From: Daejeonella sp.
Lineage (GTDB): Bacteria; Bacteroidota; Bacteroidia; Sphingobacteriales; Sphingobacteriaceae
Assembly (NCBI RefSeq): GCF_030684675.1
Contig: NZ_JAUXXZ010000073.1
Span: forward strand, 1-54,218
DNA length: 54,218 nt
Direction: 5' to 3'
Below the pieces are notes generated by a model. It did no database searches. It was not told the DNA's origin and saw nothing but the letters and a program-made list of their open reading frames with translations. The position numbers and the translations under genes were made by a program. This document shows positions 1-54,218 of the stretch, one piece after another. Every line of letters begins with the position of its first letter. Positions within the stretch are counted from its first letter, which is position 1.

Positions 1-78
1 AAAAGAAAAAAGAAGCAAAAAAGAAAAAAACTGTGGAAATATGGAAAACTCTATCGAGTTTACCACATTCCCACAGTT
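1..78 (-). terminator. Probable intrinsic terminator for the leftward yqgE-family gene
   Basis: Positions 29-51 and 56-78 form a 23-bp inverted repeat with a 4-base loop. The three imperfect positions are informative: read as minus-strand RNA, two become G-U wobble pairs. The hairpin is followed on that strand by a U-rich tract (positions 28 to 1). The YqgE gene ends at 187 and reads toward it. The A-rich left edge could also be the tail of a gene cut by the window start, but no frame there is convincing. Confidence 0.6.
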
Positions 79-146
79 ACAACAATAATAATAACAGGTT
101 TGTATACCTTTAAAAAGTCAACCTTATTCAGGCACGGACATTGAGC

Positions 147-181
147 TAACCGGTAACTGACAACCGGCAACTGACAACAGA
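147..181. repeat. Heptanucleotide tandem array A
   Basis: Five consecutive 7-mers fit YAACNGR with small changes (TAACCGG, TAACTGA, CAACCGG, CAACTGA, CAACAGA). The array is intergenic, just after the stop codon of the leftward YqgE gene. It is one of seven loci in the window with the same 7-bp period. Confidence 0.7.
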
Positions 182-186
182 TTACT

Positions 187-750
187 CTAATTCCACTGCG
201 GGTTTTCGGGGAAATTAGCAATGTGCGCATATTTCGGTCCAAGGCCAATAACCACTTCTCTCCATAAGTTTTCTTCATCTTCAACAAAAATCACCTCAGG
301 ACTGTATTTATCGGTTACCAGCCAAGAATTCTGATCGATTTCTTCATTCAACTGACCAGCACCCCATCCTGAATAACCAACGAAAAATTTGATCTCTTCA
401 TAATTAAGCTGATTATTGTTAAAAAGGATCTTAATTGTTTCGAAATTACCTCCCCAAAAGACTCCTTTTCTGATCATAACTCCGCTATTCAGTTTATCAT
501 AACAAGAATGAACAAAATGAAGAGTATCTGGTGCTACCGGGCCTCCGAAGTAAACCGGAAAATCAGCTCCCTTTAAATCGGGGATCAAATCATTCAGAAG
601 CAGATCACTTCGTTGATTTAAGATAAAGCCAACTGACCCTGCTTCTTCAGATTCGGTAAGTAAAACAACTGACCTCTTAAAATTAGGATCAGACATAAAT
701 GGTTCTGAAACGATCAGGCTTCCACTTTTGGGTTTAAGGGGACTAAGCAT
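187..750 (-). CDS. YqgE/AlgH family protein
   Basis: A 187-residue protein of the UPF0301 (YqgE/AlgH) family, whose molecular role is poorly defined. The family blocks are all present: the G-S-L-I-V-S-x-P-F stretch at residues 10-18, G-F-I-L-N at 41-45, Y-F-G-G-P-V at 67-72 and G-Y-S-G-W-G-A-G-Q-L at 125-134. Length matches the family. There is no signal peptide or membrane segment, so it is probably cytoplasmic. It is transcribed leftward on its own toward a hairpin at 29-78. A MITE-like element (773-961) lies just upstream, between this gene and the divergent pdxH. The family assignment is firm; a specific function is not implied. Confidence 0.93.
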   Translation of the reverse strand: MLSPLKPKSGSLIVSEPFMSDPNFKRSVVLLTESEEAGSVGFILNQRSDLLLNDLIPDLKGADFPVYFGGPVAPDTLHFVHSCYDKLNSGVMIRKGVFWGGNFETIKILFNNNQLNYEEIKFFVGYSGWGAGQLNEEIDQNSWLVTDKYSPEVIFVEDEENLWREVVIGLGPKYAHIANFPENPQWN

Positions 751-772
751 AAAGAAAATGATAAAGCATAAT

Positions 773-961
773 TTAACCTGAACTCGACATAATATTTAAA
801 ACCGCATAGAAACATAGCATTTTATAGCTGCCAACCTTCATTTTAGACACAGATAGCCTCGAAGCTTCGCTTCAATCTATGTGTCCTTTTAAGCATAGTA
901 TAAGTCAATCTATGTGGTTAAATCTTAATCTTTAGATATTTATACATTCAACTCACGTTAA
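773..961. mobile_element. MITE-like dispersed repeat, copy 1
   Basis: A non-coding element of about 189 bp with related inverted ends: TTAACCTGAACTCGA at the left, and CTCACGTTAA at the right, which reads TTAACGTGAG from the other side. Inside are several CATAGATTG/CAATCTATG words. The reverse complement of 37755-37941 matches it over nearly its whole length. It fills most of the 336-bp gap between the YqgE gene and pdxH. The rest of the gap holds only the candidate pdxH promoter. Confidence 0.75.
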
Positions 962-1030
962 TTTATTATACTTAAAATTACAATATATATCTAATAATCA
1001 TTGAAATGATAGAATGCAATCTGCAATTGT

Positions 1031-1038
1031 TAAGTTTG
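1031..1038 (+). promoter_or_regulatory. Candidate -7 promoter box for pdxH-nuoCD
   Basis: TAAGTTTG matches the Bacteroidota -7 consensus TAnnTTTG and lies 49 bases before the pdxH ATG. No well-spaced -33 TTTG box is seen, so the call rests on the -7 element and its position. Confidence 0.45.
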
Positions 1039-1086
1039 TAATATAAGACAACAAACCTTGTACCAAGCAGGTGAAAAACAATTAAA

Positions 1087-1740
1087 ATGGCAGTAAAAAA
1101 AGAAACACTTGAAAACCTCCGTCAGGAATATATTTCTGAAAAACTATCCAAAAGAGACGTAGATAAAGATCCAATCAAACAATTTGGCAAATGGTTTAAA
1201 GAAGCAATGGATGCAGGCATTCATGAGCCGAATGCAATGACTCTAGCTACAACCAGCATTGACCGTAAACCCAGTGCAAGAATTGTATTGTTAAAAGGAT
1301 ATGAGGAAAGGGGCTTTATGTTCTATACCAATTATCTGAGCGCTAAGGGAAAGGAAATGTCGAAAAATCCTGTTGTAGCCATAGTTTTCCACTGGGCTGA
1401 GCTTGCAAGACAGGTAAGAATCGAGGGAACAGTAGAAAAACTTAGTAAAGAAGAGTCTGATCGTTATTTTCAAAGCCGTCCCAAACAAAGCCAGATTGGC
1501 GCCCTGATTTCTCCGCAAAGTCAGGTAATTGAAGACCGGGAAGACCTAGAAAAGGATTGGAAAGAGGCTGAAATAAGATATGAGAATAAAACGATACCCA
1601 AACCTGCATTTTGGGGTGGTTATCTGATAAAACCGCAGGTGATTGAATTCTGGCAGGGCCGTCCAAGCCGCTTGCACGACAGAATAGTTTATAAAAAAGC
1701 TGATAAAACCAGTTGGAAAATTGTAAGGCTTGCACCCTGA
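1087..1740 (+). CDS. pdxH: Pyridoxamine 5'-phosphate oxidase
   Basis: A 217-residue FMN-dependent oxidase that converts pyridoxine or pyridoxamine 5'-phosphate to pyridoxal 5'-phosphate, the last step of vitamin B6 synthesis and salvage. The FMN/substrate signature is visible: R-I-V-L-L-K followed by G-F-M-F-Y-T-N-Y-x-S-x-K-G-x-E, and near the C-terminus E-F-W-Q-G-R-x-S-R-L-H-D-R (residues 187-199) and the terminal R-L-A-P. Length equals the family norm. The start ATG follows a TAnnTTTG box. nuoC begins 9 bases after the stop, so pdxH probably leads a three-gene transcript with nuoC and nuoD. Confidence 0.96.
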   Translation: MAVKKETLENLRQEYISEKLSKRDVDKDPIKQFGKWFKEAMDAGIHEPNAMTLATTSIDRKPSARIVLLKGYEERGFMFYTNYLSAKGKEMSKNPVVAIVFHWAELARQVRIEGTVEKLSKEESDRYFQSRPKQSQIGALISPQSQVIEDREDLEKDWKEAEIRYENKTIPKPAFWGGYLIKPQVIEFWQGRPSRLHDRIVYKKADKTSWKIVRLAP

Positions 1741-1749
1741 TCTTTACCT

Positions 1750-2247
1750 ATGAATTTTGATGAAATAACAGATCTCTTAAGGGATAAATTCGGGGATGGT
1801 GTGATCTCAGCTATTGAAAAAACTGGCTTACAAGCGGCTTTACAAATAGATCCAGAACTTATTGTGCAGGTTTGTGAAGAGCTCAGAGACAATAATAACA
1901 CCTGGTTTGATTTTCTCTCCTGTCTTAGTGGTGTTGATCATGGGCTAGAAAAGAACAAATTTGAAATAGTCTACCATCTCGCCTCAATACCGCACAAACA
2001 ACAACTTGTTCTCAAAACAATAAAGGATCACGACAGCAATAGCGGCACCTTGCCATCCTTCCACAGCGTTTCAGATGTCTGGCGCACAGCCGAATGGCAT
2101 GAGCGCGAAGCATTTGATCTGTTTGGAATTTATTTCGAAGGCCATCCTGATCTGAGAAGAATACTGCTTCCTGATGACTGGGAGGGTTATCCCCTGCGTA
2201 AGGACTACCAGGCGGCAGAAGAATATAAAGGAATCAAAATTAACTGA
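1750..2247 (+). CDS. nuoC: NADH-quinone oxidoreductase subunit C
   Basis: A 165-residue 30-kDa subunit of respiratory complex I, part of the peripheral arm that holds the quinone-site module together with NuoD. The signature [12 protein letters not shown] is present, followed by [14 protein letters not shown] and G-Y-P-L-R-K-D-Y. It sits between pdxH (9 bases upstream) and nuoD (11 bases downstream). It is not preceded by nuoA/nuoB, which is unusual because nuo genes normally form one long cluster. Confidence 0.96.
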
Positions 2248-2258
2248 GCTATTACCTT

Positions 2259-3440
2259 ATGCAGCTTAATAAAACCAGATATGCTCAATTAACTGAAGGC
2301 CTCAAGCCTGAAGAGATGCTACTCAATATGGGTCCGCAGCACCCTTCCACACATGGCGTTTTAAGACTTGAGCTGATTACCGATGGAGAGATCGTGAAAG
2401 AAGTGATCCCTCATATGGGCTATTTGCATCGGTGCTTTGAAAAGCATTGCGAAAGCCTTACTTATCAGCAGATTATCCCATTTGTAGATCGTATGGACTA
2501 TCTGGCTTCCATGAATAACGATCATGCATTTGTGATGGGTGTTGAACGTATGATGGGTATTGACAAGGATATTCCAAAAAGAGTTGAATACATCCGGGTG
2601 CTGGTTTGTGAGTTGAACCGTATTAGTTCGCATCTCATTGCCATTGGAACCTATGGTATTGATATTGGTGCCTTCACCCCTTTTCTATGGTGTTTTCGGG
2701 ATCGTGAGCACATCATGAATATGCTGGAATGGGCATCAGGTTCAAGAATGCTATATAATTATATCTGGGTTGGCGGTCTTTTCTATGATTTGCCGGTAGG
2801 TTTCGAAGAACGATGCGCTGAATTCATCTCTTATTTTAAGCCAAAGCTCACTGAGTTAAATCAGTTACTTACGGATAATCAGATCTTCATTGGAAGAACA
2901 GCTGGCATTGGGGTTCTTCCTCTTGATGTGGCAATTAATTATGGCTGCTCCGGACCCATGCTCAGAGGATCCGGATTAAAATGGGATCTGAGGCGTGTCG
3001 ATGAGTATTCTGTTTATCCTGAACTGGAGTTTGATATTCCTGTTGGAAGTGGTGAAATGGGAAAGACCGGTGATTGCTGGGACCGGTATAAAATACGTAC
3101 AGATGAGATAGCAGAGTCAATTCGTATCATTGAACAATGTCTTAACAGATTGCAAAAAGAATTAAAACGAAGTCCTGAATTCGACCCAAGAGCTAAACTT
3201 CCAAAAAAGATCATACCCAAAGAGCAGGATTTTTATATCAGGGCTGAAAATCCAAAAGGGGAACTTGGCTATTATTTTATTTGCGATGGAAAGACTGAAA
3301 TTCCCAAACGCGTAAAAGCCAGAGCCCCGAGTTTCAATAATTTATCTGTACTCCCCGAAATATCCAGGGGCGTTTTAATTGCAGATCTGGTAGCTATACT
3401 AGGATCAATTGATATTGTACTTGGCGAGGTAGACCGTTAA
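2259..3440 (+). CDS. nuoD: NADH-quinone oxidoreductase subunit D
   Basis: A 393-residue 49-kDa subunit of complex I, lining the quinone pocket. Near the N-terminus it carries [14 protein letters not shown]. It also has the H-R-C-F-E-K and D-R-M-D-Y stretches, [18 protein letters not shown] and the C-terminal [10 protein letters not shown]. Length fits the family. A bidirectional terminator starts only a few bases after the stop, so the nuo genes here end with nuoD; nuoE onward must lie elsewhere if the complex is complete. Confidence 0.96.
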
Positions 3441-3443
3441 ATT

Positions 3444-3482
3444 AAAAAAGGCTGAAAGAATTTTTAATTCCATCAGCCTTTA
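3444..3482. terminator. Bidirectional terminator between nuoD and the protease gene
   Basis: AAAAAAGGCTGA (about 3444-3455) pairs with TCAGCCTTT (3473-3481), giving a stem flanked by an A-run on one side and T-rich sequence on the other. The convergent genes end at 3440 (plus) and 3502 (minus), so one hairpin can serve both. Confidence 0.7.
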
Positions 3483-3501
3483 TACACACAAAACAAAATA
3501 T

Positions 3502-4593
3502 TTAATAAACCTTAACCATATAAATATATGGTTCCAGTTTCTTGAACTGATCTTTACGGCTTAAACCTGCCAATGTATTTCTTTTATTCACCACCAGTTT
3601 TTCATCCAAAGAATCCTGAGGGATTGCTTCTATTGATTTAAGGATAAAGGATGATTTTATCGCGAATGCTGCACCATCAATTAATGCCTGCTTCCTATTT
3701 ATTATCCCAATGACATTTCCACGATTATCAAGTAATGGTCCACCGCTATTTCCAGGATTAACAGGTATTGAAACCTGATAAGCAACCGTATCTCCTGCAT
3801 ATCCATTTCTTGCACTGACATATCCATTTCCTAAAACCTGCTCATCTCTTGGAAAGCCAATGGTAAATACATCCTCACCCACATCTGAAGTAGCCTTTTT
3901 AAATGTATAAGGCAAACTTGCCAACTTCTCAAAATCAGGATCAGTAATTTGAAGTACTGCCAAATCATAAGCAGGATCCTGATAGATCAATTTTACTTTA
4001 AATGCTTCACCTTCAGAGTTTTGTACATACACGGAGTCAGCTCCATCTACTACATGAAAGTTTGTAACTAAGTACCCATTTGAGGATAGCGCAAAACCTG
4101 TACCTCCGAATTCTCCAGGATCTGCAGGACCTTTCGCAGGCTTATCATTAATGTTCTTGATCAAAGCATTCTGGGAACGTTTAATACTGTTGATCTCCCG
4201 ACGCAGCAGGTTAACATTAGTTGAAATTGACTTAGAAAAATAACCGGTTGAAAGTAAGGTTGCAGAGATTGCTACAAAGGCAACAGAGGCCGCAATAGCA
4301 GTGTTAATACGATATTTCTTCCATAATCGTATATGCCTGGGCACTTCGGGTGCAACTTCATCCTTAATAGCTTGAATATCCAATGATTCATGAATCATAT
4401 TCATATCAGATGAAAGCTTAACCCTGCTTCCATAATCAGACAAATTTGAAATAAAGTTGCGATGCTCAACAACCTTCATATCAAAGGAAGGATCACTTTT
4501 TCTCAATTGCTCAAAATCAGCCAGGACAGATCCCGACAATTCCTCCTTAAGATAAGCATCTATTAAATTCGTTAATTCCAAATCACTTTTCAT
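3502..4593 (-). CDS. Membrane-anchored trypsin-like serine protease with anti-sigma-like N-terminus
   Basis: A 363-residue protein in three parts. Residues 1-90 are soluble and helical with the I-D-A-Y-L-K-E-E-L-S-G pattern common at the N-terminus of Bacteroidota anti-sigma proteins. Residues about 97-118 form one hydrophobic span. Residues about 160-325 are an HtrA/DegS-like trypsin-fold protease with the full triad: His180 (N-F-H-V-V-D-G), Asp210 (D-P-A-Y-D-L-A-V) and Ser283 (G-N-S-G-G-P-L). No PDZ domain follows. The basic flank (K-K-Y-R) before the span predicts a cytoplasmic N-terminus and a periplasmic protease. It begins 10 bases after the ECF sigma gene and is surely co-transcribed. 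Protease and membrane span are seen directly; the anti-sigma role is inferred from pattern and neighbour. It may instead be a stress protease that is merely co-regulated. Confidence 0.88.
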   Translation of the reverse strand: MKSDLELTNLIDAYLKEELSGSVLADFEQLRKSDPSFDMKVVEHRNFISNLSDYGSRVKLSSDMNMIHESLDIQAIKDEVAPEVPRHIRLWKKYRINTAIAASVAFVAISATLLSTGYFSKSISTNVNLLRREINSIKRSQNALIKNINDKPAKGPADPGEFGGTGFALSSNGYLVTNFHVVDGADSVYVQNSEGEAFKVKLIYQDPAYDLAVLQITDPDFEKLASLPYTFKKATSDVGEDVFTIGFPRDEQVLGNGYVSARNGYAGDTVAYQVSIPVNPGNSGGPLLDNRGNVIGIINRKQALIDGAAFAIKSSFILKSIEAIPQDSLDEKLVVNKRNTLAGLSRKDQFKKLEPYIYMVKVY

Positions 4594-4603
4594 CTTCTTC
4601 TAA

Positions 4604-5170
4604 TTAAGTTTGAAAAAATAGTTTTTTCAAACGCTGCAGGCATTTATATTTCTGAGTTTTGGCATTATCCGCATTGGTATAACCAAATTTCTCGCAGATC
4701 TCCTGCATCGATCTGTTGTGTATATAATAATCTTCAATAATAGTTTTACAAGGTTCTCCCAATTGCATGAGAGCTGATTCCATTATTGCAAACTGTCTAT
4801 CCTTTTCTTCATGCTTTTCAAGGTCGTCTTCAACAGCAATAATCTCAGAAAAATCCTGTATGTTCCTGATCGTCTTGCTTTGCTCGTTTAAACGCTTAAG
4901 CCATAACCTTCGGCATACAGAATATAGAAACGTTTTAAGCTTACTGTTTAGCTCAAAGTTTCCAGCTTTAACCTTATTATAAAGAACGATAACCGACTCC
5001 TGAAATACATCTTTAGCGTCATCCTCATTTCCATTGTTTTTTAGTACTAATTGAAGTACCATCGGAAAATAGGAAATATATAAACGGCTAAGTATTTCCT
5101 TTGAATCATTCAGTATCCCTAATACAATCTCACTATCTGCTGGAACTGAACTTTTTACCTCTTTTTTCAC
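4604..5170 (-). CDS. ECF-type RNA polymerase sigma factor
   Basis: A 188-residue sigma-70 family protein with only regions 2 and 4. Region 2 contains D-D-A-K-D-V-F-Q-E-S (about residues 55-64), the usual core-binding helix. Region 4 is the helix-turn-helix S-M-Q-E-I-C-E-K-F-G-Y near residues 154-164, followed by a basic tail. The start is GTG at 5170: an in-frame stop lies just upstream and no ATG is available before region 2. The two-part motif at 5173-5201 ends only two bases before this GTG. The protease/anti-sigma-like gene follows after 10 bases. Together they look like an extracytoplasmic stress regulon with autoregulation. Confidence 0.9.
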   Translation of the reverse strand: MKKEVKSSVPADSEIVLGILNDSKEILSRLYISYFPMVLQLVLKNNGNEDDAKDVFQESVIVLYNKVKAGNFELNSKLKTFLYSVCRRLWLKRLNEQSKTIRNIQDFSEIIAVEDDLEKHEEKDRQFAIMESALMQLGEPCKTIIEDYYIHNRSMQEICEKFGYTNADNAKTQKYKCLQRLKKLFFQT

Positions 5171-5172
5171 TA

Positions 5173-5201
5173 TTAATACTTTTTATCAGGAATTGTAACC
5201 C
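5173..5201 (-). promoter_or_regulatory. Two-part ECF-like promoter motif, sigma-gene copy
   Basis: On the minus strand this reads GGGTTAC, 15 bases, GTATTAA. The same motif with the same spacer length occurs on the plus strand at 5244-5272 before the divergent lipoprotein gene. It resembles -35/-10 elements of an ECF sigma. The GTG start of the sigma gene lies 3 bases beyond, so transcription from here would be leaderless or the start would be internal. An operator role is the alternative. Confidence 0.6.
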
Positions 5202-5243
5202 AATGATAGGAAAATAATTTTTTATTTTTTTTTTGAATAGCTA

Positions 5244-5272
5244 GGGTTACCTTTTTTGTAATTGAGTATTAA
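5244..5272 (+). promoter_or_regulatory. Two-part ECF-like promoter motif, lipoprotein copy
   Basis: GGGTTAC (5244-5250), a 15-base spacer and GTATTAA (5266-5272), identical in both boxes and spacing to the copy in front of the sigma gene. It ends 35 bases before the lipoprotein ATG, a normal distance for a promoter with a short leader. Confidence 0.65.
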
Positions 5273-5307
5273 GAGTAATTATTTATAAATAAATTAAAAC
5301 AAAAACA

Positions 5308-5493
5308 ATGAAAAATTCTTTCAAATTCGGTTTTTTAGCTCTAGCTATCTCTTTATCAGTTGCTGCTTGTAACTCAACCAAAACTGAAGAAGCTGCTGTA
5401 GATTCAACTGCGGTTATGGACACAACTGTTGTTGTTGATTCTGTTGCTACATTAGATACAACTGTTGTTGTTGATTCAGTTGCTACTAAGTAA
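5308..5493 (+). CDS. Small repetitive lipoprotein
   Basis: A 61-residue protein with a lipoprotein signal peptide ending in V-A-A-C (Cys21). The mature part is about 40 residues, low in complexity and acidic, with two copies of D-T-T-V-V-V-D-S-V-A-T. The DNA of the two copies is also nearly identical, which suggests a recent duplication. It is divergent from the ECF sigma gene, has the same promoter-like motif, and is followed by a strong terminator, so it is a monocistronic gene of the same probable regulon. No known domain is recognised. A role as an abundant envelope lipoprotein induced by stress is inference. Confidence 0.8.
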   Translation: MKNSFKFGFLALAISLSVAACNSTKTEEAAVDSTAVMDTTVVVDSVATLDTTVVVDSVATK

Positions 5494-5513
5494 TTAAACC
5501 CAAATTACAATTG

Positions 5514-5547
5514 ACCCTCCAGGATATAATCCTGGAGGGTTTTTTAT
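5514..5547 (+). terminator. Intrinsic terminator of the small lipoprotein gene
   Basis: A perfect 12-bp stem (ACCCTCCAGGAT at 5514-5525 with its complement at 5529-5540), a 3-base loop and a T-run. This is the cleanest terminator in the window. Confidence 0.92.
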
Positions 5548-5624
5548 TTCTATAGTCTCGGGTAAGCTTTATAAGTAAGCTGATTTATAGCTGTTCGCCA
5601 AGTCCCTGGATATGAAGAAAACAA

Positions 5625-5881
5625 TCAGTTTTCATCCAGGTCAGTATGATCATCACCCCCAGACTATAATAATTGTTTTCCACATCCTCCTCTCCTATCA
5701 GTTCATTGGCATCATCGAGTTCGGCTCCGGGTACATCAAGACCTTCATCAAGTCCGGAATCTGATTTAATTTTCTTTTCACCGGTTAATTCAGACTCATC
5801 AAAAGCCACCTTCTGATCATTCTGAAAAATATCTTCATCAGAAGGATAAACCGGATAGGCCGGAAGCTTGAATATATATAA
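5625..5881 (-). pseudogene. Frameshifted conserved small acidic protein
   Basis: The minus-strand frame open from about 5881 encodes an acidic protein with Y-P-S-D-E-D-I, L-D-V-P-G-A-E-L-D-D and E-E-D-V-E-N-N-Y-Y-S-L-G. I recall these blocks from a conserved hypothetical protein of Sphingobacteria. After Y-Y-S-L-G the frame slips into an unrelated tail that ends at 5585. One extra G in the five-G run (C5 at 5656-5660) would restore G-G-D-D-H-T-D-L-D-E-N and a stop at 5625. No ATG, GTG or TTG is available at the N-terminal side before the in-frame stop at 5882; the first GTG is at 5809. It is therefore broken, mis-sequenced in the homopolymer, or uses an unusual start. Family recall is from memory. 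Confidence 0.6.
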
Positions 5882-5923
5882 TCAATTTTAATACCAGAAA
5901 AGAAGATCCTAAAAATAATTCCA

Positions 5924-5958
5924 AATAAAAAAGCGGGTCATGCTGATATGACCCGCTT
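5924..5958 (-). terminator. Terminator of the RND efflux operon
   Basis: AAGCGGGTCAT (5931-5941) pairs with ATGACCCGCTT (5948-5958), and a T-run follows on the minus strand. It lies 23 bases after the stop codon of the RND pump gene. Confidence 0.88.
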
Positions 5959-5980
5959 CAGAATATTTCAATTATAATTT

Positions 5981-8900
5981 CTAAACAGCTTCAGGCTTTT
6001 TCTTAAACCATCCTTTTATTCGTTTAGAGTTTGAATCACCTATCAATAGCATACATGGAACCAGAATCAAGGTCAGGAAGGTTGCAAAACCAAGGCCGAA
6101 TATCATGGTCCATGATAGTGGTCCCCAGAAAGCAACGTTATCTCCACCAAAATAAAGGTTTGCATCAAATTCTGTAAACAGGGTAACAAAATCCATATTC
6201 AAACCTACTGCCAGCGGAATTAAACCTAACATGGTTGCCGTAGCAGTAAGTAATACCGGAGTCATCCTGGTTCTGCCGGCTTCAATGATGGCATCCTTGA
6301 TATCCATCCCCTGTTCGATCATTAATTCAGTAAATTCTACTAACAGAATACCATTTCGCACTACAATACCTGCAAGAGCAATAATACCCACTCCAGACAT
6401 TACAATAGACATCTCCATTCTGAATATGGTAACACCAAGCAATACCCCAATTATACTTAATAAGATCTCACTCAGGATGATCAATGGCTTTGTAATTGAG
6501 TTAAACTGAGTTACCAGAATGATAAGAATAAGTCCTAAGGAGATCATCAATGCAGTACCCAGGAATAGCATTGTTTCCTGCTGTTCTTCCTGTTCCCCCG
6601 CCATATTAACCTCAACCCCAGCAGGAGCTTTAAACTGATCAATTTCACGTTGTATATTAGCAACAACCTCATTCGGATTGTATTCACCCAACACATTGGA
6701 TGAAAGAATAATGATCCTCTTCTCCTGTTTGCGCTTGATTCCTCCATATGTATTTACATAATCTATAGTCGCAAAAGAAGAAAGTGGTACCTGGCGGATA
6801 ATTCCACCCATACCCATATCGCGGTAAGTGACTTTCATATTTCTTAATGCGTCCAGATTATTTTTCTGACTTTCATTTGCCCTCAGGTTGATCTCATAAT
6901 CTTCATTTGCATCACGGAACTTCGAAACTTCCTTTCCAAAAATAGCCGTACGCAGATCCATTCCAATTTGTCCGCTGGAAATACCCTCCCGATTAGCACG
7001 CTCGCGATCAATATCGAAAATAATCTCGGGCTTATTACTCTGAAAATCTGACTTCAACTCTTCAACACCGGCAATCTGACGACTATCGAGGTATTGTTTC
7101 AAGCTTTCTGAAACTTTAACAAGAGAATCAAGGTTATCTCCTGTTATTTCAATACTAATCGGTTTGGCTGTTGGCGGACCTGATTGCTCCTGCGCCACAG
7201 TGATTTCAGCACCCGGAATTCCTTTTACAGCCCCCCTTATCCTATCGAGGTAAACCGAAGTACTTTCCCCGGTACGCTTTCCAAAACTCACAAATGCTAC
7301 AGTGACCTTTCCCATATTAGAATACTGTCCCTGATCTTCACTCTGTGGGTCTGTAACTCCGATTGTAACATTAGATAGAATAGAGGATACATCTTTATTA
7401 TCCCTTCCTACAACTTTGGTCACATTTTCTTCAACCCTTTTAACTACTTCATTGGTATATGCCTGATCCGTACCTACCGGTAACTGGATATAGACATAAA
7501 CGAAATTCGGATCTGCCTTTGGAAAGAACACGATTTTGGGAGGTACAACAGTAATCAGGAGAAGAGTTAGAAAAAACAATCCAACGGTTCCCCAAAGTAT
7601 AGTTCTTGGTCTTAATATAGCCCATTTAAGGAGGGATACATATTTATCCTGTGCACGAGGCCAAATCTTTGTTTGGAAATTCCGTATCGCATTGCTCAGA
7701 TAAAAATGATTAAGCAGATAAAGCAATCCGACGAAAACCACCAGATTTCCGATTCCAAAATTGATTAGATACCCAAGTATTGCAGCACCTAAAAATATCA
7801 GTAGATTCTTTCTGACACTTTTATCAAAGGATGGTTTTACTATAGAATGATCCTCAGGCACCATGAAATCAACTGCAAACACAGGATTGATTATATAGGC
7901 TACCACTAGAGAGGCAAGAAGGGTAATGATCAGAGTCATCGGCAGGAAGAACATAAATTCTCCTATCACACCCGGCCAGAATAATAAAGGCACGAACGGA
8001 GCCAATGTAGTCAGTGTACCCGAAAGTACCGGCAAGAACACCTCTGCAGCAGCAATTTTTGCTGCTTTCTTAATCGGAACCTTTCCATTGTCGAAGATTC
8101 GGTGTGTGTTTTCTATCACTACGATAGCATCATCCACAACAATTCCAAGTCCGAGAAGAAAGGAGAACAAAACCATCATATTCATCGTAAAGCTGAAGCC
8201 CATTATTCCTCCAAGGGCCGGCATAGCCATAAATGCGATAAACATGGATAAGGGAACTGACAATGCGACAAAGAGTGCATTGGTTATACCCATAAAGAAC
8301 ATCAGAATAACAGTTACCAGAATAAAACCTATGATAATAGTATTAATAAGGTCATGTAAGGTGATACGGGTTCTGTCTGACTGGTCGCCGGTTACAGTAA
8401 TATTCAGATTTTTAGGCAATGAACTTACTTTCATTTCCTTGATCAGTGCATTGATTTTATCAGATGCGTCAATCAGATTTTCACCACTTCTCTTTTTAAC
8501 ATTCAGAGTGATTACATTCTTTCCGTATAAGCGGGCATAACTTTCCTGCTCCTTGAATGAATCTTTAACTTCAGCAATATCTCTCAGATAGACGGAAGAA
8601 CCAGTAGGAGTTTTAATAATCAGATTGGACAATTCCTGTGCGCTGACGAATTCTTTTTTTACATTCAGCGTTCTGCGGACCCCATCCATTTTTATGGTTC
8701 CTCCAGAAATGGTAAGGTTTTCGTAACCCACGGCACGTTCTATATCTCCAAAAGAAATCTGAGCTGCTGCCATCTTATTCAGGTCAGCATTGATCTGTAC
8801 CTCCTGTTCAAGAGCTCCGACAATGTCAACACCGGAAATTTCCTTAAGGCTTTCAATCTGATCCTGAACTTCTTCAGCATATTTCTTCAGGCTTTTCAGG

Positions 8901-9367
8901 TCATAGTCGCCGGAAATATTCAGGTACATAATCGGCAAATCCGAAAGGTTGATATCCATCACATTAGGTTCATTCGGCAGATCGGAAGGGAGATCCTGTC
9001 TCGCCTTATCAACTGCATCCTTTACCCTTTGCTTGGCATCTTTGGTTTCAACATTTGTATTAAACTCAGCTGTAATTATTGAAAAATCCTGGTAAGAATT
9101 GGAGGTGATCCTTTTTAAACCAGAAGCTGACTTCAATTGCTTTTCAATCTGTTTGGTCACCAGATTCTCCATATTGGCCGGAGAAGTACCAGGATAAACC
9201 GTCTGAATAAATATTTTAGGGATTACAACTTCAGGAAAATTTTCCTTTGGCAATCCTATGTATGAAAAATACCCAATTACTGCAATAATCACAGTCAGCA
9301 CATAAATGGCTGTTCTGTTTTCAATTGCCCAACTGGATGGTTTAAATTCTTTGTTAATGTCTTCCAT
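5981..9367 (-). CDS. RND efflux transporter permease
   Basis: A 1128-residue inner-membrane proton-driven pump of the resistance-nodulation-division family (AcrB/HAE-like). It has the usual plan: an N-terminal membrane helix (about 18-36), a large periplasmic loop, a helix bundle, a second periplasmic loop and a C-terminal bundle. The proton-relay aspartates are at 412-413 in G-I-V-V-D-D-A-I-V-V-I-E-N. It is longer than AcrB (about 1050) because the linker between the halves contains an added hydrophobic stretch at about 521-556, probably two extra helices. It is the last gene of tetR-tolC-adaptor-pump and would form a tripartite exporter with the two preceding products. The substrate cannot be read from the sequence. 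Confidence 0.95.
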   Translation of the reverse strand: MEDINKEFKPSSWAIENRTAIYVLTVIIAVIGYFSYIGLPKENFPEVVIPKIFIQTVYPGTSPANMENLVTKQIEKQLKSASGLKRITSNSYQDFSIITAEFNTNVETKDAKQRVKDAVDKARQDLPSDLPNEPNVMDINLSDLPIMYLNISGDYDLKSLKKYAEEVQDQIESLKEISGVDIVGALEQEVQINADLNKMAAAQISFGDIERAVGYENLTISGGTIKMDGVRRTLNVKKEFVSAQELSNLIIKTPTGSSVYLRDIAEVKDSFKEQESYARLYGKNVITLNVKKRSGENLIDASDKINALIKEMKVSSLPKNLNITVTGDQSDRTRITLHDLINTIIIGFILVTVILMFFMGITNALFVALSVPLSMFIAFMAMPALGGIMGFSFTMNMMVLFSFLLGLGIVVDDAIVVIENTHRIFDNGKVPIKKAAKIAAAEVFLPVLSGTLTTLAPFVPLLFWPGVIGEFMFFLPMTLIITLLASLVVAYIINPVFAVDFMVPEDHSIVKPSFDKSVRKNLLIFLGAAILGYLINFGIGNLVVFVGLLYLLNHFYLSNAIRNFQTKIWPRAQDKYVSLLKWAILRPRTILWGTVGLFFLTLLLITVVPPKIVFFPKADPNFVYVYIQLPVGTDQAYTNEVVKRVEENVTKVVGRDNKDVSSILSNVTIGVTDPQSEDQGQYSNMGKVTVAFVSFGKRTGESTSVYLDRIRGAVKGIPGAEITVAQEQSGPPTAKPISIEITGDNLDSLVKVSESLKQYLDSRQIAGVEELKSDFQSNKPEIIFDIDRERANREGISSGQIGMDLRTAIFGKEVSKFRDANEDYEINLRANESQKNNLDALRNMKVTYRDMGMGGIIRQVPLSSFATIDYVNTYGGIKRKQEKRIIILSSNVLGEYNPNEVVANIQREIDQFKAPAGVEVNMAGEQEEQQETMLFLGTALMISLGLILIILVTQFNSITKPLIILSEILLSIIGVLLGVTIFRMEMSIVMSGVGIIALAGIVVRNGILLVEFTELMIEQGMDIKDAIIEAGRTRMTPVLLTATATMLGLIPLAVGLNMDFVTLFTEFDANLYFGGDNVAFWGPLSWTMIFGLGFATFLTLILVPCMLLIGDSNSKRIKGWFKKKPEAV

Positions 9368-9409
9368 CTTATTTTAAATTATGATGCTGTCTTTAATTGG
9401 TAGATACAA

Positions 9410-10504
9410 TTAATTAGCTTTAACTATATCACCCGGACTTAAACCATTAGTACCTGCAATAATAACCTTGTCTCCTACTTTGAGACCAGAAATAATTTCA
9501 GCCTGTCCTTCAGAAATTTTACCTGTCTGAACATTAACCCGCTTTGCTTTACCTCTTTCTTCTACAAATACATAATCACCATTCTCGGCCTTTTGTATTG
9601 CATTTACCGGAACTACCAATGCTTTAAGATTTTGGTAATCAACTATTTTCAGAATTGAAAGCATATTAGGGCGATACTTACTGTTTGAAGGAAGCTTTAT
9701 TTCAACATTAAAGCTCCTTGATACCGGATCTATGGTTTTTGATGCGAATGAGATTTTTGTTGAAACCGTATCTGGAACATCAGGTAATATTACCTGAACA
9801 TTATCTCCCTGGTTAACCCGGCTTGCATACGACTCGGCAACCAAAGCTTTAGCCTTTAATTTACTTGCGTTTACCACCCTGATGCCTGACATTCCTGGTG
9901 AAACTGCCTGTCCGACTTTGAGATCCATCGCATCGATAGTTCCGGAGATAGGAGATTTTATTTTGAACATCGAAACCTGGGTCTTTAGGGTAGCAATACG
10001 GCGCTGAGCTGCATCACGCTGGGTTTTTGCATTCAAAAACTGGACTTCCGTTCCAATCTTCTGATCCCAAAGGCTCTTTTGACGCTCATAAAGCGTTGTT
10101 GCGAGGTCGAGTTGAGTTTCTAGTTCAGAAATATTCTGGCGCAAAACCTGATCATCTATTTGTGCCAATACCTGTCCTTTACTAACATTTTGTCCGATGA
10201 CAGCATAAACAGCAGTAACAATACCCTGGGCTTGAGGATTTACCTGTACATTCTCTTCTGCATCGACTTTTCCCTGTACCTCCAAATAGTTTTTGAATGA
10301 GGTCTCTTTTAATTCTAAAACAGAAATATCTTTCACATCCTCGGCAGCGGTAACACTTCCAACTTCAGCTTCAAGCTTTTCAATTTTTGAGTTTAAGGAT
10401 GCACGCTCCTTCTTCAGCGCTTCCAGCTCAGATTTTTTATCCGTTGGTTTTCCTCCGCATGATGCCAGAAAGATAACAGTAGAGATTAATAGTATTCTTT
10501 TCAT
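9410..10504 (-). CDS. RND efflux periplasmic adaptor subunit
   Basis: A 364-residue membrane-fusion protein linking the inner-membrane pump to the TolC-type channel. It has a lipoprotein signal with F-L-A-S-C near residue 16, a charged coiled-coil segment after it (about 24-50), the split biotinyl-lipoyl domain around a helical hairpin (about 85-195) with the typical G-Q-V-L-A-Q-I-D-D stretch, then beta-barrel and membrane-proximal domains ending in L-K-V-G-D-K-V-I. It lies 42 bases before the pump gene and 22 bases after the tolC-type gene. Confidence 0.94.
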   Translation of the reverse strand: MKRILLISTVIFLASCGGKPTDKKSELEALKKERASLNSKIEKLEAEVGSVTAAEDVKDISVLELKETSFKNYLEVQGKVDAEENVQVNPQAQGIVTAVYAVIGQNVSKGQVLAQIDDQVLRQNISELETQLDLATTLYERQKSLWDQKIGTEVQFLNAKTQRDAAQRRIATLKTQVSMFKIKSPISGTIDAMDLKVGQAVSPGMSGIRVVNASKLKAKALVAESYASRVNQGDNVQVILPDVPDTVSTKISFASKTIDPVSRSFNVEIKLPSNSKYRPNMLSILKIVDYQNLKALVVPVNAIQKAENGDYVFVEERGKAKRVNVQTGKISEGQAEIISGLKVGDKVIIAGTNGLSPGDIVKAN

Positions 10505-10526
10505 TTGAGTGATTTTTGAGTTTTTT

Positions 10527-11864
10527 TTAATAAACTATCTTACCTGATGCCTTATCCATGTTAACCTTATTGATTAAAAGATCATAAAGTGCATTAATGT
10601 AGTTGTTCTGAGCCTCCTTAAGAGAGGTTTCGGCTGTTGTAACTTCTATACTTGAACCAACACCCTGCTCGTACTTAATTTTTGTTACCCTTAATACTTC
10701 CTGAGCAAGCTCCATATTACGGTTTTGATTTTCGAGGGATTTCAAACCATTCCGATAAGTTGTCTGAGCCTGTTCAACCTCAAGACTGATTCCATTTTTT
10801 AAATTGATCAGATTGTTCTGAGTTTTAAGAATTTCAAGCTTTGCATTACGAACCTGATAGAGTTTAATACCACCTGAAATAAGAGGAACGGCCAGGCGGA
10901 AACCTATAATGGATGTTGGAAAACTTCTGTCAAACAAACTTCCAAAACTATTAGCCAACAAATTTTGCGAGGTACTACCAAATGCAGAAAGCGATGGCAA
11001 AAACTGGCTCTTATATCTCTTCAAATCAAGTTCGTTCAACTTTTTCTGAGTTTCAAGTAATGAATATTCAATCCTGTTTTTGTAAGCACTGGTATCCGAA
11101 ACAGCGAAAGTTTGAACCACCTGAAGCCCGGCTATGGAATCTTTTAATGTAAGCTTACTTTGGATACTCATTCCCATCTGAAACTTCAACAGATTCACAT
11201 TCAGATCTAAAAGCCTGATTACATTTTCACGTTCAGTTTCAAGATTATTATTGAGCACTGTGAGCCTATCAACATCAATTTTTTCTACAAAACCATTCTT
11301 ATAAAGGACTTTTGTATCATCCAGCGACTTTTTTAAGCGAAGCATGTTTGCATCCAGAAGGTTCAACTGTTCATTACTTACGAGCACTGAGTAATAGGCT
11401 TTAGTGACAGCAACTGCAGTTTCAATACGGCTACGTTTCAAACTCTTGCTCGACAATTCTTTATAGGTTTTTGATGCCTGTAAACCAACGAGATAAGTAC
11501 CATCAAATAATAATTGATTGAGTTCCAATCCTAGGGAAGATTGGTATTTAACACCAAATTGCACCGGCAATAATTTACCCGGTTGTCCGAAGATTTCACC
11601 CGGCACTAAATTAGTTGGAACCTTCAGAAAATCCTGAAAGTTTACACTTCCATTCACCTGAGGTAAACCAATTCCGATAGTCTGCTTAACCGTATTTGCT
11701 GCAATTTCTTCATCAATTTTAGCGTTCTGTATCGAACTCTGATTTCTCTGTGCGTAATCAATAGCCTCCTGCAGACTAAAATTGGCAACAGTATCAACCA
11801 ATTGTGCCCTGGCATCAATTATGCTAAAAAGACAGAGCATTAGTGTAAGGTATTTGTATTTCAT
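10527..11864 (-). CDS. TolC family outer membrane efflux protein
   Basis: A 445-residue outer-membrane channel protein. It has a cleavable signal peptide (cleavage probably near A-R-A-Q, residues 18-21) and the two-fold repeat of long helices and strands typical of OEP domains, with the N-terminal S-L-Q-E-A-I-D-Y-A element and many Q-A/N-rich helical turns. Length is normal. The gene starts 4 bases after the TetR stop codon, so it belongs to the regulator-led operon and supplies the exit duct for the adaptor and pump encoded after it. Confidence 0.93.
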   Translation of the reverse strand: MKYKYLTLMLCLFSIIDARAQLVDTVANFSLQEAIDYAQRNQSSIQNAKIDEEIAANTVKQTIGIGLPQVNGSVNFQDFLKVPTNLVPGEIFGQPGKLLPVQFGVKYQSSLGLELNQLLFDGTYLVGLQASKTYKELSSKSLKRSRIETAVAVTKAYYSVLVSNEQLNLLDANMLRLKKSLDDTKVLYKNGFVEKIDVDRLTVLNNNLETERENVIRLLDLNVNLLKFQMGMSIQSKLTLKDSIAGLQVVQTFAVSDTSAYKNRIEYSLLETQKKLNELDLKRYKSQFLPSLSAFGSTSQNLLANSFGSLFDRSFPTSIIGFRLAVPLISGGIKLYQVRNAKLEILKTQNNLINLKNGISLEVEQAQTTYRNGLKSLENQNRNMELAQEVLRVTKIKYEQGVGSSIEVTTAETSLKEAQNNYINALYDLLINKVNMDKASGKIVY

Positions 11865-11868
11865 AGTA

Positions 11869-12486
11869 TTATTCTTCTTCAGTTATTTCCTTGTATTTAT
11901 TAATCAATTTATGTCCTTTAAGAGTACATATCCCATATAAAAAATGTTCTGTCAATTCAGACATTACCTGAACAAGTCCATATTTACCACTTGTATACGT
12001 CGAATTTCCATTAAAGATCAGATCAATTTGTTCCAATCTCATTTGAGTTAGAATATCCGGTTTAATATCATCCCGGTAATAACCCTCTCTGATTCCACGT
12101 AATAAATTGTCATGAATAGTCGAATAAAGATGCTTTTCCCTGAACTCCTTAAAATAAATCCATGCCTGGGGATGGTACTTTTGAAGATCATAAAAAAGTG
12201 TCGGGTTCATGTTAGATAAAAGCTCCTTCATATTTGTTACAGCAAAAAACATTTCATGAACTGCATTTTCAGCTGTCTCAATATTTTCTTTGATCACACA
12301 TTTCTGACAATTTAACTTCATGTCAATTACGATATTCACAATCTCATTCTTATCAGAAAAATGAGTGTAAATAGTCTTTTTAGACATCCCCAGATGTCTG
12401 GCAATATCATCCATCGTTACACTTTTAAAACCATACTGGCAGAAAAGCTTATCAGATTCAGAAATTATGTACTCTTTTACTTCCAC
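11869..12486 (-). CDS. TetR/AcrR family transcriptional regulator
   Basis: A 205-residue regulator. The N-terminal 50 residues form the TetR helix-turn-helix, with D-D-I-A-R-H-L-G-M-S-K-K-T-I-Y-T-H-F at about 26-43. The remainder is the helical ligand-binding and dimerisation domain. It is the first gene of the efflux operon (tolC begins 4 bases later). A perfect 12-bp inverted repeat lies 33 bases upstream of its start, so it very likely represses its own operon. The ligand is unknown. Confidence 0.94.
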   Translation of the reverse strand: MEVKEYIISESDKLFCQYGFKSVTMDDIARHLGMSKKTIYTHFSDKNEIVNIVIDMKLNCQKCVIKENIETAENAVHEMFFAVTNMKELLSNMNPTLFYDLQKYHPQAWIYFKEFREKHLYSTIHDNLLRGIREGYYRDDIKPDILTQMRLEQIDLIFNGNSTYTSGKYGLVQVMSELTEHFLYGICTLKGHKLINKYKEITEEE

Positions 12487-12518
12487 TTCACACCTCTTTT
12501 TTAATTCGGCTGTAAAAC

Positions 12519-12552
12519 TATGGAAACTTTTAATAATTCCAAAGTTTCCATA
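12519..12552. promoter_or_regulatory. Palindromic operator for the TetR-type regulator
   Basis: TATGGAAACTTT (12519-12530) and AAAGTTTCCATA (12541-12552) are exact inverted copies with a 10-base spacer, immediately upstream of the tetR-led efflux operon. Position and symmetry fit a TetR-family operator. It could also overlap the operon promoter. Confidence 0.75.
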
Positions 12553-12573
12553 AAAAAATATTTAATTTAATGA

Positions 12574-12635
12574 GATCAGAAGTAGGAAGTCGGAGGTCGG
12601 AAGTCAGACCTCAGACCTCATACTCTCACCTCAGA
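12574..12635. repeat. Heptanucleotide tandem array B
   Basis: About eight 7-mers of the type AGTCRGA followed by CCTCAGA (for example AGTCGGA, GGTCGGA, AGTCAGA, CCTCAGA, CCTCATA). The first half is partly complementary to the second, so it can fold. It lies between the efflux operon and purB. Confidence 0.75.
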
Positions 12636-12673
12636 CAATAAATAAAAATCGTAACTTCGCAAAAAATCCCGAT

Positions 12674-14038
12674 ATGAACTTTTCTCCATTATCTGCTATT
12701 TCTCCCATCGATGGACGCTATCATAATTCTACCCAGGAACTATCCTCTTACTTCTCTGAAGCCGCTTTAATAAAGTTCAGGGTATATGTTGAAGTAGAAT
12801 ATTTTATTTCGTTATGCGAAATTCCCTTACCCCAATTAAAAAATTTCGATAAAAGTAAATTTGAAGCCTTGAGAAAGGTGTATTTAAATTTTTCTGAATC
12901 TGATGCTGAGGCAGTTAAATTGATCGAAAAGACAACCAATCATGATGTAAAAGCTGTTGAGTACTTTATTAAGGATAAGTTTAACGAATTGGGATTAAAT
13001 GAATTCAAAGAGTTTATCCATTTTGGACTGACTTCACAGGATATAAATAATACAGCTATTCCTTACTCTTTTAAACTTTCTGTCCATTCATCCTATCTCC
13101 CGGCATTAAAAGAACTGCTAGATCATATCAAAGGAAGGGTATCTGAATGGTCGGCCATACCAATGCTGGCACATACCCATGGACAGCCGGCTTCACCCAC
13201 TTTACTGGGGAAGGAATTGCAGGTATTTGTAGAGCGGATTGAAACCCAGCTTGAACAATTGAAATCCATTCCGTTTTCAGCTAAATTCGGTGGTGCAACA
13301 GGGAACTTTAATGCCCACCATGTAGCCTACCCTGAAATTAACTGGACAGAATTTGCGAATAAGTTCGTGAATGAGCGTCTGGAATTAAACCGCTCTCAGT
13401 ATACTACACAGATTGAGCATTACGATAATTTTGCGGCACATTGCGATGCTATGAAACGGATCAACAGCATCCTGATAGATCTGAACAGAGACATCTGGTC
13501 GTATATTTCAATGAATTACTTCAAGCAGCAAATCAAAGCTGGAGAAGTAGGTTCATCTGCAATGCCGCATAAGGTCAACCCAATCGACTTCGAAAATTCT
13601 GAGGGTAACCTGGGTCTGGCAAATGCTATTTTTGAACATCTGGCAGCGAAGCTTCCTATCTCCAGGCTTCAACGCGACCTTACAGACTCAACAGTGCTTA
13701 GAAACATCGGAGTTCCGGTCGCACATACTTTGATTGCAATAAAATCGACCCTAAGAGGTTTCAAAAAGCTATTGCTGAATGAAGAAAGCATCCAGGCGGA
13801 TCTTGAATCAAACTGGGCAGTGGTTGCCGAAGCAATACAAACCATTCTGAGACGTGAAGCCTATCCGAATCCTTATGAAGCACTGAAAGACCTTACCCGG
13901 ACTAATCAGCAAATAAATAGAAGTACCATTGCTGAATTTGTTGACAAACTTGATATATCTGAGGAAGTGAAACAGGAGTTGAAGGCAATTTCTCCTTCCA
14001 ATTACACTGGAATTCAGGCAGTCATTCATGTGTCATAA
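12674..14038 (+). CDS. purB: Adenylosuccinate lyase
   Basis: A 454-residue enzyme of the fumarase/aspartase superfamily. It acts twice in purine synthesis, releasing fumarate from SAICAR and from adenylosuccinate. The N-terminal S-A-I-S-P-I-D-G-R-Y, the catalytic-base region A-H-T-H-G-Q-P-A-S-P-T (about 167-177) and the family signature G-S-S-A-M-P-H-K-V-N-P-I-D-F-E-N (about 293-308) are all present. Its length and domain order match the E. coli-type PurB. It is a single plus-strand gene between the efflux operon and the Nfu-type gene, which begins about 60 bases downstream and has its own promoter box. Confidence 0.97.
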   Translation: MNFSPLSAISPIDGRYHNSTQELSSYFSEAALIKFRVYVEVEYFISLCEIPLPQLKNFDKSKFEALRKVYLNFSESDAEAVKLIEKTTNHDVKAVEYFIKDKFNELGLNEFKEFIHFGLTSQDINNTAIPYSFKLSVHSSYLPALKELLDHIKGRVSEWSAIPMLAHTHGQPASPTLLGKELQVFVERIETQLEQLKSIPFSAKFGGATGNFNAHHVAYPEINWTEFANKFVNERLELNRSQYTTQIEHYDNFAAHCDAMKRINSILIDLNRDIWSYISMNYFKQQIKAGEVGSSAMPHKVNPIDFENSEGNLGLANAIFEHLAAKLPISRLQRDLTDSTVLRNIGVPVAHTLIAIKSTLRGFKKLLLNEESIQADLESNWAVVAEAIQTILRREAYPNPYEALKDLTRTNQQINRSTIAEFVDKLDISEEVKQELKAISPSNYTGIQAVIHVS

Positions 14039-14072
14039 CTTTAATTCGGCTATTCATGAGTTTAAAAATTAG

Positions 14073-14080
14073 TAAATTTG
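14073..14080 (+). promoter_or_regulatory. Candidate -7 box for the Nfu-type gene
   Basis: TAAATTTG matches TAnnTTTG exactly. It lies inside the region that would be coding if the earlier ATG at 14056 were used, so it supports translation starting at 14098. Confidence 0.5.
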
Positions 14081-14097
14081 TATATAAATTCATGAAT

Positions 14098-14661
14098 ATG
14101 AGCACTGCAACTTCAACAACAAACGTATATACCGAAATTACTCCAAATCCTGCTACCCGTAAGTTTTTGGTTAATAAGTTACTTACTAATAATAGTATTG
14201 ACTTCCCAAATAAGGAAAGTGCAGAGAAGTCGCATTTTGCACGTGAACTTTTTAAGTTCAACTTTGTTACCGGTGTATTTTTTGCAAGCAATTTCGTTAC
14301 AATCACCAAATCTGAAACTGCAGACTGGCAGGATATTGAACCCATTCTGAAAGAATTTGTAAAAGGAGCTGTCGAATCTGAGCTTAATATTGTTGAGAAA
14401 GAAGTAGCCCTTGCAAATTTTGAAGGCTCTGAAACTGAAATAAAAATACAGCAGATATTGCATGATTATGTTCGCCCGGCAGTTGAGCAGGATGGTGGTG
14501 CAATCAGCTACAGATCATTTAAAGAGGGTATAGTTACCGTTGAATTACGCGGATCATGCAGCGGATGCCCTTCTTCAACAATTACCCTTAAGTCAGGAAT
14601 TGAGAATCTCTTAAAGCGAATGGTTCCTGAAGTAACCGAGGTGGTTTCTGAAGCTTTATAG
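14098..14661 (+). CDS. NifU-like iron-sulfur cluster carrier (Nfu type)
   Basis: A 187-residue protein with an N-terminal Nfu scaffold domain (about 8-90, beginning Y-T-E-I-T-P-N-P-A-T-R-K-F) and a C-terminal NifU domain (about 115-185). The C-terminal domain carries the cluster-binding pair G-S-C-S-G-C-P-S-S, Cys154 and Cys157. Such proteins carry Fe-S clusters to target enzymes. An upstream in-frame ATG at 14056 would add 14 residues unlike the family N-terminus, and a TAnnTTTG box overlaps that stretch, so ATG 14098 is preferred. A hairpin terminator follows the stop. Confidence 0.93.
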   Translation: MSTATSTTNVYTEITPNPATRKFLVNKLLTNNSIDFPNKESAEKSHFARELFKFNFVTGVFFASNFVTITKSETADWQDIEPILKEFVKGAVESELNIVEKEVALANFEGSETEIKIQQILHDYVRPAVEQDGGAISYRSFKEGIVTVELRGSCSGCPSSTITLKSGIENLLKRMVPEVTEVVSEAL

Positions 14662-14681
14662 ATAATATTATCTCCTAGTTG

Positions 14682-14721
14682 AAAAGCCCCTCTTCAGAAA
14701 TGTTCTGAAGAGGGGCTTTCT
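14682..14721. terminator. Terminator after the Nfu-type gene
   Basis: A 17-bp perfect stem (14683-14699 with 14703-14719) flanked by short A and T tracts. It is long enough to work in both directions between the convergent genes ending at 14661 and 14806. Confidence 0.82.
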
Positions 14722-14722
14722 G

Positions 14723-14757
14723 TTGTCAGTTATCTGATGTCTGAAGTCTGATGTCTG
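14723..14757. repeat. Heptanucleotide tandem array C
   Basis: Five 7-mers of the type ATGTCTG (TTGTCAG, TTATCTG, ATGTCTG, AAGTCTG, ATGTCTG). It directly follows the terminator of the Nfu-type gene. Confidence 0.72.
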
Positions 14758-14805
14758 ATACTTACATCACTTTATTGTGGTCGACATAATAATTTGTATT
14801 TAGAA

Positions 14806-15597
14806 TTAGTTGAATTTTTCCTCCAATATAAGAAGTAATTCTGCTGAAATAAATCCATTTGTTGCCACCATTTCCTTCCGTTCAATGCTATTATTTCCGC
14901 CAGTAAAATCAAATACATGACCACCTGCCTCCCGAACCAAAACGATTCCGGCAGCTACATCGTATGAATTGAGATTAAACTCGAAATAGCCATCAAATCT
15001 CCCACAGGCTACATAGGCAAGATCAATTGCAGCCGAACCAATTCTTCTGACGCCATGGCACCGCTGCATCAATTCTTTCAAAACAGCCAGATAAGCATCA
15101 AGTTTTCCGAATTCGTAATAGGGAAATCCAGTTGCAAGCAGTGTATTTTCAATCCTGGATGCCTTTGATACTGAGATCCGCTTACTATTTAAGTATGCAC
15201 CTCCATTTTTCCAGGCTGAAAAACATTCATCCCTGTTTATCTCATAAACCACTCCAAGAATGGGTTCATCATCACATTGCAGGGCTATACTAATGGAATA
15301 TGTAGGAAGTCCGTGTATAAAGTTTGTTGTTCCGTCGAGCGGGTCAATGATCCAATCATATTTCTCACCGGTGATGGTGGTGGTTTTTTCTTCAGTAACA
15401 AATCCAGCTTCAGGAAGCAACAATCTAAGGCCTTTAACCAGAGCTATTTCTGCTGTTTTGTCAACATACGAAACCATATCATGAAGTCCCTTATACTCAA
15501 CCTGTTCGCGCTCGAAGACCAGAGCCTCTTTTCGAATAAATTCACCAACTTCTTTGGATAAGGATATTACACCGGTTGTGAGTTTTGAAAGATCCAT
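14806..15597 (-). CDS. Inositol monophosphatase family protein
   Basis: A 263-residue Mg2+-dependent sugar or inositol phosphatase (IMPase/SuhB family). Metal-binding motifs are present: E-E near 69-70, W-I-I-D-P-L-D-G-T-T-N-F at 82-93 (Asp85, Asp88) and the C-terminal S-Y-D-V-A-A-G-I-V-L-V-R-E-A-G-G. Length is typical. It starts 3 bases after the lgt stop codon and is probably co-transcribed with it. The true substrate (inositol phosphate, a nucleotide such as PAP, or a sugar phosphate) cannot be told from these motifs. Confidence 0.93.
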   Translation of the reverse strand: MDLSKLTTGVISLSKEVGEFIRKEALVFEREQVEYKGLHDMVSYVDKTAEIALVKGLRLLLPEAGFVTEEKTTTITGEKYDWIIDPLDGTTNFIHGLPTYSISIALQCDDEPILGVVYEINRDECFSAWKNGGAYLNSKRISVSKASRIENTLLATGFPYYEFGKLDAYLAVLKELMQRCHGVRRIGSAAIDLAYVACGRFDGYFEFNLNSYDVAAGIVLVREAGGHVFDFTGGNNSIERKEMVATNGFISAELLLILEEKFN

Positions 15598-15600
15598 GTA

Positions 15601-16770
15601 TCAGGATTTTATTGGCATTGAATATTTGTCAGCATTGTTCCTGGACCAGAATATCCCTGCAATGCCCAATAAAATAAGAATAGTAGATATCATCTCGGCC
15701 TGAGTAAAAGCAAGACCAAAAGCATGGTATTGAGAATTTACACGGATACTTTCAATCAGAAAACGCTCCAAACCGTTAAATATCAAGTATAAAGACCACA
15801 TAATACCCGGTGTTTTAATTTTGTGCCTGAATCCCCATAAAAGTGCAAATATGAACAGACCCATAACTACCTCGTAAAAAGGTGTAGGGAAGACCGGTAA
15901 AGGTAGTTCATTACAAAAGGGGCCGGTACAGCCGGGTATCGGTACACCGCTGTTCACCACATTGTGCGGATATTTAAAAGCCCAGACCCAATCAGGTGCC
16001 CAGCTTAACCATGATGGCTTTGGAGCAATATTTTCTATCCCCCAGTCGCCGTCTCCCGACAATTGACAACCTATCCTGCCAACAGCATAAGCTAACATCA
16101 TTCCCGGGCCGGCAATGTCAAGCATGTGAATCCATTTGATACCATATTTATTGGCATGATAAATCACCGCAGCCCCGCCCATAATCAAACCACCATAAAA
16201 GGTTAAACCACTGAAGGATAATAGCCCTCCAATCGGATCCTGAACAAAATCATCCCAATACTCCAGGTTATGAAATATTTTGGCTCCCAGAAAACCCCAA
16301 ATAGCAGCCCACATTAATAGTGTGCCCATGATCTGGTAAGGGTGAACCAGTTCCTTTACAATTTTTGGCTGACTTAGCTGCTCTTTCTTCTTTTCAGAAT
16401 AAGCCCAATAAATAAATAGTGCTCCTAACAATAAACCTCCAAGAAAGCTTCCCTTTGCAGATAAAATGAAACTCTGAGGGTTGGCCACAAAGGCAGAATA
16501 ATTTAATAATCCATCCAGTAGTTTATAGCCCACTAAAAATCCAAATATTCCATTAAATACCAGTTCCTGAGTACTTGCAGGCTCTCCTACCTTTACCTCA
16601 CGAGTAAAAGGCAGTACAAGTCCCAGTTTTTCCTTTCTTTTAAACTCCTGAGAAAGCGCCCAGTAACCAGCTGCAAAAGCTATAGCAACGAAAAATCCGA
16701 AAGTTTGAATTGGTAGCGGTATGTTAATACCTGTTAAATATTCAATGAGGTGGGTTATGGTAGGAAACAT
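15601..16770 (-). CDS. lgt: Prolipoprotein diacylglyceryl transferase
   Basis: A 389-residue multi-pass inner-membrane enzyme that transfers diacylglycerol to the lipobox cysteine of prelipoproteins, the first step of lipoprotein maturation. The Lgt signature [16 protein letters not shown] is near residue 228, and P-T-P-F-Y-E precedes the last helices. It is longer than the proteobacterial enzyme (about 290) because of loops in the first half, as is common in Bacteroidota. Many lipoproteins in this window would be its substrates. The phosphatase-family gene follows within 3 bases. Confidence 0.95.
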
Positions 16771-16865
16771 AGGCTAAATATACAATCTTGTTATAATTTA
16801 CAATGTTAATAAAAAGCAAATGAATTAAATCAGAAATAAGAATCTCGTTGAGTAAGGTTGAGTGC

Positions 16866-18185
16866 TCAATGAACAAAGGTTTCTGCCAATTCTGTAATTT
16901 CCATATCACCATCGGAGGCAATACTCTCTAATCTTACCTGTCGCATCTCATTGATCATCAAAGGATCATACGGAGCTTTAACCTTAACGTAATTTCGACT
17001 AAATCCATGCATGAAACCATTTTTATGATCAGCCTCAAAAAGCACCTCTGCCATTTTTCCTAACTGGCTTTCATAGAATGCCCGGCGTTTTTTCTCAGAA
17101 AGAATATGCAGCATTTTACTCCTGTCGGCCCTTTGTGATCCGGGAACAGAACCTTTCATCTCAGCTGCATCCGTATTTTCACGTTCTGAATATGTAAATA
17201 CGTGCAAATAGGAAACATCCAGTTCATTCAGAAAATTATAGGTTTCCAGAAAGTCTTCGCGGCTTTCGCCCGGGAATCCAACAATGAGATCAACCCCGAT
17301 ACAGCAATCGGGCATTAGCCTTTTTATTTCCTTAATCCGGTCGGCATACAATTCGCGTTTATATCTCCGACGCATTAAACCCAAAATTTTATTGCTGCCT
17401 GATTGAAGAGGAATATGAAAGTGGGGGACAAATTTACTTGATGAGGAAACAAATTCGATGATATCATTACTCAGCAGATTGGGTTCAATCGAAGATATCC
17501 GTATTCTATCAATTCCCTCAACCTGATCAAGCGCTTTGACCAGATCAAAAAACTTATCCTCTCTTTGACCGTTTCGGATCCCAAAATCACCAAGATTTAC
17601 ACCGGTGAGTACAATTTCCTTCACACCTGAACGAGCGATTTCATTTGCCTGCTCAATAACATTTTCAATTGTTTCACTTCTACTCGATCCACGGGCAAGA
17701 GGAATGGTACAGAATGAACAGGTATAATCGCAGCCATCCTGAACCTTTAAAAAGGTGCGGGTTCTGTCTCCAATTGAATAAGAAGGAATAAAATCCCTGG
17801 TTTCGCTAATATCCTGATTGTAAACCTGCGTTTTCTCCAGCTTGGTTAAATCGCTGATATATTCTATAATTCTGAATTTCTCTGCAGCACCCAGCACAAT
17901 ATCAACACCCTGGATTTCTGAAATTTCCTGAGGTTTTAGCTGAGCATAGCAACCAACAATAGCGATATAAGCATTTGGCGAATGTTTTAAAGCCTCTTTA
18001 ACAACTTTGCGGCATTTTTTATCAGCATGGTCTGTCACAGAACAGGTATTGATCAGGTATACATCTGCTTTGTCTGTAAAGGATACCGTATCAAAACCGG
18101 CATCATTAAACTGACGTCCGATTGCCGAGCTTTCTGAAAAATTCAGCTTACAGCCTAATGTATAAAATGCAACCTTTTTATTCAT
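16866..18185 (-). CDS. mtaB: tRNA (N6-threonylcarbamoyladenosine(37)-C2)-methylthiotransferase
   Basis: A radical-SAM enzyme of about 440 residues that adds a methylthio group to t6A37 of ANN-decoding tRNAs. It begins V-A-F-Y-T-L-G-C-K-L-N with the first auxiliary-cluster cysteine, then has the radical-SAM motif C-D-Y-T-C-S-F-C near 148-155 and a C-terminal TRAM-like region. The G-C-K-L-N-F-S-E-S opening separates MtaB from MiaB and RimO. The start is set at the ATG at 18185 (M-N-K-K), 4 codons inside an alternative ATG at 18197. ubiX lies about 60 bases upstream on the same strand. Confidence 0.94.
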   Translation of the reverse strand: MNKKVAFYTLGCKLNFSESSAIGRQFNDAGFDTVSFTDKADVYLINTCSVTDHADKKCRKVVKEALKHSPNAYIAIVGCYAQLKPQEISEIQGVDIVLGAAEKFRIIEYISDLTKLEKTQVYNQDISETRDFIPSYSIGDRTRTFLKVQDGCDYTCSFCTIPLARGSSRSETIENVIEQANEIARSGVKEIVLTGVNLGDFGIRNGQREDKFFDLVKALDQVEGIDRIRISSIEPNLLSNDIIEFVSSSSKFVPHFHIPLQSGSNKILGLMRRRYKRELYADRIKEIKRLMPDCCIGVDLIVGFPGESREDFLETYNFLNELDVSYLHVFTYSERENTDAAEMKGSVPGSQRADRSKMLHILSEKKRRAFYESQLGKMAEVLFEADHKNGFMHGFSRNYVKVKAPYDPLMINEMRQVRLESIASDGDMEITELAETFVH

Positions 18186-18242
18186 ATTGAGGTGCAAAGA
18201 TAAGGAATGTGGCCGAAACAGACAATTGTAAGCGGTCTATCA

Positions 18243-18821
18243 TCAATTTTCAGTTTGGTTTTGACCCCACTGATAAGATTCATGATCAAAACCCACTAAA
18301 TCTATAACCCTGTTTATAACAGTCCCGGCTACCTCTTCAATAGTTTTGGGAAGACTGTAAAAGGATGGAGTTGCCGGACAAATTATCCCCCCGGCTTCAG
18401 TGACAGTTTTCATATTATTGATATGAATCAGACTATATGGGGTTTCCCTTACCAGCAGGATCAATTTGCGTCTTTCTTTAAGAATAACATCCGCAGAACG
18501 TGTAATCAGATCATCAGATACACCGCTCGCCACACGACCCAATGTCCCCATAGAGCATGGACAGACAATCATCGTATCAAATCCGGCTGATCCTGAAGCA
18601 AATGGAGCCATAAAATCACGTTTGTCATAAAACCTGAAATTATAGGATGAATAGTCCTTATTACCGAGTTCATGTAACCAGACATCTTTGGCATTATCAG
18701 ACATGATGATACCAATTTCGGAAATCTGATCCTGCAGATTTTTTAATTTATCAAATAGAACTTTTGCATAAATTGAACCACTCGCTCCTGTTACTGCAAC
18801 GACAATCTTCTTCTTACTCAT
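18243..18821 (-). CDS. ubiX: UbiX family flavin prenyltransferase
   Basis: A protein of about 192 residues that prenylates FMN to make the cofactor of UbiD-type decarboxylases. The flavin-binding start V-A-V-T-G-A-S-G-S-I-Y-A is at residues 7-18, with P-C-S-M-G-T-L and L-V-R-E-T-P-Y-S further on, both typical. The start is taken at ATG 18821 (M-S-K-K-K); the upstream ATG would add nine residues unlike the family. No ubiD is seen nearby, so the partner decarboxylase, if present, lies elsewhere. Confidence 0.93.
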   Translation of the reverse strand: MSKKKIVVAVTGASGSIYAKVLFDKLKNLQDQISEIGIIMSDNAKDVWLHELGNKDYSSYNFRFYDKRDFMAPFASGSAGFDTMIVCPCSMGTLGRVASGVSDDLITRSADVILKERRKLILLVRETPYSLIHINNMKTVTEAGGIICPATPSFYSLPKTIEEVAGTVINRVIDLVGFDHESYQWGQNQTEN

Positions 18822-19008
18822 TGGAATTTTTATGATAAATCGCACCAATACAGGTGTATGATTAATTTGTACTTATCCTGAGAAAATATCTCTTTTCTCA
18901 AAGTATCAAATTTCAGGACAAATATCAATCAATTTAGCCGTAAAATACTATTGGACACAAGATTCCATGCCCTAATTCTGCCATAAGGAGGTAAAAAACA
19001 ATCGATTT

Positions 19009-19335
19009 TCAATTGTCTCTTCTAAGCTGCCTTATAGATGTCGTTAGACTATCTCGTTCCAGCATTTTCTCATTTACCAGTGCATAATTGAGAGCTTTGT
19101 CCAGAGAACGTCTTACCCTCTCCTTCTCAATCTGGATTCTTTTATTTTTAACCTCTTCCTGATAAATCAATTCCTGCCTGGAATTAAAGAATTTAATCAT
19201 TTGATCCTTCGGGCTCATCATATTGCTTTCAACCACCCAGGTTCCTTTTGATTTGTCGTTTTTGATTTCCTGTGCAAAACCAATCTGAATTGAACAAAAT
19301 AGAAATGCAGTTGTGAATAAATTTTTCGTTTTCAT
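19009..19335 (-). CDS. Small secreted hypothetical protein
   Basis: About 108 residues, starting at ATG 19335, with a Sec signal peptide (M-K-T-K-N-L, hydrophobic core, cleavage near G-F-A-Q). The mature part is highly charged: G-T-W-V-V-E-S-N followed by a long helical, basic and acidic stretch rich in R, K, E and Q. No domain is recognised. It is divergent from the LytS-type kinase gene, with about 227 bases between the starts, so the LytTR regulator might control it; that is only a suggestion from position. Confidence 0.7.
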   Translation of the reverse strand: MKTKNLFTTAFLFCSIQIGFAQEIKNDKSKGTWVVESNMMSPKDQMIKFFNSRQELIYQEEVKNKRIQIEKERVRRSLDKALNYALVNEKMLERDSLTTSIRQLRRDN

Positions 19336-19434
19336 AATTTTAAATTTTATCCAAAATTGTATTCTGAGTGATCTCAAAAAAAAAATACAGATACAGACAT
19401 CATGAGTCCTCTTAAACAGCCAGATATCATGGTT

Positions 19435-19491
19435 AAAGGACGTTTATCATCAAAAAAGATTCAAATAGCGCTGTCATAGGTCGTTTATCGA
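19435..19491. promoter_or_regulatory. Candidate LytTR-type direct repeats
   Basis: CGTTTATC occurs at 19441-19448 and again at 19482-19489, start to start 41 bases (about four helical turns), in the divergent intergenic region before the LytS/LytTR genes. The flanks (AGGA or AGGT before each) are also shared. The core resembles the loose LytTR half-site [TA][AC][CA]GTTN[AG][TG]. Confidence 0.4.
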
Positions 19492-19562
19492 CAGAATTGA
19501 GCTTTACATCGATAATCATCAGATCAGATTCAGTAAAATTTTATAAAAAAGTATTTTTGGGT

Positions 19563-20666
19563 ATGAATTTTTACCATAGACTTATGCTGAGGCCAAAACT
19601 CAAACGGCTCGTTGAGCATGTAATATTCTGGATCATTGCACTGGTCTTGCTTACCTTCTATTTTGGTGCAGATAAACCCAATTATCTGATTCCTTTAAGA
19701 AATAACCTCTTTTACCTGCCTGTACATATTGGCTATTTCTATTTTCTTGCCTATTATTTAATTCCTAAATATTTATTCACCCGTGAATATCTCCGGTTTT
19801 TCGTATCACTCATCGGTCTTATTCTGGTCACCGGATTTTTTACGCGTCTGATTGATATTTTCTTTGTGGATCCATACCTGTTTGAAATCCAAAAAGAAAT
19901 AGGAATAAAATTCACCTGGGATAAAATGGAGGGCAATTTTTTTGATAAGCTTCAAAAACCCTATTACTATGTCAATGCAATCAAGGGCTCAAACCTGATT
20001 GTTTGGATTGCATTAAGTATCAAGTTTTTCAAGATGTGGTATGAACGCCGGCAAGCTGCAATGGAAGCCGAGCTAAACTTCCTTAAAGGACAGATTCATC
20101 CGCATTTCCTGTTCAACACGCTCAATAACCTGTATTCGCTAACGATACAGATGTCTCCAAAATCTCCATTTATTGTAATGGGATTATCTGATATTTTAAG
20201 GTACATGCTTTATGAATGTAATACAGATTCAATTGCTTTAAAACGCGAAATAGAACTAATTGAAAGTTATATCGCGCTGGAAAAGATCAGGTATGATAAC
20301 CGGCTGGAATTAAACTTAAGCATAAGCGGCAATGTTGAAAATATCGAAATAGCCCCACTAATGATGCTTCCGCTAGTAGAAAATGCTTTTAAACACGGTG
20401 TCGGTGAAAAGGTAGGTGATGCCTGGATTAATATTGATCTGACTGTAAAAAGTAACATTTTGAAACTTAAAATATCCAATAGTAAACCGGAAACTTTTTC
20501 TGAAAACAGTGAAAAGAATAAAGGTAATATCGGTCTTGCCAATCTAAAGAAGAGACTTGAGATTTTATACCCCAAAGCGTATGATCTAAAGCTATTTGAC
20601 GAACAGGATATGTTTCTTGCAGTTTTAGAGATCCAGATGGATAAGCATGTTGTTTTGTTACCATGA
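19563..20666 (+). CDS. LytS-type sensor histidine kinase
   Basis: A membrane kinase of about 367 residues. Roughly four hydrophobic segments occupy the first 170 residues. The His_kinase domain follows with its phospho-acceptor in Q-I-H-P-H-F-L-F-N-T-L-N-N-L (His near 179), and a HATPase domain with L-V-E-N-A-F-K-H-G and G-N-I-G-L-A-N-L-K-K-R-L. The start is placed at ATG 19563; a longer reading from 19497 would run through the regulatory repeat region. The stop overlaps the start of the response regulator by four bases (ATGA), so the two are translationally coupled. The signal sensed is unknown. Confidence 0.94.
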   Translation: MNFYHRLMLRPKLKRLVEHVIFWIIALVLLTFYFGADKPNYLIPLRNNLFYLPVHIGYFYFLAYYLIPKYLFTREYLRFFVSLIGLILVTGFFTRLIDIFFVDPYLFEIQKEIGIKFTWDKMEGNFFDKLQKPYYYVNAIKGSNLIVWIALSIKFFKMWYERRQAAMEAELNFLKGQIHPHFLFNTLNNLYSLTIQMSPKSPFIVMGLSDILRYMLYECNTDSIALKREIELIESYIALEKIRYDNRLELNLSISGNVENIEIAPLMMLPLVENAFKHGVGEKVGDAWINIDLTVKSNILKLKISNSKPETFSENSEKNKGNIGLANLKKRLEILYPKAYDLKLFDEQDMFLAVLEIQMDKHVVLLP

Positions 20667-21385
20667 AAATAAGAACAGTGATCGTTGATGATGAACCTCT
20701 TGCAATAGAGGTCATTGAAACCTATCTTAAGAATTTCAGTGATATAGAGATCATTGCGAAATGTGGGGATGGCATACAGGCATTTAATATTCTGCAGCAA
20801 AAAAAAGCCGATCTCATGTTTCTAGATGTTAAAATGCCCGGACTTAATGGGACAGAACTTTTAAAGAGTCTAAAAAACCCTCCAAAAGTAATTTTTACAA
20901 CCGCTTACCATGATTATGCTGTTGAAGGGTTCGAACTGAATGCCCTGGATTATTTGCTTAAACCTGTATCCTTTGACCGTTTCCTGAAAGCTATGGAGAA
21001 AGTTTATGAGCATTTCGGATTTACTGCCAGGCAGAATATTCAAACCGGGATCATACCTGCAAGAAACCAGGATATCTTTCTGTATCTCAAGGTGGATAGA
21101 AGAATGGTCAAAGTAGATGTGAAGGATATTTTATGGATCGAGAGCCAGAAAGATTACATCAAAGTAGTGCTCAGCGACAAGGAATTGATCTCCAAACAAA
21201 AGATCAGCATATTAGAAGAATTACTGCCTGAGGAGGAGTTTCTGAGAATACACCGGTCTTTTATTATTGCAGTGAATAAGATTGAAAGTTTTAACTCCAG
21301 TAAAATCGAGATTGGTGCTAAGGAGCTGCCAATTGGAAGGAATTATAAAAACGATTGCCAAAGACGTTTGAATCAGTATGGATAA
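20663..21385 (+). CDS. LytTR family response regulator
   Basis: A 240-residue regulator. Residues 1-120 are the receiver domain with acidic V-D-D-E near the N-terminus, the phospho-acceptor in M-F-L-D-V-K-M-P-G-L-N-G (Asp near 55) and K near 105. Residues about 137-238 are the LytTR DNA-binding domain with the typical D-I-L-W-I-E-S-Q-K-D-Y and F-L-R-I-H-R-S-F-I-I. It overlaps the upstream kinase gene by four bases. Direct repeats before the kinase gene are candidate binding sites. Confidence 0.95.
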   Translation: MKIRTVIVDDEPLAIEVIETYLKNFSDIEIIAKCGDGIQAFNILQQKKADLMFLDVKMPGLNGTELLKSLKNPPKVIFTTAYHDYAVEGFELNALDYLLKPVSFDRFLKAMEKVYEHFGFTARQNIQTGIIPARNQDIFLYLKVDRRMVKVDVKDILWIESQKDYIKVVLSDKELISKQKISILEELLPEEEFLRIHRSFIIAVNKIESFNSSKIEIGAKELPIGRNYKNDCQRRLNQYG

Positions 21386-21391
21386 AATTCT

Positions 21392-21419
21392 GCTTTCAGC
21401 TTCATGCTTTAAGCTTCCT
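21392..21419. repeat. Heptanucleotide tandem array D
   Basis: Four 7-mers (GCTTTCA, GCTTCAT, GCTTTAA, GCTTCCT). It fills the space between the response-regulator stop (21385) and the stop codon of the convergent ThuA gene (21419-21421). Confidence 0.7.
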
Positions 21420-22150
21420 TATCTCTTTCCTCCCATAGCATACCGAATCCCTTCCAATATATGCTTCAGAAACAAAGGGTCTGTATATTTTTCATCTGCA
21501 TGACCAAGCGCTGTATAAAACGACCTTCCCCCTTCAAATTCGCGGTACCATGCCATGGGATGAAAAGAACCGTTGGTTCCTCCTTTATAGGTACTCTCAT
21601 CAACAGTAATCAATACTTTAATATCATTGCTGATATTCTTAAAATTATAAAGTTCCTCCTTGATATGCCAGCTTTCGGGAAGGTGCCTGGTGGCTCTATT
21701 TTTTCTGTCAATTACATTAAAAGTGGCAAACTGCTGCACAGGATGACCATTAAATATTGCTCCAACCAGTTTACCGTACCAGGACCAGTTATATCCCCCG
21801 GCCGAAGCACCATGAATACCCATATAGCCTCCGCCTTTACGGATATAATTTTCAAATGATCTTTGCTGCAAACTATCCAGCATATCCCCGGAAGTGCTTA
21901 AAAACACTACAGCATCATAGTTTTTAAGATTCTCTAATGTGAATAAGCTTGAATCAGAGCTGGTATCGGTCTGAAATTTGAACTCCCTTCCGAGTTTGGT
22001 GATAGCAGCAATCCCTGCCGGAATGGAAGCATGTTTGTAAGCTGCTGTCTTGTAAAATAACAGAATCTTTTTGGGATGTTTCTGTGCTTTGAGGTCAGAA
22101 GCAAATATCCATGAGAATGCCAGTAAAAACGTCAATAGAATTTTATTCAT
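21419..22150 (-). CDS. ThuA domain-containing secreted protein
   Basis: A 243-residue protein with a Sec signal peptide (cleavage near D-L-K-A-Q, about residue 22) and a ThuA-like domain, a glutamine-amidotransferase-like fold linked to sugar metabolism. Visible blocks: I-L-L-F-Y-K-T-A-A-Y-K-H, V-F-L-S-T-S-G-D, G-G-G-Y-M-G-I-H-G-A-S-A and the C-terminal P-M-A-W-Y-R-E-F-E-G-G-R-S-F-Y-T-A-L-G-H. Exported ThuA proteins are frequent in Bacteroidota glycan loci, but none of the neighbours here is a glycan gene. The exact reaction is unknown. Confidence 0.9.
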   Translation of the reverse strand: MNKILLTFLLAFSWIFASDLKAQKHPKKILLFYKTAAYKHASIPAGIAAITKLGREFKFQTDTSSDSSLFTLENLKNYDAVVFLSTSGDMLDSLQQRSFENYIRKGGGYMGIHGASAGGYNWSWYGKLVGAIFNGHPVQQFATFNVIDRKNRATRHLPESWHIKEELYNFKNISNDIKVLITVDESTYKGGTNGSFHPMAWYREFEGGRSFYTALGHADEKYTDPLFLKHILEGIRYAMGGKR

Positions 22151-22183
22151 AAAATTGATTTTAGAATCGCAGATTAGAGGTGA

Positions 22184-23482
22184 CTATCTGTTCTTAAATT
22201 TCATTTTTGCCTTTTCCCTTGAACTGTAATTATAATCTTTAGCATTACTTTCCTTTTTGGGATGAAAAGCTGCTCCGCTCAGTGTTTCAGTTTCCCGACT
22301 AAGTTTGGTGGTTTTGATAGCCTTTTTGGGTTTATCCTTCTCAATAACAAGATCTTCGGGCAGCTCTGTTATTGGAAAGATCTTACCGATAGCCAGCTCA
22401 ATTTTCTTAATCAAAGCAAGCTCAATATCCGTTGAAAAGCTGATTGCCATTTGTTCGTTTGCAGCATTTGACTTACTCTTCACTATCCTGCCGACAAAAG
22501 TCTCGACATCAGCAGGAATTTCAAGATGAAAAATAAAAGGAATTCCATCGAGCTGAATTGATTCTTTCAAATCATCTGCGATAAGCAATATTCTGGCATC
22601 ATCAGTTTGCTTAAAATCGTCGATCAGATCAAAGCCGGGATGATCGAAGAATAAAGGTTTATAGATCACAATATCTTTGTCGAGGTATTTAAAAAGGCTT
22701 TTGAATACCTTTTCTGCCGTGAGCCTTGTATTTACGAAAACAACAGCTTTACTAAATACATCCTTATCGCGTAGGAGAAGATTAAGCAAATTTACTTTTG
22801 TTTTAAAATCAGGAACTTTATAAAGCAACTGATCAATAGTTTCCAATTTGGGTTCACCCAGATCATTCACTTCAATCAAAGCCGGCTGATTCATAAACTG
22901 ATCGATCAAAAGATGCAGTTTATCATGCAGAACCTCGGTAAATACCAGATGCTGGCATTTAACAATACTTCTGGCTAGTTCTGCTACTGGCAATTGCATC
23001 CCACGTTTAACGATCTCTGCGGCATCATCCACAATGAACATAATAATCTTATTCAGATTCAACCCGAGCTTGAGATAGATCGCTCTTGCCCTGTCGGGAG
23101 TGGCAACCACAATATCAGCACCATCGGCAAGTGCATCCATCTGAGACTCCATCCCTCCTTCGGAATATAATCCCACGATCCGTATGGTCTGATTCCTATT
23201 CAATAATTCAAATCGCTCAATGACTGCTAATACATGATCCTTATCCGGAACCAGAACCAAAGCCCTTGGAGCTTCTTCAAGTCCGTATTTTAAACGCATC
23301 AACGAACCCAGAACATAGGTTGTTGTCTTCCCCGAACCTTCAGGTGCTACTGAAATCACATCCTGACCACCCAGAATACGGGACATCGTTTTAAGCTGAA
23401 TTTCTTTGGGACCTAAATAACCCGCATCAGTCATCGCTCTGACTAAGGGCTTACTCAGCTTTAATTTCTCTAACAACACCAT
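22184..23482 (-). CDS. Degenerate DEAD-box helicase-like protein
   Basis: A 432-residue protein with the two RecA-like domains of DEAD-box RNA helicases. The Q-motif region (G-Y-L-G-P-K-E-I-Q) and motif I (A-P-E-G-S-G-K-T-T, about 46-54) are intact. Others have decayed: motif II is V-D-D-A-A-E (151-156) instead of D-E-A-D, the S-A-T of motif III is absent, motif V lacks the R-G-I-D core, and motif VI reads V-G-R-I-V-K-S where H-R-I-G-R-T-G-R is expected, so the arginine finger is lost. Nucleotide binding may persist while helicase activity is doubtful. The basic C-terminal tail suggests RNA binding. A canonical RhlE is encoded at 30299-31528. Confidence 0.9.
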   Translation of the reverse strand: MVLLEKLKLSKPLVRAMTDAGYLGPKEIQLKTMSRILGGQDVISVAPEGSGKTTTYVLGSLMRLKYGLEEAPRALVLVPDKDHVLAVIERFELLNRNQTIRIVGLYSEGGMESQMDALADGADIVVATPDRARAIYLKLGLNLNKIIMFIVDDAAEIVKRGMQLPVAELARSIVKCQHLVFTEVLHDKLHLLIDQFMNQPALIEVNDLGEPKLETIDQLLYKVPDFKTKVNLLNLLLRDKDVFSKAVVFVNTRLTAEKVFKSLFKYLDKDIVIYKPLFFDHPGFDLIDDFKQTDDARILLIADDLKESIQLDGIPFIFHLEIPADVETFVGRIVKSKSNAANEQMAISFSTDIELALIKKIELAIGKIFPITELPEDLVIEKDKPKKAIKTTKLSRETETLSGAAFHPKKESNAKDYNYSSREKAKMKFKNR

Positions 23483-23525
23483 TTAACCAGATTTTTATTT
23501 TTGAAACGCAAAGGTAGCAGATAGT

Positions 23526-23553
23526 ATTGAGTAATGAGTATTGAGTATTGAGA
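23526..23553. repeat. Heptanucleotide tandem array E
   Basis: Four 7-mers ATTGAGT, AATGAGT, ATTGAGT, ATTGAGA in the gap between the helicase-like gene and the DUF2130 gene. Confidence 0.72.
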
Positions 23554-23573
23554 TATCAACTTTCAAAAAATTC

Positions 23574-24815
23574 CTATTCAAGCAACAAAGGATCATCATC
23601 CTCACCCGTTAAACTAAGCGAAATCGTGTCCGCACCGGCAATGCCTTCAATAGAACCCTTAATACTTGAGGCATTCAACAAGACCTTATCCAATTGCTTT
23701 TCGCGCATTTTCCACATTTTCTCCATCGCATCCCGCTCTCTGTGAATGGATAAACGCATACTCATATAACCTTCACGAATGGCTTTCCATTGTTCTGAAA
23801 ACTCAGTCCCTGTCAGATAATCATAGAGCATATGCATTTTATCACCCCTGTTCTCCTGGGATTTGGAAGAATTATAAAGTCTCAGAATACCATCCCGTAA
23901 AACATAGGCCACAGCCTTTACTTCCTCAAAAGAGCAGATCCATACACCATCCCGCTCTCCAAAACAGTTCATCCCTTTAGGGTAAGTTTGGGTTACGATT
24001 ACTGCTATATCCACCCCCTCCTTACGCATGTCTTTTTTAAGTTTATCTATCCAGTCGTTGGCAAAATCCTTGGTGCGTTTACTTTCATAAATAATCTTAC
24101 CACAATCCTGGCCAAATTTATTCCTGACCACCTGAATACAATCTGCTCCACGAACTCCCTTACCTACTTCACCTATCTGGTCGAATGGGAATGTAACCCT
24201 CAACACTTCCTCCAGAATCAATTCCTGAACCTCTCCCTGCAGCTGCATAGAGCCCTGTTCGGCCTTACGGCGCATTTCATCTACCAGCTTCTTCTGATCT
24301 TCCAATTGCTTCTCAAATTCCTTTATCCGCAATTGATGTTCGGTTTCCTTCAACTGGTTTTTTTCAAGCTCCTGCTTCTTGATCTGTTCAACGATTTGAT
24401 TCCGCTCTGTCTGCATCTTCCGCTGAATCTCGATCTCCATTTCTTCAGCCCTCGTCTTAAGTTCCTGTTCCTTCTTTAAAAACTCCAGCTCCTTCTGCCC
24501 TGCCAGCTTTAATTTTTCCTGGTTCTCTTTATTGGCATTCTCTAAAAAGTTCAGTTTATTCTCAAAATCTACAGCAATACTTTTACGAACCACTTCCTCA
24601 AGATTGATCTTTTCCTGTGCCAGTTGTTGTTCATATTTAAGCGAAAGCGCTTTTTGCTGAACCTTAAAATCCTCTTCCTTTTTTTGAAATTCCTCATCCT
24701 TCTTCTTCTGCCAGGCAATCATCTTATCCCGCAATTCCTGCTCGTATTCCTTACCAATGGCTTCCTCAAGTGGAAACGAGTGACCGCAGGATGGGCATTT
24801 TACTTCTGTTGACAT
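23574..24815 (-). CDS. DUF2130 domain-containing coiled-coil protein
   Basis: A 413-residue protein. It starts with a short zinc-ribbon-like C-P-S-C-G-H (6-11), followed by a very long charged coiled coil (about 18-200, rich in K, E, Q) and a C-terminal DUF2130 domain (about 205-380). That domain has G-A-D-C-I-Q-V-V and I-I-Y-E-S-K-R-T-K, an acidic residue followed by E-x-K, the arrangement of PD-(D/E)XK nuclease-like folds to which I recall DUF2130 being linked. The cellular role is not established. It is probably cytoplasmic. Start ATG 24815 gives a full zinc-ribbon. Confidence 0.9.
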   Translation of the reverse strand: MSTEVKCPSCGHSFPLEEAIGKEYEQELRDKMIAWQKKKDEEFQKKEEDFKVQQKALSLKYEQQLAQEKINLEEVVRKSIAVDFENKLNFLENANKENQEKLKLAGQKELEFLKKEQELKTRAEEMEIEIQRKMQTERNQIVEQIKKQELEKNQLKETEHQLRIKEFEKQLEDQKKLVDEMRRKAEQGSMQLQGEVQELILEEVLRVTFPFDQIGEVGKGVRGADCIQVVRNKFGQDCGKIIYESKRTKDFANDWIDKLKKDMRKEGVDIAVIVTQTYPKGMNCFGERDGVWICSFEEVKAVAYVLRDGILRLYNSSKSQENRGDKMHMLYDYLTGTEFSEQWKAIREGYMSMRLSIHRERDAMEKMWKMREKQLDKVLLNASSIKGSIEGIAGADTISLSLTGEDDDPLLLE

Positions 24816-25036
24816 ATATTTAGATTAAATATTCAATTTATGATTTTTATCCTCTGGAAATTTATTAAGCAATTTACTAATTATATTAGTATTTCAAATG
24901 GATTGATGAGCTAAACAATTAACAGAAACATAATCTTATGAAAATTCAATAAAATTTAATTTAGAACAATTCATAAGGAGTATTTTTATCCAATATTAGA
25001 AAAAATTGACGAGGTCAGGATTAAGAATCAATTTTA

Positions 25037-25044
25037 TAGGTTTG
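25037..25044 (+). promoter_or_regulatory. Candidate -7 box for the methyltransferase gene
   Basis: TAGGTTTG fits TAnnTTTG and lies 13 bases before the ATG, which would give a very short leader. No correctly spaced -33 box is evident. The rest of the 242-bp gap shows nothing else. Confidence 0.4.
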
Positions 25045-25057
25045 ATTCTGTGACAAA

Positions 25058-25768
25058 ATGCAAATGGATATCTACGGACAGGCATTATTGGATCAATATC
25101 GGGGTAAACTAAAAAGTAAACTCCGGCTGTACAACAGCTACGGACACCCGGAAGATATGCCTGTTGATATTTTCTTCAGACCCGAAGCAGATATGCCCGA
25201 AATGGAGATCATCGCAATGGATCTATGTAGGGGAAAAACCCTTGATATTGGTGCAGGTGTTGGTAGTCATGCCCTGATTCTTCAGTCTAAGGGAATTGAC
25301 GTGACTGCCCTTGAGGTCTCTGCAAAAGCCTGTGAAATAATGAAACACAGGGGTGTTAAAAAGGTTATTAATACAGATATACTGCAATACGATTCTGAAA
25401 AATATGATACCATAGTATTGCTTATGAATGGTATCGGACTCTGCGAAGATATCCCTGGTCTGCGCCATTTTCTGGATTATATAAAAGATTTATTAATGCC
25501 CGCAGGACAGCTTATTTTCGATTCATCTGATATTGCATACCTCTATAAACCTGATGAATTTATATCCAGTAATTATTATGGTGAGATATCTTATCAATAT
25601 GAATATCAGAAGATTAAAGGAAATTGGTTTAAGTGGTTATATGTAGATTTCGACACCTTAAAAGTTATAGCAGAAAAAGGCGGATGGGAGTGTGAAATGA
25701 TCTATGAAGATGATATGGATCAGTATCTTGTCCGTTTGGTTCTGCTTAACCATATCAATAAAATATAG
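25058..25768 (+). CDS. Class I SAM-dependent methyltransferase
   Basis: A 236-residue protein with the Rossmann-type SAM-binding motif L-D-I-G-A-G-V-G-S-H-A at about 62-72. It is followed by the acidic end of strand 2 (A-L-E-V-S) and an N-T-D-I-L-Q segment. No signal peptide. The substrate cannot be deduced; the family includes enzymes acting on small molecules and on proteins. It stands alone between the DUF2130 gene (divergent) and the phosphoesterase gene. Confidence 0.88.
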   Translation: MQMDIYGQALLDQYRGKLKSKLRLYNSYGHPEDMPVDIFFRPEADMPEMEIIAMDLCRGKTLDIGAGVGSHALILQSKGIDVTALEVSAKACEIMKHRGVKKVINTDILQYDSEKYDTIVLLMNGIGLCEDIPGLRHFLDYIKDLLMPAGQLIFDSSDIAYLYKPDEFISSNYYGEISYQYEYQKIKGNWFKWLYVDFDTLKVIAEKGGWECEMIYEDDMDQYLVRLVLLNHINKI

Positions 25769-25871
25769 TCCGGGATTTTTGTACTAAAACTTAAGATTAT
25801 CTTCATACTGCTTTAATCTCAAACTGGATTAAATGGCTTAGTTTTATATTTTAAAGCCCAAACTAAATTTT

Positions 25872-28694
25872 ATGATTTTAAAATCTCTAACAAACTGTTT
25901 TAAGATAAATTTGAAAGCATATTTTACGTTGATAGTTCTGGTACTATTATCAGCAACACTTTTCGCCCAGCTCCCCAATTACGTAATCTCTGCCCCTGCC
26001 GGGGAAGAATATGTGACTATCAAAAGAGATGGCAAGACTGTTATTCCTAATGGTCGGTATATAAGTCCGCTGGGAAAAACCCATATGGTTGCTCCTCACC
26101 CCTACGGACTTGCGATAAGCAGTGATGGAAACATTGCAATAACAGCAAATTCAGGAACCAGCCCCATCTCTATTAATATTCTTAAAAATATTCTTTCAGA
26201 GAACCCGCAAATCACCCAGGTACCAGAAAATCCAAAGGGCGATACCGGAATTCTTGAATCTGCATTTATGGGTCTTGTAATCTCGCCGGATAATAAAACA
26301 GTCTATGTAGCCGGCGGACAAAGCAATAAAGTTTACAAGTTTGATATTGCAAGCGGAAAACCTCTGGGTGCAATCAATTGTAGTTTTAAAAACAGCCAAT
26401 TTGATTATTCCCATGGATATATCGGTGATATGGTCAGTTCCAGGGATGGGCGATATCTTTATGCAGTAGATCAGATTGGTTTCAGAATGATTACGATCGA
26501 CCTGCTGCAGGAAAAATTGATTTCTTCAACCCCTGTCGGACGTTATCCATTTGGAATAAGCCTTTCAAAAGATGAAAAAGCGGTCTATGTGGCGAATGTA
26601 GGCATGTTTGAATACAGTTATATCAAGAAGAAAGTAAATGGTACCTGGAAAAGGGGTTCAATAGACGCTCCCGGTTTTGCCTATGATACTCCGGAAGCTG
26701 AAAAAGGAATTGAGACTGATTCTGTTCAAATACCAGGGCTTGGTCCTGTGCAGTCGGAAAAAGCATTTTCAGTATGGGCTTTGCAGGTCAAAGATCCGCT
26801 TAAACCTGTTGTAATTGCGAAGATCAAGACGGGGAACATGGTAGGACAAAAGGTTGACGGAATTCCTGCAGTTGGCGGTTCAAGTCCTAACTCGATAGTT
26901 GCTGCCGGAAATTATGTATTCATCAGCAACGGAAACAATGATAATATTACGGTACTCGACAGCCGTAAACAAAGGATTGTATCCCATATAAAACTTGCCC
27001 CTGAAGAACGTTTAAGCAAATTGAGAGGGATTATTCCTTTCGGACTCGCAGTTTCACCGGATGAAAAACGGGTTTATGTTGCTGAATCCGGCATTAATGC
27101 AGTAGCTGTTATTGATGTCCAAACATTAAAAGTGATCGGACACATTCCAACTGGATGGTTCCCTGCAAAATTAAAAGTATCACCTGACAATAAAAAACTA
27201 ATCATTTCTAATGCTAAAGGATTCGGAAGTGGTCCAAATGGAGGAGAATCTTTTAAAAGTGGTCCCGCAGGTTCATATATCGGGAGTCTGATGTTTGGTT
27301 CAGTACAGGTTTGCGACATTCCCGATGATAAGGATTTGGGAGATTTAACCAGGAGAGTCATTGAAAATAATTTCATGTTCAGAAAGGCATCCGATTCATC
27401 CTTTTACTGGAGAAGTAATAATCCTGTTCCTCTTTTCCCCGGACAAAAAGAATCACCCATTAAACATATTGTGTTCATTTCTAAGGAGAACCGAACTTAT
27501 GATGAAGTTTTTGGTCAACTAAAAAATGGAAATGGCGATCCTTCTATTGCAAGATATGGAGAGGGCGTATCGTTCAGTAACAGTAAAAAAACCACTACTA
27601 TTGAATCAGCATCAGTAATGCCAAATCATCTGCAACTCGCCAGAACCTTTTCGTTCAGTGATAACTTCTATGTAGATGCTGATGTATCTGCAGACGGACA
27701 TCGCTGGCTAGTGAACACCTATCCCAATCAGTGGGTTGAAGCAACAACTGCTGCAGGATATGGCTCAAACCGAACTTACCGCGCTGAGTCGAATGCTCCC
27801 GGAAATCTTGGAATTAATGGTTCCGCGGGTGCAATTTATCCGGAAGATTATAACGAGGCAGGTTCAATGTGGGAGCATATGGCCAGAAATAAGATTAGCT
27901 ATTTCAATTTCGGGTTTGGGGTGATGTTTGAACCCGGCGATTATAAGGATCATTATAAATACGGAGGACTAAAACACCTTGCCAATTATCCGATGCCCAA
28001 ACCTTTATACTCCCGTACATCATATACCTACCCAACCTATAACATGGCCATTCCTGATCAATTCAGGGTAAGTGTTTTTGAAAAAGAATTTAATGAAAAA
28101 TGGGGAATTGGTAAGGAAATAATGCCCTCGGTTTTGACTGTTATACTTCCTAATGACCATGGTGCTGACGAACGTCCGGAAGCCGGTTATCCTTTCAGGG
28201 AGAGTTATATGGCCGATAATGATCTTGCTGTAGGCCGGATTGTTGAGTTTTTATCCAATACCCCTTATTGGAAAAACATGCTGATCATCATTACAGAAGA
28301 TGATGCACAAAATGGTGTTGATCATATTGATGCGCACAGGAGTATTCTGATGGCTATCTCGCCATATACCAGAAAAAATTACTCAAGTCATACCCATACC
28401 AGTTTTGGAAGCATATTTAAAACCTTCTGGAATATTCTAGGCATTCCATACCTCAACCAATATGATGCCGGGGCCAGCGACCTTGCAGATATGTTTACTG
28501 AGGTTCCTGATTTTACACCATACAAGGCTATACCTGCCGATAGCCGATTTTTTGACCCTCAGAAAGCCCTGGATCCCTTTGATGAGAAATTTGACTGGAA
28601 AGCCCTTAAAGAGGGCCCGGAGATGGATGATATGAAGGATATGATCCGTGAAAGCAGAAAGCAAGACAGGCAAAGGTTATCGAAAAAGGAATAG
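25872..28694 (+). CDS. Bifunctional YncE-like beta-propeller / phosphoesterase protein
   Basis: A 940-residue exported protein. A signal peptide ends near residue 33 (L-F-A-Q). Residues about 60-480 are YVTN/YncE-type beta-propeller repeats with recurring S-P-D-x-K-x-V-Y-V-A. Residues about 525-900 form an alkaline-phosphatase-superfamily phosphoesterase (the phospholipase C/acid phosphatase type). Its blocks are H-I-V-F-I-S-K-E-N-R-T-Y-D-E-V-F-G near 531, P-N-D-H-G near 760 and I-T-E-D-D-A-Q-N-G-V-D-H-I-D-A-H-R near 806. Both halves are complete. The phosphoester substrate is unknown. It is monocistronic and followed by a repeat island. Confidence 0.92.
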   Translation: MILKSLTNCFKINLKAYFTLIVLVLLSATLFAQLPNYVISAPAGEEYVTIKRDGKTVIPNGRYISPLGKTHMVAPHPYGLAISSDGNIAITANSGTSPISINILKNILSENPQITQVPENPKGDTGILESAFMGLVISPDNKTVYVAGGQSNKVYKFDIASGKPLGAINCSFKNSQFDYSHGYIGDMVSSRDGRYLYAVDQIGFRMITIDLLQEKLISSTPVGRYPFGISLSKDEKAVYVANVGMFEYSYIKKKVNGTWKRGSIDAPGFAYDTPEAEKGIETDSVQIPGLGPVQSEKAFSVWALQVKDPLKPVVIAKIKTGNMVGQKVDGIPAVGGSSPNSIVAAGNYVFISNGNNDNITVLDSRKQRIVSHIKLAPEERLSKLRGIIPFGLAVSPDEKRVYVAESGINAVAVIDVQTLKVIGHIPTGWFPAKLKVSPDNKKLIISNAKGFGSGPNGGESFKSGPAGSYIGSLMFGSVQVCDIPDDKDLGDLTRRVIENNFMFRKASDSSFYWRSNNPVPLFPGQKESPIKHIVFISKENRTYDEVFGQLKNGNGDPSIARYGEGVSFSNSKKTTTIESASVMPNHLQLARTFSFSDNFYVDADVSADGHRWLVNTYPNQWVEATTAAGYGSNRTYRAESNAPGNLGINGSAGAIYPEDYNEAGSMWEHMARNKISYFNFGFGVMFEPGDYKDHYKYGGLKHLANYPMPKPLYSRTSYTYPTYNMAIPDQFRVSVFEKEFNEKWGIGKEIMPSVLTVILPNDHGADERPEAGYPFRESYMADNDLAVGRIVEFLSNTPYWKNMLIIITEDDAQNGVDHIDAHRSILMAISPYTRKNYSSHTHTSFGSIFKTFWNILGIPYLNQYDAGASDLADMFTEVPDFTPYKAIPADSRFFDPQKALDPFDEKFDWKALKEGPEMDDMKDMIRESRKQDRQRLSKKE

Positions 28695-28894
28695 GGTTAT
28701 CTGATTAGAAATAGATTAATTTGAAAATTAGTGGAAAGCCTTCATGTGATTTAGGCATTAGGGATCCATAAATAGGATTAGATAAATTAAATGACTTCTA
28801 AATATGGAAGTTAAAATTTTAGGGTAATAATTATTTAGATAATACAATAACCACAATTCGTTGATTTTGAAAAGCAATAGCTGTGTTTTATAGG

Positions 28895-29100
28895 TTAGTA
28901 CAGCCCTTTCCTCCGGGGTAGTTCCGGCAAGAAATCGCGTTGTATTTAAAAATTATGAAATGCCGGAAGCTACCTCCTTCGGCAAGGTTTAATTTACCCG
29001 GTGCTGTTTTTCATTGGGACGGGCAGCCCGGTGTTGCTGGTGTGAGCGTGCCGCACGTTCCAGCAATAAAATATAGAAGCACACGCGACACGCGTTCGCT
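28895..29100. repeat. GC-rich hairpin-forming repeat block
   Basis: This stretch is visibly richer in GC than its surroundings. It contains inverted pairs such as GGTAGTTCCGGCA near 28917 with its imperfect counterpart TGCCGGAAGCTACC near 28962, and a second hairpin TGCTGG...GCGTGC/GCACG...CCAGCA around 29034-29066. Short reading frames across it are not protein-like. It looks like a REP-type or decayed mobile-element footprint. The roughly 200 bases between the phosphoesterase stop and this block show nothing recognisable. Confidence 0.55.
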
Positions 29101-29119
29101 AGTAATGGAAGCCAATCTA

Positions 29120-29279
29120 CTGACCCTAAAGGGGTCATATGTTTATAGAATTGCATTATTAAGGAAATCCCGACCCTGAAAGGGTCGAATGTATTGGAAG
29201 TTCTCACATACGACCCCTTCAGGGTCGAAAACAATGTTTTATAACGTTTCTATAAACATACGACCACCTTCGGGGTCGA
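29120..29279. repeat. Cluster of four GACCC palindromes (REP-like)
   Basis: Four near-identical 17-18-base palindromes of the form YGACCCTxAAGGGTCR lie at 29121-29137, 29171-29187, 29211-29227 and 29261-29278, about 40-50 bases apart. The outer ones are flanked by inverted copies of TATGTTTATAGAA (29138-29150 and 29248-29260). No transposase gene is nearby. Confidence 0.75.
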
Positions 29280-29353
29280 AGCACAAAAACTTTTAACCAG
29301 TCTTTAGTGATTGTACAATCAGACGATATACATAGCCAATAATGAAATGATCT

Positions 29354-30229
29354 TTAATTTATCCCAATTGTAAAACTGCATTCGAAAACTTTTGAAATTT
29401 CCAGTTTTTGAATCCCGTCCTTTTCTGAGAACTCTTTCAGTTCACCTGTATTATCGGCATAACCCAGCCAGGGTTCGATACAAACAAATGGTGCGTCAGG
29501 AGCTGCCCATATCCCCAGTGAGTTAAAATCTTCATAGGAAACCGATACAAAATTGGGTGATTGATGATTTCTGATCAATACTTCTTTAGAAAGGAGCTCT
29601 TTAAAGACGAGCGCACCATCCCTGAATAAGTCTTTGCTAAGATTCAGTCTCCCGCTCCCGCTATCCAAATACACTTGTTCTGTCTCACCTGTAAAAAAAC
29701 CTGCATCATTAAACAAGTGTTTGATTAACACTTCTTCCTGATCAAATTCAATATAATAATCATCATATGCTCCATCCTTAGAAAATGGAATATTGAAAGC
29801 GGGATGTGCACCAATGGAAAAGAAGATAGGTTTATCATCCTTATTAATCACCTTGTAAACAATAGTAATCTCGGTATCCTCTAAATGATAAGATACCTGG
29901 AATGAGAATTTATAGGGATAAACAGCTAAAGTGTCGCCGGAATAATCCAGAGTAAAAACTGCATGATTGGCAGAATTCTCAGTTAAAACAAATTGGGAAT
30001 GCCGTGCAAAGCCATGTCTTTGCATTGGATATTTTATTCCTTCAATCTGAATCTGATTATGCAAACAGTTTCCGACTACCGGAAACAGATTAGGTGCATG
30101 GAATGCCCAAACTGATGGTTCAGCCTGCCATAAGTATTCCAGACCATTAATTTTATTGGAAATAGAACATAACTCAGCTCCTTTATTAAGGATACCTACA
30201 GACAGGAATTCGTTTTCCAGAACATGCAT
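29354..30229 (-). CDS. Aldose 1-epimerase family protein
   Basis: A 291-residue galactose-mutarotase-fold protein of the LacX-like branch. It interconverts alpha and beta anomers of aldoses or their phosphates. The beta-sandwich sequence has R-H-G-F-A-R near 79-84 and the catalytic-region G-A-H-P-A-F-N near 147-153. No signal peptide is present, so it is cytoplasmic. It begins about 70 bases before the end of the convergent-side rhlE gene, on the same strand as rhlE. Confidence 0.92.
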   Translation of the reverse strand: MHVLENEFLSVGILNKGAELCSISNKINGLEYLWQAEPSVWAFHAPNLFPVVGNCLHNQIQIEGIKYPMQRHGFARHSQFVLTENSANHAVFTLDYSGDTLAVYPYKFSFQVSYHLEDTEITIVYKVINKDDKPIFFSIGAHPAFNIPFSKDGAYDDYYIEFDQEEVLIKHLFNDAGFFTGETEQVYLDSGSGRLNLSKDLFRDGALVFKELLSKEVLIRNHQSPNFVSVSYEDFNSLGIWAAPDAPFVCIEPWLGYADNTGELKEFSEKDGIQKLEISKVFECSFTIGIN

Positions 30230-30298
30230 GACAGGTACTATTTATTATAAAATTAAGCAGAATCATTTTGAAAATTGCAAATTCAGAAAAAATCTGAA

Positions 30299-31528
30299 CT
30301 ATGCCTGTTTTCTGTTAACCCATACTTTTTTCTTATTCCTGCCATTCCGGTGATTTCCACCGCTTGATGGTCTCTTCATTCCCGGACTGTAAACAGGTTC
30401 TTCCCCTAATTCTTCAGGTAAGGTCATTCTTGGTATCTCTTTGCCAATCAGGTTTTCAATGAAAGAAAATTTGCGTTGGTCTTTTTCGTTCACAAATGTT
30501 ATGGCAGTCCCCGTAGTTTCTGCTCTGGCCGTTCTGCCAATCCGGTGAATATAATCTTCAGGATCCGGTGGTACGTCAAAATTAATAACCAGACTAATCC
30601 CTTCCACATCTATTCCGCGGCTCAATACATCTGTCCCAATAATCACGGGCAATGTTCTGCTTTTAAAGGCTCTTAAGACTGTTTCACGTTGTTCCTGCTC
30701 CAGATCAGAGTGGAAAGCTTCTGATTTGATTCCCTCTTTCCTGAGGGTTCTGTTCAGGTCTTTTACAGTTTCCTTCCTGGAACAAAAAATAAGGACACTT
30801 TTGTATTCACCTCCTTTCAGCAGGGTGCTGATTAGTTTTATCTTTTGATTATCATAAACCATGTAAACCTGTTGGGAAATACCAGCAGCAGGTTGTGATA
30901 ATGCAATATTGATCTGCTCAGGATTCTTTAATATTGTATTTGCGAGCGTTCTGATCTTCGGAGGCATCGTAGCCGAGAAAAGCAGGGTCTGTCTTTCTTT
31001 TGGCAGATTACTGATGATCCTTAAAATATCTTCATAGAATCCCATATCAAGCATGCGATCAGCTTCATCCAAAACAAGATACTGAAGATGATCCAGCTTA
31101 ATTACACCCGATGCCAGGTGGGCAATTAATCGTCCCGGGGTAGCGATCACAATATCCACACCATCCATCATTGCCCTACGTTGTTGTTCGTAGATCATAC
31201 CATCTCCCCCGCCATATACGGCTATGGAACTGATACCTGCAAAATAGGCCAAGCCTTCAACCTGCTGATCAATTTGCTGTGCCAGTTCCCTTGTAGGAGC
31301 CAGGATCAGTGCTTTGGTATATTTCTTTTCAGAAATGCTGATATGCTGCAGAACTGGTAAGAGATAGGATGCAGTCTTACCGGTACCTGTTTGGGCACAA
31401 GCGATAAGATCTTTATGATTGAGAATAAGGGGAATTGCCTGGGATTGAATTGGGGTGGGTTTAACATAACCCATACTTTGAAGTCCTTCAAGTAACTGAG
31501 GATCAAAATTGAAATCGCTGAATGTCAA
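30299..31528 (-). CDS. rhlE: DEAD-box RNA helicase, RhlE type
   Basis: A 409-residue ATP-dependent RNA helicase with every canonical motif: Q motif, A-Q-T-G-T-G-K-T, P-T-R-E-L-A, T-P-G-R, D-E-A-D, S-A-T, the R-G-I-D of motif V and H-R-I-G-R-T-A-R. A basic tail (K-R-P-S-S-G-G-N-H-R-N-G-R-N-K-K-K) follows and probably binds RNA. It is likely involved in ribosome assembly or RNA turnover at low temperature. The intact motifs contrast with the degenerate paralogue at 22184-23482. Confidence 0.94.
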   Translation of the reverse strand: MTFSDFNFDPQLLEGLQSMGYVKPTPIQSQAIPLILNHKDLIACAQTGTGKTASYLLPVLQHISISEKKYTKALILAPTRELAQQIDQQVEGLAYFAGISSIAVYGGGDGMIYEQQRRAMMDGVDIVIATPGRLIAHLASGVIKLDHLQYLVLDEADRMLDMGFYEDILRIISNLPKERQTLLFSATMPPKIRTLANTILKNPEQINIALSQPAAGISQQVYMVYDNQKIKLISTLLKGGEYKSVLIFCSRKETVKDLNRTLRKEGIKSEAFHSDLEQEQRETVLRAFKSRTLPVIIGTDVLSRGIDVEGISLVINFDVPPDPEDYIHRIGRTARAETTGTAITFVNEKDQRKFSFIENLIGKEIPRMTLPEELGEEPVYSPGMKRPSSGGNHRNGRNKKKVWVNRKQA

Positions 31529-31572
31529 GATGAAATATTAATATTTAAATAAATGCAAAAATAGGGAAAAGA

Positions 31573-31675
31573 ATTGAGAGTGGAGAATTGAGAGTTGAGA
31601 GTTAAAAAAAACAATATCACAATTAAAAGAAATTTTGTTCATTCTCCACTCTCCACTCTCAATTATCAATTAAAG
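31573..31675. repeat. Two inverted heptanucleotide arrays F
   Basis: Array F1 (31573-31607) has 7-mers ATTGAGA, GTGGAGA, ATTGAGA, GTTGAGA. Array F2 (31641-31675) has ATTCTCC, ACTCTCC, ACTCTCA, ATTATCA. They are partly reverse complements (GAGAGTGGAGAAT pairs with ATTCTCCACTCTC), so the pair can form a long hairpin. They sit between rhlE and pyrG, upstream of the pyrG promoter box. Confidence 0.75.
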
Positions 31676-31732
31676 GCATTTATTAACACCACTCAATTTC
31701 TCAACAAATAACATAATTATCAAAAAATATCC

Positions 31733-31740
31733 TACTTTTG
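31733..31740 (+). promoter_or_regulatory. Candidate -7 box for pyrG
   Basis: TACTTTTG matches TAnnTTTG and lies about 90 bases before the pyrG ATG, leaving room for a long leader. No riboswitch or attenuator structure was recognised in that leader. Confidence 0.5.
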
Positions 31741-31830
31741 AATCCCGTACAAAACGATGTTTTTTATTAGCTGAGACAAGGTTAAAACCAATCAAATAAT
31801 AAAGCATTCTTAGCAAATCCTTCAGATATC

Positions 31831-33441
31831 ATGACCAAATACATTTTTGTTACGGGCGGCGTTACTTCGTCGTTAGGAAAAGGTATTATTTCCGCTTCTC
31901 TGGCTAAACTTCTTCAATCTAGAGGTTACCGGGTAACTATCCAAAAGTTCGATCCTTATATCAATATCGATCCGGGAACTTTAAACCCCTATGAACATGG
32001 CGAATGTTATGTAACTGAAGATGGAGCTGAAACAGATCTTGATTTGGGTCATTATGAGCGCTTTCTGAATGTTCCAACTTCAAAAGCCAACAACATTACT
32101 ACCGGAAGAATTTACCAGAATGTAATTAATAAGGAACGTGAAGGAGCTTATCTGGGCAAAACAGTACAAGTAGTACCACACATCACCGATGAGATTAAGC
32201 GCAATATGAAAATATTGGGTGAAACAGGTGATTATGATATCGTAATTACGGAATTGGGTGGAACTGTTGGGGATATTGAATCGCTTCCATTCATTGAGGC
32301 TGTGCGCCAATTACGCTGGGAACTTGGTTCTGGCAATTCGCTGGTTATCCATCTTACTCTAATTCCATATCTGGCCGCTGCAGGCGAGCTAAAAACAAAA
32401 CCCACCCAGCACTCTGTTAAGATGTTACTTGAATATGGTATTCAGCCGGACATTTTAGTTTGCCGTACCGAACATCATATTCCTCAGGAACTACGCAAAA
32501 AAATAGCACTTTTCTGCAATGTGAATATCAATGCGGTGATTGAGTCGATCGATGCATCTACCATTTATGATGTACCCTTGTTAATGCTGAAAGAGCAGCT
32601 TGACAAAACTGTTCTGAGCAAATTAAAACTTCCGAATAAAAACGAACCCGATCTGGAAAACTGGAAGGATTTCCTTGGCCGGCTTAAAAATCCTACTGCT
32701 GAAATCAATATCGGCTTGGTAGGAAAATATGTTGAACTTCCTGATGCCTATAAATCGATAACAGAGGCATTTATTCATGCTGGTGCAAAAAATGAATGCA
32801 AAGTAAGAGTGAAGTCAATACACTCTGAAAATATCAGTGCCGAAAATGTTGCTGAAAAACTAAAGGGGCTTGACGGGGTTCTGGTTGCTCCAGGATTTGG
32901 AAGCCGTGGGATTGAGGGTAAAATTGAGGCCATTAAATATGTCAGAGAACATCAAATTCCTTTCTTTGGAATTTGTCTGGGTATGCAATGTGCAGTGATT
33001 GAATTTGCCCGCAATGTTCTGGGACTTAAAGAAGCGCATAGTATTGAGATGAATGAGAATACCAACGATCCGGTAATCTCGATGATGGAAGAACAAAAAA
33101 AGATTAAAAATAAAGGTGGGACAATGCGCCTTGGTTCCTATACATGCGATCTTAAAAAGGGAAGCAAATCAGCTGCAATTTACGGAAAGAGCCGTATTAC
33201 TGAACGTCATCGCCATCGCTATGAGTTCAATAATTTCTATTTACCACAATTTGAAAAAGCAGGAATGATCGCGTCAGGCATTAATCCTGAGAATAATCTC
33301 GTTGAAATAGTAGAATTAAAGGACCATCCATTTTTTATTGGCGGGCAATTTCACCCTGAATTAAAATCAACAGTTGATAATCCTCATCCACTTTTTGTTA
33401 ACTTTGTCGCCGCCGCTTTAAGCTACTCGAAAAAGAAGTAA
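31831..33441 (+). CDS. pyrG: CTP synthase
   Basis: A 536-residue enzyme that aminates UTP to CTP with glutamine, the last step of pyrimidine nucleotide synthesis. The N-terminal synthetase domain opens [13 protein letters not shown]. The C-terminal class I glutamine amidotransferase has the nucleophile loop G-I-C-L-G-M-Q near 382 and the catalytic His-Glu in F-H-P-E near 508. Length is normal. yidC starts 30 bases downstream, an arrangement I know from other Sphingobacteria, and is likely co-transcribed. Confidence 0.97.
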
Positions 33442-33470
33442 AGCATTTTAGCAATAAAGCCTAAAAAATA

Positions 33471-35345
33471 ATGGATAGAAATACTTTCACAGGACTCTTT
33501 TTGATATTAATCATATTAGTTGGGTCAACTTATCTGATGCAACCCTCTGATGAAGATATCAAAAGAGAAAAAGCTAAACAAACTCAGGATTCAATAGCAA
33601 GGGTAACAAAAAATGAAGCGACGCCATCAGTCGCTTTACCCGATACGGCCAAAGCTGTTGTACCACCTGCTATTGATTCAGCCCTAATAAAATCCGGTCC
33701 ATTCGGAGCGGCACAGTCAGGAAGTAATGAACCTGTTATCCTTGAAAATGAATTCCTTAAGGTTAGAATCAGTCCGAGGGGTGGAAGAATTGCCTCCGTT
33801 CAGCTAAAGAACTTTAAAACCTATACTCAGGAGCCTTTGATTATGTTCGAAGGTGAAGGAAATAAATTCGGTTTGATCTTTGGCTCTGCTGGGCAGAATA
33901 TCAACACAAATGAGCTTTATTTCGTACCATCCGGCAAATCATTAAGCGTTACAAAATCTGATTCCTCTTCATTGACGATGAGGTTAACTCATTCTGAAGG
34001 AAAATACATCGACTATATCTATAGCCTGAAAGGCGAGAGTTACAACGTAGGACTGACGATTGCAACAACAGGTATGCAGGATGTGGTAGCACCTGCTCAG
34101 CAGCATATTACCCTGAACTGGGAATCCGTCCTCAAACAGAAGGAAAAGGATCTGCCTGGCGAACAAAAATATTCGAGTGCCTATTATAAACAAGGCGATG
34201 AAAGCATTGACCATTTAAGTCTTTCAGAATCAGAGACCAAGGAAATAAAAGAAGGTAAAATCAAATGGTTCTCCTTCAAGCAACATTTCTTCTCCAACGT
34301 ACTGATCGCAAAAAACAGCTTTGATAGTGGCGAATTAACCGTTAATACAAGTCCGGATACAGGAACTGTAAAAAGCTTTGCAGCTAAAATGCAAATACCT
34401 TTCCAGAGACAGGCAATCAACTCCTTTCCAATGGAATTCTATTTTGGCCCAAATCAGTTAAATATTCTTGAAAAACAGGGCTTTGAAATCGAAAAACAAA
34501 TAGATCTTGGTTACTGGCCATTAAAGTATATTAACAGATGGGTAGTATTACCTGTGTTTAATTTCCTTGAGGGGTTTGGATGGGGCTACGGACTTATTAT
34601 TCTTGTTCTGACCATTCTTCTTAAAATGGTTTTGTTGCCGCTTACCTACAAGTCTTACCTGTCAATGGCGAAGATGCGTATTCTTAAGCCAGAGATGGAC
34701 GAGATCAAAGGCAAAGTTGGCGAGGATAACCCTACACTTTTACAACAGGAATATTTGAAGCTATACAAAAAAGCGGGTGTAAACCCACTGGGTGGTTGTC
34801 TGCCGATGCTATTGCAGCTTCCAATCATCATGGCATTCTTCTTCTTCTTCCCGAACTTATTTGAATTGCGTCAGCAAAGCTTCCTATGGATGGAAGATCT
34901 TTCAACTTATGATGCCTTCTTTAAATTGGGATTTGAAGTGCCGTTTCTTGGAGACCATATCAGTTTGATGTGTATTTTGATGACTATTTCTACATTGATC
35001 TATACCTATTTCAATAACCAGGTTTCGGGCGCTACGGGTCAAATGAAATACATTGGCTATATCACACCGATCATTTTCTTTGGGGTACTTAACAGCTTCC
35101 CTTCCGGTTTGAACTATTACTATTTCCTTGCCAACCTGATGACGTTTGCTCAACAATACATTATCAGAATGTTTGTTGATGATAATAAGATACATGCCCA
35201 GATCCAGGAAAATAAAAAGAAACCTGCTTCAGAAAAGAAAACCTCAGGATTCCAGAAAAGAATGGAAGATTATATGAGGCAACAGCAAACTGCTAAAACT
35301 AAGGGTGCTATTGAGGATAAAGGATCTAAAAAGAAATCAAAATAA
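33471..35345 (+). CDS. yidC: Membrane protein insertase YidC
   Basis: A 624-residue Oxa1-family insertase for inner-membrane proteins. It has an N-terminal signal-anchor helix (about 6-24), a long periplasmic beta domain (about 85-345), then the conserved insertase helices. These include G-W-G-Y-G-L-I-I-L-V-L-T and the cytoplasmic hairpin with G-G-C-L-P-M-L-L-Q-L-P-I near 445. A strongly basic tail follows (K-K-K-P-A-S-E-K-K and a final K-K-K-S-K), as expected for ribosome binding. It follows pyrG by 30 bases and ends at a strong terminator. Confidence 0.96.
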   Translation: MDRNTFTGLFLILIILVGSTYLMQPSDEDIKREKAKQTQDSIARVTKNEATPSVALPDTAKAVVPPAIDSALIKSGPFGAAQSGSNEPVILENEFLKVRISPRGGRIASVQLKNFKTYTQEPLIMFEGEGNKFGLIFGSAGQNINTNELYFVPSGKSLSVTKSDSSSLTMRLTHSEGKYIDYIYSLKGESYNVGLTIATTGMQDVVAPAQQHITLNWESVLKQKEKDLPGEQKYSSAYYKQGDESIDHLSLSESETKEIKEGKIKWFSFKQHFFSNVLIAKNSFDSGELTVNTSPDTGTVKSFAAKMQIPFQRQAINSFPMEFYFGPNQLNILEKQGFEIEKQIDLGYWPLKYINRWVVLPVFNFLEGFGWGYGLIILVLTILLKMVLLPLTYKSYLSMAKMRILKPEMDEIKGKVGEDNPTLLQQEYLKLYKKAGVNPLGGCLPMLLQLPIIMAFFFFFPNLFELRQQSFLWMEDLSTYDAFFKLGFEVPFLGDHISLMCILMTISTLIYTYFNNQVSGATGQMKYIGYITPIIFFGVLNSFPSGLNYYYFLANLMTFAQQYIIRMFVDDNKIHAQIQENKKKPASEKKTSGFQKRMEDYMRQQQTAKTKGAIEDKGSKKKSK

Positions 35346-35355
35346 TAAGTAGGTT

Positions 35356-35388
35356 AACGCTGACAGGGTTTTGAACCCTGTCAGCGTT
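35356..35388. terminator. Terminator of pyrG-yidC, overlapping the end of the convergent lipoprotein gene
   Basis: A perfect 15-bp stem (AACGCTGACAGGGTT at 35356-35370 with its complement at 35374-35388) and a 3-base loop, 11 bases after the yidC stop. The last codons and the stop (35381-35383) of the minus-strand lipoprotein gene lie inside the right arm. Confidence 0.85.
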
Positions 35389-35770
35389 TCCTTATTGCTG
35401 TAACCAAAGTATAATTCTTTTCCATAGTCTGAAACACCAGTTCATTATCACTTAGTTTACGGATCAAAAATGGAAATTCTCTCGTTCTACCTCCTTCTAA
35501 AGATTCAGTATACCTGATCATTTTGCTATCCAGTTTGTATTTACCTTTTGACAGTTGTTTGCCACCCCATTCAATGATAAGATCATTGATTTCGGTAAAA
35601 ATTATTGCCGGCGAAGCCTGTTTAAGCTCCTCATCGCTCGTAATATCCTCCGGATCCGCATTCACTACCTTTACATAGTTCCATTTTCCATAAAGATCCT
35701 TTTGCTCAATTGAGTTGTTGCAGGAAGAGAAAAAGAGCAATAAAAAGGCAATAATAACATAGTATTTCAT
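35381..35770 (-). CDS. Lipocalin-like lipoprotein (tentative)
   Basis: About 129 residues from ATG 35770, with a lipoprotein signal ending F-F-S-S-C (Cys near residue 16). The mature part starts Y-G-K-W-N-Y and alternates short hydrophobic strands with polar turns, ending L-V-F-Q-T-M-E-K-N-Y-T-L-V. This pattern suits a small lipocalin-like beta-barrel seen in many Bacteroidota lipoproteins. No ligand can be proposed. A longer start at 35812 is possible but would put 14 residues in front of a good signal peptide. Confidence 0.75.
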   Translation of the reverse strand: MKYYVIIAFLLLFFSSCNNSIEQKDLYGKWNYVKVVNADPEDITSDEELKQASPAIIFTEINDLIIEWGGKQLSKGKYKLDSKMIRYTESLEGGRTREFPFLIRKLSDNELVFQTMEKNYTLVTAIRKR

Positions 35771-35837
35771 AAATGGGAATTTGAAAACATTATCCAATAC
35801 TTTAAAGCTCAAATTAAATTAGAATCTAAATCGAATA

Positions 35838-36992
35838 CTATTCCGGTAAATTCTTCAAAAAGAAATCCCTGATATTCCCACCCATTATTTTTTCAACATC
35901 ATCCCTCGAAAAACCAAGTTTAAGAAGCTCTGTAACAATCAATGGGGTACCTGTAACGTCAAAATGCATCTCATAAGCTCCATCCCAATCTGAACCTAAT
36001 GCCACCTTCTCAACACCGATCTTATCAGCGACATATTTGATCGTTTTTGCAGTTGAAGCAGCATCAGTACCACAAACGGCTGTTTCCCAGAGACCAACAC
36101 CAACCAGACCATTTCGCTCTCCTATTTTTATCAATTGTTCATCCGATAAATTGCGCTGATTATCACAAACCCCTTTGACACCTGTATGTGAGACTAATAT
36201 CGCTCCCCTAAAATATTTAAATACATCTTCAATTGTATTTTGTGAGGAATGGGCAAGATCAACGGCAATACCCAACTCTTCCATTCTCCTGAGCAAAGAA
36301 TGTCCTTTCGGAGTCAATCCGCCTTTCTTCATCCCATGGGCTGAACCTGCCCATTCATTGTCAAAAAAATGCGTGAGTCCGATATAACGGATTCCGGCTT
36401 TATAAAATTCATCCAGATTAGAAAGATCATTTTCAAGGCAATGTGCTCCTTCAAGACCAAGCATTCCTGAACTTAGAGTCCGGTCAACTGCTCTGTCAAA
36501 AAGAAATAATTTCAGATCTGCTTTGCTCTTTATCACTCTGAACTTTCCTCCAGACCTTTCAGCAAAATCATGTAATGCATTTGCCTGATAAAGTGCCCTT
36601 TTCTTAACACTAAACCAGTTGGCTGGAGGCTGCAATTGGGCAAAACTAAGCAAGCCGATCTGATCTGAACGATCATCATTTTGTTCAATATTTATACCAG
36701 AGGGAACCTTACTCACAATTGTAAAGACCTGGAAAGCCATATTGCCCTTTTGCATACGCGGAAGATCAACATGTCCATAAGTATGCTCCTTGACTAAGTC
36801 GCGATCCCACAACAATGCGTCGCAATGCAAATCAGGTATAAATGGAATGGAATCATACCAGGAAACCTTTTCAAATGGCCCTTTTAAAGTGGATTTATTT
36901 TTTGAACGGTCAATATATTGAGGAACAAACAGAAAAAACACAAGGGCAAGCAAAACAAGTACTAACAAAATGATTTTGAATGTCTTTTTCAT
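35838..36992 (-). CDS. Membrane dipeptidase (peptidase M19 family)
   Basis: A 384-residue zinc dipeptidase of the renal-dipeptidase family. An N-terminal hydrophobic anchor (about 5-25) places it in the periplasm. Metal ligands are visible: D-L-H-C-D-A (His and Asp near 54-58), G-L-E-G-A-H with the bridging Glu near 180, V-D-L-A-H-S-S, L-V-S-H-T-G and the C-terminal L-G-S-D-W-D-G. It probably cleaves dipeptides, including D-amino-acid products of peptidoglycan turnover, though the substrate is not shown by sequence. Confidence 0.93.
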   Translation of the reverse strand: MKKTFKIILLVLVLLALVFFLFVPQYIDRSKNKSTLKGPFEKVSWYDSIPFIPDLHCDALLWDRDLVKEHTYGHVDLPRMQKGNMAFQVFTIVSKVPSGINIEQNDDRSDQIGLLSFAQLQPPANWFSVKKRALYQANALHDFAERSGGKFRVIKSKADLKLFLFDRAVDRTLSSGMLGLEGAHCLENDLSNLDEFYKAGIRYIGLTHFFDNEWAGSAHGMKKGGLTPKGHSLLRRMEELGIAVDLAHSSQNTIEDVFKYFRGAILVSHTGVKGVCDNQRNLSDEQLIKIGERNGLVGVGLWETAVCGTDAASTAKTIKYVADKIGVEKVALGSDWDGAYEMHFDVTGTPLIVTELLKLGFSRDDVEKIMGGNIRDFFLKNLPE

Positions 36993-37080
36993 AGCTTTTG
37001 GATTTTTATACTACTGTTTAAACTAGATTTCGACTAAAAAAATGATCATTTCAGAAAGGTAAAAATTAAAATACTGCTTT

Positions 37081-37719
37081 TCAATCTTCCAAATTCATGA
37101 AATAGTCTGTAAATGCGATAAAATCATCAAATTTAAGGTCAAAATCCTCAGTAGTGCCAAAACCATAAGTGAGTAACACAAATGGAAGTCCGGCCTTTCT
37201 TGTTTCTAATTCATCACCCAGTGTATCCCCGATATAAACCGGTTTTTTTAAGTAATGCTTATCAACAAGGAGTTTTATATTGTAATGTTTGGGCATAGAA
37301 TTTACACCATGGGCCATTTCATCTGTTACGTATTCTTCCAGATCAGCCCACTTCAAAAATTCAACAATCAGGTTTTCAGGGCAATTGCTCACAATGAATA
37401 ATTTATACTTTTCGCTGAGCTTAATGAGTCCTTCCCGTACCCCATCATACATCACACCTCCCCGTTCAGGCATCAGTCTTAGTCTGCATTCATTTATTGT
37501 CTTATACACCCGTTCCCGGCCTTCCTCATCCATCTCAGGGAAAAAATGGCTCAACACTTTAGATCGTTCCCAACCCATTACATAATGTAGGTCACCCCGT
37601 GTAAACACACGGTTCAGGTTCTCAATTTTGGCGCCCTCATTCCATGATTCAAGGTAAGTATCAAGGGCATCCCACAAGGTGCCGTCCAAATCAAAGATTA
37701 AGCTATCAGGTTTTAACAT
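37081..37719 (-). CDS. HAD family hydrolase
   Basis: A 212-residue haloacid-dehalogenase-type phosphatase. Motif 1 is F-D-L-D-G-T-L-W-D (about 9-17), with the nucleophile Asp and acid Asp two residues apart. Motif 2 is I-V-S-N-C near 114, and motif 4 is Y-I-G-D-T-L-G-D near 160. A helical cap domain lies between motifs 1 and 2, as in phosphoglycolate phosphatase-like members. The substrate is not known. The MITE-like copy 2 lies directly upstream. Confidence 0.9.
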   Translation of the reverse strand: MLKPDSLIFDLDGTLWDALDTYLESWNEGAKIENLNRVFTRGDLHYVMGWERSKVLSHFFPEMDEEGRERVYKTINECRLRLMPERGGVMYDGVREGLIKLSEKYKLFIVSNCPENLIVEFLKWADLEEYVTDEMAHGVNSMPKHYNIKLLVDKHYLKKPVYIGDTLGDELETRKAGLPFVLLTYGFGTTEDFDLKFDDFIAFTDYFMNLED

Positions 37720-37754
37720 TTTGATAATTAGTATGTTTATATTTTAATACTAAA

Positions 37755-37941
37755 TAACTTGAGAATATATAAATATCTAACCACATAGATTGACTTATAT
37801 TATGCTTTAAAGGAAACATAGATTGTAAATCACATAGATTGAAGCGAAACTTCAGGCTATCTGTGTCTAAAATAAAGGCTGGCAGCTACAAAATGCTATG
37901 TTTCTATGCGGTTTTTAAATATTATGTCGAGTTCATGTTAA
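37755..37941. mobile_element. MITE-like dispersed repeat, copy 2 (inverted relative to copy 1)
   Basis: The reverse complement of this 187-base block matches 773-961 over nearly its full length with few changes: TTAACATGAACTCGACATAA at the end, CGCATAGAAACATAGCATTTT, TTTTAGACACAGATAGCCT, GCTTCAATCTATGTG. An additional ACAATCTATG word is inserted here and a short A/T stretch is missing. No coding capacity. Confidence 0.8.
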
Positions 37942-37944
37942 ATA

Positions 37945-37976
37945 AAAAAGTGCGCTATGGTATGAAGCGCACTTTA
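37945..37976 (-). terminator. Terminator at the end of the exported-protein gene run
   Basis: AAGTGCGCT (37948-37956) pairs with AGCGCACTT (37966-37974), followed by a U-run on the minus strand. It lies 31 bases after the stop of the NTF2-like gene. Confidence 0.82.
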
Positions 37977-38006
37977 TAGAATTATGGGATAATGATCCCG
38001 GTATGA

Positions 38007-38447
38007 TTATAATCTGAATGCCTGTCTTGCCAGCAATCTCCAGCTTCCGCCTTCTTTTCTCCACACCATGAGATTACCAATTCTGATATCAGTTGGAACA
38101 CCGGCATTAGTAGCTTTGGCTATAAAAACATGACGTACAATTGCATTTTTTCCGGAAACAGTGATTATCTGATCCGCTGGAGTAATAGAAGAGAAATTAA
38201 ATGCGCCGTTAAACTGGTCATCGATAAATTCAGCCTTATTCTGTACTTTACCCCCCGAATGTCCATAGGATAATCCTTCAGAAACAATACCATCCAGGAG
38301 ACTCTTCTCAGGATCTACAATACCTTTATGTAAAGTTTCTACAGCTGCAGCTACAGCCTTTTCATCCTTCGATTGGGCATTAGCCACAAAGGCTGTTAAC
38401 ATAAAAAGCACAAACAGGTATTTCATATTTTTCATAATTGAATTCAT
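38007..38447 (-). CDS. Secreted NTF2-like (DUF4440-type) protein
   Basis: A 146-residue protein with a signal peptide (cleavage near V-A-N-A-Q, about residue 25) and an NTF2-like cone fold: an N-terminal helix (A-V-A-A-A-V-E-T-L-H-K-G), a G-L-S-Y-G-H-S-G-G segment and a C-terminal W-R-K-E-G-G-S-W-R-L-L-A-R-Q. Such proteins bind or transform small ligands, and some are isomerases. It is the last gene of the minus-strand exported run and is followed by a terminator. Its role in that run is unknown. Confidence 0.85.
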   Translation of the reverse strand: MNSIMKNMKYLFVLFMLTAFVANAQSKDEKAVAAAVETLHKGIVDPEKSLLDGIVSEGLSYGHSGGKVQNKAEFIDDQFNGAFNFSSITPADQIITVSGKNAIVRHVFIAKATNAGVPTDIRIGNLMVWRKEGGSWRLLARQAFRL

Positions 38448-38542
38448 TTTACTACCAGCTAATTAAGAACCTTTGCAGATTTTCTGTTTATTATTAAAAA
38501 TCAAAAGGGCAATTATAGTTTGAAATCAAACCCTCGTATTAT

Positions 38543-39853
38543 TTACTTTTTATCAACAATTTCTTCACCATCCTCTGCAGGAGGTCTGCTTCTCCACCAG
38601 CTGGCAAGAGCCGAACCAGTGACATTCATCAGTGGTCCAAAAATCGCAGGAGCTAAGCCTACTGTTGCAATTTTACCCATTTGAAGGGCAAGGCCTGATG
38701 CCAAACCACCATTTTGCATACCAACCTCAAAAGCAACCGTACGACGATCCTTTTCAGGCATTCCTGCAGCCCATGAAACCCCGTAACCAAGAGAGTATCC
38801 GGCTAAATTATGCAGAAGACTTGTTATGATCAGTAAAAGACCAACCTGTAGTAAACTATCACGACCTGCTGCGGTGATAATAGCAATGATTATAGCAATC
38901 CCAACCATTGAGACCATAGAAAGTGCGCTACCCATCCACTTATCGTCTCCTTTTCTTGTTTTACGAAGAACAATAGCAACTACCATTGGTAAGATATAGA
39001 ACCAGAATAAAGATTTACCCATTGCAGTAAGGAATCCTTCAAAACCAGAGCCACTTGACTTCATGTAAACAAGGTTTGTTAATACAACAACTACAAAGTA
39101 TCCGATCAACTGATAAATTTTTGATTTCTGACTTGCTTCGTTCTTTGAGAACAGGTTAAACATAAATCCGGCAACAATTGGCATAATGATCATATTCAAA
39201 ATATCCAGCATCATGTGCCAGAAATCAACCTGAATATACTGACCTCCCAACCACTGCATCAGCAATGGTGTTACAAATGGAGAGATAATTGTTGAAATCG
39301 CTCCGATTGTTACTGCTAGCGGAAGATTTGCATGCGCAAGATATGACATTACATTAGAAGCCAGACCACTTGGAACTGTACCAATCAAAATGATACCTGC
39401 AGCAATTTCAGGTGGAAAATCAAAAATATGAGCAATTCCAAAAGCAACTAATGGCATAATGATATAATGTGCTCCAACCCCAATAACTACACCTTTTGGC
39501 ATCTTAATAACGCCTGTAAAATCTTCAAAACTCATTTGAGATCCCATACCAAACATGATTACCTGCAATAGAGGAACAATCATCAACTTAAGCTGAAAAT
39601 CACCGATTGAAGTAAAATACTGTGGATAGAACATAGAAGCAGTTACAGCTGCAAAAATCCAGATCGTGTATGAAAATGCTTTAAAGGTTTTAGTACCTCT
39701 GACACCAATGGCCAAAGCGATAAAAAAGAGCATAAGTGCAGGACCGGTAGAAGCTAAATTGCCCTGGAAATACATAACCAATGCAGCGATCAGGCTTAAA
39801 CCAGCTATGCCCATTGCCAAAGAATAAATGTTAGACTGTTTCAAAGTTTTCAA
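38543..39853 (-). CDS. Bile acid:sodium symporter (BASS) family transporter
   Basis: A 436-residue inner-membrane protein with about ten hydrophobic helices. The family core is visible: Q-V-I-M-F-G-M-G-S-Q-M-S-F-E-D-F near 108-123 and G-T-V-P-S-G-L-A-S-N-V-M-S-Y-L-A near 167-182, the crossed-helix sodium and substrate site. Members take up bile acids, pyruvate, pantoate or other organic anions with sodium. It lies 40 bases after the exported RraA-type gene, so uptake of a small acid formed in the periplasm is a reasonable guess. The N-terminus adds extra helices compared with the smallest members. Confidence 0.92.
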   Translation of the reverse strand: MKTLKQSNIYSLAMGIAGLSLIAALVMYFQGNLASTGPALMLFFIALAIGVRGTKTFKAFSYTIWIFAAVTASMFYPQYFTSIGDFQLKLMIVPLLQVIMFGMGSQMSFEDFTGVIKMPKGVVIGVGAHYIIMPLVAFGIAHIFDFPPEIAAGIILIGTVPSGLASNVMSYLAHANLPLAVTIGAISTIISPFVTPLLMQWLGGQYIQVDFWHMMLDILNMIIMPIVAGFMFNLFSKNEASQKSKIYQLIGYFVVVVLTNLVYMKSSGSGFEGFLTAMGKSLFWFYILPMVVAIVLRKTRKGDDKWMGSALSMVSMVGIAIIIAIITAAGRDSLLQVGLLLIITSLLHNLAGYSLGYGVSWAAGMPEKDRRTVAFEVGMQNGGLASGLALQMGKIATVGLAPAIFGPLMNVTGSALASWWRSRPPAEDGEEIVDKK

Positions 39854-39893
39854 AATTAAGTTAAATAATAGGGATCAGTGTAATTTATTTTAA

Positions 39894-40817
39894 TTACCAG
39901 GTTCTCTTGCTCATGATTACATCAAGCTCTGCTTTAGTCATTTTTCCTTCTTCCGGATGTCTTTCCATCCATTTCAGGAAATCCAGTTTCATTTCTTCAG
40001 TCCAGGCATTATCCAACTGACCACCTGTATACTTTCCCGATTTTATAACTTCAAAAGCATATTTATCTCTTCTAACTACAAATTCAGCAGTCGATACCAC
40101 TTGCTCCGCTAAATGTGCCGGAACAAACAAAACTCCAATTTTAGCAGCAATTACTAAATCACCAGGCATTACAATTGCTCCACCAATACGAATAGGTGTA
40201 TTTAAGCCCATTAACAGCATCTCCTCCATAAAACTAGGATGAAAGTCCCTCACAAAGGCATTGAATCCCTTGATCTCTTCCAATCCTGGCACATCTCTGG
40301 CTGCACCGTTGAGTATTACTCCATTACCTGAATTTGCAAAAATTGATGTTCCAAGAGTACTTCCAATAAGTGTACCTCCATTGATTTTTCCAAAAGCATC
40401 AGCAACATAAATATCTCCCTTTTTTAATACTGCAATCGGCCAGGTATTTGTATTACCAACACGCCCCTGTTTTACACCTCTTTCTTTAATGTTTTTTTCC
40501 AGGTCGGGGCGATTTGGCATATACATAGCAGTTACTGCCCTTCCGGTCATAATTTCATCGTTCAGGGTTTTCCATCCATGTTCAAACTGATTGAGATAAC
40601 CAGATACTTTTAATACCTGCCAGGCATCGTCAAGACCAATTTTCTTTGCTCTTTCCAAAAGATTATCTGCAATTTTTGGACGGCCGTCAGGAAAACGTTC
40701 GCCTTTCCATTCGGAAGTTAAAAATGTAAGTTCCTCTTTTGGAATTGTTTGTGCAGATAACCAGGCTTGAGAAGAAACACAAGCAAATAGAAATGATAAC
40801 AATAATTTAACTCTCAT
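39894..40817 (-). CDS. Exported RraA/HMG-aldolase family protein
   Basis: A 307-residue protein with a clear Sec signal peptide (cleavage near L-S-A-Q, about residue 23), followed by an RraA-like domain. The family active-site region is present: D-A-F-G-K-I-N-G-G-T-L-I-G-S and G-A-A-R-D, where Arg-Asp bind oxyanion and metal in 4-hydroxy-4-methyl-2-oxoglutarate aldolases. Most RraA proteins are cytoplasmic, so the signal peptide is unusual. A C-terminal extension of about 50 helical residues ends the protein. Aldolase or decarboxylase action on a 2-keto acid is inferred from the conserved residues. Confidence 0.88.
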   Translation of the reverse strand: MRVKLLLSFLFACVSSQAWLSAQTIPKEELTFLTSEWKGERFPDGRPKIADNLLERAKKIGLDDAWQVLKVSGYLNQFEHGWKTLNDEIMTGRAVTAMYMPNRPDLEKNIKERGVKQGRVGNTNTWPIAVLKKGDIYVADAFGKINGGTLIGSTLGTSIFANSGNGVILNGAARDVPGLEEIKGFNAFVRDFHPSFMEEMLLMGLNTPIRIGGAIVMPGDLVIAAKIGVLFVPAHLAEQVVSTAEFVVRRDKYAFEVIKSGKYTGGQLDNAWTEEMKLDFLKWMERHPEEGKMTKAELDVIMSKRTW

Positions 40818-40905
40818 GATTTTAATTTGATATAAATAAACAAAAATTATTTAAATAATAATCAGATCAGCACTTTTCTTTGATTTGGAAAGAAATTAGC
40901 TCCAA

Positions 40906-42387
40906 TCATCTTTTCTTTCTTACACTTTTGGCTTTTTTTGATGCAGGTATGGTGACCTTCCAGATACTTCCTACTTTGGCATCATATTCAATGATATATA
41001 ATGAATTGCCAAGCAAAACAGCATCTGTTGGATTATTGAATGAATCGACAATCCGGGTTGTTTTTACAAAATAATTATCACTTCCCTTATCATAAGACAT
41101 GTCAAGATGAAGCAAATCTCTGCCCTGATCTGTGAATGGTTTCATCAGACTCGATTTTGCTCCAAGCGTGTTTCTGAGCACGAAGCCATCACCCCTAAAT
41201 TCATTAGAAAGTACTCCTTTGGTGTCAAAAACAAGACCTAATGGAGAACTGTGAGCAGTAAACGTACTGATACTTACTCCGGTATTATCCCCGTCGAGTA
41301 TTTTACCTGAATGCCCCCTGTATTCATTGGCATCCGGCCCCATGTTTTGAACTCCCGGACTAAATTTTACTCCTTCCGGGATTTTTGGAAAATCCGGATC
41401 ATTTCGAAAATACTTCATCAGCATACCATGTGATGTAGCCGGCAGAAACGGGTCTTTTTTCGGATCAGGCATAAAATCAGCATATTGTTGCGGATTTTCA
41501 ATACCTCCCATAATCCATGGAAATCCATAATGCCGCCCTTGTCTTACCCAAAACATATCTTCCGCATGATCATAGTCTGAAGAGTTAACAACCGCAAATA
41601 AATTGCCATCAGGATCAAAAGCCATATCATAGGCATTACGAATTCCTTCAGCATACAAATAAGCCTCTGCTTTTAATTTATTTATGTCATTTGGTAAGAG
41701 TAGATTCTCTGCTTTGACAGGGATTCGAAAAATTTTGGTGGTTAGAGCATTGTCACGTGCATTGGGATAAACACCTTTGTCATCCTGAATTTCACCATGT
41801 CCGGTTCTGGAACCCGAAGTAATAAAAATAAATTGTTCATCAGGGCTTAGAACTAGTGCGTTCCAACCATGATCCCATGTTGTTGCATTCAATCCATATA
41901 CTTCAGTATTGAAAACTACAGTCATTTTTGGAATACTGTTGGGTACAACTGAAAGGCGTACCAGTCTTCCTCTTGTGCCTCTATTACTATTTTCGGTAGT
42001 ATTACCGCATAAGAATAGTTCAGAACCTGCAAAAACAGCCCCCTGCAATTTGTTTATTCCGTGATCCTTTACTGTAAGAATTTGTTCTGAAATGACAGAA
42101 CCATTCTTATTGCTGATATGAAAAACACCACCTTCAAAAGTCGTATAGTAAAAATCACCTGAAACAGGATGAAGCAATAAACGTACGGCATTGGGCTGTA
42201 TATCGGCAAACTTCTCGATTATAATATCCGATCTTAAAGGGACAGGAGTTGACTGGAGTATCGGACTTAATCTTGAGGCAGAAGTCTTTTTCTCGTTTGC
42301 TTTAGAATCATTCTGAGCATTGGAAACAAGAGGAGCTATCAAAAAACTAAGAAGCCCAATTACATATATGCCTTGCTTGATTTGCAT
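40906..42387 (-). CDS. PQQ-dependent sugar dehydrogenase-like protein
   Basis: A 493-residue exported protein (signal peptide to about residue 24, S-N-A-Q) with a six-blade beta-propeller of the soluble glucose/sorbosone dehydrogenase type. Recognisable parts are W-D-H-G-W-N-A-L-V-L-S-P-D, G-I-R-N-A-Y-D-M-A-F-D-P-D-G and H-Y-G-F-P-W. Such enzymes oxidise aldoses to lactones and pass electrons to an acceptor. The separate cytochrome c gene lies 5 bases upstream in the same operon and is the likely acceptor. The C-terminus is basic. PQQ dependence is inferred from the family; no PQQ-synthesis genes are in the window. Confidence 0.87.
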   Translation of the reverse strand: MQIKQGIYVIGLLSFLIAPLVSNAQNDSKANEKKTSASRLSPILQSTPVPLRSDIIIEKFADIQPNAVRLLLHPVSGDFYYTTFEGGVFHISNKNGSVISEQILTVKDHGINKLQGAVFAGSELFLCGNTTENSNRGTRGRLVRLSVVPNSIPKMTVVFNTEVYGLNATTWDHGWNALVLSPDEQFIFITSGSRTGHGEIQDDKGVYPNARDNALTTKIFRIPVKAENLLLPNDINKLKAEAYLYAEGIRNAYDMAFDPDGNLFAVVNSSDYDHAEDMFWVRQGRHYGFPWIMGGIENPQQYADFMPDPKKDPFLPATSHGMLMKYFRNDPDFPKIPEGVKFSPGVQNMGPDANEYRGHSGKILDGDNTGVSISTFTAHSSPLGLVFDTKGVLSNEFRGDGFVLRNTLGAKSSLMKPFTDQGRDLLHLDMSYDKGSDNYFVKTTRIVDSFNNPTDAVLLGNSLYIIEYDAKVGSIWKVTIPASKKAKSVRKKR

Positions 42388-42392
42388 TTTTA

Positions 42393-42857
42393 TTATTCTG
42401 TTTTGCCTAATTCCCTGAGAAAGACAATTAATTGCCAGCGCTGCTCTTCAGTTAAAGCTTCTTTAAAAGGAGGCATATTACCTTTTCCGTTGGTTAATTT
42501 CCAGAATAATGTCCCATCCTTTTGCTTAATCACTTTCTGATCATGAAAGTTTGCAGGTCTGATGCCCATTGATCCACCCGCCGGGCCATCTCCATAACCT
42601 GTATCTCCATGACATGAAAAACAGTACATATTGTATAGCTCTTCTCCCTTTGAAATGGATTCCTGGGATATTGTTAATGGATTTTTAAGAGAATCGGCTG
42701 ATGCCGGGGCTAACCATGCTACCTGCTTTATTGTATCCTGCAAAAACTTTGAATCAGCTTTTTTATATGTTAAAGACTGATAATTAATTGAAGAAGATAG
42801 TATTATAACACCAACAGCACAGAATAATAAAAGAGTATAAAAATTATATTTTTTCAT
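42393..42857 (-). CDS. Cytochrome c, partner of the adjacent sugar dehydrogenase
   Basis: About 154 residues from ATG 42857 (M-K-K-Y-N), with an N-terminal signal/anchor helix and a single class I haem c site, C-F-S-C-H near residues 79-83. The axial methionine is in G-K-G-N-M-P-P-F. It ends 5 bases before the dehydrogenase gene. Its sequence is closely similar to the N-terminal domain of the fused dehydrogenase at 48734-50278 (shared P-A-N-F-H, Q-K-D-G-x-L-F-W-K-L-T, R-W-Q-L-I). That makes an electron-transfer partnership very likely. Confidence 0.9.
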   Translation of the reverse strand: MKKYNFYTLLLFCAVGVIILSSSINYQSLTYKKADSKFLQDTIKQVAWLAPASADSLKNPLTISQESISKGEELYNMYCFSCHGDTGYGDGPAGGSMGIRPANFHDQKVIKQKDGTLFWKLTNGKGNMPPFKEALTEEQRWQLIVFLRELGKTE

Positions 42858-42992
42858 AGAGTTAAAATTTATTATCCAACAAGCATTTAGCAACAATATT
42901 ACAGCCAATACAAATTCCTAAAAATTGAAATTGGCTGTAATAATTTTGAAACAAATAATTGCAGGATTGCTCCTACTAATTACCTTGAATGA

Positions 42993-43460
42993 TTAAAGAT
43001 AAGCGATTGCATCCATTTCCACCAATGAGTCGCCAGGTACACCGCCTTTAGCGACTGCAAGAGTTGAACGTACCGGAGGCTTACTTCCAAAACGGCCCTT
43101 GTAAACTTCATTCATACCTTTGTAATCAGCAATATCATTCAGATATACCGTTACTTTCAATACCTTTTCCATTGAAGAACCAGCTTTGATTAACTCCTTT
43201 TCAAGTTCTTTAAGAACAATCTCGGTATGTGCCTTGATTTCGAAAGGCGCAGTATGGGCACCTTTTCCTGCGATATAAACTAAACCATTATGAATAACAT
43301 GTCCGGAAAACATAGGAATATTTTGGACGGATGTTACATTGCCAACTACTTTTTCAGGTGATGATTCAATTCCTTTAGCATTAGCCACTACACCTAATCC
43401 GGTTACTCCTACTACTGAAGCAAATAATTTCTTTAATACTGATCTTCTTTCTGTTTTCAT
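42993..43460 (-). CDS. Exported RidA family protein
   Basis: A 155-residue protein: a 28-residue leader with a twin-arginine motif (E-R-R-S-V-L-K-K-L-F) and A-N-A-K near the cleavage point, then a complete RidA (YjgF/UK114) domain. The catalytic arginine is in P-P-V-R-S-T-L-A-V, followed by the family signature through V-E-M-D-A-I-A. RidA proteins hydrolyse reactive enamine/imine products of PLP enzymes to keto acids and ammonia. They are normally cytoplasmic, so Tat export is notable. The SMP-30 gene lies 22 bases upstream, and the exported PLP enzyme is in the same run. Confidence 0.9.
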   Translation of the reverse strand: MKTERRSVLKKLFASVVGVTGLGVVANAKGIESSPEKVVGNVTSVQNIPMFSGHVIHNGLVYIAGKGAHTAPFEIKAHTEIVLKELEKELIKAGSSMEKVLKVTVYLNDIADYKGMNEVYKGRFGSKPPVRSTLAVAKGGVPGDSLVEMDAIAYL

Positions 43461-43482
43461 CTTTATTTATTTGAATTGATAA

Positions 43483-44412
43483 TTATTTCTTTTTTGACAT
43501 TAGCCATTCGCGACCCGGTTTATCAACCCTGAAGCTTTCAACATTGCCCTTATCCTGCAAAGTAACATACGCAGTACGTCCGTCTTTACCACCAAATGCT
43601 ATATTACTAGGTAGTTTTCCCAGCAGAGTAATTTCGGTCAATAACTTTCCGGAAGGCGATAATTTTGCAATAGTGCCCTTTCCATGCCGGGTTACGTATA
43701 AATTCCCATCGATATCGCAGCGCATCCCATCCATACCGAAATCAGGAAATTCGTGAAATAGTCGCTTATTGCTTACTTCACCCTTTGCGGAAAGATCATA
43801 GACCCATACTTTGCGCTGTACTGATTCATTGACATATAATAACTTATTATCTGGGCTCACTTCAATACCATTTGCAGTTCCCATGCTATCCAGTTTTGTA
43901 GTTTTTCCATTGGTATCAATCCGCCAGATTCGGCCTGTACTGGCTCCCCAGTTCGGATCACTTGCATAAAGTCTGTCTTTATTGTCAATGGCAATATCGT
44001 TCGGCTGACTCATAGTAGCATTATGTGCAAACACTGTAATATCCTTAGTTAACATATTAACTTTCAGTATATTGTGTTTTGTATAATCTGCAATAAGCAT
44101 ATTACCTTTACTGTCAAAGCGAATTCCGTTACCTATACTACCCTCAGGCAAGTCAACAAAGAGGCTGGCAGATCCATCAGGATTAACTTGTCCGATAGTG
44201 CCTTGCTTAGCGAAATTCACCACATATAAAATACCTGCTTTATCCACAGCAGGACCTTCAATCCCTCTGGTAAAACCATTTAAAGCTGTTAAAGCTGAAG
44301 ATTTAAACAAAGGGGTTTTAGCATCCTGTGCATTAGTAAACAACACAGCACCGACTAACAGAAAAGTAAGGCTCAATGGTTTCATTGCTGAAGTATTTTC
44401 AATCTTATTCAT
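43483..44412 (-). CDS. SMP-30/gluconolactonase-like protein
   Basis: A 309-residue protein with a signal peptide (cleavage near T-N-A-Q, about residue 29) and a six-blade propeller of the SMP-30/LRE family. Expected metal-site segments are R-G-I-E-G-P-A-V-D (Glu), Q-P-N-D-I-A-I-D (Asn) and A-N-G-I-E-V-S-P-D. The last ligand region reads Y-V-N-E-S. Family members hydrolyse sugar lactones. In this run it would act on lactones made by the sugar dehydrogenases. Strictosidine-synthase-like relatives have other roles, so the substrate is uncertain. Confidence 0.87.
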   Translation of the reverse strand: MNKIENTSAMKPLSLTFLLVGAVLFTNAQDAKTPLFKSSALTALNGFTRGIEGPAVDKAGILYVVNFAKQGTIGQVNPDGSASLFVDLPEGSIGNGIRFDSKGNMLIADYTKHNILKVNMLTKDITVFAHNATMSQPNDIAIDNKDRLYASDPNWGASTGRIWRIDTNGKTTKLDSMGTANGIEVSPDNKLLYVNESVQRKVWVYDLSAKGEVSNKRLFHEFPDFGMDGMRCDIDGNLYVTRHGKGTIAKLSPSGKLLTEITLLGKLPSNIAFGGKDGRTAYVTLQDKGNVESFRVDKPGREWLMSKKK

Positions 44413-44571
44413 AAATTTAAATTAACATTGGATTAATAATATGAGTAAAATTCATAGGCTTTCCCCTATGAAACGATTAAATTAATAATGCAATTTAAAC
44501 TTATCTTAACAGGAGTACAATAACACAGGAAAATGTTACAGTGTGCAATAGTTCTTTTGGCTTACAGGAAT

Positions 44572-44603
44572 AGGTTCTGAGAAAGTAGAAATTCCCAGAA
44601 CCT
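44572..44603. terminator. Possible hairpin after the cytochrome c lipoprotein gene
   Basis: AGGTTCTGAGA and TCCCAGAACCT form an 11-bp stem with one wobble. It lies 12 bases after the stop at 44615 but lacks a clear U-run on the minus strand, so it may stabilise or attenuate rather than terminate. Confidence 0.4.
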
Positions 44604-44614
44604 TTATAAATTTA

Positions 44615-45154
44615 CTATTTTACGCTCAGAATATAGTGAACCATTGCTTCAGCATCTTCATCAGATAATGCTGGGTGCGGTGACATAGGAATGGCTCCCC
44701 AAACGCCACTTCCTCCAGCTTTAATCTTTTTAACAAGGTAATCTATGTTAGTCTTAGTATCTGAATACTTATTGGCGACATCTTTATAGCTTGGTCCCAA
44801 TAGCTTTTCATTAACCTTGTGGCAGGCAAAACAATCTGATTTTGAAATCAGAGTCTCTCCTTTTTTAGTATCCACAGCTTGAGCAACCACAACTGGTTTA
44901 ACAGGTTCTGCAGACTTAACTTCTTTTACAGCAGGTGTTTCCTTTGCTTTTACCTCAGTAACTTTACTTTCAGCAGTTTGAACAGCAGTTACGGGAACTG
45001 CAGGAGCCACATTCGTAGTATCAATCGATGGGGAAGCCACAGTGGCTGTATCCATTTCTACTGAGGCACTTGTATCGGCATCACTTGATTTTTCAGAAGA
45101 ACTACTGCAGGCAATAAAAAGGGCACAAACACCCAAAACTAAAATTCTTTTCAT
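44615..45154 (-). CDS. Cytochrome c lipoprotein with long Ala/Val/Thr/Lys linker
   Basis: A 179-residue protein with a lipoprotein signal ending F-I-A-C (Cys16), then a low-complexity linker (about 17-95, rich in S, T, V, A, K, E, P) and a C-terminal cytochrome c domain of the c551/c552 type. Haem site C-F-A-C-H is near 107-111 and the axial Met is in I-P-M-S-P-H near 154. The linker would let the haem domain reach through the periplasm from the membrane. It probably accepts electrons from the dehydrogenases of the run and feeds the respiratory chain. Confidence 0.9.
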   Translation of the reverse strand: MKRILVLGVCALFIACSSSSEKSSDADTSASVEMDTATVASPSIDTTNVAPAVPVTAVQTAESKVTEVKAKETPAVKEVKSAEPVKPVVVAQAVDTKKGETLISKSDCFACHKVNEKLLGPSYKDVANKYSDTKTNIDYLVKKIKAGGSGVWGAIPMSPHPALSDEDAEAMVHYILSVK

Positions 45155-45295
45155 TTCTTTGGTACTCTTAATTCTTTAGTATACGACATTGTATGACACA
45201 ATTCTATTTAAAAAATCCCGGATTTAAAATAAAAACTCAAAATCGTGACACAGGCACTGAATATGGGTATTAAAAGCATTATCTGTTATTTAAAA

Positions 45296-45536
45296 TAACG
45301 TGAGTTCGATATGTTATTATATATAATATTAAAGTTTAAGATGCTTTTCTTCAGTGCTATTAGGGTTTTAATTCTTTGGAAACCTACTGTTGTGCATTTT
45401 TTTTCAGAAGTCCCGCTTTCCGCTCATACTTCACAGGCCTTAATCACAGGCCGGTATACGCTACAATTGGGTTTAAACACATCAGACAGTGAATTTAAAC
45501 CTGATTTACCCTTCAATTGTATCGAGCTCACGTTAA
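45296..45536. mobile_element. MITE-like element with 16-bp terminal inverted repeats
   Basis: TAACGTGAGTTCGATA (45296-45311) and the reverse complement of 45520-45535, TAACGTGAGCTCGATA, match at 15 of 16 bases and bound a 241-base non-coding block. The ends resemble those of the repeats at 773-961 and 37755-37941, but the interior differs: it contains CCCGCTTTCCGCTC and GGCCGGTATACGCTAC. It occupies most of the 423-base gap between the haloperoxidase-family gene and the cytochrome gene. The remaining 140 bases on the cytochrome side show nothing clear. Confidence 0.7.
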
Positions 45537-45577
45537 GATAAGAATAGGCCTGCTAAATTTAGAGATTTATAGTCAGA

Positions 45578-46879
45578 TCAATTAAGTTTACTAAAAACAA
45601 GCTCCCCTATTTTCTCCCCTTCAACCATTCCTGCCTCCATTCCTTCACGGTAATGAATTCCACCATAAAGACGGCTTAAAGCTGCTTCATTTGCTGCTTC
45701 TTTAACATTTTCATATTTTCTGTCAGGCCAACCCCATGCTCTTTCTGTGTTATCAACAAATGGGGTATTATCACCAAATATTCTGGTTAAAACCATAGCT
45801 GATGCACTAGAAATGATTGAGTGTCCACTGGTATATTCCGGGAATGGTGGAGTTTGAAGATAAGGCTTCCAGGCATTATCCATATAATTGTTAATATAAG
45901 TTTCAGGTCTCAATAAATCGTAGGTAAATTTTGTATTCCAGCAGGCGATAAAAGCATCCATTACGGCAATAGATACTCCTGCATAAGCAAACACAGTTTT
46001 ATCAAAGTCGGCTTTCTGAGTACTGCAAACAATTCCGGTAATACCCATCCAATGCCCGCCTGGTGTCATGGCCTTAGTTGCAAACATAACGTGTCCTGAA
46101 ACATTTACCTTGAAGCCGTTGCAATCCCAAAAATCAGCGATTGCTTTTTGCTCATCACTTAAATTCTTACCAGTTTCATACACTTCATTTGCCAGTTTAT
46201 AAAAATCACTATTCTTATCTTTATTAAATTTAGAATGTGGCTTAGGCAAAAACTGACTTGCTGAATCAATTAGAACAGGCCGGATTTTCATCCAACTAGG
46301 CTCAATAGCGGGCATATATGCCGGCGGGGTTGGGACCCATCTGCCTTCTTCATTTGTAACCGTGTATTTAACTGCTGAACGTGTCTGCTTATAATTATCT
46401 TTCTTCGCCCAATCCGAAACTGCCTTACTTACCGAAAGAGCATATTCCTGAGAATTCAGTATCATTTCTTCAGGCATTCCGCTATCCTTTGCAAGCTGAA
46501 TATGATTGTCTATTATTTTTTGAGTGGAGTCTTTCGAAAATGTCATCTCCTTTCCAACATACATATAAGCTAATATTGCTGAAAACTCCTTATTCACAGA
46601 TTTATTTGCTGCCGAAACTTTGAGTCCTTCGAGTTTGCCACTAAGTGGCTTATAGTCCTTTGACTGGCTTGCAATAACCTCATATCCTGCAATACTACTG
46701 TAAGCATATATTCTGCTTGCAACCGGAGGAGAAAAGATATCGTGGGTAATAACCTGGGTTAATAATCCTACTGTTTTGGAGTATTGCTCGGGGTTTGAAA
46801 AAACGGTTTCATAATCACCTTTCTTAGCGCAACTACTAAACAAAAAGCCAATAATGACAGCAAATAATATTTTTTTCAT
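45578..46879 (-). CDS. Vanadium-dependent haloperoxidase-family lipoprotein
   Basis: A 433-residue lipoprotein (signal ending F-S-S-C, Cys17) of the PAP2/vanadium chloroperoxidase superfamily. The complete vanadate/phosphate site is present near the C-terminus: K-F-T-Y-D-L-L-R-P (K-x6-R-P), Y-T-S-G-H-S and S-R-L-Y-G-G-I-H (S-R-x5-H). These residues bind vanadate in haloperoxidases and phosphate in acid phosphatases, so the reaction could be halide oxidation or phosphomonoester hydrolysis. This family often accompanies SusC/SusD and VCBS/UnbV genes in Sphingobacteria, as here. Confidence 0.91.
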   Translation of the reverse strand: MKKILFAVIIGFLFSSCAKKGDYETVFSNPEQYSKTVGLLTQVITHDIFSPPVASRIYAYSSIAGYEVIASQSKDYKPLSGKLEGLKVSAANKSVNKEFSAILAYMYVGKEMTFSKDSTQKIIDNHIQLAKDSGMPEEMILNSQEYALSVSKAVSDWAKKDNYKQTRSAVKYTVTNEEGRWVPTPPAYMPAIEPSWMKIRPVLIDSASQFLPKPHSKFNKDKNSDFYKLANEVYETGKNLSDEQKAIADFWDCNGFKVNVSGHVMFATKAMTPGGHWMGITGIVCSTQKADFDKTVFAYAGVSIAVMDAFIACWNTKFTYDLLRPETYINNYMDNAWKPYLQTPPFPEYTSGHSIISSASAMVLTRIFGDNTPFVDNTERAWGWPDRKYENVKEAANEAALSRLYGGIHYREGMEAGMVEGEKIGELVFSKLN

Positions 46880-47008
46880 ATCTAATTGAATTTTAATTAT
46901 TTAAGCTCTTAGAATTCTGATTTATTATTAGAAAATTTATCTGTGAGCTTATTTTACTTATAATTTTTAGTAAAATTATAAAATCTAACTACATTAAACA
47001 ATATAATA

Positions 47009-48670
47009 TCAGGTTGCCAAAGGAGGACCCTTTGGAACCAGCACTTTCTTACGAACCGGCTTTTCTAATGATTTGCTCGCGGTGAATTTTGCTGTTCGGT
47101 ATTCGCCCATATGTATGTCTCCTGTAAGCGAGTCTCCAATAAGTGTACCTGAGAAGTAAAAAGTGATCTGATCTCCGGGTAGTCTTAGCACACTGCTCAA
47201 TTTGATCTGATTACCCTCAATTGTTCCACTTATATCCCGAATATCAAAGTCACCTTTATGAGTGCCATTAATCCAGTTTCCATGCTGCTGAATCGTAAAG
47301 TTATGCTTAACTATACTATTAAAATATCTTACATTAACATTCCATTTACCACTTAGATTTGCTGTGGGAGCAGTCATTGCCTCTGATTTAGGGCTGCGTT
47401 TTCTGGAAAGTATCTCAAATATTCTGTTTGCGACGATTTGGTCCTCTCCTTCCTTCATATGACTTGAAACAATATCAATGGTAGTACTTCCATCACTTTC
47501 TTCACGAGAACCGATAGCAACTCTTGGTTTGGTACTACTGATTTCTTCTGCAACTTCATATCCGGTTATATTGAGTTTAGCGGGATCCCAGCTAATCCAT
47601 AAAGTCGGGTGCTTATTAGAAAGTTCAGTTGGTTCAGTAACATTTGTTTTTACTCCCTGTATAGTCAGTGCCTTTTTGGCGATAAGATCAAGCCTGCTAA
47701 GCCAACTCTTGTATTCAGCATCATGATCGCGTTTTATCCAGGTTTCAACTGCAGCCATCATTCCAATCATCTCTTCTCGCCCAACTTTATTATCCCGACC
47801 AGGACCATGATGAGGAGAACTTGCCTGCCATGCCGACATTAATATCTCTTTGTTTCCGAGCAGTAAACCAGCACATTGAGGGCCCCGCATAGCTTTTCCA
47901 CCACTATAGGCAACTACATCAGCACCACGTTTAAGATGTACGGAGGGAATTGTCAGATTTTCGGCTGCTGCGTCAATTAAAACCGGCACATTCTTAGGTT
48001 TTGCAATGCCTGCAATCACTTCAAGAGAAAAAGGTTGTCCTGTAAAAGAACCATTAACCGCATTCACATAGATCATCGCTGTTCTTGGATTAATTGCCCT
48101 TTCGAGTTCTTCTGGTGTTGCTACGTGAATTATGGTTACTCCGATATTACGAACGGCATGATCATAGGTATTACGTGAATACAAGGGGATAATTACTTCG
48201 TTCTTCTCAAATCCAGTCAGATTTGGGATTCTGATAAGCTTTTCAGGGCTACCACCAGTAACACAAGCAGCAGTTACATGCTTCATACCTGCGGCACATC
48301 CGGCCGAAACCATACCCCATTCAGACTTAGTAAGATCTGCAAGCCTTTGGCCTATTCCTTCTGCCAATTCATCGTATTGAACAAAATTTTGAGAAGCAGC
48401 TTCCATTGCTTCCCTAACGGGAGGAAGTTCCAGCGATCCACCAATAATTGTATATGCACCACGGCAGTTAATAATGGGTTCAACACCGATAGAGCGAAAA
48501 ATATTCGTTTCAGCCATAAATGAAGATTCCGTAGTAATACTTCCTGTTTCAGTTAGTGTAGCAGAGCTGAATCCTGAACCCGGACTTGCTGCTAAAACTG
48601 ATTCCCTGGTAATTGCTCCTGCAGCAAGTGGAAGTAAAGCTAATCCCTTGATTAAATTTCTACGTTTCAT
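47009..48670 (-). CDS. Exported SelA/DgaE-like PLP-dependent enzyme with C-terminal beta domain
   Basis: A 553-residue protein. The leader has twin arginines (M-K-R-R-N-L-I-K-G) and a hydrophobic stretch to about 28. Residues 55-425 form a fold-type I PLP domain of the SelA/DgaE group: Asp233 in L-I-D-A-A-A-E and the Schiff-base Lys259 in S-G-G-K-A-M-R-G-P-Q. SelA itself acts on tRNA in the cytoplasm; exported relatives are better candidates for amino-acid or amino-sugar-acid ammonia lyases such as D-glucosaminate lyase. Residues about 440-535 form an all-beta domain opening L-S-G-K-W-N-V. It lies 63 bases after the dehydrogenase fusion gene. The activity is inferred. Confidence 0.87.
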   Translation of the reverse strand: MKRRNLIKGLALLPLAAGAITRESVLAASPGSGFSSATLTETGSITTESSFMAETNIFRSIGVEPIINCRGAYTIIGGSLELPPVREAMEAASQNFVQYDELAEGIGQRLADLTKSEWGMVSAGCAAGMKHVTAACVTGGSPEKLIRIPNLTGFEKNEVIIPLYSRNTYDHAVRNIGVTIIHVATPEELERAINPRTAMIYVNAVNGSFTGQPFSLEVIAGIAKPKNVPVLIDAAAENLTIPSVHLKRGADVVAYSGGKAMRGPQCAGLLLGNKEILMSAWQASSPHHGPGRDNKVGREEMIGMMAAVETWIKRDHDAEYKSWLSRLDLIAKKALTIQGVKTNVTEPTELSNKHPTLWISWDPAKLNITGYEVAEEISSTKPRVAIGSREESDGSTTIDIVSSHMKEGEDQIVANRIFEILSRKRSPKSEAMTAPTANLSGKWNVNVRYFNSIVKHNFTIQQHGNWINGTHKGDFDIRDISGTIEGNQIKLSSVLRLPGDQITFYFSGTLIGDSLTGDIHMGEYRTAKFTASKSLEKPVRKKVLVPKGPPLAT

Positions 48671-48733
48671 ATCATTATTTTGAATTGTTAAGGTAAATAA
48701 GATTCCGGCTATTTTCTTTAAAAAAAAATAAAC

Positions 48734-50278
48734 TCAGATCTTGCTCAGTGGCACTAATCTGACTAAAATACCGGTATCTTCAGTAAGGACATACAGGAAT
48801 TGATCAGGGCCATATTTTACATCTCTGATCCTTCCAAGATTATGCAGCATGGCCTCATCATGCACAGATTTGTCATCTTTCATCACAAGCCGATAAAGCT
48901 TCTTAGTGGCTAGTCCGCCTATAAAAATATTGCCATCCCATTTTGGGTAATGAGTTCCATAAACGAAATCAAGATCTGATGGTGCAATAGCATAATGATG
49001 AATCGGTGATTCCGTTCCTTCACGATACGGACTTTCAGAAATTATTGAACCATTATATTCAAGACTGAATGTTGCTAAAGGCCATCCGTAATTTGCTCCC
49101 CGTTTTAAAATATTCAATTCGTCCCCTGCTAGTTCGCCAAATTCCACAAAAAATATTCTGCCTGTTTTAGGATCAAGGCGAAAGCCCTGATGCATGCGAT
49201 GACCGTAAGAATAGATTTCAGGCAAAGCTCCCGGAGTATTTACAAATGGATTATCTTTTGGAATACTGCCATCATCATGTAGCCTCATGGTCTTTCCATC
49301 AGGAGCAGAAAGGCTTTGAGAGTTCATCCTATCTGCAGTATGTATTCCTACAGTAAAATACAGAAATCCTTTATCGTCAAATCCGATCTTACTACCAAAC
49401 CAGTCACCATTACGTTTAAATGGTCCTGCTTTGTAAATCATCTTTTCCTCCACAAGCTTATCACCAATCAATTTGCCTCTCATCAATGCAGTATAACCTG
49501 TACCGGGTGTTGTGGGCTCTATAAAATATGAAAAGTAAATTACCCTGTTCTTTTCGAAGTTGGGATGCAACTTAACGTCGCGCAAACTTGTTGGAACATT
49601 TCCTCCTATCGGATTTTCCTGAACTTTCCCGCCTTTTACTTTCAATAATTTACCACTACGCTCTGCTATCAGAACTGAATTATCTGGCAGAAAAACAATG
49701 CTCCAAGGTCTTACAAGGTCTTTAACTACCGTATCAACCATAAATAGCTGTTCCTCTGAACTGTAAACATTGCTTACTTTAAGGGGTAATGGAAAATAGC
49801 GGGTTGACAAATTCTTATCAAACCGATAGTTTTTAAGTGGCAAAACCGGCTTTGAAACAGTAGCATTCAAATCCTGTTTAGCGAATTGGCGTATGTATGC
49901 AATAAGTTGCCACCTCTTTTCTTCATTAAAAGCAACACCATAGGCCGGCATATTCCCCTTACCATGAGTTAGCTTCCAAAACAGGGCACCATCCTTTTGA
50001 TCAGTTACCTGTTTACTATGGAAATTTGCAGGCGGTATTTTATACCTACCCGGTTGTCCATCGCCAAGTCCGGTAGTCCCGTGACAGGAAACACATAGCA
50101 TAGTATACAATTTTTCACCCTCTCTTATCACCTGAGGAGTAAATGGGAATGGGCTTTTAATCGTATCTGCTGAATCCGGGGCTTTCCAGGGTTCCTGAAC
50201 AGGAAAATTGGACTTGAAAGAAATAAAAAATAAAGTGCCTATTCCTCCTAATAAAATAATAAGCGCCTTTTTGTTCAT
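48734..50278 (-). CDS. Cytochrome c / PQQ-dependent sugar dehydrogenase fusion
   Basis: About 514 residues from ATG 50278 (an ATG at 50293 is an alternative). An N-terminal hydrophobic signal/anchor is followed by a cytochrome c domain (about 45-140) with haem site C-V-S-C-H and axial Met in G-K-G-N-M-P-A-Y. The rest (about 165-510) is a soluble-type glucose dehydrogenase propeller with L-V-R-P-W-S-I-V-F-L-P-D, Y-S-Y-G-H-R-M-H-Q-G and G-A-N-Y-G-W-P-L. Dehydrogenase and electron acceptor are thus one chain. The same pair occurs as two separate genes at 40906-42857. Confidence 0.92.
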   Translation of the reverse strand: MNKKALIILLGGIGTLFFISFKSNFPVQEPWKAPDSADTIKSPFPFTPQVIREGEKLYTMLCVSCHGTTGLGDGQPGRYKIPPANFHSKQVTDQKDGALFWKLTHGKGNMPAYGVAFNEEKRWQLIAYIRQFAKQDLNATVSKPVLPLKNYRFDKNLSTRYFPLPLKVSNVYSSEEQLFMVDTVVKDLVRPWSIVFLPDNSVLIAERSGKLLKVKGGKVQENPIGGNVPTSLRDVKLHPNFEKNRVIYFSYFIEPTTPGTGYTALMRGKLIGDKLVEEKMIYKAGPFKRNGDWFGSKIGFDDKGFLYFTVGIHTADRMNSQSLSAPDGKTMRLHDDGSIPKDNPFVNTPGALPEIYSYGHRMHQGFRLDPKTGRIFFVEFGELAGDELNILKRGANYGWPLATFSLEYNGSIISESPYREGTESPIHHYAIAPSDLDFVYGTHYPKWDGNIFIGGLATKKLYRLVMKDDKSVHDEAMLHNLGRIRDVKYGPDQFLYVLTEDTGILVRLVPLSKI

Positions 50279-50382
50279 TGTTAAAATATTCATTTCAGTT
50301 TAAAGATTTTGATTCCGGAAGAAAAAGAGACAGAATATAAATAATATCTGAAATCGAAAATTCACACGGCTTTATAATTAAA

Positions 50383-53300
50383 TTAATTTTTCACTGTTTT
50401 AACAGGGGAATTATTTATCCCAAAAATGAATTGATTTCCAGAATTTTTTCCAGTAGAGAACATTTTCAGGCTTCTCACATTACCCCTGATATTAAGACCA
50501 CTTTTCCATTGCGGAATATAATTAAATTCACCCTTACCATTCCCTGAAAGCAGCGTACCGTTACTGGAAGTGAAATGTCCGAATTTTATTCTGGTCCATG
50601 AATTATTTCCGGCTAATATCAAATCCTTCTTACCATCCTTATCAACATCAGAAGATGCAATGGCATAAACCGGTGCATACTGCGCTTCAACAGGAAGTGG
50701 CTTTAAATTAAAGCCCTTACCGGTATTTTCTAAATAAACAGTTTCAAGAAGCTCTGCTTTCAGCATTTTGGCATCCTTTAACTGATCAGCAGTAAACAGA
50801 TCATTTATCGTTGCATTGGCATATTTATGATATTCCAGAAATTTATTTTTAAGACTTGGAAGCTGATCCATCAGATCATCCCTTGAAGCTGCTGGATAAG
50901 AAACACCACCTATATAATAGCAGAAAATAGGGTCTACAGAACCGTTCTCGTCGAAATCTTTATAATAAATGCTCATTGGTTCCTTCTCACTAGCCTTAAA
51001 CTGTGCATTCAGTCCCAAATTTCCAATGATAAGGTCTTTGTCACCGTCAGCATCCATGTCATCTGCATAAATTGTATTCCACCAGCCTGATGAACCAAAC
51101 TTGATAAATTCGGCAGATTTGTCTTTCAATTTACCTTTCTGATTCAGGAATATGCGGATAGGCATCCATTCACCAACTATGATCAGATCATTTACCTTAT
51201 CCTGATTTACGTCGATCCAAACGGCATCACTAACCATGCCTGCATATTTTATTTCAGGAGCAATGGCGGCAGTGCCATCCGTAAAATTCCCCTTGCCATC
51301 ATTGATCAGAATTTTACTTTCAGGGGTACTTGGATACATCCCTGGAGAAACACGGCTACCAACAAATAGATCCAAATCACCATCTCCATCTATATCTGAG
51401 GATCTTATTGTGCCTGTACTGCTTAGCATTTTTGGAAGACCGGAAGTCTTCTTTGTGAAATTCCCCTTGCCATCATTTATATAAATCCGATCCTGAAGCC
51501 AGGGACTATCAGGCCCGAATTCATAGCCACCACTTCCAACATACAGATCAAGATCACCGTCACTATCTATATCGAAAAATTCAGAAGCTGTATCTTCATA
51601 CTGAGCATCTGCATCCAGTGAACTACTGTTCTTTTTAATAAAATTACCTGCGCTGCTTTGTGTAAATAAAGCTCCTGCCTGGCCTGAAGCACCTCCTATA
51701 AACAGATCCTCTATCCCATCACCGTTAAAATCAGCTTTAGCCATAGTTGGGCCTGGTCTTGAAAGATAATTCGGGAGTAAGGTCTGAACAGTAAAATCAT
51801 TAAACTGATTTTCTGTATGTGTAAAATTAACTGAAGATGAATTCACTAAATATTTATCACCTGCTGGAATGGGATTAAACTTCAAATCCAGATTAGCATT
51901 TTTAACATCTAATGTAAGGGTCTGATTTACTTTTACATTGTTAATCTTCTGACTCTTGTCATTCGGCCAAACAATAAACAGCGAATCAACGACCTGATTT
52001 TCACCGAGTCCAAAATTTAATACCGGATCCACTGAAGACTGAAACCCTCTGACAGGAATTTGTTCCTGAAAGTACTTTACACCCTTAGCATATAGAATTA
52101 CCTTAGCACCAAAGCCCAATGAATTTTGTTTGTCACCCTTTAACTGGACTCTGAGAAAAGAATACTTATTCAGCAATTCCGAATTGTTTTTATAAACACT
52201 TGCCACTTCATTTGTATTACTTACAACAAGGTCCATATCCCCATCATTATCCAAATCTGCATAGACCGCACCTGCCGAAATGCCCTTTTGATCAAGGCCC
52301 CACTCTGTACTTTTCTTCTCAAAACGGTCATTACCAACATTTTGAAAAACATAATTAGATTGGACTATTGTCGGCATTTTCTCTATAAAATCCTTCGCAA
52401 CAACAGTATTTCCCTGTTGCCTTGAACGAATAGTTTCGTCCATTGTGAACTTAAGAAAGTCCATATCAGTATAATCCTTAACATATCCGTTGGTCACAAA
52501 TAGATCCTTCTTCCCGTCCTTGTCCAGATCAGAAAATAAAGCGGCCCAACTCCAGTCTGTATTGGATATTCCTGCAACCTGTCCGACCTCAGAAAATGTT
52601 CCATCTCCATTATTCTTCTGAAGCATGTTCCGGCTAAACTGGAAATAAAAGCCTCTGTCGAACAAAAATTGCATTTTATCGAAATTTTCAGCTCCTGAAT
52701 GCATTTTTTGAGTCTCATTACTTTCAGGAAGCATGTCGAGGGTTACCAAATCAGGTAAGCCATCATTGTTATAATCGGCGACATCCGATCCCATAGAGTA
52801 CATCGAAATCTGCGACATACTTTCTGTTAGTTTATCTGTAAAAGTTCCATTCCCATTATTAATAAACAAATAATCAGGTTCATTAAAATCGTTGGAAACA
52901 TAAATGTCCAGCCAGCTATCATTGTTAATATCAGAAACAGCAAGGCCTAAACCAAAAGTCAAAACATTGGATGTAATTCCGGCTTCAGCACTAATATCCT
53001 TGAATTTACCATTATCATTTCTATATAATTTATTCGCAAAATCTGGATTTTGTTCTTTTCTCAACTGCACATTTTCCTGAACACCGGTTGTATATTGTTG
53101 CAGAGAGTGATTAATCAGGAACATATCCAAATCACCATCCTTATCATAATCAAAAAATGAAGCCTGGGTTGAATAACCATGGTCTGCAAGACCATACTCT
53201 TCGGCTTTCTCTGTAAATGTCAGATCACCATTATTAATAAATAATAAGTTCTTCCTTCGTTCAGGATCAATATCTGCCGAACGGCTAATATAAATATCCA

Positions 53301-53673
53301 AAAGTCCATCAGCATTGATATCTACCATAGTGGCACCTGTACACCAACCCTGCTTACTGGCAATACCGCTTTTGTCGGTTATATTTTCAAATTCAAAATT
53401 TCCCTTATTGATATAAAGTCGGTTTTTTACCATGTTACCTGTAAAAAGCAAGTCCTGAAGGCCATCGTTATTAATATCACCAACAGAGACCCCAGCGCCG
53501 TTGTAGAAGTACGAGTAGTTCATCACATTCATATCATCACTCTCACGAAGCATATTACGATAATCTATTCCGGTATCATCTTCATCCAGTAAGGTGAAAA
53601 GTTTATCGTTGTTTTTGGTACATGCGCTTAATAAGAGACTTAAAAAAGCAGCAGCGAAAATTTGTTTTAGCAT
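50383..53673 (-). CDS. VCBS/FG-GAP repeat lipoprotein with ASPIC/UnbV domain
   Basis: A very large exported lipoprotein of about 1096 residues from ATG 53673, signal ending L-L-S-A-C (Cys near 17). Many FG-GAP/VCBS blades follow, each with a calcium-loop motif such as D-I-N-N-D-G, D-Y-D-K-D-G-D or D-I-D-G-D-G-D. An ASPIC/UnbV segment near 525-590 includes G-F-Q-S-S-V-D-P and F-I-V-W-P-N. Two propeller halves flank it. Members are found beside SusC/SusD genes and are thought to be surface-exposed binding or scaffold proteins. A SusD-like gene lies upstream. Confidence 0.93.
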   Translation of the reverse strand: MLKQIFAAAFLSLLLSACTKNNDKLFTLLDEDDTGIDYRNMLRESDDMNVMNYSYFYNGAGVSVGDINNDGLQDLLFTGNMVKNRLYINKGNFEFENITDKSGIASKQGWCTGATMVDINADGLLDIYISRSADIDPERRKNLLFINNGDLTFTEKAEEYGLADHGYSTQASFFDYDKDGDLDMFLINHSLQQYTTGVQENVQLRKEQNPDFANKLYRNDNGKFKDISAEAGITSNVLTFGLGLAVSDINNDSWLDIYVSNDFNEPDYLFINNGNGTFTDKLTESMSQISMYSMGSDVADYNNDGLPDLVTLDMLPESNETQKMHSGAENFDKMQFLFDRGFYFQFSRNMLQKNNGDGTFSEVGQVAGISNTDWSWAALFSDLDKDGKKDLFVTNGYVKDYTDMDFLKFTMDETIRSRQQGNTVVAKDFIEKMPTIVQSNYVFQNVGNDRFEKKSTEWGLDQKGISAGAVYADLDNDGDMDLVVSNTNEVASVYKNNSELLNKYSFLRVQLKGDKQNSLGFGAKVILYAKGVKYFQEQIPVRGFQSSVDPVLNFGLGENQVVDSLFIVWPNDKSQKINNVKVNQTLTLDVKNANLDLKFNPIPAGDKYLVNSSSVNFTHTENQFNDFTVQTLLPNYLSRPGPTMAKADFNGDGIEDLFIGGASGQAGALFTQSSAGNFIKKNSSSLDADAQYEDTASEFFDIDSDGDLDLYVGSGGYEFGPDSPWLQDRIYINDGKGNFTKKTSGLPKMLSSTGTIRSSDIDGDGDLDLFVGSRVSPGMYPSTPESKILINDGKGNFTDGTAAIAPEIKYAGMVSDAVWIDVNQDKVNDLIIVGEWMPIRIFLNQKGKLKDKSAEFIKFGSSGWWNTIYADDMDADGDKDLIIGNLGLNAQFKASEKEPMSIYYKDFDENGSVDPIFCYYIGGVSYPAASRDDLMDQLPSLKNKFLEYHKYANATINDLFTADQLKDAKMLKAELLETVYLENTGKGFNLKPLPVEAQYAPVYAIASSDVDKDGKKDLILAGNNSWTRIKFGHFTSSNGTLLSGNGKGEFNYIPQWKSGLNIRGNVRSLKMFSTGKNSGNQFIFGINNSPVKTVKN

Positions 53674-53978
53674 GTTAATGTGTTTTGTCAATCACAGATT
53701 TTTGAAATTGTTTCTGTTAACCAGTTCAGCTTTATTCTTTAAAATTAAAAGATTCTGGAATAAGGAAATAAGCTATTTTAAGAATGAATAAATGTAATAT
53801 TCAAAATTACTATGATTAACAGTGAAGCATTAAATATAAAAAATAAATTTAGCTCTGTAAAGAATATCTACAGCCAATCTATATTATTCAAAAAAATATT
53901 TGATTAAGGAAACTTTATAAAATCTTGGATAGAATCGTGATATAAAAACAAAAATAAAATCTTGGATATACTAACAAC

Positions 53979-54009
53979 AAAAAAGGTCTTCCCGCAAACA
54001 GGAAGACCT
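53979..54009 (-). terminator. Terminator of the SusD-like gene
   Basis: AGGTCTTCC (53984-53992) pairs with GGAAGACCT (54001-54009), followed by a U-run on the minus strand. It lies 22 bases after the stop codon. It separates the SusD-like gene from the VCBS gene, so the latter needs its own promoter in 53674-53978; a TAATTTTG box (complement of 53802-53809) is a weak candidate. Confidence 0.88.
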
Positions 54010-54031
54010 AATCATACTGAATCAAATCTGA

Positions 54032-54218
54032 TTATTTATTCCACCACAAACGGGTAGCTTCATTATCAGCACCACCCAGTTTTGCAACTCCGGTTGCAAG
54101 ACCCGGTGCGTTTGTTTGGGTCTCACCAATCACAAATGGTGTACGACGAATAACCTGATCCTTAGACACGAATAAACTCTCTGAATTCATTCTTGGATAT
54201 AGTTTAGGGAAACCGGTA
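54032..54218 (-). CDS. C-terminal end of a SusD/RagB-like outer-membrane protein (partial)
   Basis: The last 62 codons of a minus-strand gene are in the window; the 5' part lies beyond the right edge. The encoded tail (G-F-P-K-L-Y-P-R-M-N-S-E-S-L, then R-R-T-P-F-V-I-G-E-T-Q, ending L-W-W-N-K) has the look of the end of a SusD-family nutrient-uptake lipoprotein. A VCBS/UnbV gene directly downstream supports this, since that order is common in Sphingobacteria. The short piece cannot prove the family. Confidence 0.55.
   Translation of the reverse strand, partial: TGFPKLYPRMNSESLFVSKDQVIRRTPFVIGETQTNAPGLATGVAKLGGADNEATRLWWNK

Follow-up and report, generated by a model that had tools for sequence, protein, structure and literature searches.

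Gene content and predicted export of the unit

The window examined here, a 54,218-nucleotide stretch from Daejeonella sp., carries on its minus strand a conserved gene unit that, flanking members included, covers positions 38,007–53,691 (Table 1). Annotation by Pfam and NCBIfam profile matches placed on that strand every enzyme named in the initial annotation, together with three members missing from its list: the vanadium haloperoxidase-type (VHPO), FG-GAP/ASPIC-UnbV and DUF4440 proteins. Intergenic gaps within the unit measure 5–129 bases, except for those of 423 and 202 bases flanking cytB, and more than one transcript is thus possible. Neither a deacetylase nor, by the same profile annotation, a kinase was found among the proteins of the unit. 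An M19 dipeptidase is encoded in the window at 35838–36992.

Table 1. Genes of the conserved unit, in order of transcription
Feature	Position	Strand	Profile match or remark
FG-GAP/ASPIC-UnbV lipoprotein, 1102 aa	50383..53691	-	PF13517/PF07593; first gene of the unit in the window
cytGSDH2, cytochrome c + GSDH beta-propeller fusion	48734..50293	-	PF13442 + PF07995 8.7e-94
SelA/DgaE-like PLP enzyme, twin-arginine signal	47009..48670	-	TIGR01437 9.7e-44
PAP2/vanadium haloperoxidase-type lipoprotein (VHPO)	45578..46879	-	PF01569 4.2e-9
cytB, lipoprotein cytochrome c	44615..45154	-	PF00034 2.4e-12; lipobox
SMP-30/gluconolactonase-family protein, exported	43483..44412	-	PF08450 2e-42
RidA, twin-arginine signal	42993..43460	-	PF01042 1.5e-19
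cytA, cytochrome c	42393..42908	-	PF13442 1.9e-14
GSDH1, distant GSDH-family propeller	40906..42387	-	PF07995 3.6e-6
RraA-like protein, exported	39894..40817	-	PF03737 8.6e-16
BASS-family membrane carrier	38543..39853	-	PF01758 4.6e-38; NF047939 3.5e-63
DUF4440 protein, exported	38007..38447	-	PF14534 1e-12; last gene of the unit

The export signals described initially were recovered as predictions, called by eye and by regular expression with no predictor: twin-arginine motifs in the SelA-like enzyme and RidA, a lipobox in several proteins and Sec-like signals in the remainder. Paired arginines occur within the first 60 residues of 86/86 distinct SelA-like and 29/31 RidA sequences from the fetched loci, and TatC is encoded in the genome of the window (G000). 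From these signals and the Tat translocase, the catalytic proteins appear to be exported.

Conservation and genomic associations

The gene order of the unit is kept in all eight same-genus contigs (L031–L038) as far as each extends, with the absence of cytGSDH2 from L038 as the sole exception, and this repetition indicates that the unit is more than a chance arrangement. The FG-GAP protein is found in L031–L033 and L035–L038 (L034 begins past its position), and the DUF4440 protein in the six contigs that extend far enough (L033 and L034 stop before it). The BASS carriers of L031, L032 and L038 are more distant from that of the window (52–56% identity, versus 89% in L035–L037). VHPO is present in 8/8 same-genus contigs versus 0/20 SelA stretches outside the genus.

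Those 20 stretches, from 14 genomes, contain near SelA an amidohydrolase (17), SusC (14), RidA (13), a GSDH-type protein (12), RraA (11), BASS (10) and SMP-30 (9), so that in other families, too, SelA is accompanied by RraA, BASS, SMP-30, SusCD, GSDH proteins and an exported amidohydrolase. Across 395 Bacteroidota genomes, SelA-like proteins (E 1e-20) were detected in eight and exported RidA (E 1e-25) in the identical eight, an overlap with a chance probability of 3.6e-15 if the genomes were independent, which, coming from five families, they are not. Every one of the 13 RidA copies in these genomes has a SelA-like gene no more than 4 kb away. RraA is encoded in 8/8 SelA-positive versus 16/387 other genomes, SMP-30 of the unit's type in 7/8 versus 1/36 SelA-negative genomes, and an exported-type amidohydrolase in 8/8 versus 2/36, with 24 copies in G000; the two amidohydrolases tested both scored over the NF006689 cut-off. 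SelA/amidohydrolase pairs would be compatible with N-acyl-D-amino acids as substrates as well. A lack of co-occurrence in relatives had been named beforehand as one observation that would speak against a single pathway; the search gave no such refutation, and SelA, RidA, RraA and SMP-30 do co-occur. At the level of individual loci the pairing is looser: G000 has 18 SelA-like genes versus three RidA of the exported type, which is missing from 7/20 outside-genus stretches (including 4/4 of G083 and 2/2 of G055), and Rid proteins of either type are wanting in 5/20.

Where exported RraA occurs without SelA (16 genomes), it adjoins an MR_MLE protein of sugar-acid-dehydratase type with a twin-arginine N-terminus in 11 of the 12 genomes inspected, which suggests that SelA substitutes for the dehydratase. 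The same kind of protein adjoins RraA in 3/3 remote RraA stretches of SelA-positive genomes; for G386, G342 and G422, the stretches retrieved show RraA only at a distance from SelA.

Active-site residues and likely functions

By sequence, the SelA-like enzyme appears to belong to the family of DGL (PMC9529869), with which it shares the PLP lysine and pyridine-nitrogen aspartate, kept in 34/34 SelA-like sequences (K259 and D233 in the window). It scores 149.7 bits against TIGR01437, under the curated cut-off of 385.3, and we rejected assignment to the DgaE equivalog, acting on glucosaminate-6-phosphate, because the residues expected for that activity are not kept: the DGL phosphate-site residues Arg301, Arg332 and Arg346 are found in just 1, 1 and 0 of 34 sequences, and His162 and His163 in one each, within a loop where the alignment is gapped. 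Unlike DGL, the window enzyme carries a twin-arginine signal and has a RidA partner. In DGL, an H163A mutant is described as letting the enamine out (PMC9529869), and the absence of both the phosphate-site arginines and the proton-donor histidine would fit an unphosphorylated substrate and a requirement for RidA. The position of the DGL carboxylate Arg226 is occupied by Asn. Some SelA-like members also differ from DGL in an extra C-terminal beta-barrel, at about residues 441–533 in the window enzyme, which is the confident part of an otherwise low-confidence structure model (mean pLDDT 56.8). We propose, from family, residues and genomic context, that the enzyme is an amino-sugar-acid ammonia-lyase.

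RidA has Arg131 and Glu148, each kept in 31/31 sequences, at what we take to be the Arg105-type and Glu120-type active-site positions of Rid deaminases. The SMP-30 protein likewise retains E52, N181 and D228, its metal-binding Glu, Asn and Asp (17/17 each).

Both proteins initially described as PQQ-type dehydrogenases match the GSDH family, but in cytGSDH2 the catalytic histidine, which we take to be of the sGDH His144 type, is replaced by Trp in the window and in 7/7 orthologues (L031–L037), and Met replaces the Asn following the Arg. In GSDH1, whose Pfam match is weak, His173 falls one column off the reference His and Arg250-Asn251 are aligned; a profile search of the PDB found no solved relative. 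GSDH1 is proposed as the aldose or amino-sugar dehydrogenase, and cytA, which ends 5 bases upstream and whose true start is probably an internal ATG, is presumably its electron acceptor. PqqE was not found over the cut-off in G000, nor in any of 14 control genomes, which leaves that search with no positive control.

The class II HMG/CHA aldolase motif, which we take to be Asp102 with Arg123-Asp124, is incomplete in the window RraA, and the protein was not assigned to that class: in an alignment to 3noj, S153 occupies the Asp102 position while R174-D175 are kept. Among exported RraA sequences the motif Asp is present in 15/29 and Arg-Asp in 26/29. The Arg-Asp pair is that of the HMG/CHA aldolase/RraA family (PMC5065237, PMC8563752), from whose aldolase the window protein also differs in being exported. 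We propose that it acts on a 2-keto-3-deoxy acid. The best NCBIfam match of the BASS carrier is the ketopantoate/pantoate carrier PanS (214 bits; cut-off 400), and uptake of a keto acid is its proposed role.

A proposed exported pathway and its alternatives

On balance, we consider that the run probably encodes a catabolic unit of exported proteins that break down a 2-amino-2-deoxy sugar, or the N-acylated sugar, in the periplasm. Family chemistry fits a course from aldose through lactone and acid to ammonia elimination with RidA and a 2-keto-3-deoxy acid, followed by uptake, much as suggested initially. The sugar would enter via SusC/SusD and be oxidised at its anomeric carbon by GSDH1 with its cytochrome c, and the lactone would be opened by SMP-30 to a 2-amino-aldonate. 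Loss of water and ammonia at the SelA-like enzyme may then leave a 2-keto-3-deoxy sugar acid in its enamine form. DGL protonates its enamine with a histidine missing from the SelA-like enzyme, which would therefore release this product, for hydrolysis by the co-exported RidA. Aldol cleavage or dehydration/decarboxylation of the keto-deoxy acid might follow at RraA, and BASS could import the product. As a single pathway, the scheme is supported in part: the co-occurring unit, the export signals, the family chemistry and the keto-deoxy-sugar-acid and lactonase genes near other SelA copies speak for it, whereas the missing histidine of cytGSDH2, the missing motif Asp of RraA, the failure to find PqqE and a substrate that is still putative are its weak points.

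A variant compatible with this catabolic unit has RraA not cleaving its substrate, with the intact 2-keto-3-deoxy acid imported by BASS or an MFS carrier, then phosphorylated and cleaved in the cytoplasm, and RraA dehydrating, decarboxylating or serving a side task; we hold this to be plausible, at somewhat less than even chances. The missing motif Asp of the window RraA is in its favour, as is the Flavobacterium RraA-like FlDet, reported as a 2-keto-3-deoxy-hexarate (KDGR) dehydratase/decarboxylase (PMC8563752). Moreover, a 2-keto-3-deoxygalactonate kinase (DGOK), a KDPG aldolase and an MFS carrier adjoin SelA in L063, L101, L103 and G000 cluster C40; in C40 the kinase is 58% like a PF05035 DGOK by BLAST, and the carrier is of galactonate type, accompanied by a galactonate/mannonate-dehydratase-like protein. 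However, neither kinase nor KDPG aldolase has a BLAST match in the window unit or the 20 outside stretches, and the Arg-Asp pair is widely kept in exported RraA.

It is unlikely, in our estimation, that the exported SelA-like enzyme and RidA instead degrade D-amino or beta-hydroxy-D-amino acids released when exported amidohydrolases and dipeptidases act on N-acyl-D-amino acids or peptides, with import of the resulting keto acids and with GSDH, SMP-30 and RraA serving other substrates. The abundance of amidohydrolases near SelA and in G000 would suit such a role, as would the dipeptidase of the window, a second M19 dipeptidase close to SelA in cluster C4, and the lactate-, dicarboxylate- and acetate-type carriers that adjoin some SelA clusters; OngC, a glucosaminate deaminase of different fold, is also reported to accept D-Ser and D-Thr (PMC9537276). 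Against this, RraA and BASS are common to the dehydratase-type clusters, DGOK, KDPG aldolase and a galactonate-type carrier occur near SelA, and GSDH proteins recur there with two lactonase families, the second represented in two G000 clusters by PF10282 (L055) and a 6-phosphogluconolactonase-like protein (L109).

Far less probable is a Cap15-like role for the SelA-like enzyme, with PLP and O2 used in the extracellular oxidative decarboxylation of a beta-hydroxy-alpha-amino acid. Cap15, an O2- and phosphate-dependent oxidative decarboxylase of glycyluridine (PMC6411801), is by sequence and fold one of the two closest solved relatives of the SelA-like enzyme (PDB 8t7j), but it shares with DGL the three phosphate-site arginines absent from the exported enzymes, and an enamine/imine hydrolase accompanies the latter in all eight SelA-positive genomes of the phylum sample. 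Finally, although the scheme leaves VHPO and the FG-GAP protein without a function and cytB without a clear one, a chance neighbourhood of unrelated exported enzymes sharing one transcription unit is largely refuted by the order kept in the genus and the recurrence across five families with matched SelA and RidA.

The known system closest to the proposed catabolic unit is the Ong pathway of Pseudoalteromonas prydzensis, reported to convert N-acetylglucosaminate via glucosaminate to KDG and ammonia (PMC9537276). It resembles the proposed route in an unphosphorylated amino-sugar acid, PLP deamination and RidA, which is described there as essential for growth on GlcNAc1A; its deacetylase is of the amidohydrolase type. 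We did not place the unit in that pathway, since the PLP family differs (OngC is of fold type III, the window enzyme SelA/DgaE-like) and a KdgK-type kinase is absent among the unit's proteins. Furthermore, the Ong deacetylase and deaminase are predicted to be cytoplasmic, whereas the unit's enzymes carry export signals; the Ong acid derives from LPMO-cut chitin, whereas a sugar dehydrogenase and lactonase are proposed here; and the Ong cluster as reported contains neither RraA nor BASS, both present in the unit (PMC9537276). The novelty initially claimed thus holds for the exported version and not for the unphosphorylated glucosaminate route itself, published as this cytoplasmic pathway. A glucosaminate route predicted for Natrarchaeobius, where chitinase clusters encode a glucose dehydrogenase, a RutC-family protein and a homologue of DgaE, is similar in these enzymes but differs in being archaeal, a prediction alone, and proposed to have a phosphorylated intermediate (PMC12343721).

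More broadly, and tentatively, part of the Bacteroidota may break sugars down outside the cytoplasm by a general route that is Tat-exported, unphosphorylated and Entner-Doudoroff-like. Acids made in the periplasm would be converted to 2-keto-3-deoxy acids by exchangeable modules, plain sugar acids by dehydratases of the enolase superfamily or UxuA type and amino-sugar acids by SelA-like ammonia-lyases with RidA, and the keto acids passed to shared RraA/BASS or other carboxylate carriers, with the amino-sugar branch diversified in the genome of the window (18 SelA-like proteins, 24 amidohydrolases). To our knowledge, enamine-releasing PLP enzymes and RidA have so far been described as intracellular chemistry; here both are apparently co-exported by the twin-arginine route and mark the same genomes of the phylum sample. 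Loss of the proton-donor histidine offers a testable reason for the partnership, and a function is suggested for an exported SelA-like family previously without an assigned role. If the proposal is correct, amino-sugar nitrogen would be stripped outside the cytoplasm, with carboxylic acids alone imported and electrons passed to periplasmic cytochromes, a possible new route for the use of chitin-type or glycosaminoglycan-type sugars.

Composition and conservation of the unit

The enzymes that the initial annotation had assigned to one minus-strand run were confirmed as neighbours in a unit at 38,007–53,691 of the window, which encodes, in order of transcription, an FG-GAP/ASPIC-UnbV lipoprotein, a cytochrome c-GSDH fusion (cytGSDH2), an exported SelA/DgaE-like PLP enzyme (SelA), a PAP2/vanadium-haloperoxidase-type lipoprotein (VHPO), a lipoprotein cytochrome c (cytB), an SMP-30 lactonase, RidA, a further cytochrome c (cytA), a second GSDH propeller (GSDH1), RraA, a BASS transporter and a DUF4440 protein. 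The export signals ascribed to these proteins were also found: read without a predictor, the N-termini of SelA and RidA appear to be of twin-arginine type and those of the rest lipobox or Sec-like. On balance, and with moderate confidence, we interpret the unit as exported catabolism of a 2-amino-2-deoxy sugar, in which oxidation, lactone opening and RidA-assisted elimination of ammonia would give a 2-keto-3-deoxy acid for uptake.

Positions of selected genes of the unit in the window
Feature	Position	Strand
FG-GAP/ASPIC-UnbV lipoprotein	50383-53691	-
cytGSDH2	48734-50293	-
SelA/DgaE-like PLP enzyme	47009-48670	-
VHPO, PAP2/vanadium-haloperoxidase-type lipoprotein	45578-46879	-
RidA	42993-43460	-
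GSDH1	40906-42387	-

The window is a single contig (C47) within a 4.25 Mb assembly, and close relatives are recorded under Daejeonella, Pedobacter and Sphingobacteriaceae. The 12-gene order is kept in eight same-genus contigs (L031–L038) as far as each extends, L033 and L034 being truncated by the contig end; the sole missing gene is cytGSDH2, absent from L038, and BASS is more distant in L031, L032 and L038. Two genes, one SusC-like (recognized via its L116 homologue) and one for a candidate SusD-type lipoprotein, lie upstream of the unit in L031, L033, L036 and L038. The window contig stops short of this position. Elsewhere in the assembly, a 7.4 kb contig terminates in a SusC-like gene that shares 91% identity with its L031 counterpart, a match compatible with, though no proof of, its being the neighbour of the window.

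The FG-GAP and VHPO proteins have no place in the proposed scheme. Both are fixed members of the unit as it occurs in this genus, and a related pair occurs together near another SelA cluster (L068). Downstream of the unit lies an M19 membrane dipeptidase-family gene (35838–36992), a family that also flanks the SelA cluster of contig C4, and a 940-residue protein that matches both a lactonase-like propeller and phosphoesterase families is encoded at 25872–28694.

Association of SelA with its partner genes

SelA-like genes are sparsely and sporadically distributed, occurring in 14 of 20 same-genus genomes, 21 of the 150 nearest genomes and 8 of 395 phylum-sample genomes, the phylum search scoring up to three places per genome. 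The co-occurrence search in other Bacteroidota called for by the initial annotation was run, with E-value limits of our choice, and its outcome was favourable: exported-type RidA (E 1e-25) was found in the same 8 of 395 genomes as SelA, and in no others of the phylum sample, while RraA (E 1e-30) was found in 24, including all eight. Every RidA copy found in that phylum sample (13/13) has a SelA-like gene no more than 4 kb away. In a chosen set of 44 genomes, this type of SMP-30 was present in 7/8 with SelA versus 1/36 without, and the amidohydrolase in 8/8 versus 2/36, the 36 being a non-random draw of 16 RraA-only genomes and the first 20 negatives listed; Fisher tests of these associations ignore relatedness, the eight SelA genomes representing five families.

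Twenty stretches from 14 genomes outside the genus, which cover the SelA places there in part (two of G083 were left out), were compared by BLAST to references drawn from these clusters, with matches below 60 bits dropped. RidA was present in 13, a second Rid type in 8 and either in 15; the amidohydrolase in 17, RraA in 11, BASS in 10 and SMP-30 in 9; GSDH with a C-terminal cytochrome in 11, GSDH1 in 2 and either in 12; SusC in 14, SusD in 13, DUF4440 in 2 and FG-GAP in 1. VHPO, 2-keto-3-deoxygalactonate kinase (DGOK) and KDPG aldolase matched in none of the 20. One stretch from another family (L085) carries SelA, BASS, SMP-30, RidA, amidohydrolase, GSDH1, cytA, SusD and SusC in a single run. 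This RidA type is missing from 7 of the 20, including the four from G083 and the two from G055, and the window's genome holds three such RidA genes versus 18 for SelA; its absence beside some SelA copies slightly reduces our confidence in the exported amino-sugar reading. RraA is remote from SelA in three genomes (G386, G342 and G422). An amidohydrolase without SelA (L132, genome G488) adjoins a gene 34% like the lactonase-type protein of L109.

The window's genome has 18 SelA-like genes (E 1e-20); an RR N-terminus was seen in the 17 within fetched stretches, the remaining copy, on C59, being outside that set. The same genome encodes 24 amidohydrolases, counted at E 1e-60 against a protein that itself scores above the NF006689 cut-off. 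The SelA-like and amidohydrolase genes are spread over contigs C3, C4, C9, C40, C53, C59, C62 and C83 besides C47, and several of them lie in clusters that include SusCD and sigma/anti-sigma genes. The SelA tree separates a long-form clade (16 rows) from a short-form clade (31 rows) and, with only the solved relatives DGL and Cap15 as outsiders, does not distinguish single from repeated origin of export.

Downstream genes accompany SelA in four genomes. DGOK lies beside it in G001 (L063), G003 (L101), G019 (L103) and the window's genome (C40, L105–L106), as identified by PF05035 for L063 and by BLAST for the others; SelA clusters of the same four also contain KDPG aldolase, assigned by PF01081 in L063 and L106, and an MFS carrier that in NCBIfam fits the D-galactonate transporter best, though below cut-off. 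Contig C4 carries KDPG aldolase, glycerate kinase and 2-hydroxyacid dehydrogenase. C40 encodes a sulfatase with an N-sulphoglucosamine-sulphohydrolase C-terminal domain, and at L106:1478-5827 this sulfatase, an enolase-superfamily (MR_MLE) protein and BNR proteins adjoin DGOK and KDPG aldolase, a gene group that hints at a glycosaminoglycan-type substrate. Other carriers adjoining SelA clusters are DctA, which scores above cut-off, LctP, which does so in L063 and was recognized by BLAST in L105, and an ActP-like protein below cut-off; acetate uptake would fit deacetylation outside the cell.

Enzymes of the proposed route

Comparison with DGL (PDB 7lc0) shows the PLP Lys and Asp kept in all 34 exported SelA-like sequences. 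The carboxylate-type Arg226 is kept in 14 and is Asn273 in the window copy, which argues against carrying the DGL binding mode over unchanged to the window enzyme. Arg301, Arg332 and Arg346 of the phosphate site are kept in 1, 1 and 0 of 34, and glucosaminate-6-phosphate was rejected as a substrate on this ground. His162 and His163 are each kept in one of the 34, in a loop that aligns with gaps. The H163A variant of DGL is reported to be still active but to release an enamine intermediate (PMC9529869); since the His is missing from nearly all exported SelA enzymes, we predict that these would release enamine by nature, with RidA as the remedy. As Cap15 shows, other chemistry is possible in the SelA/DgaE family. 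A true selenocysteine synthase is dismissed by the export-type N-terminus and a selA model score of 20.4 bits versus 149.7 for the DgaE family. The AlphaFold model of SelA (pLDDT 56.8) is confident in the C-terminal barrel and scattered parts only, its active site is not readable, and its Foldseek matches repeat the sequence-based result. This better-modelled part, at residues about 441–533 of the window protein, is an extra eight-stranded beta-barrel of long-form SelA-like enzymes.

RraA has other neighbours where SelA is absent. In 12 of the 16 RraA-only genomes (all except G104, G524, G260 and G510), neither SelA nor RidA was found beside RraA; MR_MLE, assigned from BLAST matches of >45 bits to a single reference, neighbours it in 11 and BASS in 6. 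All three remote RraA stretches of SelA genomes are also of the MR_MLE kind. Pfam confirmed MR_MLE in 9/9 proteins tested, from 7 of the 11 RraA-only loci and 2 of the 3 remote ones, and all 19 MR_MLE proteins listed from both sets have RR near the N-terminus. In the window's genome, one RraA adjoins an RR-bearing UxuA (D-mannonate dehydratase family) and MR_MLE-like proteins, and the MR_MLE protein of C40 fits models of galactonate and mannonate dehydratases, though with scores below cut-off. Both families include sugar-acid dehydratases yielding 2-keto-3-deoxy acids; MR_MLE also holds racemases and cycloisomerases. Because these dehydratase-type proteins stand beside RraA where SelA is absent, SelA occupies the slot of an enzyme that plausibly yields a 2-keto-3-deoxy acid. 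A dehydratase would need no RidA, and an enamine-releasing ammonia-lyase would. In other Bacteroidota (L118–L131, L114), exported RraA and proteins of MR_MLE or UxuA type with a Tat signal form a separate module, which in many cases also includes BASS. RraA of the unit keeps its Arg-Asp pair and has Ser in place of Asp102.

Of the two sugar dehydrogenases initially proposed, cytGSDH2 does not hold as an ordinary enzyme and GSDH1 stands only as a remote family member. Trp occupies the catalytic His position of cytGSDH2 in the window and in 7/7 orthologues, which rules out that both are ordinary sugar dehydrogenases; given this substitution, cytGSDH2 may act as a redox relay or as an altered enzyme. 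Profile search gave no PDB relative of GSDH1, and its AlphaFold model (pLDDT 50) has no readable active site. PqqE was not found over cut-off in the window's genome, nor in any of 14 control genomes; any PQQ that is used may need to be supplied from outside. The unit in the window holds no deacetylase; hence either a free amino sugar is the substrate, or the unit relies on one of the 24 amidohydrolases encoded elsewhere.

Relation to known pathways

A route of this kind outside the cytoplasm had been put forward as new. This stands with a qualification: an unphosphorylated glucosaminate route that includes RidA has already been published, with enzymes predicted to be cytoplasmic, and no paper was found on an exported version. 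That nearest known route, the Ong pathway, converts GlcNAc1A to KDG without phosphorylation and depends on a RidA protein whose role there is unknown; it differs in the predicted location of its enzymes and in its fold-III deaminase (PMC9537276). A DgaE homologue and a RutC-family protein are predicted in chitinolytic archaea (PMC12343721). The words periplasm, signal peptide, Bacteroidetes and glucosaminate were all absent when the Rid family survey (PMC4433059) was searched for them. Literature searches, with subscription literature largely outside their scope, returned no paper on exported RidA, exported DgaE or this gene set, and among the papers listed by a broader search none deals with the subject judging by its title. 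The unit is best described as familiar reaction types at a new location, where SelA and RidA are newly paired.
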